Source of the DNA: a virus
Direction: 5' to 3' (one strand)
Length of the DNA: 50,240 bases
IMG/VR virus record: IMGVR_UViG_3300033571_001427
Span: 1 to 50,240 of that record
The notes below the pieces were generated by a model that was given only the letters and a program-made list of their open reading frames with translations, was not told the DNA's origin and did no database searches. Below, one piece after another: positions 1 through 50,240 of the stretch (the stretch's first letter is position 1; every line of letters starts with the position of its first letter). Both the position numbers and the translations under genes were made by a program.

Positions 1-41
1 CAGGACCTATGGTAATAGTCCTTACTTCTTCTATAATGATC

Positions 42-728
42 CTAATCACTAAAGGTCTTATATACTTCTAGTATAGGAGAAACTATACTATGTCTGTGAT
101 TTTGTAATAAAGCAAAGACCTTAAATCCCTGAACATGTTCTTCTATACGTGCTAAGAAACTAAAGCCGGATGTCTTCTTATCTTTAAGATCTATCTGGGC
201 AATGTCACCACAGATTACCATCTTACTTTCTTTACCCAATCTACCTAGAATAGCCTCCATCTGAGAGTGTGTAACATTCTGGGCCTCATCTACAATGATG
301 AAACTATTTACAAACGTTCTACCTCTTACAAATGCAAAGGGTACAATCTCAATATTACCAAACTCTATCTCTTTATCTATCTTCTCTTTGTTATATAGAG
401 CATATAGATTATGATAAATAGGCGCTAACCAGGGGTCCATTTTTTCTTTAATGTCTCCGGGTAAGAATCCTATATCTTCTTTAGATACAGTAGGTCTAGT
501 AATAATAATCTTGTCAACCTCTTTGTTAAATAACATATCAAGAGCAACTTGACAGGCTACAAGTGTTTTACCGGAGCCTGCCATACCTTTTAATACAGTT
601 ATTGGATTGTCAAGAATCAGAGACTTAGCTCTTTTCTGCTCCTCATTTAAAGTTATTTGAAACTTAATGGGATTCTTGGGCCTTCTTTTTGCTTTGAAGA
701 CCTCATCTTCATGTGAATTTGATGTCAT
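42..728 (-). CDS. phoH: PhoH-like P-loop ATPase
   Basis: This 228-residue protein is a PhoH family P-loop NTPase. The Walker A motif GMAGSGKT is at residues 48-55, and the Walker B segment FIIVDEAQN has its acidic pair at D147-E148. Between them lies the ITRPTVSKEDIGFLPG stretch that is typical of PhoH. Family members are cytoplasmic ATPases linked to RNA metabolism, and they are common in phages of Bacteroidota, but their phage role is unsettled. The length fits the compact core without extra domains. The ATG at 726-728 overlaps the stop of the upstream zinc-ribbon gene as ATGA, so translation is probably coupled. The gene stops with TAG, which argues against TAG recoding. The 41 bases downstream to the window edge hold nothing I can call. 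Confidence 0.93.
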   Translation of the reverse strand: MTSNSHEDEVFKAKRRPKNPIKFQITLNEEQKRAKSLILDNPITVLKGMAGSGKTLVACQVALDMLFNKEVDKIIITRPTVSKEDIGFLPGDIKEKMDPWLAPIYHNLYALYNKEKIDKEIEFGNIEIVPFAFVRGRTFVNSFIIVDEAQNVTHSQMEAILGRLGKESKMVICGDIAQIDLKDKKTSGFSFLARIEEHVQGFKVFALLQNHRHSIVSPILEVYKTFSD

Positions 729-910
729 GCTTGTTCTCCGTTACAGCAAGGTATAGCATTTTGTTTACATACCGGGCACTGATAGTGACCATGTACAAAA
801 ATATATTCTACCCTACTATTACAAAATACACAATAATCAGAAGTTTTTATGCATGAGAGACTCTTGCACTCCTGATTGTCCGTGGTATTTGCTTCCTGGT
901 TTTTTGTCAT
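725..910 (-). CDS. Small zinc-ribbon protein nested between dcd and phoH
   Basis: This 61-residue protein has two CxxC knuckles, C27-x2-C30 and C45-x2-C48, with a short aromatic stretch between them and an extra CC pair near the C-terminus. The pattern fits a zinc ribbon. The ATG at 908-910 lies inside the 3' end of dcd in another frame (overlap 837-910), and the TGA stop overlaps the phoH start as ATGA. The cysteine spacing and the coupling to phoH suggest a real gene despite the long overlap with dcd. No other Met start exists downstream. The function is unknown; a small nucleic-acid-binding or regulatory role is only a guess. Confidence 0.65.
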   Translation of the reverse strand: MTKNQEANTTDNQECKSLSCIKTSDYCVFCNSRVEYIFVHGHYQCPVCKQNAIPCCNGEQA

Positions 911-1370
911 AAGTCTGGAGAATTTTACCTGCTACACGTTCAAACTTGATTTGACAGATCTTCATGTTAGGATAAATACGTAATGGTTTTACCACACGCA
1001 TCTCTAATACTAGAGATCCCATAAATCCTGAATCAATAAATCCGGCACAGATATGAATATCTAAACCTAATCTACCTAGACTAGACTTACCCATAACTGT
1101 AGCACAGATATCTTCCTTTACTCCAATAGTTTCATTGCATGAGTAAAGATATAATTCACCTGGCTGTAACACATAACCCTCTTCAGGAATCTCAAATTCC
1201 TCTACAGGATTAGGTTGTCTGCAGTCTAAAGTATTACCCGTATATATTTTACATTTAGGGTTTAAAGTTAAATCTACAGAGTTTGGATTTAAATACTCAT
1301 GTTTAAAAGGAGAGATTATAATCATACCTCTTTCATGCTCTAATAAAATTTCTGAATCTGCAAGTACCAT
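837..1370 (-). CDS. dcd: dCTP deaminase (possibly bifunctional dCTP deaminase/dUTPase)
   Basis: This 177-residue protein belongs to the dUTPase-fold trimeric dCTP deaminases, which convert dCTP to dUTP, and in bifunctional members on to dUMP, feeding dTMP synthesis. Visible signatures are KSSLGRLGLD (residues 95-104, phosphate and base contacts), AGFIDSGFMGSLVLEM (109-124) with the family's catalytic glutamate at E123, and a C-terminal KKPGSKYHGQSG segment like the mobile lid that closes over the nucleotide. Length is normal for the family. The start ATG (1368-1370) lies only 5 bases from a TAnnTTTG promoter box on the same strand, so the transcript may be almost leaderless. Sequence alone does not settle whether it also has dUTPase activity. 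Confidence 0.9.
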   Translation of the reverse strand: MVLADSEILLEHERGMIIISPFKHEYLNPNSVDLTLNPKCKIYTGNTLDCRQPNPVEEFEIPEEGYVLQPGELYLYSCNETIGVKEDICATVMGKSSLGRLGLDIHICAGFIDSGFMGSLVLEMRVVKPLRIYPNMKICQIKFERVAGKILQTYDKKPGSKYHGQSGVQESLMHKNF

Positions 1371-1375
1371 AGTCG

Positions 1376-1383
1376 CAAATATA
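1376..1383 (-). promoter_or_regulatory. Bacteroidota-type -7 box driving dcd
   Basis: The minus strand reads TATATTTG, an exact match to the Bacteroidota sigma-factor -7 consensus TAnnTTTG. It ends 5 bases before the dcd ATG. I see no good TTTG -33 element at the usual 19-21 base spacing, so this is a half-site match that rests on position and on the facing site at 1387-1394. Confidence 0.5.
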
Positions 1384-1386
1384 TAC

Positions 1387-1394
1387 TAAATTTG
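1387..1394 (+). promoter_or_regulatory. Bacteroidota-type -7 box driving the glycosyltransferase island
   Basis: The plus strand reads TAAATTTG, an exact TAnnTTTG match, placed 4 bases before the ATG of the first plus-strand gene (1399). Together with the opposing box 3 bases away it forms a divergent pair inside a 28-bp intergenic interval. No clear -33 TTTG is visible. If it is used, the plus-strand mRNA would be leaderless or nearly so. Confidence 0.5.
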
Positions 1395-1398
1395 TGAT

Positions 1399-2025
1399 AT
1401 GTCGGATGTAAAATCTGTAATTGGTATACCCACTATAAATAGAGCTGATCTTCTAGAAGGCGCATTAGATTTATATGTAAAAAACTGGAAAAGAAATATC
1501 TTTATTGTAGATAATGGTAATCAAATTATACAACCAAGACCTATAGTAAAAGTTATGAAAATGTCTCATAACTTAGGCGTATCTGGTAGCTGGAATCATT
1601 TATGTAAAACTTTATTTGCTCAAGGGTATAGTCACGTATGTCTACTCAATGATGATATAGTTTGGAATAAAACCCAAGACCAGGTAGATAAATTTATAGA
1701 GGAGAATCCTACTGACTTTTATGTTGGCACCGGTACGTGGTGTAACATTGTATTACCCAAAACAACTTGGGATATAGTGGGACCATTTGATGAAGAGTTT
1801 TATCCGGCTTACTTTGAAGACAATGACTATTGTTATAGAATGAGATTAGCGGGACTTAAGAGAATTAACTCTGAGTTTTTTAACCCAGAAGTATTTAGAA
1901 ATAGCCAGACTATTGCTAGAGATAGTTCTCTCAATAAAAACTTTGATAGAAACAGAGAAAGATATAAAGAGAAGTGGGGAGGTTACCCTTTAGAAGAAAC
2001 ATTTAAAACTCCATACAATGAGTAA
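1399..2025 (+). CDS. GT2-family glycosyltransferase
   Basis: This 208-residue GT-A fold glycosyltransferase resembles the family 2 rhamnosyltransferase-like group. The N-terminus has the usual nucleotide-sugar strand (VIGIPTINRADLL), and then NLGVSGSWNHL. The acidic metal/nucleotide motif lies in HVCLLNDDIVW, and the acceptor-side segment FDEEFYPAYFEDNDYCYRMRLAG matches the ED/DYxxR region of these enzymes. It is shorter than full GT2 proteins (often 250-300 residues) but keeps the catalytic core. It is the first of three overlapping plus-strand genes; the next gene starts 8 bases before its stop. The likely job is adding a sugar to a surface glycan, a virion protein or modified DNA. Donor and acceptor cannot be told from sequence. 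Confidence 0.85.
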   Translation: MSDVKSVIGIPTINRADLLEGALDLYVKNWKRNIFIVDNGNQIIQPRPIVKVMKMSHNLGVSGSWNHLCKTLFAQGYSHVCLLNDDIVWNKTQDQVDKFIEENPTDFYVGTGTWCNIVLPKTTWDIVGPFDEEFYPAYFEDNDYCYRMRLAGLKRINSEFFNPEVFRNSQTIARDSSLNKNFDRNRERYKEKWGGYPLEETFKTPYNE

Positions 2026-2569
2026 AGAATTATATCCAATGCGTGGTCAAGAGTTCTTAGTAAAAGGACTTATTGATCTTTGTGACTTTGTATCACAAGC
2101 ACTTAACAGGCCTACTTATGAGTTAACTATTTGTGAGATAGGTAGTTACAGTGGAGAAAGTACTAGTATTTTTGCTAGTAGATTTAAATATGTATTAGCT
2201 GTAGATCCCTGGATGGATAATTATGATCCGGATGATGCTGCTTGTCATCATGCTGCTTTTAGTGAAGTAGAAAAAGCTTTTGATCAGCGCATGAGTTTCT
2301 ATCCTAATGTAACTAAGTTAAAAGCAACAAGTGATGATGCAGTTAAACAATTAAAAGATGCACGTTTTGATGTTGTTTATATAGATGGTTTACATACATA
2401 TGAGCAAGTAAAGATTGATATTGCAAACTATGCGCCTCTTACAAACTTTATTGTTGCCGGTCATGATTATAATAAGACAGATTGGCCAGGAGTATACAGA
2501 GCTGTAAATGAATCATTTGACCAACCAATTTATACATTCCAAGATACATCATGGGCCAAGATATTATAA
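2018..2569 (+). CDS. Class I SAM-dependent methyltransferase
   Basis: This 183-residue Rossmann-fold methyltransferase is of the Methyltransf_24-like type often found beside glycosyltransferases. Motif I, ICEIGSYSGES, is at about residues 38-48 (SAM-binding glycine loop). Motif II is in VLAVDPWMD, and a later DVVYIDGLHTYEQV segment is the usual acidic/catalytic region, followed by AGHDYN. It overlaps its neighbours on both sides (8 bases and 19 bases), so the three plus-strand genes are almost surely one operon. The context suggests methylation of a sugar or nucleotide-sugar product of the flanking transferases, for example capping a glycan. The substrate is inferred, not shown. Confidence 0.85.
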   Translation: MSKELYPMRGQEFLVKGLIDLCDFVSQALNRPTYELTICEIGSYSGESTSIFASRFKYVLAVDPWMDNYDPDDAACHHAAFSEVEKAFDQRMSFYPNVTKLKATSDDAVKQLKDARFDVVYIDGLHTYEQVKIDIANYAPLTNFIVAGHDYNKTDWPGVYRAVNESFDQPIYTFQDTSWAKIL

Positions 2570-4392
2570 ACCTAAGTATTATTATACCCTTCTCTAGAAA
2601 GACTATTAATCTAGATGAGATAGTAAATAGTATTGGTAATCTTACTAATGCTAATTTAGAAGTAATCATTGTTACAAGTGATGATAGAAAAGATGAGGTA
2701 GAAACTTGGTTACCTAAAAGTTTAAACATCAGTGTATACTCTACAGATGAACCAACAGTATCCGGTAATAACTATAGAAACATAGGTGTTACTAAAGCTA
2801 CAGGAGATTGGATTTACTTCTTAGATGATGATAACATTGTGCACCCTAACTTTAATGATCTATTAGAGTACATGGATAAAGAAAGAGATGTTATATTCTT
2901 CTCTCAAATATTTGCAAATCAGAAGCTCAGACTAATGCCCGTTAGTATAGATGTTGGTGGTGTAGATACCGCAATGTTTTTAGTAAAGAAATCTGTGATG
3001 GATAATCACAAATGGGAGGAAGGAGCATATACAGCTGATGGTATACTAGCTAAAGAACTTAGTGAGTACAACTGTCAATATATTTATACCCCGTATTGTT
3101 TTTATAACTATCAACAAGATACAGTATTTAATGAAAATACGGTCCCCAGTAGAAAGATTCTAGCTTATATGGACTTTGATTCTCCAACAGGATTTGCTAC
3201 TGTCTCTCATAATGTACTTGATAGATTAACTCCCTGGTTAATTGAGAATAAAATTAAAGTAGATGTTGCTGCTTTAAACTATGGTGATAAACCACATGCT
3301 AGATATAATCAAGCTATTACTATTATTAATCCAATGGCTTTTGCAGATAATGCAGAAGACTATTATTGGAGAGATGGTATATTAAAATTGTTAAGTAATG
3401 GAGATTACGATCTTTTTTGGGCTATGAATGATGTACCGGTTATTGGACCAATGGCAGATTTTATAAAACAATCACAGATTAAAAGAGAGTTCTATAATAG
3501 AAAACCATTCAAGACTATTCTCTATACTCCTATTGACAGTGTACCGTTTGCTAGGTACTTTAATAATTTAAACTTCTTTGATGAGATTGTTACATACACA
3601 GAGTATGGTAAAAGAATGGCACTGGATGCTTTCTATAAGTCTAACAAGAATGTTATTACAGATGTAAAGTTTGATATCATTGCACATGGTACAGATAAAG
3701 AAACATTTAAGAAATTAAGTAACAAGAGAGAGCTGCGAAAGAAGTATGACTTACCTGAAGATGCGTTTATCTATGGTAACTTTAATACTAACTCTCCTCG
3801 TAAAGATTTTGGTACAACACTAATTGCTTTCTCTTATCTTAAAAAACAGAGACCGGATATAAACTCTGTTCTCTATTTACATACTGAGCCCAATGATGAA
3901 CAGGGAATTAAAATGTATGTAGCCTGTGAAAGATTAGATTTAAAACCAGGTAAGGATGTATTCTTTCCTTTAGCAGATAAACATAAAAGAAAGAAATACT
4001 CTACCAAAGAGATCAATGAACTCTACAACTGTCTAGATGTATTTGTTACAAGTACTACTGCAGAAGGTTGGGGACTAACTGTAACTGAAGCTATGGCTTG
4101 TGAGTTACCAATTGTATGCGGTTTACATACATCATTGAATGAAATTACAGACAATGGTGAATTAGTATATGCTGTAAAGAATATATATGAGCACATACAA
4201 ATTGAAGACGCAGAAAATATCCGGGAAGTATTAGATCCTAAAGAAACTGCACAGAGAATGATAGAAGCTTATGAGGATTGCAAATTAGATATTGCAAAAA
4301 CATTCTACTCCCATAAAATGGAAGAGTATGATTGGGATAAAATAGCTGAACAGTGGAAAGAAAAGTTTAAGAAAATACTTTACTTACCCTGA
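2551..4392 (+). CDS. Two-domain glycosyltransferase (GT2 plus GT4-like)
   Basis: This 613-residue protein joins two transferase domains. The N-terminal part (about residues 1-215) is GT2-like: it opens with LSIIIPFSR and has the DxD-type metal motif in WIYFLDDDNIVHP. The C-terminal part (about 220-610) is GT-B fold, GT4-like: a strand FIYGNFNTNSPRKDF begins the donor-binding half, and EGWGLTVTEAMACELP holds the EX7E-type glutamates and a donor-site loop. Such fusions can add two sugars in a row to one acceptor. It starts 19 bases inside the methyltransferase gene. The 3' end meets the minus-strand 46-residue gene tail to tail with 13 bases shared, and I see no clear terminator between them. 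Confidence 0.85.
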   Translation: MGQDIINLSIIIPFSRKTINLDEIVNSIGNLTNANLEVIIVTSDDRKDEVETWLPKSLNISVYSTDEPTVSGNNYRNIGVTKATGDWIYFLDDDNIVHPNFNDLLEYMDKERDVIFFSQIFANQKLRLMPVSIDVGGVDTAMFLVKKSVMDNHKWEEGAYTADGILAKELSEYNCQYIYTPYCFYNYQQDTVFNENTVPSRKILAYMDFDSPTGFATVSHNVLDRLTPWLIENKIKVDVAALNYGDKPHARYNQAITIINPMAFADNAEDYYWRDGILKLLSNGDYDLFWAMNDVPVIGPMADFIKQSQIKREFYNRKPFKTILYTPIDSVPFARYFNNLNFFDEIVTYTEYGKRMALDAFYKSNKNVITDVKFDIIAHGTDKETFKKLSNKRELRKKYDLPEDAFIYGNFNTNSPRKDFGTTLIAFSYLKKQRPDINSVLYLHTEPNDEQGIKMYVACERLDLKPGKDVFFPLADKHKRKKYSTKEINELYNCLDVFVTSTTAEGWGLTVTEAMACELPIVCGLHTSLNEITDNGELVYAVKNIYEHIQIEDAENIREVLDPKETAQRMIEAYEDCKLDIAKTFYSHKMEEYDWDKIAEQWKEKFKKILYLP

Positions 4393-4520
4393 CCTCTATA
4401 CTTAGATTGAGGAGTAGCTTTAGGTCCTACAGACTTGTGAGCTTTACCCTTCTTCTTGTTTACATTTTTAGGTGCCAAGCTCTTAGCCATGCTGTTACCA
4501 CCTTTTTTTGCTGCCGCCAT
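4380..4520 (-). CDS. Small basic Lys/Gly-rich protein (46 residues)
   Basis: This short reading frame starts at ATG 4518-4520 and ends with TAA at 4380-4382. It encodes a very basic peptide: Ala-rich start, then KKGGNSMAKSLAPKNVNKKK and a C-terminus ending YRGQGK. It has about 14 Lys/Arg, one His and no acidic residue. It lies 13 bases beyond the fibre-like gene in the same direction, and its end overlaps the opposing glycosyltransferase by 13 bases. The absence of Asp and Glu and the fit into the minus-strand operon favour a real gene, perhaps a nucleic-acid-binding or capsid-interior peptide. There is no recognisable domain, so function is open. Confidence 0.55.
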   Translation of the reverse strand: MAAAKKGGNSMAKSLAPKNVNKKKGKAHKSVGPKATPQSKYRGQGK

Positions 4521-4533
4521 ATATATAATATAA

Positions 4534-5421
4534 TTAAAATACTCGATATAAATTAAACATATCTGTATATATAGAGTTTAATGGATTAGCACTAGCCCAT
4601 TGAGCAGTAATGTTTAATGTATTACTTATAGTAGTATTAAATGTAGTATTGTTTAGATTATAAAAACCAATACTCTCAGGAGAATTACTAGCATTCTTAT
4701 TGTAAGCAAATCTACCGGATGTTGCAATACTTGCAATACCTGAAGTTCCTATAGATCTTACTGTAAAGTTTACATATAATTCCCAGTTTTTATTTGTTGT
4801 AGCCGCCAGAGTCATTAATCCTGTGTCTGCCAATGTAAAACCATTTGACATACAGCGAATCTCTAATTGCTCATTATTTACAGAAGATATTTTTCCTGAT
4901 AGATAAGCAATAAAAGAATCCCCAAGTTTAAAACCACCAGCAGGTACAGTTAATGTACCAACTCCACCATCTATTAAAGTAGTAGAAACGGTAGTATTTG
5001 TAATTACAATACTGTCAGCTGTTTGAGCATATAATCCGGGACTTAAACCACTACCTTGACCATAAGTTAAAAGACCATTTGAGGTATTATAATAAACTAT
5101 ATTAGGTGTTGTTACATTTGCAAGATTAGCATTTATAGCACCAACACTAATATTATTTAAAGTTATGTTTCCTGCAGTAGTTACCTGGTCTAATGTTACA
5201 TTCCAAGTTCTATTTGCAGATAGATCATAGGTTACACCATTGATTGTAAGTGTTCTACTATTTGGAACACTATCATCTGTAGATTGATTTAATGTAGCCG
5301 CAAGATATCTTAGATGTACGGTGTCCCTTCTATATTTAATTTCTTTGGTAGCCCGATAAATCTGTTCCGTTTCATTGGCCCAAAGATTTAATTCTGCAGC
5401 TAATACAGCTAATTTTATCAT
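4534..5421 (-). CDS. Fibre-like virion protein (putative receptor-binding or head/tail fibre)
   Basis: This 295-residue protein has the composition of a trimeric phage fibre, rich in Asn, Thr, Ser, Ala and Gly with alternating beta-like strands. Residues about 55-75 hold SRTLTINGVTYDLSANRTWN, a segment that recurs in many phage fibre proteins. A predicted helix at the N-terminus (about 1-45) could anchor the shaft. The C-terminal half (from about 135) looks like a compact beta-domain and would be the receptor-binding tip. It is much shorter than main tail fibres, so a head fibre or an accessory tip is equally possible. Upstream, minus-strand AAGGGA (6 bases before the ATG) is a fair Shine-Dalgarno sequence that can be paired by a hairpin at 5427-5460. 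Confidence 0.6.
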   Translation of the reverse strand: MIKLAVLAAELNLWANETEQIYRATKEIKYRRDTVHLRYLAATLNQSTDDSVPNSRTLTINGVTYDLSANRTWNVTLDQVTTAGNITLNNISVGAINANLANVTTPNIVYYNTSNGLLTYGQGSGLSPGLYAQTADSIVITNTTVSTTLIDGGVGTLTVPAGGFKLGDSFIAYLSGKISSVNNEQLEIRCMSNGFTLADTGLMTLAATTNKNWELYVNFTVRSIGTSGIASIATSGRFAYNKNASNSPESIGFYNLNNTTFNTTISNTLNITAQWASANPLNSIYTDMFNLYRVF

Positions 5422-5426
5422 AGTTA

Positions 5427-5460
5427 ATCCCTTATATATAATTTACATTATTTTAGGGAT
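5427..5460 (-). promoter_or_regulatory. Hairpin that could mask the ribosome site of the fibre-like gene
   Basis: Minus-strand ATCCCT (5460-5455) can pair with AGGGAT (5432-5427), leaving an AT-rich 22-base loop. The 3' arm contains the AAGGGA ribosome-binding sequence 6 bases before the fibre-like gene start at 5421. Pairing would hide that site. The stem is only six pairs with a long loop, so stability is doubtful. Confidence 0.35.
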
Positions 5461-5474
5461 AAATAAATGATTTA

Positions 5475-5786
5475 TTACTTTTTGTCAGGATTGCGAGGCT
5501 TGTATTTCCTCTTTTTCTTTGGTTTTACTACTTGCTTTTCTTCTACCTCTTTTTCTTCAGATGTAGAAATAGCTTCTTTCATAACCTTTTCAGCTGCTTC
5601 TACAGTAGAATTTACTGCTGAATTAATTGCTGAATTTACAGAGGATTGAATACCCGCTTTAATCTTTTGATGCATTTCATTAAACAATGCATTCTCTTTT
5701 TTCTCTAAGCGTAAAGCAAGAATAATTAGAATTATTAGGATAACACCTAATACAATTCCTAAAACAATTTGTGGAGTCATAATCAT
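5475..5786 (-). CDS. Small single-pass membrane protein with basic tail
   Basis: I place the start at the ATG 5784-5786, giving 103 residues. The frame stays open to an earlier ATG at 5834, but that would run 47 bases into the upstream gene. The N-terminus is one strong hydrophobic helix (IVLGIVLGVILIILIILAL). It is followed by a predicted amphipathic coiled-coil region and a highly basic Lys/Pro/Arg tail (PKKKRKYKPRNP). It is the last gene of the lysis/membrane cassette, 53 bases upstream of the fibre-like gene. The layout (one N-terminal TM plus charged helix) suits a holin, an inner-membrane spanin or a membrane anchor, but no family is recognisable. Confidence 0.6.
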   Translation of the reverse strand: MIMTPQIVLGIVLGVILIILIILALRLEKKENALFNEMHQKIKAGIQSSVNSAINSAVNSTVEAAEKVMKEAISTSEEKEVEEKQVVKPKKKRKYKPRNPDKK

Positions 5787-5787
5787 A

Positions 5788-6213
5788 TTATTTGTACAAA
5801 TATAATCTAAAATATTCAAAATCTTCTTCACCACCTTCCTTCTTATATTTTAGAAAGGCATCATATACAGGGCCCATAAATTTTGCTTCATCTTCTACAG
5901 TTGCTGTATCTAGTCCGGCACTAACCATCTTAATAGCATACATCTCATTTACCTGAGACATTACTTTAACTTGTTTTTCTGCTACTATTACTGCTTCTTT
6001 TAGCTCTGCTTTCTCTTCTACTTTAGTCTCTACTAATTTTTCACTAGTCTTTTGAGCAATCTGAGTTACTTGAGAAGCAACTTGTAAATTCTTTTCAATC
6101 TTCTTAAGCATCATCTCAATATCATCTACAGGAGGTGTTGTAATAGCATTAACCGGGAATGATATTTTAATAGCAATAAGGAACGTAATAAAAAAGATAA
6201 CTAAAATTCTCAT
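5788..6213 (-). CDS. Secreted coiled-coil protein, spanin-like candidate
   Basis: This 141-residue protein has a clear signal peptide: positively charged start, hydrophobic residues 4-19, and a likely signal peptidase I site after VNA at residue 23. The mature part (about 30-105) is charged and heptad-like (EKNLQVASQVTQIAQKTSEK and on), followed by an acidic/aromatic C-terminus. It contains no cysteine, so it is not a lipoprotein. Its ATG overlaps the stop of the upstream 92-residue membrane gene as ATGA. A secreted coiled coil translated together with a membrane-anchored coiled coil is reminiscent of a spanin pair, but canonical outer spanins are lipoproteins, so this is an inference from layout only. 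Confidence 0.6.
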   Translation of the reverse strand: MRILVIFFITFLIAIKISFPVNAITTPPVDDIEMMLKKIEKNLQVASQVTQIAQKTSEKLVETKVEEKAELKEAVIVAEKQVKVMSQVNEMYAIKMVSAGLDTATVEDEAKFMGPVYDAFLKYKKEGGEEDFEYFRLYLYK

Positions 6214-6488
6214 AACTTTTTAACTGTATTAATGATACGTAATTCTGTAATAGCAGCAGCAAGTGCGCTATCTGATTTTTTAAGAGCGTAATTCATCCTA
6301 TCTATCTTTAATTCAAGATTATTCATCTTCTCATTAGAGATCCTAATCTGATCAGCATAACCCGTTTTAACGTCATAGTACAAATAGCTAACAGCCACAA
6401 GCATACAAAAAGCAACGGCAGCAACTGGGTTCTTTTTAAATTGGTCAAATGTGACAGGAAAGGCATTGGGTGTTTTTTTAATAGTCAT
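6210..6488 (-). CDS. Membrane-anchored coiled-coil protein (inner-spanin-like)
   Basis: This 92-residue protein has a basic N-terminus, one transmembrane helix at about residues 22-40 (PVAAVAFCMLVAVSYLYYDV) and a C-terminal coiled coil (about 46-88, rich in Glu/Lys/Leu heptads such as NNLELKIDRMNYALKKSDSA). The predicted topology is N-in with the coiled coil in the periplasm, as in inner-membrane spanins. It sits directly after the cell-wall enzyme gene (26-base gap) and its stop overlaps the next gene as ATGA. The family cannot be named from sequence. A holin-associated or spanin role is inferred from position. Confidence 0.6.
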   Translation of the reverse strand: MTIKKTPNAFPVTFDQFKKNPVAAVAFCMLVAVSYLYYDVKTGYADQIRISNEKMNNLELKIDRMNYALKKSDSALAAAITELRIINTVKKL

Positions 6489-6514
6489 AATGTCTTCTGA
6501 TTTTTATAGTAAAC

Positions 6515-7102
6515 TTACTTAATGTCTTTAGATTCAATAAGGGTATAGGTAAAAGAGTTACCACCTAAAGTAGCCGCTTTTTTACAGATTGCCATAAACG
6601 CATCAAAGTCTGCAGATTTCTTGAACACTTGGCAGCCCTCTGACCAGTTTTCCACATAAGTTGAATCTGCACCAGCCTTGTGAATATTAATACCAAAAAT
6701 GCCTTCTTGTATCTTTGTTTCATCATAGTTCATGTCTTTATTGGCATCACGGTATACTTTAACATTAGCCTTCTGTTTAAGGGCCTCATACTTACCTTGG
6801 TGTAATCCAAGATGGTGTGAACCAGAATATTGACCGGGCACTAAGCGTGCAACACCAGCAGCATTGTGAAATTCTTTAACACCCTTAGTTCCGGGATCAG
6901 TTGTAGCAGGCCAAATTTTAAATTTCCACTCACCATTTTCTTTGTAAGAAAGAGTTAAGTGATCATCAAATACATTGGTTACTTTGTTACCAGTAGAAGA
7001 ATTACGTACACCAATGATGTTTACATTGAAGTCACCATTCTCAAAGTACTTGTAACCTTTGGCTTTCATTGCAGCCTCAATTTGTTCTCTAGTATAGCTC
7101 AT
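6515..7102 (-). CDS. YkuD-motif cell-wall enzyme, probable endolysin
   Basis: This 195-residue protein carries the L,D-transpeptidase (YkuD) active-site pattern. H141 lies in GINIHKAG, and S154-E-G-C157 follows exactly 16 residues after the histidine, matching HG-x(11)-S-x-G-C of that family. The nucleophile would be C157. The rest is beta-rich with no signal peptide or membrane segment. Host YkuD enzymes cross-link peptidoglycan or attach proteins to it; a phage protein in a lysis cassette more likely cleaves such links. Its neighbours are a holin-like gene just upstream and spanin-like genes downstream, the usual arrangement of an endolysin. The alternative is a cell-wall modifying enzyme that is not the main lysin. 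Confidence 0.65.
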   Translation of the reverse strand: MSYTREQIEAAMKAKGYKYFENGDFNVNIIGVRNSSTGNKVTNVFDDHLTLSYKENGEWKFKIWPATTDPGTKGVKEFHNAAGVARLVPGQYSGSHHLGLHQGKYEALKQKANVKVYRDANKDMNYDETKIQEGIFGINIHKAGADSTYVENWSEGCQVFKKSADFDAFMAICKKAATLGGNSFTYTLIESKDIK

Positions 7103-7103
7103 A

Positions 7104-7131
7104 ATAGTTTATAGTTTATAGTTTATAGTAA
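7104..7131. repeat. Tandem heptamer ATAGTTT, about 3.5 copies
   Basis: ATAGTTT is repeated at 7104-7110, 7111-7117 and 7118-7124, with a partial ATAGTAA copy at 7125-7131. The repeat fills most of the 37-base gap between the holin-like gene and the YkuD-motif gene. It may be slipped-strand noise or a spacer; its minus-strand form is A-rich and could act as a translation enhancer upstream of the ATG at 7102. Confidence 0.7.
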
Positions 7132-7139
7132 ACAGTAAA

Positions 7140-7388
7140 TTACTCCTCAGTTTTAGCTTCTGGCTTCTTCATGATTTTCTCAACAGAAGTCAAACCTAAA
7201 CAACCAAATGCAAGCAATGCAACCGCATCCACCAATGGAGTAGAGGGAGCAAAGTGTGCTTCAGTAAAAGAGTTAGCATACAGAGTAGCGCAAAGAGTTA
7301 AAGTGCAGACTAAGCCACACAGGCGCTTCATGGAAACGGAGCCTTTTTCATCTTTGAAAAGACCACCAATAAAGTTTAATAGTTTCAT
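7140..7388 (-). CDS. Holin-like two-helix membrane protein
   Basis: This 82-residue protein has two hydrophobic helices, about residues 22-39 (RLCGLVCTLTLCATLYANS) and 51-67 (LVDAVALLAFGCLGLTSV). A short loop separates them and the lysine-rich tail ends KPEAKTEE. Size, topology and position directly before the cell-wall enzyme fit a class II holin, which would open the inner membrane to time lysis. The segment DEKGSVSMKRLCGL resembles small phage holins of Bacteroidota phages that I recall, but I cannot name a family. It follows an 82-base gap with two small hairpins after the 1852-residue gene. Confidence 0.65.
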   Translation of the reverse strand: MKLLNFIGGLFKDEKGSVSMKRLCGLVCTLTLCATLYANSFTEAHFAPSTPLVDAVALLAFGCLGLTSVEKIMKKPEAKTEE

Positions 7389-7470
7389 ACGGTATAAATT
7401 TTTTTACCGCAGTTGATTCGGGATGCAGCCCTAGATGGTTTTTAGGGTACTACATATATAATATACAAAA
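7389..7470 (-). promoter_or_regulatory. Gap with two small hairpins between the cargo operon and the lysis cassette
   Basis: This 82-base interval separates the giant-protein operon from the holin-like gene. It contains CCCTA (7429-7433) facing TAGGG (7443-7447), and CGGTA (7390-7394) facing TACCG (7405-7409), the latter just before the holin-like ATG. There is an AT-only stretch (TATATTATATATG on the minus strand) right after the cargo stop. The first hairpin is a weak candidate for attenuation or termination, but it lacks a U-run after the stem. No exact TAnnTTTG box is present. A processing or regulatory role is plausible; none is proven. Confidence 0.35.
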
Positions 7471-10400
7471 TTATCTCCTAATTTGGTACTCCATACCTTT
7501 CAAAGCTTTAACTGGATCAATTTGATTACCAGTAAATCCAAACAAGTATCCAAAGTCATTGAAAATTTTAGGTGCACCTTCTTTCTGCCATGAGTAAGGA
7601 CCTACATCTCTTGTATAGTAGGCACGGTTATCATTAGAAAGTAAGTGAAGTAAGTTAGTACCAAAATCTTTATACTTATCTACAACGGGACCTAATGTAG
7701 GTGCTCCTCCATTGTATACTAATCCTACATATTCTTTTGGATTTAAGAAAGTAATTGTTTCTTGTCTAGTACCCATTGTTGCAACAAGTGCATGGTTTAC
7801 TAACCAGCCACCAGCATTGAAGTTATCAGATAATAAATCACCACTTCTTTGGCGCATCTTTTCAAATCTTTCTTCATCATCCGGATCATAGTCAAATAAG
7901 TAAGCAATGATAAGAGCCAGTAATGTAATACTAATGCCTTCAGTTACTATCTTCTTAGCAGCATATGCTTCATCATCTGTCATATACATATTACCACTAG
8001 AGGCTCTAGAAACAAAAGACTTTAAGAATCTAGCAAATGATCTGTAATAACCTTCTGTCATATCTCCACTACGCATATTATATCTCAAAGGACTAAATCT
8101 ATTTACAAACATTCTTGTAAAGAATCTTCTTAATCCTGAGAACATTCTCCATACAGCATACTTATCAAGCATTACTTTATCCATTAAAGAATAAGCACCC
8201 TGTAAGTCGTTACTCTTTTCCTGTATAGTATTACGCATTGCTTTAAACTCTGCACCACCTGGAGCATATGTTTCATCAATACCTGGTTTTAGTTTAATAA
8301 TTCCCTGACCATCTTTCTCCCAAGCATCTATGTAATTGATCATATTTGTTTGGCCATTTACTGTTTGTGGTATCTTTTTAAAGATCATCATACCCGCAAA
8401 CAAAGAAAGTGTACCTTCATTTTCTAACCATTTTCTTGGAGCAGTATATACACCATTTGATATACCTTTACCTGCTCCAAACATTAAACTATCTGCTAAG
8501 TCAGTACCAAAGGATCTACCAAACTCAGTACCAAAACGTTCTTGGAATCTACCTTTGATAGGATCAAAAATCTCAACTAACTGATAGTCAATACTTTTCT
8601 CACCGGGATTATAGATATTAGCAGAGATGTCTGTCATTATCTTTAAAGCTTTTGACTGTCCTTGTAAATAAGAACGCTTGTTAAGATACTTACCACCACC
8701 TGATTCAATGATCATTTGTGTAACAGCACCACCAAAGTTTTTAACTGCAGATGGTAAAATGTTAAATGCAAACATTCCAAATGAAGATTGTGACTGTAAA
8801 ATATCTACAGCTTTACTTAATGTAGTAGGCTCAGATAACCAACCGGCTTTTGTTTGTCCTTTAAACTCTCTTTCAATAAGAGTATTGATTGCTTCAGCTC
8901 TTACGTTCTTACCTTTCTTTGCAACAAAAGATTTAATGTTGTTAGTTACCCAATTATAACCATTTACTTTAGAGGTATCCTTAATAGAATTCTCAGAGTT
9001 ATTTACAACTTTCTGTAAAGCTTGAGCAATAGGATTTAACTCAATAAGTTTTTTCTGGTGCTCTAACGAGAACATGTATTGCAATAGAGAGTACGGTACA
9101 TTTAATGATACCTGATCTATATCTAGTTTATATAATCCTTTTACAGGAATAGATGAGATCTCTTCGTCAAACATGTCAGCTCTAACTAAGTTAAACGCAT
9201 CATCATAGTTGAAGCCCTGATCAAAATCATCTTGAGATGTTGTTACAGCATCTTTAACTTGCTTAACAAAAGTCTTTACTTTCTCTGCACCTCTATTTAA
9301 ACTACCGCCTACTAATTCACTCTTAAGCTTTCTGAATCTTGGAATATCTAAATATAGTCTACTATACTTAGTTTTATCTTCCTGGAAAAGAAGTGTGTAC
9401 TTTGTAATAACATCAAGGACATTTGCTTTATCCGGAGAATTCTTTTGTAAATCATAATAAGCTTTATTGATATAAGAATCATCCTTTGCTCCTTCTGCTA
9501 CTGTTCTTGGTAACCAGTTACCACGGTTATCAACGTGCACCCCTACTTTACGCTCTACTTTACCGGTTGTTTTATTATACCCAGTTCTGTATTCTTTTTT
9601 AACAGCTCTTCTGTAAAAATCCATAGTAGGTATTCTATCTAAAGTAACTTCAGTAGTCTCACCTGTAGATGGATTTACATCGTTATACGTGTAAGTATTA
9701 TAGTATTCTAGATCAGAAGGAATTGTTACATTCCAAACATATAATCTTTCATATACGCGCTCATCCTTTTTAGTCTTACTGTTGTACTTTTCTGTTTCAA
9801 TGTGATTAGCAAGAAACCATTCTTTAAATTCAGGACTTGCTTTAAAGTACTTAGATAAGAATGCGGGCTTTAAAAAATTATCTGAGTTATCAGTATTAAT
9901 TTCACTAATAGTAAAACCAGCAAGTTTAGCAGGATCAATAGCCTCTAGATTATTATTAAATGCAGATAAGTAATCATCAGTTGGTTCTTTAGATTGCATA
10001 TCAGATAGCTGACTATATAAATTTAATAATGTCTTCTTAGTTAATCTATCTACAGCACCTTCTCCCTTTAATTTATCTAATTCTTTAAACTCTTCTTTAT
10101 CATTTATAGATGCTCTTCTGCTTTTAATTAACTTAGCTAGTTCTATGTATCTTTCAAACTGTAGTTTACTTAGACCACTAAAGCCAGCCATGTTGTCTTT
10201 AATTTTAATCAGTTCTTTCTGTAGTTCTTTTACCCGTTTGATTCTTTCTTCAGACATTTCTGATCCAACAATTTGTCCATCAGCATTTCTAAATCCTACA
10301 GATATATCAATAAGCTCTTCCCAAAGCTCATCTTGCTTTAGTTTACTAGCTGCATCTTTTGGTAAACCATCTACTATAGCTTTAATCTTATCAAGAATAA

Positions 10401-13029
10401 CTTTCTTTTCATCATAGAAGCTTTCTTTAATAGATGTTCTTGTATTAGCTTTAACCCAATCATTAACGTTATCTTCAAATTCTGTATCACTAGAGAGTAA
10501 ACCCTGATCTAAAAGATCTTGTTTAAATTGATTTAGCTTAAACTCAAATAGACCAGTGATCTCTTTATTTTCATAGAACTTACGAGACTCCTCTCTGTAC
10601 TTTTTTTCTATCTTAGCCATCTCTAATTCATCACCAGTTTTTAATTTACCGGCTTCATCACGTAGTGAAGATAACTGACTATACTTCTTCCATAGAATCT
10701 TCTTTTGTTCAAAAGCCTCATCTTCTGTAAGATCTTCAAATACCCTTTGATCTACATCAGCAATATCAGCTAGGATGTTTTGCTTTCTTTGATATATGAT
10801 AGAACCTAAATCAGAGTCATAGATTTTTTCTTTTGTATAAAACTCCGGTACAAACTCATCATGCATATAATCACGAGAGAATTGTCTGTACTGCTTGTTT
10901 AGTAATCTTGCTTTCTCTAAGTCTCCAACTCTTTTAGCATCTTCTATATCAAACTGAAACTGGCTTGTTACTTTTTCAAATGCTTTAAATGGATTAAGTA
11001 ATACTAACTTAGTAATGGTTTTAGGGTTACCATTCTCATCACGTACAATAACTTCTTGCTCAGATACTAATTCTTTCATTAGTTCTGTAATGTTCTTATC
11101 AGAGTAACCGGCTTGTTTTAATGCTGGTAATAACTCTCTTAAGAAATCATCTTTATTCTTCTTAGCCTTTAACTCTACATCAGTGTAGGCATTGTCTAAG
11201 AATACTGAGAAACTAGCAATAATAGGATCCGGTGAACTTGCAAATGATTCTACATAAGCAGATAAAGCATTAACATCACCACGCATTCCTGATAAGTAAT
11301 CATCAACTGTAGCACGGTTTAATTTTAATCTATCCCACTCTTCTTGTACCTCTCTTATTTGTTTTGGAGTAGCATTTTTAGATCTTAACTTCTCAAGCTT
11401 ATTAGTAAAGTATGTATCTACATTTTTAGATAAGGGCTCAAGTTGTTCTGTTAATACTCCACCAACTCCTTTTTTATAAATCTCATTAATAAGTCTGTCA
11501 GCTTGCTCTGCTTTCTTACCCATCTTAGCAAATAAAGCAAATAATGAACTATCTGTACGTAAACCGGCATCAGTTAAACCATTAGTAGTTTCTTGAATAA
11601 ACTTATTCCAGTTACGTAATAAGATGTCATAATAGAATGTTTGATTGATAACCTCTTTAGTATCACCAAGAGCTTTCATATCTGTTAACTTATCTATTAT
11701 TCTATCTAATAAGACATCTGTCTGTAGAGCGCTTCTTACACTAGCTGTAATTTGTTTCTCTCTCTTATCAACTTCATCTTTAAATTTCTTAACCTTATCA
11801 TCTACTGTAGTTGTTTCAGCAACACGTAAGTTATCTACTATATCTTTAAGAATAGATCTTCCTGATTCAGTTGTAATTGTGTCTACAACATCAGAATAGT
11901 TTTGGTTTGTCCTAATTCTATTTAACTGTGATCTAGAGTTAGAAAAGAATCTATTAACTACTTGAATAAGTACATCAGTATTAACTTTATCTAGGTCGTT
12001 ATACAGAGTTTGATTATTCTTTGCATATAGTACTAGGTCTTCCGGTGTAATAATCTCTGTTGTAAGAATAAAGTTCTCTCCAACTAACATATCAGCTAAC
12101 TGATTAAGTGTAGTATCTACAGATAACTTCTCAATCTTTATACCTTTACCAAATATTTTTCTGATTAACTGCTTAATAGCAAATAACAGGTTAGAGATAA
12201 ATGAATTAAATCCAGGAGTAGCAGATACTTTATTAGCTTTCTGTACAGCAGCTTGCTCTAAAGCTCTTACAAATACTTCCTGAGCAAAATTAGGGTTAGT
12301 AATATCATACTCAGGATATAGTTCAGATACAGTATTTACAAGTGTAGCGCCTTCTGGTGTACTAATAATCTGATTGTATAGATTATTAAACAACTCATAG
12401 TTACTTAAATATAAACTTCTAACTATAGGGTGTGCATATTCATGCAGTACGTGATTTAATTTAAACCCATTCTCAATAAGATATACAGTGTCCTGATAAT
12501 AAAATGCAGGCTCACCATTCCAGGGAGAAGTTGTATCTTTTGTAATCTCTGCGGCTTGCTCAGCAGATATCATCTTATAGTTAATACCTGTCTGAGATGC
12601 TAAGTTATTAGCAAACTTAGTTGCTATCTCTTGAGCTTTTACACCCTCTTGTAACTCTACAGATGGAAACAAACTATTTAAAAAGTCTTCATCAGCAACT
12701 CTGTAATAGTCAGGACTTTCATCAGTGATATTGTTTTTCTTTTTATACTCTTCCCAGTAATGATCAATAACAAAACTTGGAGGATTAACAAATACTCTAG
12801 CTGTACCATCCCATGTAATAAAGTCAGCCATATTGGTTCTCCAATACTGATTTAATCCTATTACTGCCTTTACAATAGATGAGGCACCGGCTCTTGTATC
12901 ACCGGCAGCATTAACATAAAATGTAGTTAAACTATCTGTTGGAGATAAGAACTGTCCAACCTCTTTAGCTAAAGCTTTTTTATATGTCTTTAGTACATCA
13001 TTCTGTATATCTAATCTACACTTACTCAT
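7471..13029 (-). CDS. Giant virion cargo protein with zincin (HExxH) motif
   Basis: I start at the ATG 13027-13029, which overlaps the upstream stop as ATGA, giving 1852 residues; an in-frame TTG at 13038 is less likely. The N-terminus reads MSKCRLDI. A zincin metalloprotease motif HEYAH is at about H196-H200, with a possible third ligand in the helix AQEVFVRALEQAA about 80 residues later. A short amphipathic module (about 275-315) is shared with the two upstream proteins. The middle third is long charged helices. The C-terminal third has hydrophobic patches (for example FGMFAFNILPSAVKNFGGAV) and one strong membrane-like helix (ITLLALIIAYLFDYD). In crAss-like phages such proteins are packed in the virion. 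A role in processing or in passing the envelope is inferred. Confidence 0.75.
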   Translation of the reverse strand: MSKCRLDIQNDVLKTYKKALAKEVGQFLSPTDSLTTFYVNAAGDTRAGASSIVKAVIGLNQYWRTNMADFITWDGTARVFVNPPSFVIDHYWEEYKKKNNITDESPDYYRVADEDFLNSLFPSVELQEGVKAQEIATKFANNLASQTGINYKMISAEQAAEITKDTTSPWNGEPAFYYQDTVYLIENGFKLNHVLHEYAHPIVRSLYLSNYELFNNLYNQIISTPEGATLVNTVSELYPEYDITNPNFAQEVFVRALEQAAVQKANKVSATPGFNSFISNLLFAIKQLIRKIFGKGIKIEKLSVDTTLNQLADMLVGENFILTTEIITPEDLVLYAKNNQTLYNDLDKVNTDVLIQVVNRFFSNSRSQLNRIRTNQNYSDVVDTITTESGRSILKDIVDNLRVAETTTVDDKVKKFKDEVDKREKQITASVRSALQTDVLLDRIIDKLTDMKALGDTKEVINQTFYYDILLRNWNKFIQETTNGLTDAGLRTDSSLFALFAKMGKKAEQADRLINEIYKKGVGGVLTEQLEPLSKNVDTYFTNKLEKLRSKNATPKQIREVQEEWDRLKLNRATVDDYLSGMRGDVNALSAYVESFASSPDPIIASFSVFLDNAYTDVELKAKKNKDDFLRELLPALKQAGYSDKNITELMKELVSEQEVIVRDENGNPKTITKLVLLNPFKAFEKVTSQFQFDIEDAKRVGDLEKARLLNKQYRQFSRDYMHDEFVPEFYTKEKIYDSDLGSIIYQRKQNILADIADVDQRVFEDLTEDEAFEQKKILWKKYSQLSSLRDEAGKLKTGDELEMAKIEKKYREESRKFYENKEITGLFEFKLNQFKQDLLDQGLLSSDTEFEDNVNDWVKANTRTSIKESFYDEKKVILDKIKAIVDGLPKDAASKLKQDELWEELIDISVGFRNADGQIVGSEMSEERIKRVKELQKELIKIKDNMAGFSGLSKLQFERYIELAKLIKSRRASINDKEEFKELDKLKGEGAVDRLTKKTLLNLYSQLSDMQSKEPTDDYLSAFNNNLEAIDPAKLAGFTISEINTDNSDNFLKPAFLSKYFKASPEFKEWFLANHIETEKYNSKTKKDERVYERLYVWNVTIPSDLEYYNTYTYNDVNPSTGETTEVTLDRIPTMDFYRRAVKKEYRTGYNKTTGKVERKVGVHVDNRGNWLPRTVAEGAKDDSYINKAYYDLQKNSPDKANVLDVITKYTLLFQEDKTKYSRLYLDIPRFRKLKSELVGGSLNRGAEKVKTFVKQVKDAVTTSQDDFDQGFNYDDAFNLVRADMFDEEISSIPVKGLYKLDIDQVSLNVPYSLLQYMFSLEHQKKLIELNPIAQALQKVVNNSENSIKDTSKVNGYNWVTNNIKSFVAKKGKNVRAEAINTLIEREFKGQTKAGWLSEPTTLSKAVDILQSQSSFGMFAFNILPSAVKNFGGAVTQMIIESGGGKYLNKRSYLQGQSKALKIMTDISANIYNPGEKSIDYQLVEIFDPIKGRFQERFGTEFGRSFGTDLADSLMFGAGKGISNGVYTAPRKWLENEGTLSLFAGMMIFKKIPQTVNGQTNMINYIDAWEKDGQGIIKLKPGIDETYAPGGAEFKAMRNTIQEKSNDLQGAYSLMDKVMLDKYAVWRMFSGLRRFFTRMFVNRFSPLRYNMRSGDMTEGYYRSFARFLKSFVSRASSGNMYMTDDEAYAAKKIVTEGISITLLALIIAYLFDYDPDDEERFEKMRQRSGDLLSDNFNAGGWLVNHALVATMGTRQETITFLNPKEYVGLVYNGGAPTLGPVVDKYKDFGTNLLHLLSNDNRAYYTRDVGPYSWQKEGAPKIFNDFGYLFGFTGNQIDPVKALKGMEYQIRR

Positions 13030-14777
13030 AATTTGCAACTATTGTATGTTTCATCTTGAACTTCAGGATATCCTATTGGGGCATATGTATTAACTGGTTC
13101 TGCATTCTCATCCGTATTAAAACTAGTAGTGCCATCAGCAAAAGAGAAATATCTATATCCAGCGTTTGTAAACTTAAATGCATTATCAATAAAGGGATCA
13201 TAGTAAATTAAATCTACTATATCTTTTGACCTACCCATTTTAACTTTAGCTTCAAAGATTTGTTTCCAGTCTTTAAAGTAGTTATCAAATATTTCAGGAT
13301 AGTTACCTTCTGCAGTACGTACAAAGAAATCAAAAGTATAAGCTATGATGTTACCTTTATCATCATACTGCTTTTTACCAGCTTCATCTAATATAGGTAT
13401 AATACCTTGCACGGTTACTGTCTCTTGATTAGCTTTATGGTCTTTACCAATAAATGCATTAGTCATCTCAAAGGTCGGATATTTTTCAGTAAAAGATTTA
13501 TACCAATTTTGATCTTCTATAAATTCTTTTACTTTAGCTGTAAACTCATTTTGGTCTTTAATAAATATTCCCTTATGATGTAACCAACCATAGAACTCAC
13601 TATAGTTTTCTTCTTTCTGAACAGTACCTAATTCTATAACCCCATCAATATCATGTATATCTTCATCTATAGCTCTATAGACGGTGCCATAATATCTTAA
13701 TACCATAGAACCACTTAACTTATAACCCATACTAGGATTATTAAGCATAAAGTCTATAATTGATTTAGCCTTTGCATCTTTAGATAAAGTTTGATTGTAC
13801 TTTTTTATCTCTAATTGTTTAAATGCTCCTAGATTATTTTTATCAGGAACTAATAAAGAGTCACCAACTTTTTCTACACCACGTGTAAAAATATTATAAT
13901 TACCTTTATAGATATCATCTACTAAATCTAATACTCTATCCTCTAGATCTTGCTGATTAAGTTTATCAAACTTATTTCTAAACAAGGACAAAAATAAATC
14001 ATGAATCTTATACCATAATTTTTGTAGAGCACTGGATTGTTTATCATAAGGATTATACTTAAAACCTCGTTTTTCAAAATACTGTTTATCTATATCACCA
14101 TTACCTCGCTCACTTCTAACAAATGTGGTTAAATCTCTTCCGTAAAAATCTGTAAGACCCTCAGTAATAAAATCTATAATTACTTGTTTGTGTGCAGTAA
14201 AATTAAAAGTTCTATCTGCATACATATCAACAAGATACGCTGGTAAATCACTATCTTTATCTAGATTTTCTTTAGTAAAAATATCTTCTACCTCTGTAGT
14301 ATCTTCTAACTTTAATCTATAAGATCTGTATAGATCTTTATACTTAGACCAACTTTTAATATTAAACCAAAGATTGTTATAGAGCTCACTCTTCTTACCT
14401 AAAAAACTAAGCATGATGTTAGCCACTTGCTTTGGTACAATTTCTTCAGCACCATCTCTAATAGCTAAATACTTTTGTAATAAATCAAATCCAGCTAAAG
14501 GATTACCGGGAACATTATTTAATACAGCTTCAGCAACATTACCACCCTCAACTTTAATATTAAGAGCCTTTACAAAATCTAGTAATATCTTATTAGTTCC
14601 TGCAGATAATTTAGGATTAAGAGGAATAGAATTCTTTTTTCTATTTACAATATTCTTATATACAGTAGCTGGAGGATTGCCCTCAAACTTATCCCAAAGA
14701 TAAGTAGCCATCTTTGTACCTTGGAATGCTTCTAACCTTTGAAAGTCAGGATCTGATTTTATAGGACAGGTTGCCAT
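13026..14777 (-). CDS. Cargo protein with pol-beta-like nucleotidyltransferase domain
   Basis: The start is the ATG at 14775-14777, which shares a base with the upstream TAA (TAATG); an upstream TTG at 14786 is less likely. The product is 583 residues and begins MATCPIKSDPDF. Residues about 240-290 contain a basic amphipathic module also found in the flanking giant proteins. The C-terminal half shows a nucleotidyltransferase fold: G356-S357, then D376-I-D378 (DIHDID), a later strand AYTFDFFV with a third acidic residue, and the KMGRSKDIVDL helix typical after the third strand. All three metal ligands appear to be present, so the domain may be active. Substrate (protein, RNA or nucleotide) is unknown. 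Position between two giant cargo genes suggests that it is packaged and delivered. Confidence 0.72.
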   Translation of the reverse strand: MATCPIKSDPDFQRLEAFQGTKMATYLWDKFEGNPPATVYKNIVNRKKNSIPLNPKLSAGTNKILLDFVKALNIKVEGGNVAEAVLNNVPGNPLAGFDLLQKYLAIRDGAEEIVPKQVANIMLSFLGKKSELYNNLWFNIKSWSKYKDLYRSYRLKLEDTTEVEDIFTKENLDKDSDLPAYLVDMYADRTFNFTAHKQVIIDFITEGLTDFYGRDLTTFVRSERGNGDIDKQYFEKRGFKYNPYDKQSSALQKLWYKIHDLFLSLFRNKFDKLNQQDLEDRVLDLVDDIYKGNYNIFTRGVEKVGDSLLVPDKNNLGAFKQLEIKKYNQTLSKDAKAKSIIDFMLNNPSMGYKLSGSMVLRYYGTVYRAIDEDIHDIDGVIELGTVQKEENYSEFYGWLHHKGIFIKDQNEFTAKVKEFIEDQNWYKSFTEKYPTFEMTNAFIGKDHKANQETVTVQGIIPILDEAGKKQYDDKGNIIAYTFDFFVRTAEGNYPEIFDNYFKDWKQIFEAKVKMGRSKDIVDLIYYDPFIDNAFKFTNAGYRYFSFADGTTSFNTDENAEPVNTYAPIGYPEVQDETYNSCKL

Positions 14778-17700
14778 TAGCCACAAATTTCTTTTAATAT
14801 TTCACCAATTGTATCTTCATCATATCCCATTTCTTCTAGCATTTTAGAATTAATAGCAGATGCTGGATAAATGTTACCATCAACTAAAGTTACCTCTTTT
14901 TCTTTTACAACTTGATCCTCAGTATCTGGGGCACTATCAGCATCTTCTTCAAAGACCTGATTGATAGGTTGCACAGAATAAATATACTCTTTAAATTCCG
15001 GATCTTCTGCAAACACAGGATTTTTATACCCAAAGTTATAGTATAACTCTTTAAATAACTCCATATAAGCTGGCTTATCAATATTAGGATCATCATTTAA
15101 GATACCATATCCTTCTTTGTTAAAGAGTAATGTTTTACCAGCCTCATATAATTCTATAAGAGTAGTAACAGTATCCTCTACTAACTTCATATTGTTAGCA
15201 GTATCTGCAGCATTTAAGTATTTAGCTTTACCAACAAATGATTCAAAGATTGGTAATCCTATAGTAGTACCAGTTACTTTACTAGCATTACCTAAGTAAG
15301 TATCTGAAGCAATAACATTAGTTCCGGTATTATCTTTTGCTTTACTATATATACCAACTAGACCTGAGTATTTATTAATCAGTCCTATAGTACGCATCTT
15401 ACCATAAGAATAAGTATATACTCTAGGAGTTAATGTTGAAGATGTACCCTCTGGTAATTTAGGAACTTCATCACCCATCTTTTCAATAGTATTATCTACT
15501 ACATAGTTTTTAAACCTGTACTTAGTAATGTTATTTCTAGAGTTCTGCTCACCAAACTTTTTATAGTATCTGTATAAAGCAGTATTACCCTTATCACTTT
15601 CTAATACTTTAGTGAACTTATCAATGTTTTCTTTAATGATATCTTTAAAGTTATTACTAGATAAGATAGGAACAAATGATAAGTATGACTTATTCATACC
15701 AGACTGCATGAATCCAAAGATAGATAACTTGTTAAAGAACTCAGAAATCTCTCTATTGATAATAGGATCAGGATTCTTTTCTACATTTACATCAGATAGT
15801 TCTTCAAACTGGATATTCATTTCTTCTAAGAAATCAGGATCTTTTGTATCACCAGTTAAACGTAAGTTTTTAATTGTTGCATTCTTAGTAGGAGTCTTAA
15901 TCTGCTGCGAATCATAAACCAGGTAATCAAACAAACTATAGTCTTTATTTTCTATAGCATTCTTTACCATCTCAAACTTATCTGGGAAACTATTGGTACC
16001 AAAGAACATTGACTTCAGATTGTATACATTATGTAAAGCATCTTGAACAAGACCTTTTTCATAGATATCATCTGAAAAAATACCTTTATCTCTAGTAGCA
16101 CGTAAGTATTCTCTCTCTAAAACAAAAGCAGTATACTGTTTTTCAGAACTAAATAAAGGTATAACATCTGTACGTTTATCAGCTGGTAATTTTGCTAAAC
16201 CTGTTTCTTCATACTCAGCCTTAGAATAAGTTTTATTATTATACTCCTCACGTAACTTGGCTCTATCTAAATAGATCTTACCTTCATAGTATACAGCGCT
16301 TCTTTTAAGACCTCTTACCTTCTCTACATCAATAGAATCACTTACAGCATAACCTTTGTAATCTTTTACTGTATTGATATCTACAGATCCAATACTATTC
16401 TGAATGATAAACTGAAGAAGATCATTTCTAAATAAATCTACAAATGATTCTACATCTTTATACTCTTCACGGATGATATTATAGTTGTTGTTAATTATAT
16501 CAGTTAAGTAAGTATTTATGGTATCACTTGCTCTTAATGGGAAGTAATCTTTAAATACGTTTAAGATATAATCCTGTATAAAGAATGGAGCAATAGAAGA
16601 TTGATTTTCCATTCTTGTTGTAATCTCTTGAGGTAATCTATTACCCTCCTCTAATTGTTCTAATTTACTTAAACGACTCTTTGCTTGGAACAAGTTACCA
16701 GACTTCTTAGTATCAACGTTAGTAGAAGAAGAAATTTCCCGCATTACTTGTGCTTGATCCTCTACTTCTAAGAAATGTATAAAGGATAACATAGCAAGAG
16801 GACTTCTTTTCTCACCATTCTGTACAACCTTTTTAATATTCTCATTAGAGATAGCATAAACATTATAAGCTTTAGTCATAATGTCTACTGCTGCAGTTAA
16901 AGATTTTTTAGAAGCCAATGGATTCTTCATTGTATTTGCATTATACAATTGCTTAAGTAAGAAAGGATCCTTTATTTTTTTCTTTAACTCAAGTTTATGC
17001 TCAGGATCAAATAAACCATATTTGTTTATTACATACTGTTTTGCTTTAAACTTTAAGAAACCAGGACCTTTAGCACTATCTCCAGAAGCATCTAATGATT
17101 TAGTGTACATACCATTTAATACTCTGTATGCAGATATATAATCTCTAATTAAAGGTTGTGATAAGAAATAAGAAGCAGTTTCAACATCAACACCGGCTTG
17201 TAACATATACAACAATGTAGGTGTTAACTCGTAGATAGCATTCATATCAAATACCCAAGAGTCTTTTTCAACATCCACCCATCCATTCATAAGCTGAGAT
17301 ATTACATCTGAGATATAAACAGCTGAATCTTTAGAGTTAAGATCTGATAAAGATATTTTACCATCCTCTGTTTTGTTATGTTTAAATAGAATACGATTCT
17401 TAGCAGTTCTTGTCTTTCCTTTACTATCTAAGAAAGTATAAGTCTTATTTAAATATGCACCAACACGGTTAAGAAGTACTGAATATTTGTTTGATACAGC
17501 ACCAATACCTAAAGTTAATTTACCAATGTTATTAGACTCATGCTTATATAAGTTATTCTGAGTCTCAAACATTCTTGTTGGAGAAATAATAAATTCAGAA
17601 CTCTGGAACTCAGCTTTAGCTCTTGGATCATATTCTCTATTATATTTTGCTAATTCATCTGCAATTGGTTTAACAATATCTGTTTCGTTAGGAGTAATAA

Positions 17701-20700
17701 GCTGAACAAAGTTTTCCTTAATCTCCATTATACCAATCATAGACTTAATGATCTCATTCTCAATACCTCTTATAGTGGTATCATCTGTAGTCATCATAGC
17801 TTCTTTACTAAATAAATCATCTAATAAAGACTTATACTCAGAATCTGTAGTAGTATCTTTAGCAATACCTATATTAGGCATTAGAATACTTAACTTATCA
17901 ATATCAAAGTCACCACCAGACTTAGCAACTAGTTCAGTTGGAACAATTACAATAGATCCGGCTTCTGGAGGTAAGAACTCACCAACCTCCATGTATTCAA
18001 TAGAGTTAAGACCTTGTACAGGAATACGTACACCGATCATTTTGATGGTTTCTCCGTTAATACTTTGCCATAATGTATCTTTTAGCATTTCATTAAGTCT
18101 AGCTAATGTATTTACTGGCTTACCATCTGTATGAATAGTAGTTAAAAGCTTTAAGAAATCACCTTGTAAAGCAATCTTTACTTGCATTGGTGTAATCTTA
18201 CCGTCTACTATATCATAAAAAGCAAGACCATTTGTACCATACTTTAATAGATCTTCTTTAGATGGATTACTAAACTTAGGATTCTCAAATCCGGAACTAG
18301 ATACTTGTACTAACTGCTCACCCCTTACAGTAGGTCTTACAATCTTTCTTTCAATGATTGCAACAAGCTGCTTCTCAATAGCATTAGAATTGATAATACT
18401 ATCAAAGTCATACTTTAAACTACCATCCTCATTTACATCTAGAATATCCATCTGATGTTCAGGAACCTCTAAACGTACTAATTCTTTCTGGATAGCTTTA
18501 ATTAAATCTTTCGGATCTCCTTTAATTAGTTTACCATCAGCACTAAATTCTAGGCCTACCTCTTTAAATAACTTCTGCTTATAGAACTTTACATAGTTAT
18601 CAATAGCTTTCTCATATCGCTCTACAATTGGTTTATATTCTTTCTTAAGAGGTTTACCATTAGCATAAAGGTTAGTCTCAATAATTGTACGTAACTGAGA
18701 AGACAATGTAACTTTACCTTTAAAGTATGGAGCAATGTCTAACTGATTCTTAAAGAAGTTTAAGTTAATACCATTTATAGGATACTCACCAGAATATAAT
18801 GTGCGCTTTGTAGCGTCCGTATACATATTAGGAATAGTACCATCTTCTAATGTAATATTAGAGATCTTACTACCTGACTTATATAATGCATAAGATATAC
18901 CTTGCTCAAGCAATTGCTTATGAAACTGCTCTAAGTTAGTATCCTTAATAACTGAAGGAATCAAAGGCATCAATGAAAACTTATGTAATCCAGAAACATT
19001 TAGTTTCTCTGTTTTTAAAGGACCATAATAACTGGCTTTTAATACTGGGAAGAACTCAGATGCTTTTCTAGGATCTACAGAAGCAGGATCATTAATAATC
19101 TGGTTATACAAATCTTCTTGTATATCAGACCATTTATTTAAAGATCTTAAGAAGTTACGATAGAAATCAAAAGTAATCCAACCCTGACCATCACCTTCAG
19201 TAATCTTTTTATAAGGTTTTAAAATCTTTTCAGCTCTATCTTCACTTACTCCAAGACTAGTTAATAACTGTTTGTAGTGACTATAGTATACTGATTCTGG
19301 TTCTACATCATCAAGAACTGTAGTTTTAACAGCTGAATCAAATCTTAACTTTGGTAAACCTTCTTTCTCAGCATATGTATTGTTACTTGTATTATTTAAG
19401 TAATCAATAGTGTACTTATCTAAAATACTAAAGTCTCCTGTAGAAGCAATAGCTGCATTACGTTTAGGAAACTCTTCTTTGTCATGCTTAAACTGAGAAG
19501 CATCACCATAAAATAGTTGTGTCTCAAAGTTATTAAACCATGAGTTATACGTATAAACCTCATTTACTAACTCTAATTGATCTTGAGGATTAATAGCATA
19601 TATATTAGTTTTATCTAAACCTTTACCAATTCTAGTTTCTTCAGCAATCTTATTTCTAATTTCAGGACTTAGTAATACACTTCCAGTAACAGCACTAATC
19701 TGAGTCCAGATCTTATAATTAGTTTTAATCTGATTATCAAAATATTTACCTGAATCTTTTTTAATAGCTTTCTCTAGTTCTTCAGAGTAAACTATATCAT
19801 CTATAGAATCTGCATTATCTACTAACTCGTAAAGCTTAGCTTTAGTAGGACCAGATAATACAGAATCAAAAGCCATAATCTTAGTACCATTCTTCTTAAA
19901 ACTATCTACGTTTTGTAGTGAAGGAATGTTTTTAATGTACCAGATTCTTTCTAATTCAGCAGATAAGTAGTTTAAGATAATAGGCATTGCAGAATCATGT
20001 CCATATCTAGCTACATCTTTAATAGGTAGTATTAAATTATCTACTCCAGATTCACCGTAGTATTTATTCATACCAACACCATAAGAAGAACTTTTACTAG
20101 CGTGTCTAGGAAGCTCTGGTGTTTTACCTAAGATAATGGCATGTACATCAAACATAAACTTATCATACTTATTAAGTTTGTTTGTTTTAATACCTTCAAC
20201 AGTAATACCATTAAAGTCTCTACGGATACCACTTAAGTTCTCTAAACTAAGAATAACATCTTTTCTTCTATTACCATTAGCATCAAAGAGAGAGTTAATG
20301 ATATAAGAATGTTTAGCATAAGGATTATTATTAGGATGGTAAACACTTAAGTATTGAAACTCAGGATCTTGTAACATCTGATCCATAAACTCAAGTTTAT
20401 TAAGACCATCAATGATCTGACTTAAAGAGTTTCTTAATGATGTTTCATACTCCATGTTACCTTCAGGATTCATGATACCAGTACTAAAATCACTAGAAGT
20501 ATATCTTGCCTGCAGAGTTAAAAGTTTACTTACATATCCCGCTTGATTACCCTGCTTAGGATCCCTAAAGAACTTAATAGGGTTAGTAATTATAGTTTTA
20601 TTTTCTTTAGCTTTTTCTAAAGCTTCTATTAAATAATCAAATGCAATATGTGTCTCCTTGCTTTTTCTATCTACTACAGCATTCTCTAGTGCTGCTCTTA

Positions 20701-23700
20701 AAGTAGGATTATTATCCAAATAGAAACCTATAGCTTTTAAAAAGTCAAATACATTATACTTATTAATTAATGAAAAGTCTTCAAGTACCTTATCTATATT
20801 TAAAATAGGTGTTGAACCTTTCTTTCTAATTACATACTTAGATTTACTAACTAGGAACTTAGAATTAAAAGTATTAATGATCTTTGTTGTATCACTAGTA
20901 GCTCTCTGAATGTATGTAGAAACTTTAGTTGAACTAGGTTTTCCTTCCTCTTCTTCAATAGAAGTAGAAAGCCTGTGCTCTATAATAGGAGTTACTGTTT
21001 TATTAAATGTTTGAGCAAATCCTAACCAACGTTTAAAGTTAGCATTATTAATTTGAGATTGACTTGGATCTCCCAACTTAGCAATTAACTGTGCTACTTC
21101 TGGAAAACTTTCTTGTAAGCCAATTAACTTAGTATATATCTCATCAAAACTATTTGAGTTAATTAAGGTTTTAGATATGGTACTCCAAGCTTTACCAAAC
21201 TCAACAAGCTTATTAAAACCTAATCTGTTCTTGATAGGTTCTCCGTTTGCTTTTACTTGGTATAAACTCTTAACCATATAAAGAGCTTGTTTAGAAGCTA
21301 ACTCTTTTAATGATTTATCATTACCGGTACGGTCAAAACTATCTATACTTGGATCTGACTTATCTTCTTCTGCTTCAAGAACTTTTGCTTCAAATGCTAA
21401 GTACTTAGATTTTTGTCTATGATAAGCAATAACACCTGATTTTTCTTTACCAGAAATAACGTTATCTAATTCACCAAAGTTATTAATAGCATACTCTAAA
21501 ATCCGAATATTATTTCTATCTACAGTATCAGCACCATCAGGATCATTTTCAACTCTAGCAATTGTATCAGTTAAAATATCTTGAAAGTACTGCTTAGTAT
21601 TCTTATATAAGAAATCTAATGCTCTCTTATCACTATAAATAGCTGAAACGTTTAATCCAGTAGCATTAATAATTTCTGAAAAAGCACCATCAACTGATTC
21701 ATTGATTAACCTACTATCTGATAAACTAATACTTGGTTCTTCTTCATTTAATGGATCTATACCTCTATACAAGTTACCAAACTGCATGTTCTCTACAGAG
21801 TACGCATACTCAAATAGATTACCCAATCTTAAGTTATCATATAACTCTTTTACTAATGGTACAACAGTGGGGTCTACAATATCAGTTTGACCGGTAAAGA
21901 AAGCTTTTACAATACGCCATAATTTCTGGAAGATGCTCTCATTAGGTTTAACAAGAATTTTCTTACCATCAGATAACACATAACCTCTAAAGTCTTCAGC
22001 TAAGTATTCTTCTACTTGCTTATCTGTAGCATTAGCTAAATACTTAACTCCTTTTCTTACTGAATTATATAAGCTTTGCTTTTGATCTTGTGTTAATAGT
22101 AACTGAGAGAATGCATGCCATGCTTCATGGTATAACGTAGTGTAATCTTTTTTACCGGCTTTTGTAAATAATGTAATACCACTAGAACTAAATAGTCCCA
22201 ATGCATCTGAGTTAGTTAAAGCAATTGCTTCATTAACCGGAATCATTGTAGAAAGTTTTACTTTCTCACCATCTACCATAACCTCTAAAGATCCATACCA
22301 ATCTTTAATCTTCTTAATCTCTTCAGGTGTAGTATTTACAGTTTTAAATCCGGCTCTTTTTAGACTATTATTAATATCATTAATAAGGTCCATATCAAAT
22401 GTACCTTTAAAACCAGAGGGTGTAGTATTTACATTCTGATTCTTGATAACAGTTTTAGGTTTAGCTTTTACTTTAGCTTTTGGTTTGGTTTCTTTAGTCT
22501 CTTCTTCAGCTGGTACCTCTTGTTTCTTTTCAGTTGGATACATTTCTTCTAATGCCTCTACTGTAAATTCATACTGCAGACTGGGATTAAAAGTTTTAAT
22601 AGTACCATCATTACGTAATACAGTAAATACTACGGTATTCTGTCTTACAAAGTCATTATAGTTAACCTTACTTTTTGCAAACTTTCCTGACTTATAGTTA
22701 GGTACATCTATCTTACCATCAATGTTATCCTTTGATATGTTTATATAAGCAGTAGCTAATTGCTCTGCTATAAAATCTTCATCAGCTAAATCCGGATTTT
22801 CAGAATCATATATCACATCCTTATCTGAATAGATACTTAACAATGGTTTCTTAGTAGTATTATCATAACTGATATTAAAAGTACCATCATTAATATTATA
22901 GATGTTCTCTAGTATTCCAAACTTTACAGCGGTTGATACTTTAGGATCTACAATAAGCTTTGCAAGATTCTTAGCTAACTCAGCAGATGTTTTATTTGGA
23001 AATATCTGTACTAGATCACCAAACTTATCTAACTTCAAATATGTTTTACCAAAGTTATCAAACTCTATATTACTAATAGTATCTGAAGTAACATTACTTA
23101 CCTCTGTTAACTTAACAGGAGTATCAGATAATAAGTTAAAACCAGATCTACCACCAACTATATTTAAAGGTAAAGCTAAAGTCTTATTACCTATGAAGGT
23201 CTTAATAAACTTATCTACTAACTGTACTTCTTTAGTTCTTTGATCCTCTAATTGTTTTCTTAAGACATCAGCATCTGGAATTTCTACTCCAGCTTTAGCA
23301 GCCCTAGCAATAGTTCTTTCTACAAGTTCATCTATAGGTGCAAGACTGGTTTCACCACTCTCTATAAATATAAATTCTCTTTTACCCTTATTAGTGTTAG
23401 GGGTAATGAAATCAGTTACGGGAATAATAGCACCTTCTGCTTCATCCTGACCCTCAATGTTTGTAATATAACCTCTGCTATTTACAAAGATTTTCTTATA
23501 TCCATCTTTAGTAAGTGTGGCAAAAGATAACTGTGTAATTCTACTACCTCTAGATGTAATTATATCAGTAGGAATCATATAGATCCCTTTGATCTTGGTA
23601 CCGTTAGATGCGGTTATCTCTATTTGTTCAGCACTATTTAGATTTTGTTTACTTAATCTATCTAGAATAGAACGCATAAATGCATATGTAGCAATCTTTT

Positions 23701-24220
23701 CAGGATCTGGATCTGCCTCACCTATTAGTTCACCCTCATCATTAACCTCTTCTTCTTGACCAGTGGTAACTAGACCGGTAGTATGCTTTGCTTGAAATTC
23801 TATATCATTACTTAATTCTGTTGCTTTCTCTAATTGAGAACTAACAATACCAGCTTTCTTTCTTACTTGCTCTAGTCTTTCTGGACTTAACTCTTTTACA
23901 GCAAGGTATTTTTCTACAACAGTAACATCTTCAAAGCTATCTCTAAGATCTAAAACATCATCAGTACTAATTTGATTATCTCTAAGATGCTTACGAACAT
24001 TAGGATTTTTGTTAACAATAGTAGCAACTATTCTTGGAAGTAACTGTATATAGGTTAATCCTAAACTAGGATCATTACTGGCAGCAACTACTTGCTCATA
24101 AAATTGATTAACGTAATCTTTTAAATTATAAGGTGTTTTGTTATCTGTAATTACAGATAAATCTTTAAAAACTTTAGCATAAAACTGCTGCTGTTGTAAT
24201 GCGGATAGTGAGCAATTCAT
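14777..24220 (-). CDS. Giant virion RNA polymerase with zincin domain
   Basis: This 3147-residue protein is the probable virion-packaged, single-chain RNA polymerase of crAss-like phages, which enters the host to transcribe early genes. The metal-binding loop DFDID is at D2104-D2106-D2108, preceded by a strand-rich stretch with MIGVRIPVQG and IVIVPTELVAKSGG as expected for a beta-prime-type double-psi barrel. A lysine pair in YALYKSGSKIS (about K1781/K1785) is my candidate for the beta-type barrel. Upstream, a zincin motif HEAWH lies at H698-H702 with a likely third ligand in EEYLAEDFRGY. A Lys/Glu/Pro linker at about 570-605 separates the N-terminal region. The best-known relative, phi14:2 gp66, is, as I recall, near 2200 residues, so this protein has extra parts. 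The N-terminus reads MNCSLSAL. Confidence 0.85.
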   Translation of the reverse strand: MNCSLSALQQQQFYAKVFKDLSVITDNKTPYNLKDYVNQFYEQVVAASNDPSLGLTYIQLLPRIVATIVNKNPNVRKHLRDNQISTDDVLDLRDSFEDVTVVEKYLAVKELSPERLEQVRKKAGIVSSQLEKATELSNDIEFQAKHTTGLVTTGQEEEVNDEGELIGEADPDPEKIATYAFMRSILDRLSKQNLNSAEQIEITASNGTKIKGIYMIPTDIITSRGSRITQLSFATLTKDGYKKIFVNSRGYITNIEGQDEAEGAIIPVTDFITPNTNKGKREFIFIESGETSLAPIDELVERTIARAAKAGVEIPDADVLRKQLEDQRTKEVQLVDKFIKTFIGNKTLALPLNIVGGRSGFNLLSDTPVKLTEVSNVTSDTISNIEFDNFGKTYLKLDKFGDLVQIFPNKTSAELAKNLAKLIVDPKVSTAVKFGILENIYNINDGTFNISYDNTTKKPLLSIYSDKDVIYDSENPDLADEDFIAEQLATAYINISKDNIDGKIDVPNYKSGKFAKSKVNYNDFVRQNTVVFTVLRNDGTIKTFNPSLQYEFTVEALEEMYPTEKKQEVPAEEETKETKPKAKVKAKPKTVIKNQNVNTTPSGFKGTFDMDLINDINNSLKRAGFKTVNTTPEEIKKIKDWYGSLEVMVDGEKVKLSTMIPVNEAIALTNSDALGLFSSSGITLFTKAGKKDYTTLYHEAWHAFSQLLLTQDQKQSLYNSVRKGVKYLANATDKQVEEYLAEDFRGYVLSDGKKILVKPNESIFQKLWRIVKAFFTGQTDIVDPTVVPLVKELYDNLRLGNLFEYAYSVENMQFGNLYRGIDPLNEEEPSISLSDSRLINESVDGAFSEIINATGLNVSAIYSDKRALDFLYKNTKQYFQDILTDTIARVENDPDGADTVDRNNIRILEYAINNFGELDNVISGKEKSGVIAYHRQKSKYLAFEAKVLEAEEDKSDPSIDSFDRTGNDKSLKELASKQALYMVKSLYQVKANGEPIKNRLGFNKLVEFGKAWSTISKTLINSNSFDEIYTKLIGLQESFPEVAQLIAKLGDPSQSQINNANFKRWLGFAQTFNKTVTPIIEHRLSTSIEEEEGKPSSTKVSTYIQRATSDTTKIINTFNSKFLVSKSKYVIRKKGSTPILNIDKVLEDFSLINKYNVFDFLKAIGFYLDNNPTLRAALENAVVDRKSKETHIAFDYLIEALEKAKENKTIITNPIKFFRDPKQGNQAGYVSKLLTLQARYTSSDFSTGIMNPEGNMEYETSLRNSLSQIIDGLNKLEFMDQMLQDPEFQYLSVYHPNNNPYAKHSYIINSLFDANGNRRKDVILSLENLSGIRRDFNGITVEGIKTNKLNKYDKFMFDVHAIILGKTPELPRHASKSSSYGVGMNKYYGESGVDNLILPIKDVARYGHDSAMPIILNYLSAELERIWYIKNIPSLQNVDSFKKNGTKIMAFDSVLSGPTKAKLYELVDNADSIDDIVYSEELEKAIKKDSGKYFDNQIKTNYKIWTQISAVTGSVLLSPEIRNKIAEETRIGKGLDKTNIYAINPQDQLELVNEVYTYNSWFNNFETQLFYGDASQFKHDKEEFPKRNAAIASTGDFSILDKYTIDYLNNTSNNTYAEKEGLPKLRFDSAVKTTVLDDVEPESVYYSHYKQLLTSLGVSEDRAEKILKPYKKITEGDGQGWITFDFYRNFLRSLNKWSDIQEDLYNQIINDPASVDPRKASEFFPVLKASYYGPLKTEKLNVSGLHKFSLMPLIPSVIKDTNLEQFHKQLLEQGISYALYKSGSKISNITLEDGTIPNMYTDATKRTLYSGEYPINGINLNFFKNQLDIAPYFKGKVTLSSQLRTIIETNLYANGKPLKKEYKPIVERYEKAIDNYVKFYKQKLFKEVGLEFSADGKLIKGDPKDLIKAIQKELVRLEVPEHQMDILDVNEDGSLKYDFDSIINSNAIEKQLVAIIERKIVRPTVRGEQLVQVSSSGFENPKFSNPSKEDLLKYGTNGLAFYDIVDGKITPMQVKIALQGDFLKLLTTIHTDGKPVNTLARLNEMLKDTLWQSINGETIKMIGVRIPVQGLNSIEYMEVGEFLPPEAGSIVIVPTELVAKSGGDFDIDKLSILMPNIGIAKDTTTDSEYKSLLDDLFSKEAMMTTDDTTIRGIENEIIKSMIGIMEIKENFVQLITPNETDIVKPIADELAKYNREYDPRAKAEFQSSEFIISPTRMFETQNNLYKHESNNIGKLTLGIGAVSNKYSVLLNRVGAYLNKTYTFLDSKGKTRTAKNRILFKHNKTEDGKISLSDLNSKDSAVYISDVISQLMNGWVDVEKDSWVFDMNAIYELTPTLLYMLQAGVDVETASYFLSQPLIRDYISAYRVLNGMYTKSLDASGDSAKGPGFLKFKAKQYVINKYGLFDPEHKLELKKKIKDPFLLKQLYNANTMKNPLASKKSLTAAVDIMTKAYNVYAISNENIKKVVQNGEKRSPLAMLSFIHFLEVEDQAQVMREISSSTNVDTKKSGNLFQAKSRLSKLEQLEEGNRLPQEITTRMENQSSIAPFFIQDYILNVFKDYFPLRASDTINTYLTDIINNNYNIIREEYKDVESFVDLFRNDLLQFIIQNSIGSVDINTVKDYKGYAVSDSIDVEKVRGLKRSAVYYEGKIYLDRAKLREEYNNKTYSKAEYEETGLAKLPADKRTDVIPLFSSEKQYTAFVLEREYLRATRDKGIFSDDIYEKGLVQDALHNVYNLKSMFFGTNSFPDKFEMVKNAIENKDYSLFDYLVYDSQQIKTPTKNATIKNLRLTGDTKDPDFLEEMNIQFEELSDVNVEKNPDPIINREISEFFNKLSIFGFMQSGMNKSYLSFVPILSSNNFKDIIKENIDKFTKVLESDKGNTALYRYYKKFGEQNSRNNITKYRFKNYVVDNTIEKMGDEVPKLPEGTSSTLTPRVYTYSYGKMRTIGLINKYSGLVGIYSKAKDNTGTNVIASDTYLGNASKVTGTTIGLPIFESFVGKAKYLNAADTANNMKLVEDTVTTLIELYEAGKTLLFNKEGYGILNDDPNIDKPAYMELFKELYYNFGYKNPVFAEDPEFKEYIYSVQPINQVFEEDADSAPDTEDQVVKEKEVTLVDGNIYPASAINSKMLEEMGYDEDTIGEILKEICG

Positions 24221-24224
24221 ATTA

Positions 24225-27200
24225 TTAACAACCTATATTATTAAAGAAATCATTATTTACATCTTTTTCAGACTTGTTATTAGTCTGATCTTCAAGTTTC
24301 TTAGTGGCTTCCTCATTATCTAAGAAGTCATCTATATTCTGTGAGTTAGTCTCAATAATCTTTTTCTCTTCTGCTGAAGGAGAAGGAACATCTTTAGTAC
24401 CAACTACTACATTGGACTCTGTATCATATAATGATTTTACCATTTTTGAGAAATCTTTCTTTAAAATTGTAATGCGTTTATTAGCATCTTTTGCCGGAGT
24501 CATACGCTCACCATACAAAGGTACTACAGTTAACTTAGTTGAAGTAACTTTCTCAACCAAACCAAACTTATTATCCCCAAATACTAATACATCTCCCACT
24601 TTAACATTCTCATACTTTACAGACTTACTCAACTCTTGTTTACGAGACTCAATTGCTTTATTAACTGCATCAATATTAGCTGGATCTTCAGCCAGTAAAT
24701 CTAAATCTAGTTCTTCTAGCATAGTATCTAACTCACCAAGTGACTTGGCTTTACTAATTGTATCTAGGATTGGTTGTAATGGATCAGTAACTACTTCAGC
24801 TTCTATAACCGGTTCTTCTTCTACAGGTTCTTCTGTTTTAACAGGTTCAGCTTTAGGTGCTTCTGCTGGTTTTGCTGGAGCTTTCTTTTCATTAAATGCT
24901 TTAACATCTGCAGCATTCTCAGGATCTTTAAAGAACTTAGTAATAATTCTTCTAGCTGAAGCTGTACGTAAGAATCTATCTAAAGGTAATTCTGATTCAC
25001 CATCAGCTTCTCTAGCAGAATTCTGTTGAGTTAATGCAGATCTAATTAAACCTTGTAGCTTAACTGGTAATGTATTAAACTGTTTAACTGATTGAATTAA
25101 AGGTACACCCTCTTCTTGCTGTATCTCATCTGATACAGCGGGTTGATCTTCTACCACTTCTTCTTCTGTAACTACTTCTTCTGCTGGAGCTTCCTCTGTT
25201 ACTTCTTCAGTTACAATACCATCAAACTCGTTAATAATACTAAAGATAAGTAAAGATCTTGGATCAGTCTTATCAAACTCTCTATCTGAATTAAAATCTA
25301 TAAATACAACATCTAGATCATTAATAATAGTTTTTACAAACTCATCATAATCTTTACTTACATCTTTAGGTAAAGAAGATAGTTTTATACCATAACCTCT
25401 ATCAGCTAGATACTGAATAAAATCTCTAACCTTTACAGCATTAATAAAAGACTTTCTAGCATTTTGCATATAAGCAACTTGCTTTTCTTGTCTATATTTT
25501 TGTTGTTCTACAAGTCTATTTACATAATCATAGAAACTCTGTGGATCATATAATGAATTCAGATTCTCTGTAAATATATTTACATCATCTGATAATGAAT
25601 AGTAATCAGTTATTATATTATAAGCTTCCGCAGCTTCAGTTTTAGAGATAGTTGTACCTGCCTCTTGTGCTAAAGTATTAAAGTATTTAATAAAAGCATC
25701 TCTTAAAAATCTTTTATTTTTTAATTGTTCAGAATCAGATACATCTCCAACTTTCTCAAGATTTGTTTTATATAACTCTAATGCTTTCTTCTTAGCTTTT
25801 TTATAATTAAGAATCTTTAAAGTTTCTTTATCTGTAGAACCGGTTAATGATTTGATTTCACTATCTAATAAATCTAACTCTTGTTCAAGATTGTTAGAAT
25901 TTAATAAGGGTGTAATATCTGAGTATGTTAATTTACCAATTGTACCAATAGCTGTAAGTCTATCAGTAAGCTCACCCATTCTTTTCTGGGCTTGCTCTCT
26001 ACCATGTAAACTAAATACAGCAACCTTTCTTGCTTCTTCAAATGCTTTATAGTTTATTACTTCTTTAACATAAGCATCTTTAGTTTCAGGATCTGATAGA
26101 TTAGTTCTTCTAAATCTATTAGGATTAAAAGGATTTTTATAATCTGAGAATTCTTTATACTGCTCTTTAACTTGTTTAGCTCTTTCAATACTAACATCTA
26201 ATACCTTTAAAGCATCTTCATCAGTTACATCTTCAGTTAAATCAAAGGCCTCTTTTAATTCAGAACCCTTCATATCTTTTAGATTCTCTAGCTTTTGTAT
26301 TAAGAGATCAAATTTACCAGATTCTAATGCTGTATAAATACTATTAAACCGTGCCATATCTTTTAGATCATGAAAAACTTTCTCATCAAAGTTCTTCCTA
26401 GCCTCTACCATGTCTGTACCTAATCTAACTTGCGTTAGTAGATTTTCCATATCTAAAGTTAAAACCTTCTGACCATTCTTAATAGCATCATCTAATTCAG
26501 TAACTATACTTTTAAATCTTTCTTGTTCTGCTTTATATAATTGATTATACTTTTCAGGATCATTTTTAATGTAGTTATAATAAACATTAGAACCCGCTCT
26601 TCTTGATACATTAGCTAAATTACCAGCAATACCGGTAAGACCACCCATCAAAAATCCTGACGCAAATACTTCAAGACCTTGCATAGAAGCTTGTCTCTTA
26701 GTATTCTCATAGGCATCAGCCAAGTAAATCATAATACCACCAGCTTCTGGGGTATCATATAATCTATCATAATAGTTCTTAGAAGCACCAGCCACAACCT
26801 CTTGAGAAATTTCCTGAATACCTTCAGATAAGTTTCTCTTAAAGTATTGGGCTCCAAAGCTTAAATACTCTTTAGGTTTTAATAATTTCTTAGCTGCTTC
26901 TTTTGCAGTTAAAACTGTAGCACCTTCTGTACTAGCAATAATCTTTTCTCCAGTTAATGCTGATCTAGCAATAACATCATTTGTTGGAGCATTTAGCATT
27001 GCTGCTTTACCCTTAAATAAGTTATTAAAGGTGATAGCATTTGTAAGATATATAAGCGGTGTGTTAATAGCACTAGTGGTAAAACCAGCATCACCAGCTA
27101 AACTATATATCCGGTTCATCTCTTCCTGTTCTGGATAGTATCCGTTCTCAGAAACAAACTGATTTATCTTATCATCAATAAATTCATTCTTAACAGCACC

Positions 27201-28214
27201 ACCTTCCATAGAAGCTTCAGCAACTGTATAACCAACTTGCTTAAGATCTAATATAAAATCACCAACGTTTCTTACAGCATTAGCATAACCAATTACATTA
27301 TCTCCAGCATTTACTGTATTCCTAATATTTGTTAAAGTTCTTGGTACAAGCGCTTCTGCAACACTTGTAACTCCTTGACCCAGCTTGGTAGCATTTAAAC
27401 CTTTAATAGAGCTATAAGCTTCCCTTGCACCATTAGCGGTGAATAACTTACGCATGTTAGCTAAGTCTTTAGCAGCTTTAACTGTCTTAGCAGAACTAGC
27501 TGCTAGAGCTGCTGGTAAAGTAGCGCCTTCGGTTAATGCTACACTACCTGCAATTACAGCTTCAGTTAATAAATAGTCTCCAACAATACCTGCTACAAAT
27601 CCAGATTGCAATAATAAATTAGAGGCAAACTGTGTAGCACCACCTTTAGTACTACCATACTCAGCCATAATTTTAGCAAACTCATCCGCAGCTACTTCAT
27701 CTGTCATTGAGAAATCACCGGTGAGCATCTCACCCATTCCTCTGTAGCTAGACTTAACTACAGATAAACCTAGTGCCGGTACTCCTAATAAGCCTCTACC
27801 AAGATCCTCATACCAAGATCTATTTTGATTATAGATCTCATCGTTATTAGCTAAAGGATCAAAACCTAATTTATAGAAGTTATCATTATCACTATAGTAT
27901 CTATTAAAGTTAGTTTTCTGATATCCGGATTGAAAAGTTTTAATTTTAGACTTTTCAAAGACAATATCAGATTCAGTAATAGGAGATCTTAAAACATCCT
28001 TAGTAATATCAAAAGGATTATTCTTATTATAATTTACTTCAAATCCTCCAGTAGGAACTGCTGGTATACTTACATCTTCATTATAAGGAACTAATGGTGC
28101 ACCGGGTGGTAATGAATTCATACCATCTACAAATACCATATCTGGTCCTTGTAATGAATTAGGTATACCGGTTTCTATACCTGGAGGTGGTAAAATGTTT
28201 TCAAAATCTGCCAT
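24225..28214 (-). CDS. Large cargo protein with hydrophobic helices and acidic linkers
   Basis: This 1329-residue protein matches, by pattern and position, a cargo protein found upstream of the RNAP gene in crAss-like phages. Residues about 1-140 are proline-rich and extended. From about 145 to 260 there are several hydrophobic, alanine/glycine-rich segments (ALGLSVVKSSYRGMGE, LLTEAVIAGSVALTEGA) that could insert in a membrane. The middle is long charged helices. Two Glu/Val/Pro-rich linkers (about 1005-1040 and 1105-1150) precede a small beta domain (about 1210-1275, VKVGDVLVFGDNKFGLVEKV) that looks SH3/KOW-like. It is separated from the RNAP gene by only 4 bases. The hydrophobic part suggests a role in forming an envelope channel for DNA and RNAP entry; this is inference. 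Confidence 0.7.
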   Translation of the reverse strand: MADFENILPPPGIETGIPNSLQGPDMVFVDGMNSLPPGAPLVPYNEDVSIPAVPTGGFEVNYNKNNPFDITKDVLRSPITESDIVFEKSKIKTFQSGYQKTNFNRYYSDNDNFYKLGFDPLANNDEIYNQNRSWYEDLGRGLLGVPALGLSVVKSSYRGMGEMLTGDFSMTDEVAADEFAKIMAEYGSTKGGATQFASNLLLQSGFVAGIVGDYLLTEAVIAGSVALTEGATLPAALAASSAKTVKAAKDLANMRKLFTANGAREAYSSIKGLNATKLGQGVTSVAEALVPRTLTNIRNTVNAGDNVIGYANAVRNVGDFILDLKQVGYTVAEASMEGGAVKNEFIDDKINQFVSENGYYPEQEEMNRIYSLAGDAGFTTSAINTPLIYLTNAITFNNLFKGKAAMLNAPTNDVIARSALTGEKIIASTEGATVLTAKEAAKKLLKPKEYLSFGAQYFKRNLSEGIQEISQEVVAGASKNYYDRLYDTPEAGGIMIYLADAYENTKRQASMQGLEVFASGFLMGGLTGIAGNLANVSRRAGSNVYYNYIKNDPEKYNQLYKAEQERFKSIVTELDDAIKNGQKVLTLDMENLLTQVRLGTDMVEARKNFDEKVFHDLKDMARFNSIYTALESGKFDLLIQKLENLKDMKGSELKEAFDLTEDVTDEDALKVLDVSIERAKQVKEQYKEFSDYKNPFNPNRFRRTNLSDPETKDAYVKEVINYKAFEEARKVAVFSLHGREQAQKRMGELTDRLTAIGTIGKLTYSDITPLLNSNNLEQELDLLDSEIKSLTGSTDKETLKILNYKKAKKKALELYKTNLEKVGDVSDSEQLKNKRFLRDAFIKYFNTLAQEAGTTISKTEAAEAYNIITDYYSLSDDVNIFTENLNSLYDPQSFYDYVNRLVEQQKYRQEKQVAYMQNARKSFINAVKVRDFIQYLADRGYGIKLSSLPKDVSKDYDEFVKTIINDLDVVFIDFNSDREFDKTDPRSLLIFSIINEFDGIVTEEVTEEAPAEEVVTEEEVVEDQPAVSDEIQQEEGVPLIQSVKQFNTLPVKLQGLIRSALTQQNSAREADGESELPLDRFLRTASARRIITKFFKDPENAADVKAFNEKKAPAKPAEAPKAEPVKTEEPVEEEPVIEAEVVTDPLQPILDTISKAKSLGELDTMLEELDLDLLAEDPANIDAVNKAIESRKQELSKSVKYENVKVGDVLVFGDNKFGLVEKVTSTKLTVVPLYGERMTPAKDANKRITILKKDFSKMVKSLYDTESNVVVGTKDVPSPSAEEKKIIETNSQNIDDFLDNEEATKKLEDQTNNKSEKDVNNDFFNNIGC

Positions 28215-28222
28215 TATAATTA

Positions 28223-30790
28223 TTATTCAGTAATCTGATCAAACCTACTAAGGAGATTATTAAAGTATATAGAATTCATATTATCCTGAATAAAAGGATC
28301 TATTCTTCCAGTTGCTGAATTAAATGCTGTTCCTGATGCAGAAATACTACCGTCATTATTCTGAGTAAATGTAATATCAATATTACTAATAGGATTCTTA
28401 TATCTATAAGAACCACTGTTATTTAAAATCATTTGCCTATCAGATGTCTCTAATCTAGTAGCAATAGGATTTGTAACTATCTCTCTTGGAATAACTGCTG
28501 TAATACCTCTAGCAATAATTTTATTATATTGATCTACGCTAATAATACCAGATTCTTTTAAAGCTTTTAATTCTTTATCAGCAGAGCTAGGTCTTACAGT
28601 TAATGAATGATAACTATTATTACCTAAAGCTCTTCCTGCATAATCATATGCAATAGCTGTTTTATCTACAGCCATCTTAGAACGCAAGTTATTAAAGTAA
28701 GCTTTCAATGCAGGTAATGATTCCATATCTGCAAATATGCCTTGACTCTGTTCTGTAATATCAGCAGCGTTACCAGCTCCTACTTTAACTATTGGATTAT
28801 TTACATCATTCATAACACCAATAAATCCAATGGTGGTTGGTGACATAAACTTCTTAGGATCTGCAACACCGGTTACATAGTTAGAAATATACTGACCATC
28901 TCCTCCTGCACCTACAGGTCTGTACCCTGCTTTATTCTGAGCTAGATTTACATATTTAGCTTTATACTCTTCAGAAACATCCGCATAGTTCTCAGCAAAA
29001 TTTTCAAATGACATAGGATAACCAGAACTAGTTAATACTTTATATGCAGAATTAACATCTCTTAATGATCCTTCTTTGCTAAACATAGCTCCTAAAATAT
29101 TTGGATTAAACTCATTGCTAGCAATCATATTACTAACTACTACTTTATTATTACTCGCTACTACAGAAGAATTAGTATAAGCTAATTGCTTTCTATCATT
29201 TACAGCAATTAATAAAGGCGCCATTTTATTACTCAAGTTAGGATCAGCAGCTAACATATTCTCTATTCTTTGCTGAATCTTATTAAGTCCACTCAAACCA
29301 ATTTTACCTTGTTTAAGTGCAGTCATATTAAATCCAGCACCAGATACTGCAGACTCAATAGCACTCTGTAACTTAGGATCATTAGTATTATAAATACTTT
29401 GTGCTAGTGCAGAAACACTTTTTGAGTATTGTTGCCAGCTAGTATTAAACTCTTGTCTATCTGCAGCAAGTGGATCACCAGAAACACCAGCTTGATAGCT
29501 TGTAGAACCTGCCATAAATTGATCTTGTGCACCGGCTGCCATTGCCATCTTCTCTCTTTCAAAATCTTGTCTAATCTTTTCTTTCTTTGTCCAAGTAGAA
29601 AACTCTAAACTATTTTTAAATGCTTCAAGTCTATAAGGATCAGCCTCTCTTTTAACAGAGTAATTTTTATAGGCTTCTGTTTCAGAAGCTTTAGCTAATT
29701 GATCAGAAATAAAACTTGTAGCTTTAGAAGCTTGAAAAGCTCTACCTAATAAATCTACATCTTGTGTTTCAACAGCTGTAGTAATCTGTTTGATTCTATC
29801 TTCTAGATTAGTAACTATTTGATCACCAGTAGCTTTTTCTTTTGCTAATGCCTGATACTGCGCTTGCTCTTTTTGAGAGAGTCTATCACCCCTATTTATT
29901 CTAGACTCATATACGCTTAACTTACTAGATGTTTCAGATACACTTTCTTTAATATCTTCTAATCTAGACATATCATTTTCTAAAGCTACGTCAGCATTAT
30001 TAATATAATACTCTTGCTTAGCAGCATTAATATCACCGTTATATTTTTGATTTGCTAATGCAGTTATATCATTCATTGATCTAACATATGCATCTTCCTG
30101 AGCATAAGCTCTAACGTTAGGATCAGCTCCTAATGCCATACTTAAATACTGCCTGATTACATTTATAGACTTTGGCCCACCAGTAGTAGTAATATTATAT
30201 CCACCTTTTAGTTCTTCAACAGATATGTTTTTAAAATCATCACCAATTAATTCATGAGCCATCTTTGCAATATTTACAGCTGGCACATACTTAGGTAAAG
30301 GCATTTTATATGCTTTATCTTGAGGTGCTGTTCTAAATTCCATCTGTTTATACTCTAGCGCTTGTACTCCAACTGGAGACCATTTGGCTTGTGTTTCTTC
30401 ATCACCGGCAATCCTATATGCTTCTGCTTCAGTTTCACCTTGCCTTTTAGCTTTAGTAAACATGATATCATACTGCATCTTCTTGTCATCTACAAAAGGT
30501 TGAAATACCTGTTGTGCTAATTGTACATTAGCTGGATCTGAAAGATCTAAAGATGTAATTTGTTGAATAGCTTTCTCAGAGTTCTTCAAGAAGTTATCTC
30601 TTGCTTCTCTATTATCATCTCTTGTAAGATCAGCATATACAATACTACCATATGCACCACTTAATTTATTAAGTGCGCTATCATACCTAGCCTGTCTTGT
30701 TGCTAAAACCGTATTAAGAAAATCAAAATTGGGTTTATAAGGTTCAGCCTTTGGTATGTAATCGGTAAGACCTTGAATGTAAGTAGCCAT
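28223..30790 (-). CDS. crAss-type helical cargo protein
   Basis: This 855-residue protein begins MATYIQGLTDYIPKAEPYKPNFDFL, a start that I recognise from crAss-like phage virion cargo proteins. The N-terminal third has a helix-rich bundle (LATRQARYDSALNKLSGAYG). Residues about 250-420 are strongly coiled-coil (SRLEDIKESVSETSSKLSVY). The C-terminal part is more beta-like. No catalytic motif is visible. It is the first gene after the longest gap in the late operon, which contains a TAnnTTTG box, and it lies 8 bases upstream of the 1329-residue gene. A structural or scaffolding role inside the capsid is likely; the exact task is unknown. Confidence 0.7.
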   Translation of the reverse strand: MATYIQGLTDYIPKAEPYKPNFDFLNTVLATRQARYDSALNKLSGAYGSIVYADLTRDDNREARDNFLKNSEKAIQQITSLDLSDPANVQLAQQVFQPFVDDKKMQYDIMFTKAKRQGETEAEAYRIAGDEETQAKWSPVGVQALEYKQMEFRTAPQDKAYKMPLPKYVPAVNIAKMAHELIGDDFKNISVEELKGGYNITTTGGPKSINVIRQYLSMALGADPNVRAYAQEDAYVRSMNDITALANQKYNGDINAAKQEYYINNADVALENDMSRLEDIKESVSETSSKLSVYESRINRGDRLSQKEQAQYQALAKEKATGDQIVTNLEDRIKQITTAVETQDVDLLGRAFQASKATSFISDQLAKASETEAYKNYSVKREADPYRLEAFKNSLEFSTWTKKEKIRQDFEREKMAMAAGAQDQFMAGSTSYQAGVSGDPLAADRQEFNTSWQQYSKSVSALAQSIYNTNDPKLQSAIESAVSGAGFNMTALKQGKIGLSGLNKIQQRIENMLAADPNLSNKMAPLLIAVNDRKQLAYTNSSVVASNNKVVVSNMIASNEFNPNILGAMFSKEGSLRDVNSAYKVLTSSGYPMSFENFAENYADVSEEYKAKYVNLAQNKAGYRPVGAGGDGQYISNYVTGVADPKKFMSPTTIGFIGVMNDVNNPIVKVGAGNAADITEQSQGIFADMESLPALKAYFNNLRSKMAVDKTAIAYDYAGRALGNNSYHSLTVRPSSADKELKALKESGIISVDQYNKIIARGITAVIPREIVTNPIATRLETSDRQMILNNSGSYRYKNPISNIDITFTQNNDGSISASGTAFNSATGRIDPFIQDNMNSIYFNNLLSRFDQITE

Positions 30791-30810
30791 TATCTATATT
30801 ATAAATATAA

Positions 30811-30818
30811 CAAATATA
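30811..30818 (-). promoter_or_regulatory. Internal -7 promoter box ahead of the RNAP cargo genes
   Basis: The minus strand reads TATATTTG, an exact TAnnTTTG match, 20 bases upstream of the ATG at 30790. The 54-base gap that holds it is the longest in the whole late block from 49705 to 7471. A TTTG -33 element is not seen at the standard distance. The site would let the RNAP cargo genes be transcribed apart from the tail genes. Confidence 0.4.
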
Positions 30819-30844
30819 AAGTTAAACTATTAAACCTCTAATAT

Positions 30845-33800
30845 TTAAGAGCCCTTAGTTTTCCTTCTGTTAGACATTGCAGATTGTGCTGCTAAAATAT
30901 TACCACGCTCATCTACATCTATATCTCCGAATATACTTTTAACCATAGCAGCCTGAACTGTAGGATTCTTAGTATCAATTCCCATTTCAGTTAAGTATTT
31001 TGCTAAATCTTTACCCTTTTGTCCAGGTGGAAGTTTTTGAGCTGGTGTATAATAAGTTTTAAGAGCAGCAGGATCAACAAAGAAATTAGGATATAAACTG
31101 TTCATTTGATCTGTTATAAATCTATTTTCTAATGCAGCATTTACATAATCAACAGCCTCTCTTCTACCAGCTCTTCTAGCATTATCATATTGCTGATTAG
31201 TAGCAACAGTCTTATCATAGAAGTCATTAGCAGCTAATTGATTTCTAAAGTTAGCTTCATTGATTAATTGCTTATTAGCTTGCTCAAACTGATTAGCTAC
31301 ACCAACATTTAAGTTATTATATCTACCTAAGATATTAGCAGCATTAGCTAAACCTTTACCTTGTACTTCAGAGAACCTTGTATTGAAAGCTTGTGGTCCA
31401 GTAAACTGAGCCAAGTTTGCACCAGCAATATTAGCCATCTCAGCATTTGCTGCTAACTCTCTATTAGGATCATAGAATGTAGGCTCCATAGGCTCTGCAG
31501 TAAACTGTGCCATTCTAGGATAGTATCTATTGATACTAGCTAAGTCACCAACAGCAGCTGCAGTATTTAATACATCTTGAGGATAGAAACCAATAGGTGG
31601 TCTTTTTGGAACCGGTGGAGGATTTAATTGTCCTGGCTCAAGAGGATCTCTTGGGGTATTTGGAGTATTTGGAGTCTCTGGAGTTTCATCATCAAAATAG
31701 TTTGGAACAGAATAAGTTACTCTACCAAATTTTACATCTCTTTGATAAGGATCTTTACTATTAGGATCTTTTGGTTTAAAGTAAGCTTTACCTGTGGCTT
31801 TAATAGATTTTTCATTAACCTTATCTTGGAACCATCCTGCAGCTTTATTACCAACAGTTTCTAAATTTTTTAATCTATCTGGATCATTGTCTACAGTTTC
31901 TAAATCTTGTTTAAATTTATTAAATCCTCCTGGATATTCTTTTTCAATCCAATCACCATGTCTGTCTTGAAAATCTTTCCACTCTGCAGAACTTAAAGTT
32001 CCTTCAGTTCTAGCTGAAGCTTCAGCACTTGGTAAATAAATACCTGTATTTTTTACACGAGGTTGATTAGCAAACTGTCCTGCAGGAATTCTGGTATAGA
32101 TAACTTTATTACCTTTTCTAACTCTCTCATCAATTGCAGTTCCAATTTCTGGAGAACCATATTGTGTAAACTTTGTATCTTCTGCGGTTCTGACTTTTCT
32201 AGTTCCTGGTATTTCATTACCTGCCTCATCAACAAGATATTTCTGATCACCTTCATAATACAAATAAGCTTTCTTTCCTGTTGTTTTACTAGTTCTTTCT
32301 TCAATAAAAACTTTAGCATATGGATTTGGCTTTGCTACTTCTTGAGGAGTTTCTCCTGCAGTTTGATACTGTGGAATATTACCACCATATTCATAATCGC
32401 CCCATTCTGAACTTACAGGATCTGTACTGGGTTTAGCTACATTAACTTTAGGCTTTGGTGTTTGAGCAGCAGGTTTAACTTTTTGTGTTACAACCGGTTG
32501 TTTAACTGGTGCTGGGGCAATGGTATCTACTTGTTGTTTAGCAAACGGTTGATTAAGAGTATTTAAAAACTCTTGTCTTCCTTTATCTACTCTTTCAATG
32601 TAAGATGGAATACCACTAGATTTAATAACTAAATCAATTGCAGCTTCTGGATTATTAAATGTATAATCTTGAAATCTCTGAGGAGACATATTTTGTGAAG
32701 ATACGCTATATGGTGCAGCTTGCATATTAGCTGTAGGTTTAACTTGCCATCTACCATCTTTATATTCTATATCCTGAGCTGTATATGGTGTTGTTCTATT
32801 AACTGGAACATTTGGTGTTGCTCTCTGAGTAATTCCAGTATTTGGATTACCAGCGTAGTAATTTCTTTTTAATTTTTCAAACTCTGCCATACCATCCATT
32901 CTACTAATACCATTTTGAGCTTTAGGAATACCACCATACATAGCCATTGCCATACCTTCTTCAGGAGATGGTGGTAAGAACTGTGCTGGATCTAATCCTA
33001 CTTTATCCATATATGGTACAGCAATTTGTGGAACACCTTGAGGAAATCCTTTCTGTGATTCTTGTACAAGAGCTAACTTACCTAAGTTAGAGATATAGTT
33101 ATCAGCCATCATAACAGCTGTCTTTTTACGTAAGGGATCGGTCTCAGAATATAAGCCTTCACGCAACTCTTTATTATTAAGATCAAACTTCTTAGAAATT
33201 TTAGCTGGAGTATAACCACCTTTCTTAGCAGCAAACCCAAAAGATTCTAATATAGCGGGATCTTTAATCTTCATAGCCTTTGTATCTGAATAAATAAAAC
33301 TATCTGGAGTAGCTTTATCTCCAGCTAATGGAGTACCACCTTCTGAGTGACGCTTACCACCAATCTTAAAGAACTCAGGAATTGTACTATTAGTACCTTT
33401 ACGTACTAGAGTCTCTCCCTTCTCTGCTTCTAATACAGAGATAGATCTAGGATCCGGTCCTAATGTCTGACCATATTGTTCTTGTGGTTCACCTTCAGTA
33501 GCACCATTAAACATGTTCATCATGTAAGCTGAGTTACCATATAACTGATTAACAGCTTTAGCATCTTGAGTACCACCATATCCAGCTTGTGGTAAACTTG
33601 TAATTTTTACTTTTCTTTTCATTTCTCCACCCATTTGGGCCTCTTTATTATAACCTTTAATTATAGCTTCATCCGGTCTAAAGTCTAAACCAAAACCAGG
33701 AGTATTAGTTAAGTAATCTCCTCTATTACCAGAGTAATCTTCCGGTCTAACATTATATAAGTTATCAGCTAAAAACTGATCTCTAAAATCTTCTTCAGTA

Positions 33801-34468
33801 CTTCTATCTTGAATCTTTCTAGCAACAGAACTAAATATATCTGTACCAGCTAATAACATAGGACCCACATAAGGATTACCTTTTTGATTAGGTTTTTTTG
33901 TTTTAATATCGCCAAATGGTTCTAAGCCCATTAACTTCCTAGTATCTTCAGGAATCTGATCAGTATAAGATTTTCTAATAGCATCCTTTGTACTAAGAAT
34001 GCCAGACTCTAATTTAGTATTTCTAGGATATAAGCTTAAAGAACGTCCTCCCATAGATGTAGGCAACTTACTATAATCAATAGGAGTTGTATTTTCAAAA
34101 AATAAAGGTTCTCCAACACTAGTTTTTGGTGCAAAAGATGAAGGGCGTAGACCTTGAATGCTTGGCATACCTACATTAAAAGATCCTGTAGTATTAGGAT
34201 CTCCTTGATATACATCAGCATAAAATGAAGGATTAGTATTTAAATTAAACGCAGGCATTCCTACATTAAAGTTACCACTAGTATTATTAATACCAGAATA
34301 AACATCTGCAGAAATTGCTCCAGAGGTTGGTGCACTTCCAAAAGACGGATAGGGATTATTTTTTTGCCAGGTGGCTAAATAATCTGGACGTAGCACATTA
34401 GGTGCAGGTAAGTTATTAAATCCGTATTGAGCTTTAGGTAAGCTCTTAACCCTTACTTTCTTTTTCAT
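30845..34468 (-). CDS. Cargo/structural protein with PxAQxG-GG repeats
   Basis: This 1207-residue protein has short basic motifs scattered through it, including KVRVKSLPKAQYG at the start, VKITSLPQAGYGG (about 290), MYGGIPKAQNGI (about 512) and YGGNIPQYQTAGE (about 690). A conserved core at about 345-445 contains FFKIGGKRHSEGGTPLAGD and KKGGYTPAKISKKFDL. I recall this combination from crAss-like phage virion proteins. A Pro/Thr-rich linker (about 930-965) precedes a helical C-terminal region rich in Asn and Ala. The ATG overlaps the HNH gene stop as ATGA. It has no recognisable enzyme motif. The repeated linkers link it to the 799- and 1810-residue proteins, and the three probably work as a set. 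Confidence 0.7.
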   Translation of the reverse strand: MKKKVRVKSLPKAQYGFNNLPAPNVLRPDYLATWQKNNPYPSFGSAPTSGAISADVYSGINNTSGNFNVGMPAFNLNTNPSFYADVYQGDPNTTGSFNVGMPSIQGLRPSSFAPKTSVGEPLFFENTTPIDYSKLPTSMGGRSLSLYPRNTKLESGILSTKDAIRKSYTDQIPEDTRKLMGLEPFGDIKTKKPNQKGNPYVGPMLLAGTDIFSSVARKIQDRSTEEDFRDQFLADNLYNVRPEDYSGNRGDYLTNTPGFGLDFRPDEAIIKGYNKEAQMGGEMKRKVKITSLPQAGYGGTQDAKAVNQLYGNSAYMMNMFNGATEGEPQEQYGQTLGPDPRSISVLEAEKGETLVRKGTNSTIPEFFKIGGKRHSEGGTPLAGDKATPDSFIYSDTKAMKIKDPAILESFGFAAKKGGYTPAKISKKFDLNNKELREGLYSETDPLRKKTAVMMADNYISNLGKLALVQESQKGFPQGVPQIAVPYMDKVGLDPAQFLPPSPEEGMAMAMYGGIPKAQNGISRMDGMAEFEKLKRNYYAGNPNTGITQRATPNVPVNRTTPYTAQDIEYKDGRWQVKPTANMQAAPYSVSSQNMSPQRFQDYTFNNPEAAIDLVIKSSGIPSYIERVDKGRQEFLNTLNQPFAKQQVDTIAPAPVKQPVVTQKVKPAAQTPKPKVNVAKPSTDPVSSEWGDYEYGGNIPQYQTAGETPQEVAKPNPYAKVFIEERTSKTTGKKAYLYYEGDQKYLVDEAGNEIPGTRKVRTAEDTKFTQYGSPEIGTAIDERVRKGNKVIYTRIPAGQFANQPRVKNTGIYLPSAEASARTEGTLSSAEWKDFQDRHGDWIEKEYPGGFNKFKQDLETVDNDPDRLKNLETVGNKAAGWFQDKVNEKSIKATGKAYFKPKDPNSKDPYQRDVKFGRVTYSVPNYFDDETPETPNTPNTPRDPLEPGQLNPPPVPKRPPIGFYPQDVLNTAAAVGDLASINRYYPRMAQFTAEPMEPTFYDPNRELAANAEMANIAGANLAQFTGPQAFNTRFSEVQGKGLANAANILGRYNNLNVGVANQFEQANKQLINEANFRNQLAANDFYDKTVATNQQYDNARRAGRREAVDYVNAALENRFITDQMNSLYPNFFVDPAALKTYYTPAQKLPPGQKGKDLAKYLTEMGIDTKNPTVQAAMVKSIFGDIDVDERGNILAAQSAMSNRRKTKGS

Positions 34469-35016
34469 GTCTTATTTTTTAATATACTATCACAAAAGAA
34501 ATATAATTCATCTAAAGTTAAATCTGATTTCATTTGATTTATAGCCATGCAAACAAATTGTATATTACCTTGGATATATCCTTTTTTACTATCAATTCTA
34601 TCTATACTTAAGTTAGTTAAAATTCTACCTTTATTACTTAAATATGTCATATCAATTTGAGATAAAGCACATTTACCTTCTTGCTTATTCCATATTTCTT
34701 TTAAATAATCTAAATCAATATTAACTTCTAACTTTAAACGATTCGCTCTATCTTTTAATCCTAAAAATCTTTTATTTAATAACTGTTCAAAAGTAGAATT
34801 ATTATTACTTAATAATCTTTTTTTATACTGTGAGTGCTTACAATCCTTACATCTTCTATCTTTACCATCTCTATAAAAAATATTACTCTCTTCAGAATTA
34901 TTATCAAACAAATTAATATCTTTATAGTCTTTGCATTTATAACAATACAAATTCCCTAAATCATCTTTTTGTTTAAATTTAGTTCTGTGTCTTCTTTTTT
35001 TATCAGATGTATTCAA
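34465..35016 (-). CDS. HNH-type homing endonuclease with four-cysteine zinc finger
   Basis: This 183-residue protein has a basic start, a zinc finger (C25-x2-C28 and C56-x2-C59), and a His-Me-finger-type nuclease core: GKCALSQ, then LSIDRIDSKKGYIQGNIQFV and a final INQMKSDLT helix. This layout (DRID, GN, N-x2-K) is the HNH subgroup seen in free-standing homing endonucleases. The only start I can find is TTG at 35014-35016, 14 bases inside the upstream 799-residue gene, and the TGA stop overlaps the next ATG. It is inserted without breaking either neighbour, in the middle of the cargo operon. It probably spreads itself by cutting genomes that lack it. Low start efficiency would keep expression modest. 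Confidence 0.82.
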   Translation of the reverse strand: MNTSDKKRRHRTKFKQKDDLGNLYCYKCKDYKDINLFDNNSEESNIFYRDGKDRRCKDCKHSQYKKRLLSNNNSTFEQLLNKRFLGLKDRANRLKLEVNIDLDYLKEIWNKQEGKCALSQIDMTYLSNKGRILTNLSIDRIDSKKGYIQGNIQFVCMAINQMKSDLTLDELYFFCDSILKNKT

Positions 35017-37402
35017 CTTTGTATCCTTTATTAATTAAATCTTGTATTTCTTCATCAGATAATTCATATTCTTCACCCATAACATAACCACCATTCTGAT
35101 AATTTCTTCCACCAAATACATGAGCAAAGTTAGCTCTTTTAACTTGTGTTGCACTATAGTCCTCTTTATTTGCAAGTACCTTTCTAGCAAACTCTTGCAC
35201 ACCCATACCGGCTCTATTAGCTGACTCAGTAAACTTACCTTTATTAGCAGGATTAATATTTATACCACCATAAGCCATTTGAGGAGATTGGCCTTGTTGT
35301 GCTTCTTGAATAGCCTGCATAATCTTTTGAATAGCTTCTTGTTGTTCTAAAGGTGGTAAAGATTGTAACTGTGCCATAAGTTGTTCAGGATCTGTTTGAG
35401 TCATTTGTGCATACATCTGAATAGCTTGCATAACTTCATCTTGTTGACCACCCTGTTGATATACTTTACCTCCACACTCATAACAAGGTTGACCACCTTT
35501 CATCATCTGGTACATAGCATCTATATCCATTTCACCACCATACATGTCAGTATCACCACCATACATTCTTCTACCCATTTTACGGAGTTCTTTATTTGAT
35601 GGAGTTTGACCAGTGCCTAGTCTTGGATCATTAGAATTCATGAACTCTTGATAACCTCTTTGCTTACGACCAGCTCTAATTTCAGAGGCAATAATACCAG
35701 CGGCAGTTCCAATACCTAAACCAATACCAGCTATTGTATCATTACGTTTCTTTTTCTTAGCAGCAGCTTCTGCAGCGGCAGCTTTTTGTTCTTCTGTTAA
35801 AGCTGGACCACCTTCTTGAAATCTACGGGCTTGTTGATCAAATGCAGACTTCTGTAAATTAGTACCTTGATTTAATACTTTACCAGTATTAGGATCTACA
35901 GCTTGACTAAATGTAGTTGAACTAGAAATAGTTCCTGGTGCAGAATTAAATATCATACGTCCTGTCTGATCTACAGCTGATTGAGGATTAGAGGACTGAT
36001 AATAAGAATAAATGTCATTACGTGATGGTGCTTGTTTTACACCAGCTTTATTAAATTGCTGAAGCTGTTGATTATAATATTGTTCAAATCTAGGATCATT
36101 ATCAATACCAGGAGACATAAATGTATTAATAGGGGCAGAACCATAAGTTCCTCCTTCTGCCATATTAGATAATATCTTAGCTTGTACGTAAGGAGGTAAT
36201 GCTTGGAATCCAGCATTAGTTGGTTGACCACCTTTAGCATAACCATAGTCATCTAACTTATCTAAGTTACCAGCAGCGGCAAAACGAGCACGTGCAATTT
36301 CAGGAGGCATCATCTCACCACCATTAGCCCAAGTACCAAAACGTTTGTGCCAGTATAAAGGAGAGAATGGATCTGTAGCCTTAGCTGAGTTTTTACCACC
36401 CATTCTATTCCAGAAATTATCTTTACGTTTCTTAGAACCATGCTGGCTAAAGTCTTTCATACCAACATAACCACCATGTACAATTTTATACTTATCACCC
36501 TTCTTAGCTAATACCATCCATTTCTTACCAGCTCTATCAGATTTTCTTTTAGCACCTACTTTACTAAAGCCTCTGTTCTTATAACGCTGAGGAATACCAC
36601 CCATCTTCATCTCTTCCATCTCACCCATGTTCATATCAATATCTTCTTCCTCTTCCTCTCCTTCTTCCTCTCCTTCTTCAGAACCTTCATTGAATTGAAG
36701 ATAGTCAGCAACAGAAGAAATATAATCATCAGCTAAAGTTAATTTACTAGCTACCCAAGGCTCAACCTCTGATTCACCATTAATAAAGTTTTGCAATCTA
36801 GCAATCTTATCATTCATAGCCATTATCTGACCCATTGCCATTTCACCACCTTCATCATAATAGTTATCACGCATCATCATACCTACACCACCCATCTGCA
36901 TAGCTGGCATACCCATAACATTCATAGCTAACTTTGCCATCTGCATTTTATCTTCACCATTTCCTTCTGCATTATCCATAGCAGTTCCGGCAGCCATTGC
37001 ACCATTAACCATAAAATCACCAATAGCATTCGTAGGATTGTTAGCTCTATCCTCATTCATCTTATTATAATAAGAAGCCATGTTACCATCATAGTTAGGA
37101 TATTGGAATATTTGTTGTTGCTCCATACCACCACCGGTTTGAGCTTTTCTATATCCACCACCACGGTTCTTGTAAGTCTTCACAAGCCATGCAGAACCAT
37201 AAGCTGAAGGCCAGGTATCAAATTTAGCTTTAGCCTCGGATTTAACACGAGAATATAATCCAGGATTAGTGGGTACATTACCACCTTTCTTCATCTCTCT
37301 GGCTTCAGGATAAGCTTGAAAGAATGCTTCTTCTGTAGGAAACATAGAATAGAATTCTTCCTCAGAATTAACACCAGCCATTTGTAAAAATTTATCTTTC
37401 AT
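35003..37402 (-). CDS. Mosaic basic virion protein with Gly-Gly linkers
   Basis: I start at ATG 37400-37402 (5 bases after the upstream stop), giving 799 residues; a TTG at 37429 would overlap the previous gene. Small domains are strung along the chain: an N-terminal helical unit (FLQMAGVNSEEEFYSMFP), a short basic domain GLYSRVKSEAKAKFDTWPSA with WLVKTYKNRGG, an acidic run at about 240-260, and a larger basic domain about 275-365 (WMVLAKKGDKYKIVHGGYVG, QHGSKKRKDNFWNRMGG, DPFSPLYWHKRFGTW). The last also occurs in other Bacteroidota phage proteins I recall. A transmembrane-like helix lies near IAGIGLGIGTAAGIIASEI. Ten or more GG linkers (AYGGIN, RMYGGD, QNGGYV) join the parts. It could bind packaged DNA or scaffold other cargo. 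Confidence 0.68.
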   Translation of the reverse strand: MKDKFLQMAGVNSEEEFYSMFPTEEAFFQAYPEAREMKKGGNVPTNPGLYSRVKSEAKAKFDTWPSAYGSAWLVKTYKNRGGGYRKAQTGGGMEQQQIFQYPNYDGNMASYYNKMNEDRANNPTNAIGDFMVNGAMAAGTAMDNAEGNGEDKMQMAKLAMNVMGMPAMQMGGVGMMMRDNYYDEGGEMAMGQIMAMNDKIARLQNFINGESEVEPWVASKLTLADDYISSVADYLQFNEGSEEGEEEGEEEEEDIDMNMGEMEEMKMGGIPQRYKNRGFSKVGAKRKSDRAGKKWMVLAKKGDKYKIVHGGYVGMKDFSQHGSKKRKDNFWNRMGGKNSAKATDPFSPLYWHKRFGTWANGGEMMPPEIARARFAAAGNLDKLDDYGYAKGGQPTNAGFQALPPYVQAKILSNMAEGGTYGSAPINTFMSPGIDNDPRFEQYYNQQLQQFNKAGVKQAPSRNDIYSYYQSSNPQSAVDQTGRMIFNSAPGTISSSTTFSQAVDPNTGKVLNQGTNLQKSAFDQQARRFQEGGPALTEEQKAAAAEAAAKKKKRNDTIAGIGLGIGTAAGIIASEIRAGRKQRGYQEFMNSNDPRLGTGQTPSNKELRKMGRRMYGGDTDMYGGEMDIDAMYQMMKGGQPCYECGGKVYQQGGQQDEVMQAIQMYAQMTQTDPEQLMAQLQSLPPLEQQEAIQKIMQAIQEAQQGQSPQMAYGGININPANKGKFTESANRAGMGVQEFARKVLANKEDYSATQVKRANFAHVFGGRNYQNGGYVMGEEYELSDEEIQDLINKGYKVEYI
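36642..36686 (-). repeat. Glu-rich simple-sequence run in the 799-residue cargo gene
   Basis: The plus strand shows an imperfect CTT/CTC repeat that encodes an acidic run of Gly and Glu on the minus strand (EGSEEGEEEGEEEEED), followed by a Met-rich stretch. It is in frame, so the run is part of the protein rather than an insertion. Such DNA can change length by slippage. Confidence 0.75.
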
Positions 37403-37407
37403 TTTAG

Positions 37408-40400
37408 TTATTTGTATTTGTTTAGCCAACCGGTTTGACCACCTTCTTTGCGGTATGTTGGTGTAGTATTATTTAATAGATCGTAATAGTTTTTAATTCT
37501 TCTAGTATAAACACTATCTCCTTGTGCATCTCCTGATTTTAAAGTATTAGGTGATTGCCAGGCATAACCAATTCTTTCAGCAACACTTAAATCAGCATTA
37601 CCTTTTGTTTTCATTGTAACTACCAAGCTACCATTTTTAACAGATACTTTATATTTATCTGCTGCACCTGCTGTTTTATTAAGTAATTTTTGTGCAGCTA
37701 CAGGATCTGGAGAACTTAACATACCACCTTCAAAAGGAGATAGATCAATTCTTTTATTAGCTTCTTCTACAAAAAATCCATCAGCATTATATTTAGATGT
37801 ATTAGATCTAAGTGCATCTTTTATAATATTAGAATTTTTTGTAAAGCTTCTATCTTTTGGTACTTTACCTTCATTATAATATCTCTCTGAATCTTTATCT
37901 AATTTAGATAGATATATCATAGTAGCAACAGCTGATCCAGATGGTGTCTTAATAAGTTCAGGCTTTAAAATGTTATTACCACCATCATTTAAAATATATG
38001 GTTTGCTTGCAGCCTTTTTTAATTTATCATCTTTAAATATATTGTCAGGATTTAATTGTGTCATACCAATAGTACTACCATCAATTATACCTAATGCTCC
38101 ACCGCCCTCACTTTCTTGAGCAGAAATAGCTAAAGCAACTTTAGCTAATTCATCATACTTTTCAGAACTTATATTTAAGTTACGCATTAATTCACCTTTA
38201 TTATTCATTAAAGCTGAATTAAATTCTGTCATCATTTGTTTATTAAATCTAGGAGCTCTCTTTGCTGATCCTTCTGGTATTTGTGCCCAAGGTTGATTAG
38301 CTGCAGCTAAGATTTTATTAGGATTAACATTAGTAGGGGGGATATAATTAAGTAATATACCTTGACTTCTAAGATTATCTTGTGTATTATTTAATATAGA
38401 CTTTGGTGCAGATATATTTTCTAACTCATAACTAAGAGAACTTCCAATATTTGCTTTAGCTTCTGTTAAAGTCATATACTTCTTTAAGAAACCATCATAT
38501 ACTATTGGTTCTCCAGTCTCACTATATCCAGTAACCATAGTACTATGATGACTTGGTTGCATACCAAACTGTTTATTATAACCTTTACTTCTACCACTAT
38601 AGCTAGAATCTTTTTTATTTGCAGGACCCCAACCAATTACAGCTCCAACAGGTATTTGTTTGTAATCAATTGGAGTTGGATTATTAATATTAAATAAATT
38701 CTTACCACCATTTGCAACAATTACACCATGAATATCCCAGCTATCTACCGTGCCTGAACCTGAGTCTCCAGCAAAATAAGGATACTGTTTAATATCATTA
38801 GCAGTTGGTGTTCCTTTTTTACTATGTATCTTTAAATCATTACTCCAAATGTCAGAGCTTGTAGGAATACCTTGTATTCTTCCAGGAAGCATATCATAAG
38901 CATTTCTTGTAGTCTCTAAACAATTACCCTTAGGACAATATTCTTCAACTTTATTTAAATAAGCTAAATCAGCTTTGGTAATAGTAAGATCAGCTAAGTT
39001 AACAATATCATTTTTTGCTACTACTTTTCTTACAGCAGGTCTGGTTATTGCTCTTGGAGCATTACCTATAGGAACTAAAGGTGTATCAGCAGCTACTGGT
39101 TTTGGTTTAATGGGTGCAACAGGTTTTGGTTTCTCTGTCATTACCCTTTTAAACTCTGGATCTGATTCTAAAATTTCTGAGTAAGAAGGTGTTTTAACTG
39201 AAGGAATAGCAGACTCACTCATTGCTTGTTCCATTAAATCCTCTTGATCGTAATATACCTTATCTCTTAATATTCTTTGTTTTTGTTCTGGAAGAATTAC
39301 AGGACTAACATTTTTAATATTAGCTAACTGTGCATTTGATAAAGATCCTTTTTGAGAATTTATTTCTGCTAATCTTCTAGAATTAATATTACTTAAATCC
39401 GGTCCACTTTGTAAAATACTACTTTCATCACCAGACTTTAAATAATACTTATATGTATCATCTTCAGGATCCTGGTAGATACCATATTTCTCACTTAAAG
39501 GATTCTTATAGAAGTTAGCAATATCTATTTTAGAATTTAATTCTGGAAGATTCTCTCCACCATCTTGATAGTTATTAAGCCAACCACCATTCTTTTGTTC
39601 TGGTAATTGGGATGCTGCAGCTGCTCCTGCTACTAATGGAGCAACAGTTCTCATAGAACCATATACAGTTCCTGGATTATTAAAATATCCAAAGGCTTTT
39701 CCTTTTTTAATTGCATCTTCCCAAAGTCCACTGGATGATTGAGATTGTGAATTAAAACCAGGTTTTACTCTACCGAGATCTAGCTCTTTAAGATATTCAT
39801 TTATACTATTATATGTACCAGTACCTCTTCTAGGAAGAGCATCAGAAAATACACTTGCTGTTGTATTCCTCATGTTTAATCCAGGGATAGCTTTAAAGTA
39901 TTCGGCATTTGCAATATCTTCTACTTCACCACGCCATTGACCAGGATTTATATCTAACATCCAAGTAGATTCTCCTTGAGGAATATTTCTATTACCCATA
40001 ATTCCCCAACGGTCTGCGTAGTCTTGAAAACGAGGATCTATATTACCAGCTTCATCCATAAATCCACGATCTCTTAACTGATTAAGTACAGCAGTATCTG
40101 GAGCAAGTTTTTCAATTTGAGCTGGAGTATTAAATGTTAATGCGCCAGATGGTGATAATCCTTTAACAGAATAGTCTAATCCTGATTTATTATTTCTAGA
40201 AATAATCTCATTAAGTCTATCTAATCTAGAATTAAAAATATCTACATACTCACTATTATCCATAGGTATAGTATTTGATAAATTTAAATTCCTTGTATTA
40301 GTATTAAAACCTAAACCTAAATTTATAGCAGGTTCATAAGGAACTACTTCACCTGTAGGTTTTAACACTGTCTGTTCAAATTCAGATTCAGACATTTTAC

Positions 40401-42840
40401 TTAAAACCTCTTTATCTTTAGGAGATGCATTCTTTAATATCTCTTCTTTTGTTAATCCAGATCTATTTTTAGCAATCTTTTTAAGTTTTCTTAAATCAAT
40501 AGATTCAGCAGGATTTGCAAAAAGATTTGAAACATCTAACTCACTAGCATTATTATTCATCATCCTTACCCACTCATCAAAATAAGGACGTTCTATATCT
40601 TGATTAAAATAAGAATTAAATTGTCCAGTAGTTGGATCCACTATAATTTCTGATGGTGGTGAAGCTAATTGATTAGAAACATTAGGAGTAAAATCTGGTC
40701 TTACTCCTCTAGATCTATTTCTAATCATATTTTGTAAAGATCCTTTACCTAGATTTTTAGCTATACCAGCACCTACTAAATTAGTGGGATCTAATATAGC
40801 ATCAGCTAAGAAAGAACCTACAGGATTCTGAATATTCATTGCTTCAGATGGCATCTGTACTTTACCAGTTGCTCCATATACAGAAGCTAACTGTGGTGCA
40901 CTAAACGGAGCCATTACTGTTTCCATCATAGCAGTACCTATACCACCAGCACCAGATGCATCATTGGGTTGTTTATACCAATCTTTGCCCCCGGTTGCAG
41001 TATTTATTCTTCTAGCCCATTGCTCCATAAAATCATCTGATCTTTCATTGTATGGATCTAGACCAATTGCTTTTTCTCCTTTATGTACATATCCTCTTAA
41101 CTTATCTAACCAAGAACGTTTCTTACGTATATCAGCACCCTGCATTCTCTCTACATCAAAAGGAACTTCACCAGCATCTTGATATATATCTAACCAGTTG
41201 GTTTGACCACCTTGTTCGTATGTACTAAATGGTAAGTATTTGCTAAGAGCAGACATATTTTTTTGACCTTTTTTCTGACCTCTTAAATACTGAACCGCTT
41301 TATCCTGATCTGGAAATAGAGAAGTTTTTCCACGACCTAAAAAAGTATTCTCACCTTTACGTAATTGATTTATTCTATCTGCATCAAGTATCCCTTCTTC
41401 TGGGTTATACAAAAATGGAGCAGTAGACATAGAGTTTAAATCCGTTTGTGTTAATTTACCAGTTCGCATTCTATCAACAGCACCTTCGCCGAGCACAAAA
41501 TTTAACTCGTCATTTGTTAATTTACCGGTACCCATACTCATAATTCTTGCTTCTTCGGGCATACCTTCACCAAACTGTTGATTTATTTTGTATTCAGGAA
41601 GACGATCTCTCATTATCCTTACCGGTTCTATTTCACCTTTCCAGTAATCTCTGTAGACATATGAATCTTCTCGTGGAGTTTTCAAGTTGCTTACATAAAA
41701 ATCTGCACGTTGTGGATTATCTAATGCCCATCTACCAGTAACATCATCAGGCGTTGCAACATTATTAAAATTTGCATGTTCGGTTCTGTATACGTTTTTA
41801 TAAGTAGGCAATGTTAGTTTACCTGCAATTCTAGAAGTTTCTGCTACATCATCGGCGTATCTTGAAACTGCTTGCGCCGCATTTTTAACCAAAGGTTTTG
41901 CTATTTTTCCTAATCCTTTTGTTAATGGAACAACATCAAAAGCGTTTAATCCTGCATTCAATAAATCGCTTCCTGCTTCAGCAAAATCACCCTGTGCGGC
42001 ATTAACAGCAGCTGATCCCGTATTACCTACCAAATCGATAGCAGAAAATGGATATGCAGCTGGGTTAACCATGTCTAATACATAGTCTAACGGATCAGCA
42101 GAACCTTTACGTTGTTGTGCTTGTGCTACTAATGAACTAGCGTCTCTTGCTTTTTCATAAGCAGATTTAGCTTCTCCTTGACTAACACTACCTACACGTT
42201 TAGCATACTCTGCAGCTTCTGCAGCTTTTCTATTAGCAGCAGTAACGTTTGTATTCTGATTAACTACTCTAGTATTATCAGTATAGCCAGCATTACCAGC
42301 AGGACTAGTTCTCATATAGGGCTTACCTACATTAGGTGTCCAACCAGCCCAACCACCTGTTTGATATTCATCTAACCATCCTGTCTCACCACCATCTTCT
42401 CTACGTTTATGATTATAGTCTATGCGCTTACCAGATGTTTTCTCTCTTTTAAACTTAGCTTTTTCTGATGATGACATTTCTGATGTAGTCTTAGGAGTTG
42501 TTTCATTTACCCGTTTGCTTGGTCTGCATGCAGGATATGGTCTACCGTCTTTATCTTTACCTGATCTACCACATGCTTTACCTGTCTTAACATCCACCCA
42601 TTTTTCATCAAACCATTGTGCTAAACCACCTTTACCCATCTGGGGTATCTCAGTTACATAGTTACCGGGGAATGTATAATCCTGACCGGGCATCATCATT
42701 TGCTGATTACCTAAATCATCTATACCTAATACAGGATAGTTAACCCCCTTCATTGTTATATCAGAAGAGGGTATAATTGTAACCTCACCGGGATATGCCC
42801 ACTGACCTAAAGGAGATATGATAGGTTTTTTTCTAGCCAT
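37408..42840 (-). CDS. Giant multidomain virion lysin: peptidase plus transglycosylase-like domains
   Basis: This 1810-residue protein is modular. Residues 1-75 form a beta unit (PGEVTIIPSSDITMKGV). Residues about 78-145 hold a small Cys-containing basic domain of DUF5872-like appearance. Residues about 345-540 hold a segment with weak ADP-ribosyltransferase-like features (YRTEH, GRWALDNPQRADFYV). Residues about 1300-1450 hold a papain-like amidase/NlpC-type domain with C1307 and H1431/H1432 (CPKGNCLETT, HHSTMVTGYSETGEPIVYDG). Residues about 1560-1650 resemble a lytic transglycosylase, with E1576 in ISAQESEGG and GSTIGMTQLNP. Four GGxxxWLxxYQ linkers mark the borders. It would degrade the murein when DNA enters the cell. 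The gene starts 4 bases after the tail muzzle gene. Confidence 0.75.
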   Translation of the reverse strand: MARKKPIISPLGQWAYPGEVTIIPSSDITMKGVNYPVLGIDDLGNQQMMMPGQDYTFPGNYVTEIPQMGKGGLAQWFDEKWVDVKTGKACGRSGKDKDGRPYPACRPSKRVNETTPKTTSEMSSSEKAKFKREKTSGKRIDYNHKRREDGGETGWLDEYQTGGWAGWTPNVGKPYMRTSPAGNAGYTDNTRVVNQNTNVTAANRKAAEAAEYAKRVGSVSQGEAKSAYEKARDASSLVAQAQQRKGSADPLDYVLDMVNPAAYPFSAIDLVGNTGSAAVNAAQGDFAEAGSDLLNAGLNAFDVVPLTKGLGKIAKPLVKNAAQAVSRYADDVAETSRIAGKLTLPTYKNVYRTEHANFNNVATPDDVTGRWALDNPQRADFYVSNLKTPREDSYVYRDYWKGEIEPVRIMRDRLPEYKINQQFGEGMPEEARIMSMGTGKLTNDELNFVLGEGAVDRMRTGKLTQTDLNSMSTAPFLYNPEEGILDADRINQLRKGENTFLGRGKTSLFPDQDKAVQYLRGQKKGQKNMSALSKYLPFSTYEQGGQTNWLDIYQDAGEVPFDVERMQGADIRKKRSWLDKLRGYVHKGEKAIGLDPYNERSDDFMEQWARRINTATGGKDWYKQPNDASGAGGIGTAMMETVMAPFSAPQLASVYGATGKVQMPSEAMNIQNPVGSFLADAILDPTNLVGAGIAKNLGKGSLQNMIRNRSRGVRPDFTPNVSNQLASPPSEIIVDPTTGQFNSYFNQDIERPYFDEWVRMMNNNASELDVSNLFANPAESIDLRKLKKIAKNRSGLTKEEILKNASPKDKEVLSKMSESEFEQTVLKPTGEVVPYEPAINLGLGFNTNTRNLNLSNTIPMDNSEYVDIFNSRLDRLNEIISRNNKSGLDYSVKGLSPSGALTFNTPAQIEKLAPDTAVLNQLRDRGFMDEAGNIDPRFQDYADRWGIMGNRNIPQGESTWMLDINPGQWRGEVEDIANAEYFKAIPGLNMRNTTASVFSDALPRRGTGTYNSINEYLKELDLGRVKPGFNSQSQSSSGLWEDAIKKGKAFGYFNNPGTVYGSMRTVAPLVAGAAAASQLPEQKNGGWLNNYQDGGENLPELNSKIDIANFYKNPLSEKYGIYQDPEDDTYKYYLKSGDESSILQSGPDLSNINSRRLAEINSQKGSLSNAQLANIKNVSPVILPEQKQRILRDKVYYDQEDLMEQAMSESAIPSVKTPSYSEILESDPEFKRVMTEKPKPVAPIKPKPVAADTPLVPIGNAPRAITRPAVRKVVAKNDIVNLADLTITKADLAYLNKVEEYCPKGNCLETTRNAYDMLPGRIQGIPTSSDIWSNDLKIHSKKGTPTANDIKQYPYFAGDSGSGTVDSWDIHGVIVANGGKNLFNINNPTPIDYKQIPVGAVIGWGPANKKDSSYSGRSKGYNKQFGMQPSHHSTMVTGYSETGEPIVYDGFLKKYMTLTEAKANIGSSLSYELENISAPKSILNNTQDNLRSQGILLNYIPPTNVNPNKILAAANQPWAQIPEGSAKRAPRFNKQMMTEFNSALMNNKGELMRNLNISSEKYDELAKVALAISAQESEGGGALGIIDGSTIGMTQLNPDNIFKDDKLKKAASKPYILNDGGNNILKPELIKTPSGSAVATMIYLSKLDKDSERYYNEGKVPKDRSFTKNSNIIKDALRSNTSKYNADGFFVEEANKRIDLSPFEGGMLSSPDPVAAQKLLNKTAGAADKYKVSVKNGSLVVTMKTKGNADLSVAERIGYAWQSPNTLKSGDAQGDSVYTRRIKNYYDLLNNTTPTYRKEGGQTGWLNKYK

Positions 42841-42844
42841 TTTA

Positions 42845-45800
42845 TTACCTAAATGAAGCTAACAATTTGTTATTACTGAGCTTCAATAAGAACTTAGATG
42901 AGCCAGAAACAAGTTTTTTCAATATAACCTTGTTAAGGTAGTGTCTAAATTTCTTTCTTTGTGTAGCTCCCTTATTATAATTTACATAAGTTGCGTTAAT
43001 ATTCCTAATATAACCGTTGGCTTCAGTGACCCACATGGGTGCAAAAGTACCAGTAAATTCACCACGGTCATTAGTAATATCCCAGAACTGATTAAACCTA
43101 TACTTCTGTTCTTCTTTAGAGAATAAGATATCAATGTTATTGACATTTACTAAAGGATAGTTATTAATTAAGTAAGGATTATTCTTAGGAGATAAGTTTA
43201 ATCTTAAGTCCCCAGAGATCTGTTCTGTGTTATATACAATAGCCCGGTCAAAGTTCTCATCTAACAGATGATGATAATCTAAACAGTTAGGAGAGTATCT
43301 ATAGCATTCTAAGATATATTCTACTGATCTGGTTGTTGTAACGGTTTGACCTTGGTTCTGTACATACTCTATCTCAAAAGGATAGTTAACACCATAGTAG
43401 TTACAATAAGAATCACATACTAAGTTATGTTTCCAGATACCATTATCCTTTACTGTCATATAGTAAGTCTTACTAGACATTACTAAGTTAGGATGCCAGT
43501 CATGGAATGATATAAAAGCTTTAGCTTTAGGATCATAGCTTACTGTCCAGGATGCATCTTCAAAGTAGGTAGGATCACCTAGATCAAACTGATATCCGGG
43601 GAAGTCTACATGCCCAAACTTATTACTGAATAAATAGATTACCTTACCCTTGTACTGTGGCTTAAGTTTAAAGTCACGCTTACAGAAGAATACAATCTCG
43701 TTAATGTTATCATATGTAGTTTGACAACCTACACCAATGATTGTATTATCTAGAATATTAGATTCTATATCTGGGAAGTCTAGTAACAAAGCATAAGGAC
43801 TATACTGTGAGAACCACCACTTCATACCGGACTTAGATATATCTTGTAGTCCTTGACCATAAGAGAATACTTTACCCTGATTTTGACTCATGTAGAATAA
43901 TCCGGCTGGTGTATTGATTACAGAGAATCTATTTTGACAGCTACCGTATTCAAACTCAGGATCAGCATTTACTAAATTCTGTAATGGTTGTGCATTAAAC
44001 AACTGACCATCACCAATAGATAGTTTAGTACCACCATTAAGATCTAATGTTTCCACACCCTGGAATAAAACAGGAGATTCACCACTCAACATGATAATGG
44101 CCCCGGTCTTACCAACAGAACGCATGCTAACTACTTTAGAATCAAAGTCATAGTAATTATTAGCTAAGAACTGTCTCCAGTTATCTTTACTTAATTCAAA
44201 CTGTTGTTGCAAAGAATAGATTACCCTTGTATCATATGTTGTGTAACATGATGTATTAGAGGGATCATAAATCCTAGATTGTAAGTTACCCCATGATGCA
44301 AAGTTTGAGAAGTGCTTACTAATACTTAAAGCATAATCATACTTCTGATAGTTAGTATCTTTGATATATGGAGTCCGGAACATTTCCTCATAATCTGTGT
44401 AGGTAGTAAAGTCATAATGTCTCTTACCTGGATCATCTCCATAATCTCTGTATGCTAAGTTAATCTCTGATTCTACATAAAAATCCCGGATACCAGAGTT
44501 AAACAAATACATGTATGCAAATCTTACCATGAATGCACCAGATACTTTTCTTCTATCTAAATGGTGAAAGTCATTAGGTAATGCTTGATCACCACCGAAT
44601 ATACCACCCAATAAATCAGCGGCATTATACTTAGTAGTATCCATCCAATATCTTGGATAAGGAAGCATGTTATATAATCTATAATCCCACTCAGTATTAT
44701 CTGGCAGATCTTGCATCCACTGAGAGAAATAAAAGAATGTAGATTTCTCAGTATAGCGGTTAACATACATGTCACCACCAAAGATTACAGCTGATGTTGA
44801 TCTAGCATTAGGTAAATAACCAGATGTCCATAAATTAATACAACCAACCGGTACTTGTCTGATATTATCTAACTGACCATACTGATTATCATTCTTAACT
44901 TTTAATGCAGCATAGTGAGCAGATGTAACTGAAGACTGAGTAAAGCTTTCTGGTTTTCTCCAGATATCTCTTGCTGTAACAGTTTGAGGTTCAGCAGGAG
45001 CAGTAACATCATTTAAACCATAAGAGCTAGGAGCAGGTCTTCCATTCTCTCCTCTAGCCATTTGACCAATAGTAAATAATGTATTATCTACAACTGTAGG
45101 ATCTGCAATAGGAGAGTTTAAAGATACACTTACAGTGCTTGCCCGGAACAAGTTATTAATCCGATAGCTAGTATCATAATCCTGAATAACAGGATCAATG
45201 TATAAAGACTTGATAATCTCTCTTCTTCTATTACCTACGGGTGAAGAAGCAAAGTTTCTATAGAAACCATGTGATACATATTGATAAGCAAACTGTCTTT
45301 TACCACCAGCTGCTTCTATACCTTCAATTAAACTTTGTGTAGATGCTAACCAGTAATAACCAAATAAAATAACATACTGACCTACTGCTCCAATTAATCC
45401 AAGAACAGCACCTGTAAATGGTTGAGCTGTAGTAGCAGTTCCGGCAATTGCTGGAATACCTGCTGTAATACCAGCAGAGATAAGAAAGTCTGTAATAGGA
45501 ACAGCATTTCGTGCAGCAGCAACACCTAATGCAATACCAGCAAGGTTAGCAATGATAGCAGATGTATCTGTAATAAACTTATCTTTAGGATGATTATCTA
45601 CAGGTCTAAATCTACCTTCTACATCTCCCCATACTTGACCATATACTTTTAATTCTGTAGCTGATAAGAAAGGATTCCGGAATGTGGTTTCAGGTGAGTG
45701 AAAAGAAAAGATATCTCTCTTAACTCCATCAAACAATTGTACATCTACAGCAGCAGAATTTCCAGTATGATACTTATCATCATCCATAGTACCACCACGA

Positions 45801-47560
45801 GTCTGTCTTATTTTAGGTAATCTCTTTTTATCTCTACCTAAGAAAGAATCATGATCTAAGAAGTTGTACGGATAGTTTACGTACAATCCAGTAATATTAC
45901 TATCTATAATATCATAAGACCTCATGTTATTAATGAGACCCTTTGCAATAATAGATCTATTAGCTTCTCTTGATCCTCTTAAGATCTCATAACCAATAAT
46001 ACTTCTGATAAGATTACCAGCAGAATCTTTTGGAAACTCAATATTAGAGAACTCTACACCTAAAGAAACAATAGTATCATTAGTTGTATTGTAGTTAGGA
46101 ATAATAATGTCATCCGGAAACTTGTGGTGTCTAATTTCTAAACCACATAAGTTATCCCATACATCTGGTTTATTATCAGGATACTTTTCAGTAGACTGCC
46201 AGTAGGCCATCTCACCTTTAAATACAATTGTACCACCATCATCAGTAGTACCAGTTGCTGGTACTTTAGTAGCAGTGTTGTTTACTTGCCAGTTTTGTTC
46301 TGGACCAAAGTTTACGATGTGATCCAGACCAGAGTTATTACTAAGCTCTCCGGGTTTTGATGCACGTCCTGGTATATGGTAGCTAGATGACTTAGCACCT
46401 GTGTCATAAATCCAGCGTATAAAAAAGCTATATACTTCATCTCTTAAAAATGTTGGTTTGTTTCCGCCTTTATAATAATAGTCAGCAGGATATTCTACTC
46501 CTACCCAACTAGTAGCAATTTTATTAGCTAACGGTTGGTAGTTAAAATCTTCATAGGTAGTTGGAGCAATACGGATAAGGTATTCATTTACATTATACAT
46601 ACCCTGTGATTTCTCATAAGCCGGGGTACGTAATGGTATCTGCTCCAAAGGAACTGTGGGTAATGTAGGATCTACAGCATCTAATGATACAGTACTAGTC
46701 TGAGTAGAATAGTAACCAATTCTTCTAGCTACAGCTTGTTGATTAACAAAGCCTATAACTACTAACTCAAACTCATCATACTCTGTATCTAAACCATTAA
46801 TGAAAATATCTAATGACCCGTTTACATTATCATGTGTCCACAAAGCTTGTACGTTAGAGATAGCTAAGTAATCAGATACTCTAACTCCATTAACAGAATA
46901 AGCAATTGTAGCTTGGTATGATCCATTAAGTAATGTACCTAAGCCATTACCTTTCTTTACTTGAATACAAGGGGTTTTAGCATATGCTGCTAATCTTAGT
47001 TTATCACAATCAATAGTACCAGTAGATACTTCATCTTTACATGGACCAGGAAGAATATCTGTAGTAAGATAAGGAACACCCTGCCAGTTACCTACTGGAT
47101 AAGGCCATGAGTCCTGCTTACCAATATTCATAGTGCGGGATACATTGTATCCATCATCCCAATATAACTGCCATGAACAATCAGAGTTATATTTAGATAC
47201 ACCAATTACCGGATACTCTTTAAAGAAATTAAAGCACTTGTTAAAAGGATCATTGTAGATAGTATTATACTCACAAGTCTCCTCATGAAATAATCCAATC
47301 TCAGAAGCAAAGTTATTACTAGAATAAATAGCCCAGTAACCATCACCAATATACACTGTACCAATAATAGTATATGGGGCTCTAGTACATAATATGTTAC
47401 TAGGCTCATTACCCAATACTCCAACGTCTCCAGAAGGAGAGTTGTTTACAGCATTTCTAGCATGCGTCCAATAACCTTCACCTACGTATGTATCATTTAC
47501 ATCTTTCAGTAAACCTTTATTGTATATCTCGGTGTGTATTAAACTGGTCTTGCCATCCAT
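42845..47560 (-). CDS. Tail stabilisation / muzzle protein
   Basis: I start at the ATG 47558-47560, sharing a base with the upstream TAA (TAATG), giving 1571 residues. The protein is beta-rich and begins MDGKTSLIHTEIYNKGLLKD. With GYWTHARNAVNNSPSGDVG it matches the N-terminal pattern of the crAss-like tail 'stabilisation' protein, which forms the distal tail barrel (muzzle) of the virion. Length is in the family's usual range. At about residues 665-740 there is an unusual hydrophobic stretch (IIANLAGIALGVAAARNAVP and GAVLGLIGAVGQYVILFGYY) that could insert in a membrane on DNA ejection. It follows the two small ring proteins, as expected for tail assembly. Confidence 0.85.
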   Translation of the reverse strand: MDGKTSLIHTEIYNKGLLKDVNDTYVGEGYWTHARNAVNNSPSGDVGVLGNEPSNILCTRAPYTIIGTVYIGDGYWAIYSSNNFASEIGLFHEETCEYNTIYNDPFNKCFNFFKEYPVIGVSKYNSDCSWQLYWDDGYNVSRTMNIGKQDSWPYPVGNWQGVPYLTTDILPGPCKDEVSTGTIDCDKLRLAAYAKTPCIQVKKGNGLGTLLNGSYQATIAYSVNGVRVSDYLAISNVQALWTHDNVNGSLDIFINGLDTEYDEFELVVIGFVNQQAVARRIGYYSTQTSTVSLDAVDPTLPTVPLEQIPLRTPAYEKSQGMYNVNEYLIRIAPTTYEDFNYQPLANKIATSWVGVEYPADYYYKGGNKPTFLRDEVYSFFIRWIYDTGAKSSSYHIPGRASKPGELSNNSGLDHIVNFGPEQNWQVNNTATKVPATGTTDDGGTIVFKGEMAYWQSTEKYPDNKPDVWDNLCGLEIRHHKFPDDIIIPNYNTTNDTIVSLGVEFSNIEFPKDSAGNLIRSIIGYEILRGSREANRSIIAKGLINNMRSYDIIDSNITGLYVNYPYNFLDHDSFLGRDKKRLPKIRQTRGGTMDDDKYHTGNSAAVDVQLFDGVKRDIFSFHSPETTFRNPFLSATELKVYGQVWGDVEGRFRPVDNHPKDKFITDTSAIIANLAGIALGVAAARNAVPITDFLISAGITAGIPAIAGTATTAQPFTGAVLGLIGAVGQYVILFGYYWLASTQSLIEGIEAAGGKRQFAYQYVSHGFYRNFASSPVGNRRREIIKSLYIDPVIQDYDTSYRINNLFRASTVSVSLNSPIADPTVVDNTLFTIGQMARGENGRPAPSSYGLNDVTAPAEPQTVTARDIWRKPESFTQSSVTSAHYAALKVKNDNQYGQLDNIRQVPVGCINLWTSGYLPNARSTSAVIFGGDMYVNRYTEKSTFFYFSQWMQDLPDNTEWDYRLYNMLPYPRYWMDTTKYNAADLLGGIFGGDQALPNDFHHLDRRKVSGAFMVRFAYMYLFNSGIRDFYVESEINLAYRDYGDDPGKRHYDFTTYTDYEEMFRTPYIKDTNYQKYDYALSISKHFSNFASWGNLQSRIYDPSNTSCYTTYDTRVIYSLQQQFELSKDNWRQFLANNYYDFDSKVVSMRSVGKTGAIIMLSGESPVLFQGVETLDLNGGTKLSIGDGQLFNAQPLQNLVNADPEFEYGSCQNRFSVINTPAGLFYMSQNQGKVFSYGQGLQDISKSGMKWWFSQYSPYALLLDFPDIESNILDNTIIGVGCQTTYDNINEIVFFCKRDFKLKPQYKGKVIYLFSNKFGHVDFPGYQFDLGDPTYFEDASWTVSYDPKAKAFISFHDWHPNLVMSSKTYYMTVKDNGIWKHNLVCDSYCNYYGVNYPFEIEYVQNQGQTVTTTRSVEYILECYRYSPNCLDYHHLLDENFDRAIVYNTEQISGDLRLNLSPKNNPYLINNYPLVNVNNIDILFSKEEQKYRFNQFWDITNDRGEFTGTFAPMWVTEANGYIRNINATYVNYNKGATQRKKFRHYLNKVILKKLVSGSSKFLLKLSNNKLLASFR

Positions 47561-48423
47561 TATCTCCAACTATTATGATTGTAACTCTTGAACATATCGT
47601 AATATTTATTGTATTGAGCCTTACGGTTCATCTCCCACATCTTATACATCTCTGCAAAGTTTGGAGTGTTAACTAATGACAAAGCATTATTACGGGCTGC
47701 TCTTAATCTCTGTTCAACTAAATTAAGTTTTTGTACTACATCCTCACCATTCATGTATAAGTTCTCAAGCAATCTCTGCTTAACAGCATACTCATAGTAT
47801 TCATTTACATAAGGATTATCTAACACCATCAAGTTACCCTCTTCATCTTCCATAGTACCCTGGTAGTTAACATATACTTTACCATGCTCTAGGTTAAGAT
47901 AGATGAAGTTATTTTTAAGTTGGCCTTTGTATGGAGATTTCCAGGTAAGGTTAGGACAATCACAAGAGATAGTTTTAGAGTTATTATCTAAAGAGATAAC
48001 TGTGCTAATCTCATATGTCCGGGTCTCAAACTGTGTAGTCTGGATTACTTGTAATAAATCACCACACTGTGTTAAGCATGTGTTTGTAGGAGTACAAGGA
48101 TCTAATGGTCCGGGAACAAATGGTACTACTACGTCCTCTCTATGTGTACCAGAAATAGCAGGCTGTGTAACTGTATATTCACCACACAACATAGCGTAGT
48201 TTAATACATAGAAATCATCCGGAAGTCTTACTTTGCTATTAACAATATCAAGTACAACCTCTTTAGTCATATTAATCCGGAGACCTAAATCATAATTAAC
48301 TCTCTGTACAACCTTGATAAGTTGCTGTGGCTCTATCATATTCTCTAGAGCATACATAGAGAAATCAACACTTACATCTTCAAGTAATTGATTGAATGTA
48401 CGGTATTTTAATTCTGTAAGCAT
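47560..48423 (-). CDS. Tail/ring (tubular) protein
   Basis: This 287-residue protein opens with helices (ELKYRTFNQLLEDVSVDFS, PQQLIKVVQRVNYDLGLRI). A middle beta domain with cysteine-rich loops follows (PCTPTNTCLTQCGD, ISCDCPNLTW), and the C-terminal helices end with KAQYNKYYDMFKSYNH. By pattern and position, just before the muzzle gene, it corresponds to the crAss tail-tube or ring protein that is distantly related to P22 gp4-like connectors. Its ATG shares a base with the upstream TAA (TAATG). The helices probably pack as a ring under the portal. The paired cysteines may bind metal or form loops; they are not needed for the call. Confidence 0.75.
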   Translation of the reverse strand: MLTELKYRTFNQLLEDVSVDFSMYALENMIEPQQLIKVVQRVNYDLGLRINMTKEVVLDIVNSKVRLPDDFYVLNYAMLCGEYTVTQPAISGTHREDVVVPFVPGPLDPCTPTNTCLTQCGDLLQVIQTTQFETRTYEISTVISLDNNSKTISCDCPNLTWKSPYKGQLKNNFIYLNLEHGKVYVNYQGTMEDEEGNLMVLDNPYVNEYYEYAVKQRLLENLYMNGEDVVQKLNLVEQRLRAARNNALSLVNTPNFAEMYKMWEMNRKAQYNKYYDMFKSYNHNSWR

Positions 48424-49079
48424 TATCTGTTAGGATTAATATTATCATCACTAAGATCTGTAGGAATAGATAACCTAGATCCCAAATCTTTAATTACCAT
48501 AGCTTCAATTTCTGCTAATAAGAACTCAGGTACATTGATACCCAAATCTTGTTTTTTGGTACAAGCATTACCATCAGTTGTATCCTCTGTAAAGATTGCC
48601 TCTACTTTGATAGCATCCCAGTCAAGATTAGGCATATACAAGTATCCGTTTAAGTACCAGAAGTATTTAAACTTGTTGTACCTAAATCCGGTTGTCTTAG
48701 TCATAGATGTAAACTGACCAGGAGTAGTTGCATATAACTCCTCAGATGCATCAATAGAGCTCACTGTACGGATCAAAGGACCCCAGTAACCCTCTAGCAT
48801 GACTGGAAGCTTTTCTTTTGTTCTACGGATAGTACAACCAGATTTAATTCCTGCACAACATGCTTCTATCTTATCTACTTCAATTAACTCTAAACAATCT
48901 AGAGTTCTCCAAATAGAATTAAACTTCATTAATTTGTTCTGAGAGTCTTGTCTTCTCATCAGAAGCTGTGAGTATTTTACAACTACACTGTAAACATACC
49001 TATCAGTTAGGAAAGCATCTTGCCTTACTCCTTTTACCTGATTCTTTACCCGTGATATTACGGTGCCAATAGTTACCAT
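48423..49079 (-). CDS. Small ring/connector protein
   Basis: This 218-residue protein has an N-terminal helical pair (VISRVKNQVKGVRQDAFLTD, YSVVVKYSQLLMRRQDSQNK) and a beta-rich middle (ECIE-type strands with CCAGIKSGC, then FTSMTKTTGFRYNKFKYFWY). The C-terminal helix (VPEFLLAEIEAMVIKDLGSR) ends in an Asn/Asp-rich tail. It lies directly between the IHF-like gene (5-base gap) and the larger ring gene (TAATG overlap). The composition and the place in the tail operon match the second crAss-type ring protein. No enzymatic site is visible. The exact layer in the neck or tail is not knowable from sequence. Confidence 0.7.
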   Translation of the reverse strand: MVTIGTVISRVKNQVKGVRQDAFLTDRYVYSVVVKYSQLLMRRQDSQNKLMKFNSIWRTLDCLELIEVDKIEACCAGIKSGCTIRRTKEKLPVMLEGYWGPLIRTVSSIDASEELYATTPGQFTSMTKTTGFRYNKFKYFWYLNGYLYMPNLDWDAIKVEAIFTEDTTDGNACTKKQDLGINVPEFLLAEIEAMVIKDLGSRLSIPTDLSDDNINPNR

Positions 49080-49084
49080 TTTTA

Positions 49085-49666
49085 TTAAAATTCAAATTCA
49101 TCATATAACTTTAGCACCTCTTGATCTTGTTTTTTACCACCTTCTTTTCTCATGGCTTTAGAAAACATCTCAGACACTTTTTTATATGAATCTACAACAA
49201 TGTATTTCTGCCAAGATACAGGATACTCTTTAGCTACTGATCTCTTGAATTGTCTAATAGCTTGGAAACCCCATAACTCACGGTTTGCAAACTTATACTT
49301 GGTCTGATAGTTTGTATAGAAAATCTTAGCTAACTTAGAATCTGATTCTAGATTCCTGTTCTTTATCTCTTTACCGTATTTAACTGATAGACCATAATTT
49401 ACATTAGTGTCCCGGTTAAATGTACAGGTACCTATGAACAGATATCCCAGACTTTCTGGTAACTCAACTCCATCCCTATACGCAATTACCTCTTTCCAAA
49501 TATTTTCATTAAATGTCATCACTATCTTCTTGATAGTTTTGTCATCTAATGTAGAAAACTCAGGATGCTTCTCTTTGAACTCTTCCAGGAAATCTTTTGA
49601 CAAGATTCTTTTGGGTTTTATTCTCAGCCTTGAAGCATGTAAATCAGGTGCTTTATATCCTCTCAT
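49085..49666 (-). CDS. IHF/HU-like basic virion protein
   Basis: This 193-residue, lysine-rich protein resembles the crAss-phage protein group annotated as IHF-like. A helical region (SKDFLEEFKEKHPEFSTLDD, KTIKKIVMTFNENIWKEVIA) leads into a GVELPESLGYLFIGT strand segment that fits the beta-arm core of the HU/IHF fold (about residues 60-75). The C-terminal half is basic and helical. In crAss-like phages these proteins lie beside the ring genes and may form part of the neck rather than bind DNA alone. Here too the gene precedes the ring genes by 5 bases. DNA binding is possible but not shown. Confidence 0.68.
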   Translation of the reverse strand: MRGYKAPDLHASRLRIKPKRILSKDFLEEFKEKHPEFSTLDDKTIKKIVMTFNENIWKEVIAYRDGVELPESLGYLFIGTCTFNRDTNVNYGLSVKYGKEIKNRNLESDSKLAKIFYTNYQTKYKFANRELWGFQAIRQFKRSVAKEYPVSWQKYIVVDSYKKVSEMFSKAMRKEGGKKQDQEVLKLYDEFEF

Positions 49667-49693
49667 ACCTTGACTACATTAATAAGATACAAA

Positions 49694-49711
49694 ATTTAAT
49701 CCAGATTAAAT
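49694..49711. promoter_or_regulatory. Perfect 8-bp dyad over the phosphoesterase stop codon
   Basis: ATTTAATC (49694-49701), a CA spacer and GATTAAAT (49704-49711) form an 18-bp inverted repeat. The two-base centre is too tight for a stable RNA hairpin, so a protein-binding operator is more likely than a terminator. It covers the phosphoesterase stop codon (49706-49708) and lies in the 39-base gap before the IHF-like gene. Confidence 0.4.
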
Positions 49712-50240
49712 ACAGTTATAAACAAACTCTCCAATCTTACCATTTTCATAGTCATGAACCTCAATAAGGGCAGCTCTCTTACTACCAATAAACTTATTAT
49801 GGTAGTGCCAGTAGTCTGTTTTAGATAGACTAGGAATGATCTTAATAGAGAAACCGGTGACTTCATCCTCTGTAATATACTCTACAGTTTTCTTCTTGTG
49901 ATAGTGCCCGGTATACAAAGTTCTAAATTTAGTATTACCCCAGGGCTCTGAGAATTCAGTAGCATAAACTAGTAATGAGTTCTTAGTATTTACATCCCCA
50001 TGCTCAAATGCAAAGAAGTTATTATTAAACGTAAGTACTTTTCTCTCTGCATAATCAGCATGCCATACTATACCATCCTCTTGTACAGCTTTAGAGAGAG
50101 CGTGTACTAGATGATAAGATGATAGTCTATCATGATTACCCGGTATAAACATTATATGTAATGTCTCACACCTCTCCTTTAAAAAACGAATGCCCCGGTA
50201 TAGGGCATCAAAAGCTTCAGCATATACTTTGTAGGCTTTA
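49706..50240 (-). CDS. Calcineurin-like metallophosphoesterase, 5' end beyond the window
   Basis: The frame stays open to the right edge, so the start is missing. In addition to the 148 residues from the Met at 50152, I can read about 29 upstream residues ending FLKERCETLHI, which join smoothly to the family core. Motifs are GNHD (metal-bridging Asn and His), FEHGD (metal ligand) and TGHYHKK (the paired histidines of the C-terminal metal site). These define a binuclear metal phosphoesterase that cleaves phosphomono- or diesters, or cyclic nucleotides. crAss-like phages often carry such a gene close to the tail block. The N-terminal DxH motif would lie beyond the edge. The true substrate is unknown. 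Confidence 0.85.
   Translation of the reverse strand, partial: KAYKVYAEAFDALYRGIRFLKERCETLHIMFIPGNHDRLSSYHLVHALSKAVQEDGIVWHADYAERKVLTFNNNFFAFEHGDVNTKNSLLVYATEFSEPWGNTKFRTLYTGHYHKKKTVEYITEDEVTGFSIKIIPSLSKTDYWHYHNKFIGSKRAALIEVHDYENGKIGEFVYNCI

Follow-up and report, generated by a model that had tools for sequence, protein, structure and literature searches.

A conserved zincin-like domain upstream of a crAss-like virion RNA polymerase, and a probable string of cargo chains coupled through terminal cysteines

The virus record analysed here (the window, the whole stretch of 50,240 bases) encodes a giant chain in which a conserved zincin-like domain lies directly upstream of a crAss-type virion RNA polymerase (RNAP), and this chain appears to be one of four that are probably coupled by disulfides, head to tail, into a single cargo string, a reading to which we assign a probability of roughly 0.6. 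The pattern of terminal cysteines at the junctions between chains is near certain; the bond between these cysteines, its order and release, and a cut by the zincin are what we infer from the sequences. The features concerned are collected in Table 1.

Table 1. Features of the four-chain block in the window.
Feature	Position	Strand	Basis or remark
1329-aa chain, upstream of the RNAP chain	24225..28214	minus	sole Cys is the last residue (24228-24230); N-terminal Cys absent
Catalytic chain of virion RNA polymerase (by homology) with zincin-like domain, 3147 aa	14777..24220	minus	ORF, homology
N-terminal module, residues 1 to about 620	22361..24220	minus	sequence, profile alignment
Zincin-like domain, residues 636-811	21788..22315	minus	conserved motif, alignment
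HEAWH, residues 698-702	22115..22129	minus	motif
E738, presumed third zinc ligand (EExxAE)	22007..22009	minus	alignment
RNAP part, residues 952-2907	15500..21367	minus	profile-profile alignment with crAss001 gp50 276-2222
DFDID catalytic motif, residues 2104-2108	17897..17911	minus	motif, alignment
Cys3 of 3147-aa chain	24212..24214	minus	one of its two cysteines
Cys3146 (penultimate) of 3147-aa chain	14783..14785	minus	other of its two cysteines
583-aa chain, ATG start	13026..14777	minus	Cys at residue 4 (14766-14768) and third from end (13035-13037)
1852-aa chain, ATG start, last in block	7471..13029	minus	sole Cys is residue 4 (13018-13020)

The 3147-residue open reading frame on which the original prediction centred is borne out, with an ATG start, internal stops absent, and a location on the minus strand, which had been left unstated; copies of it occur in six IMG/VR contigs at 74–100% identity. 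By homology this frame is the catalytic chain of a crAss-type virion RNAP, as had been proposed, with support coming from the solved phi14:2 enzyme (PDB 6VR4), which is the sole PDB match (E = 2.1e-33) of a profile built from 11 sequences with phi14:2 excluded. A tblastn search with the chain returned 131 phage records, most of them by name uncultured gut, Bacteroides, and Flavobacterium phages, with identities of 20–29% among the 40 matches listed. The matches include other Crassvirales and phi14:2 g066, named in its record as the catalytic RNAP subunit, which aligns to residues 1479–2360 of the window chain, and profile-to-profile alignment with crAss001 gp50 (local hhalign) delimits the RNAP part given in Table 1. 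The catalytic DFDxD is present in the region homologous to phi14:2 gp66, with DFDID at residues 2104–2108 as claimed. From the protein's own composition DxDxD is expected 1.0 times by chance, compared with 0.012 for HExxH, so that DxDxD alone proves nothing and it is the surrounding alignment that carries weight, with 11 invariant columns around DFDID common to 15 sequences. Judging by this homology, the RNAP part presumably contains two double-psi beta barrels, and the chains of the window phage are probably packaged in its virion. Whole-chain phmmer against the PDB returned nothing at E ≤ 1, although the profiles matched, and scans of the three giant ORFs against PHROGs and Pfam gave nothing above the curated cut-offs (best E 0.17 and 0.0073).

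The 3147-aa gene sits in a block of giant genes with an RNAP-associated chain after it, and the 1852-aa chain matches the chain following the RNAP in cr4, cr118, and cr6. Phi14:2 gp66 is homologous to the window chain in the catalytic region, where the Q, RxP, and GxDFDxD residues are invariant, and likewise has a cysteine at both residue 3 and the penultimate position, however it lacks HExxH, its RNAP stands apart from the upstream chain, and it is 2180 aa long, in agreement with the size near 2200 residues given in the original prediction. The N-terminal module of the window chain is weakly collinear with the Suoliviridae giant chain and has a Lys/Glu/Pro-rich charged stretch close to its end, with the length ahead of HExxH varying by up to 62 residues between near relatives.

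The HEAWH motif is likewise where it had been placed, at residues 698–702, and lies 1406 residues ahead of DFDID (about 1400 had been stated), whilst the plausible third glutamate ligand corresponds to E738 within VEEYLAEDF, which is kept in relatives. In order to avoid choosing by zincin motif, contigs were gathered by polymerase motif, and the best 80 of 481 confirmed ones were used. The zincin domain is present in 73 of these 80, in the same open frame as the RNAP in 72 and, in L140, in an ORF ahead of a break inside the RNAP; six of the other seven contigs end before that place, and the seventh, L174, has a separate RNAP with no zincin within its 20.8 kb. The original prediction had named loss of HExxH and of the third ligand from homologs as evidence against a fused protease, and both are kept in the RNAP-selected set, with YHExxH, EE, and AE found in 73/73 zincin-bearing contigs, many of which are related. 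Residues H, E, H, E, A, E, and F are common to 13/13 sequences drawn from the window group, Suoliviridae, and Steigviridae, with the invariance of a further alignment, whose sequences were picked by motif, not counted as evidence. A metal site in this zincin-like domain is very likely.

Of the zincin reading, the conservation of the active-site residues stands, whilst a matching fold was not recovered from structure models. Two AlphaFold domain models (pLDDT 72 and 77), the second a trimmed version made because the first had doubtful strands, gave no Foldseek match at E ≤ 0.001, with zincins absent among the best 50 of 118 and the best 50 of 89 PDB matches and, for the first model, among the 50 VIA-align matches listed. 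The periplasmic protease PqqL is among the PDB Foldseek matches listed (E = 2.9), and the BFVD search gave an unnamed top match (E = 0.044) followed by the crAss phages cr4_1 (0.067) and cr7_1 (0.15), with a SprT-like protein at E = 3.2. The best PDB profile matches covering the motif are the Pro-Pro endopeptidase/Zmp1 zincins, which are weak at E = 0.014–0.02 and weaken to 0.17 with a larger alignment, and the top profile match overall is a designed helical protein (E = 0.0014) outside the motif. The HExxH and EExxAExF of PPEP-1/Zmp1 thus align by profile with those of the window chain, however a fold match is absent. Pfam searches with the 13 zincin rows returned 17 scattered families, each matched by at most two of the rows (best E 0.0004, Ponericin).

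A second HExxH (HEYAH, 12430–12444) occurs near the N-terminus of the 1852-aa last chain, with counterparts in phi14:2 g065 (HEIMH), cr4 gp27 (HEILH), cr53 gp56 (HEIVH), cr125 (HELVH), and cr273 (HEMIH), and none in cr118 gp15, cr50 gp60, or crAss001 gp49; this is perhaps a second zincin-like family.

Across the Crassvirales, zincin and RNAP share one chain in 9/9 Suoliviridae examined (cr4, cr6, cr118, cr10, cr50, cr53, cr113, cr273, and cr125), and in cr108 the zincin likewise lies between a joined upstream module and the RNAP. In crAss001, cr128, cr85, and Dulem virus 41 the same zincin is found near the C-terminus of the gp47-type chain with the RNAP separate, the RNAP gene of crAss001 lying on the strand opposite to gp47, and in eight Intestiviridae (crAss002, cr110, cr11, cr8, cr3, cr271, Rudgehvirus, in which GenBank notes ZnMc, and C0531BW4) a divergent HExxH falls within the final fifth of the equivalent chain. 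The RNAP is separate, with no zincin in the corresponding place, in phi14:2, DAC15, cr111, contig L174, and cr116, the last of which carries HExxH motifs elsewhere, at 635, 877, and 2199 of its RNAP chain and at 175 of its gp47-type chain. The joined 4419-aa chain of Flavobacterium phage Fpv20 has no HExxH ahead of its catalytic motif at 3240, only after it; in this chain (L193, 8797–22056) the sole cysteine is penultimate and DYDID replaces DFDID. A rule that a separate RNAP means no zincin was rejected, with 12 of 17 separate cases having one, and what remains is a tendency: the zincin goes mostly, not strictly, with joined chains, and this contrast is confounded by kinship. The idea that the motif of crAss002 gp32 is of another type was also dropped, as GenBank names and five more Intestiviridae show the same place.

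The link between zincin and RNAP follows a theme that is already known: GenBank uses the name 'putative RNAP associated protein fused to zincin protease' in relatives of p-crAssphage, and a zincin (MPTase) domain is part of N4-like virion RNAPs according to Iyer, et al. (2017, PMC5512222). N4 gp50 has HELVH at position 2228 and zero cysteines, and thus resembles the window chain in combining a virion RNAP and a zincin motif in a single giant chain, however it lacks the terminal cysteines. We take the N4-type virion RNAP to be a T7-like single-subunit enzyme of a fold unrelated to that of the crAss type, the window RNAP belonging by profile to the phi14:2 family. The p-crAssphage type (Intestiviridae) similarly has a zincin-type HExxH at the joint ahead of the RNAP, however its zincin occupies a late position in the upstream chain, its RNAP and last subunit form one chain, and the motif is divergent and unmatched by the zincin profile of the window group. 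A plasmid search with crAss001 gp47 gave no match.

This distribution bears on two further roles for the zincin. In line with the earlier reading, it might cut the chain that carries it, either ahead of packaging or following it, and free the RNAP, in which case the cysteines would be secondary; we consider this a serious possibility, although one with somewhat less than even odds. It is favoured by the zincin being kept between the modules of joined chains (the 72 same-frame IMG/VR contigs, the nine Suoliviridae, and cr108), by the contrast with separate RNAPs, where 12 cases have a zincin and 5 do not, and by the zincin-bearing P1 DdrB, which is processed before packaging (PMC5512222). However, those same 12 phages, crAss001 among them, keep the zincin on a chain already separate from the RNAP, Fpv20 is joined without a zincin ahead, kinship confounds the contrast, and the N4 virion RNAP is packaged unprocessed (PMC5512222). 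Furthermore, a reducing gel of crAss001 virions (PMC10172136, PMC6235969) shows several bands, including ones of 150, 270, and over 300 kDa, with gp47, gp49, and gp50, of 262.5, 154.5, and 276.9 kDa respectively (PMC10172136), identified in the virions, which suggests little cutting if the presumed assignment of bands to proteins is right. Alternatively, the zincin may be an effector that enters the host and acts on its proteins, an option that Iyer, et al. (PMC5512222) list for polyvalent proteins and that is consistent with a presumably injected chain and a conserved active site. With no host target known and a mostly fixed position beside the RNAP, we regard this role as unlikely.

The evidence for a coupled string comes from the cysteines. 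The 3147-aa chain has two in all, at residue 3 and the penultimate position, and partner cysteines are present at 3/3 window joints. The same arrangement is seen in phi14:2, where g067 (1797 aa) has one cysteine, its last residue, g066 has two (residue 3 and penultimate), and g065 (1421 aa) has one (residue 3). Among 20 phages including the window, with a junction scored by a cysteine within 6 residues of the downstream chain's start and another within 10 of the upstream chain's end, both cysteines are present at 29/29 junctions, whilst 0/40 outer ends have one; if each chain's own cysteines were placed at random, the product would be near 1e-119 with kinship ignored, the junctions not being independent as the phages are related. 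Start sites were shifted to a downstream Met for w1855 (the 1852-aa chain), w586 (the 583-aa chain), crAss002 gp33, the cr110 RNAP, and C0531BW4 chain 2. The count omits cr10, whose next gene lies beyond the part of its genome that was analysed, and cr108 and cr116, in which the RNAP gene is interrupted; the outer joints of the latter two fit the rule, and at the interruptions cr108 lacks terminal cysteines, whilst the first piece in cr116 happens to end in one. The interruption in cr108_1 (L009, 18500–18850) breaks the RNAP gene at the catalytic motif, with gp54 ending GSD and gp53 beginning LYDIDKMY some 290 bases farther along, as though the motif held an intron.

Five fresh phages taken as a test gave 5/5 on the N-side (C0531BW4 counted after its start was moved to MSC), 4/5 on the C-side, and 0/10 outer ends, the exception being cr273_1, in which the nearest cysteine of the upstream chain is 50 residues from the end; C-side cysteines also lie farther in for cr10_1 (11 from the end) and crAss001 gp50 (9). 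The IMG/VR contigs extend the pattern, with the N-terminal sign (Met with Cys soon after) at the first Met in 130/136 zincin-RNAP ORFs, two of the six misses having it at a later Met and the other four being long gp47-type chains, and with a cysteine in the last 8 residues of 119/120 zincin-RNAP chains. After clustering of the RNAP chains, the N-terminal sign is present in all members of 43/47 clusters at 50% identity and 24/28 at 40%. Pairs of adjacent closed ORFs (at least 200 aa, at most 200 bases apart) were scored for an N-terminal sign, here a Cys within 2–5 residues after any Met among the first 60, and a C-terminal sign of Cys in the last 10; of 106 unique pairs, 83 have both, 22 neither, and one is discordant, its downstream ORF having Cys at position 10 (Fisher 7e-22, kinship ignored).

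Cysteines are otherwise rare in many of these chains, with 84 of 96 unique complete zincin-RNAP chains (mean 3687 aa) having no inner cysteine and 12 having one or two, in a count that omitted chains without the N-terminal sign. Depletion is not general across the Crassvirales: Suoliviridae and Intestiviridae chains hold more, with up to 15 in all in the Intestiviridae RNAP. For N4-like phages, whose injected proteins likewise lack cysteine, it has been suggested that cysteines would hinder passage through the tail (PMC3915230). It could be argued that cysteine is simply avoided in injected proteins and that the terminal ones are inherited and functionless, as N4 vRNAP, gp51, and gp52 contain no cysteine at all. 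We find this highly improbable, given that the terminal cysteines persist in chains with few inner ones and arise at new joints, as in contig L033, where a separate 602-aa chain with a cysteine at both ends precedes a zincin-RNAP chain starting MRLC. Farther upstream in the window, 855-aa and 1207-aa chains (28223–34468) have zero cysteines and are likely other cargo proteins.

The behaviour of the cysteines when chains fuse points to pairs. In Intestiviridae, where RNAP and last chain are fused, only the gp47-end and RNAP-start cysteines remain, and in Suoliviridae, where the zincin chain is joined to the RNAP, only those of the RNAP end and last-chain start remain; the fusions thus favour pairs and indicate which chain would pair with which. 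Both TGT and TGC encode them, and the rule holds in crAss001 although gp47 lies on the opposite strand, so that the rule acts on proteins. Extra chains of 244–907 aa, with a cysteine at both ends and none inside, follow the RNAP chain in L052, L057, L144, and L161. The 583-aa chain of the window is absent from its close relative L005/L026, in which the last chain comes directly after the RNAP chain, and this carriage therefore looks dispensable. The terminal cysteines might instead be separate tags that dock each chain to a common virion partner as a packaging or loading signal, and the recurrence of a short N-terminal signature (Met with Cys at residue 3–6) on unlike chains would suit this. 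A tag borne by each chain should not, however, vanish exactly at the outer ends (0/40) or shift when chains fuse or split, and we consider tags improbable.

A metal or iron-sulfur centre bound by the joint cysteines and other residues, in place of a disulfide, would make a metal joint; two thiols per joint suit such a centre, and the gut hosts are anaerobes, a setting less favourable to disulfide formation, which counts against the disulfide. By eye, however, no other recurrent metal ligand was noticed beside the cysteines in the chain ends, and a metal joint seems to us quite improbable. Several Crassvirales (L194, L191, and L183) encode small thioredoxin-like proteins near the block, an observation of relevance if disulfides matter.

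In the disulfide-coupled string that we favour, the four chains of the window would follow one another in the order 1329 -> 3147 -> 583 -> 1852 aa, with the C-terminal cysteine of each bonding the N-terminal cysteine of the next, most simply as a disulfide. The whole polymerase complex would then leave the narrow tail as one flexible string in fixed order, after which the reducing host cytoplasm would uncouple the chains, whilst for modules joined by a peptide bond the zincin would probably cut near its own position after delivery. We know of no virus or secretion system described so far in which separate proteins are strung together like this. The proteins gp47, gp49, and gp50 have been found in crAss001 virions (PMC10172136, PMC6235969), which also hold solved inter-subunit disulfides in other parts, and the crAss001 atlas proposes ejection with partial unfolding, the order being set by packing and interactions (PMC10172136). 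The word 'cysteine' is absent from the main text of PMC10172136, and the terminal-cysteine rule is undescribed within the limited literature searched.

For the order as a whole, we judge the chances to be evenly balanced that the polymerase of Crassvirales enters the host as a covalent train, in which two to four giant and mostly near cysteine-free proteins would be linked by single terminal disulfides, C-terminus to N-terminus, with the first chain pulling the rest through the tail and the host cytoplasm uncoupling them; accessory carriages would be insertable, and joins made by gene fusion would be served by the adjacent zincin. A podovirus-type particle has to pass proteins through the tail channel in order and ahead of the DNA, and the cysteine rule would offer a simple physical answer to the ordered delivery of several proteins of 150–500 kDa. 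The rule predicts end-to-end contacts between chains in abundant gut phages, and the zincin conserved at the upstream joint is a feature that ties crAss-like phages to N4-like ones.
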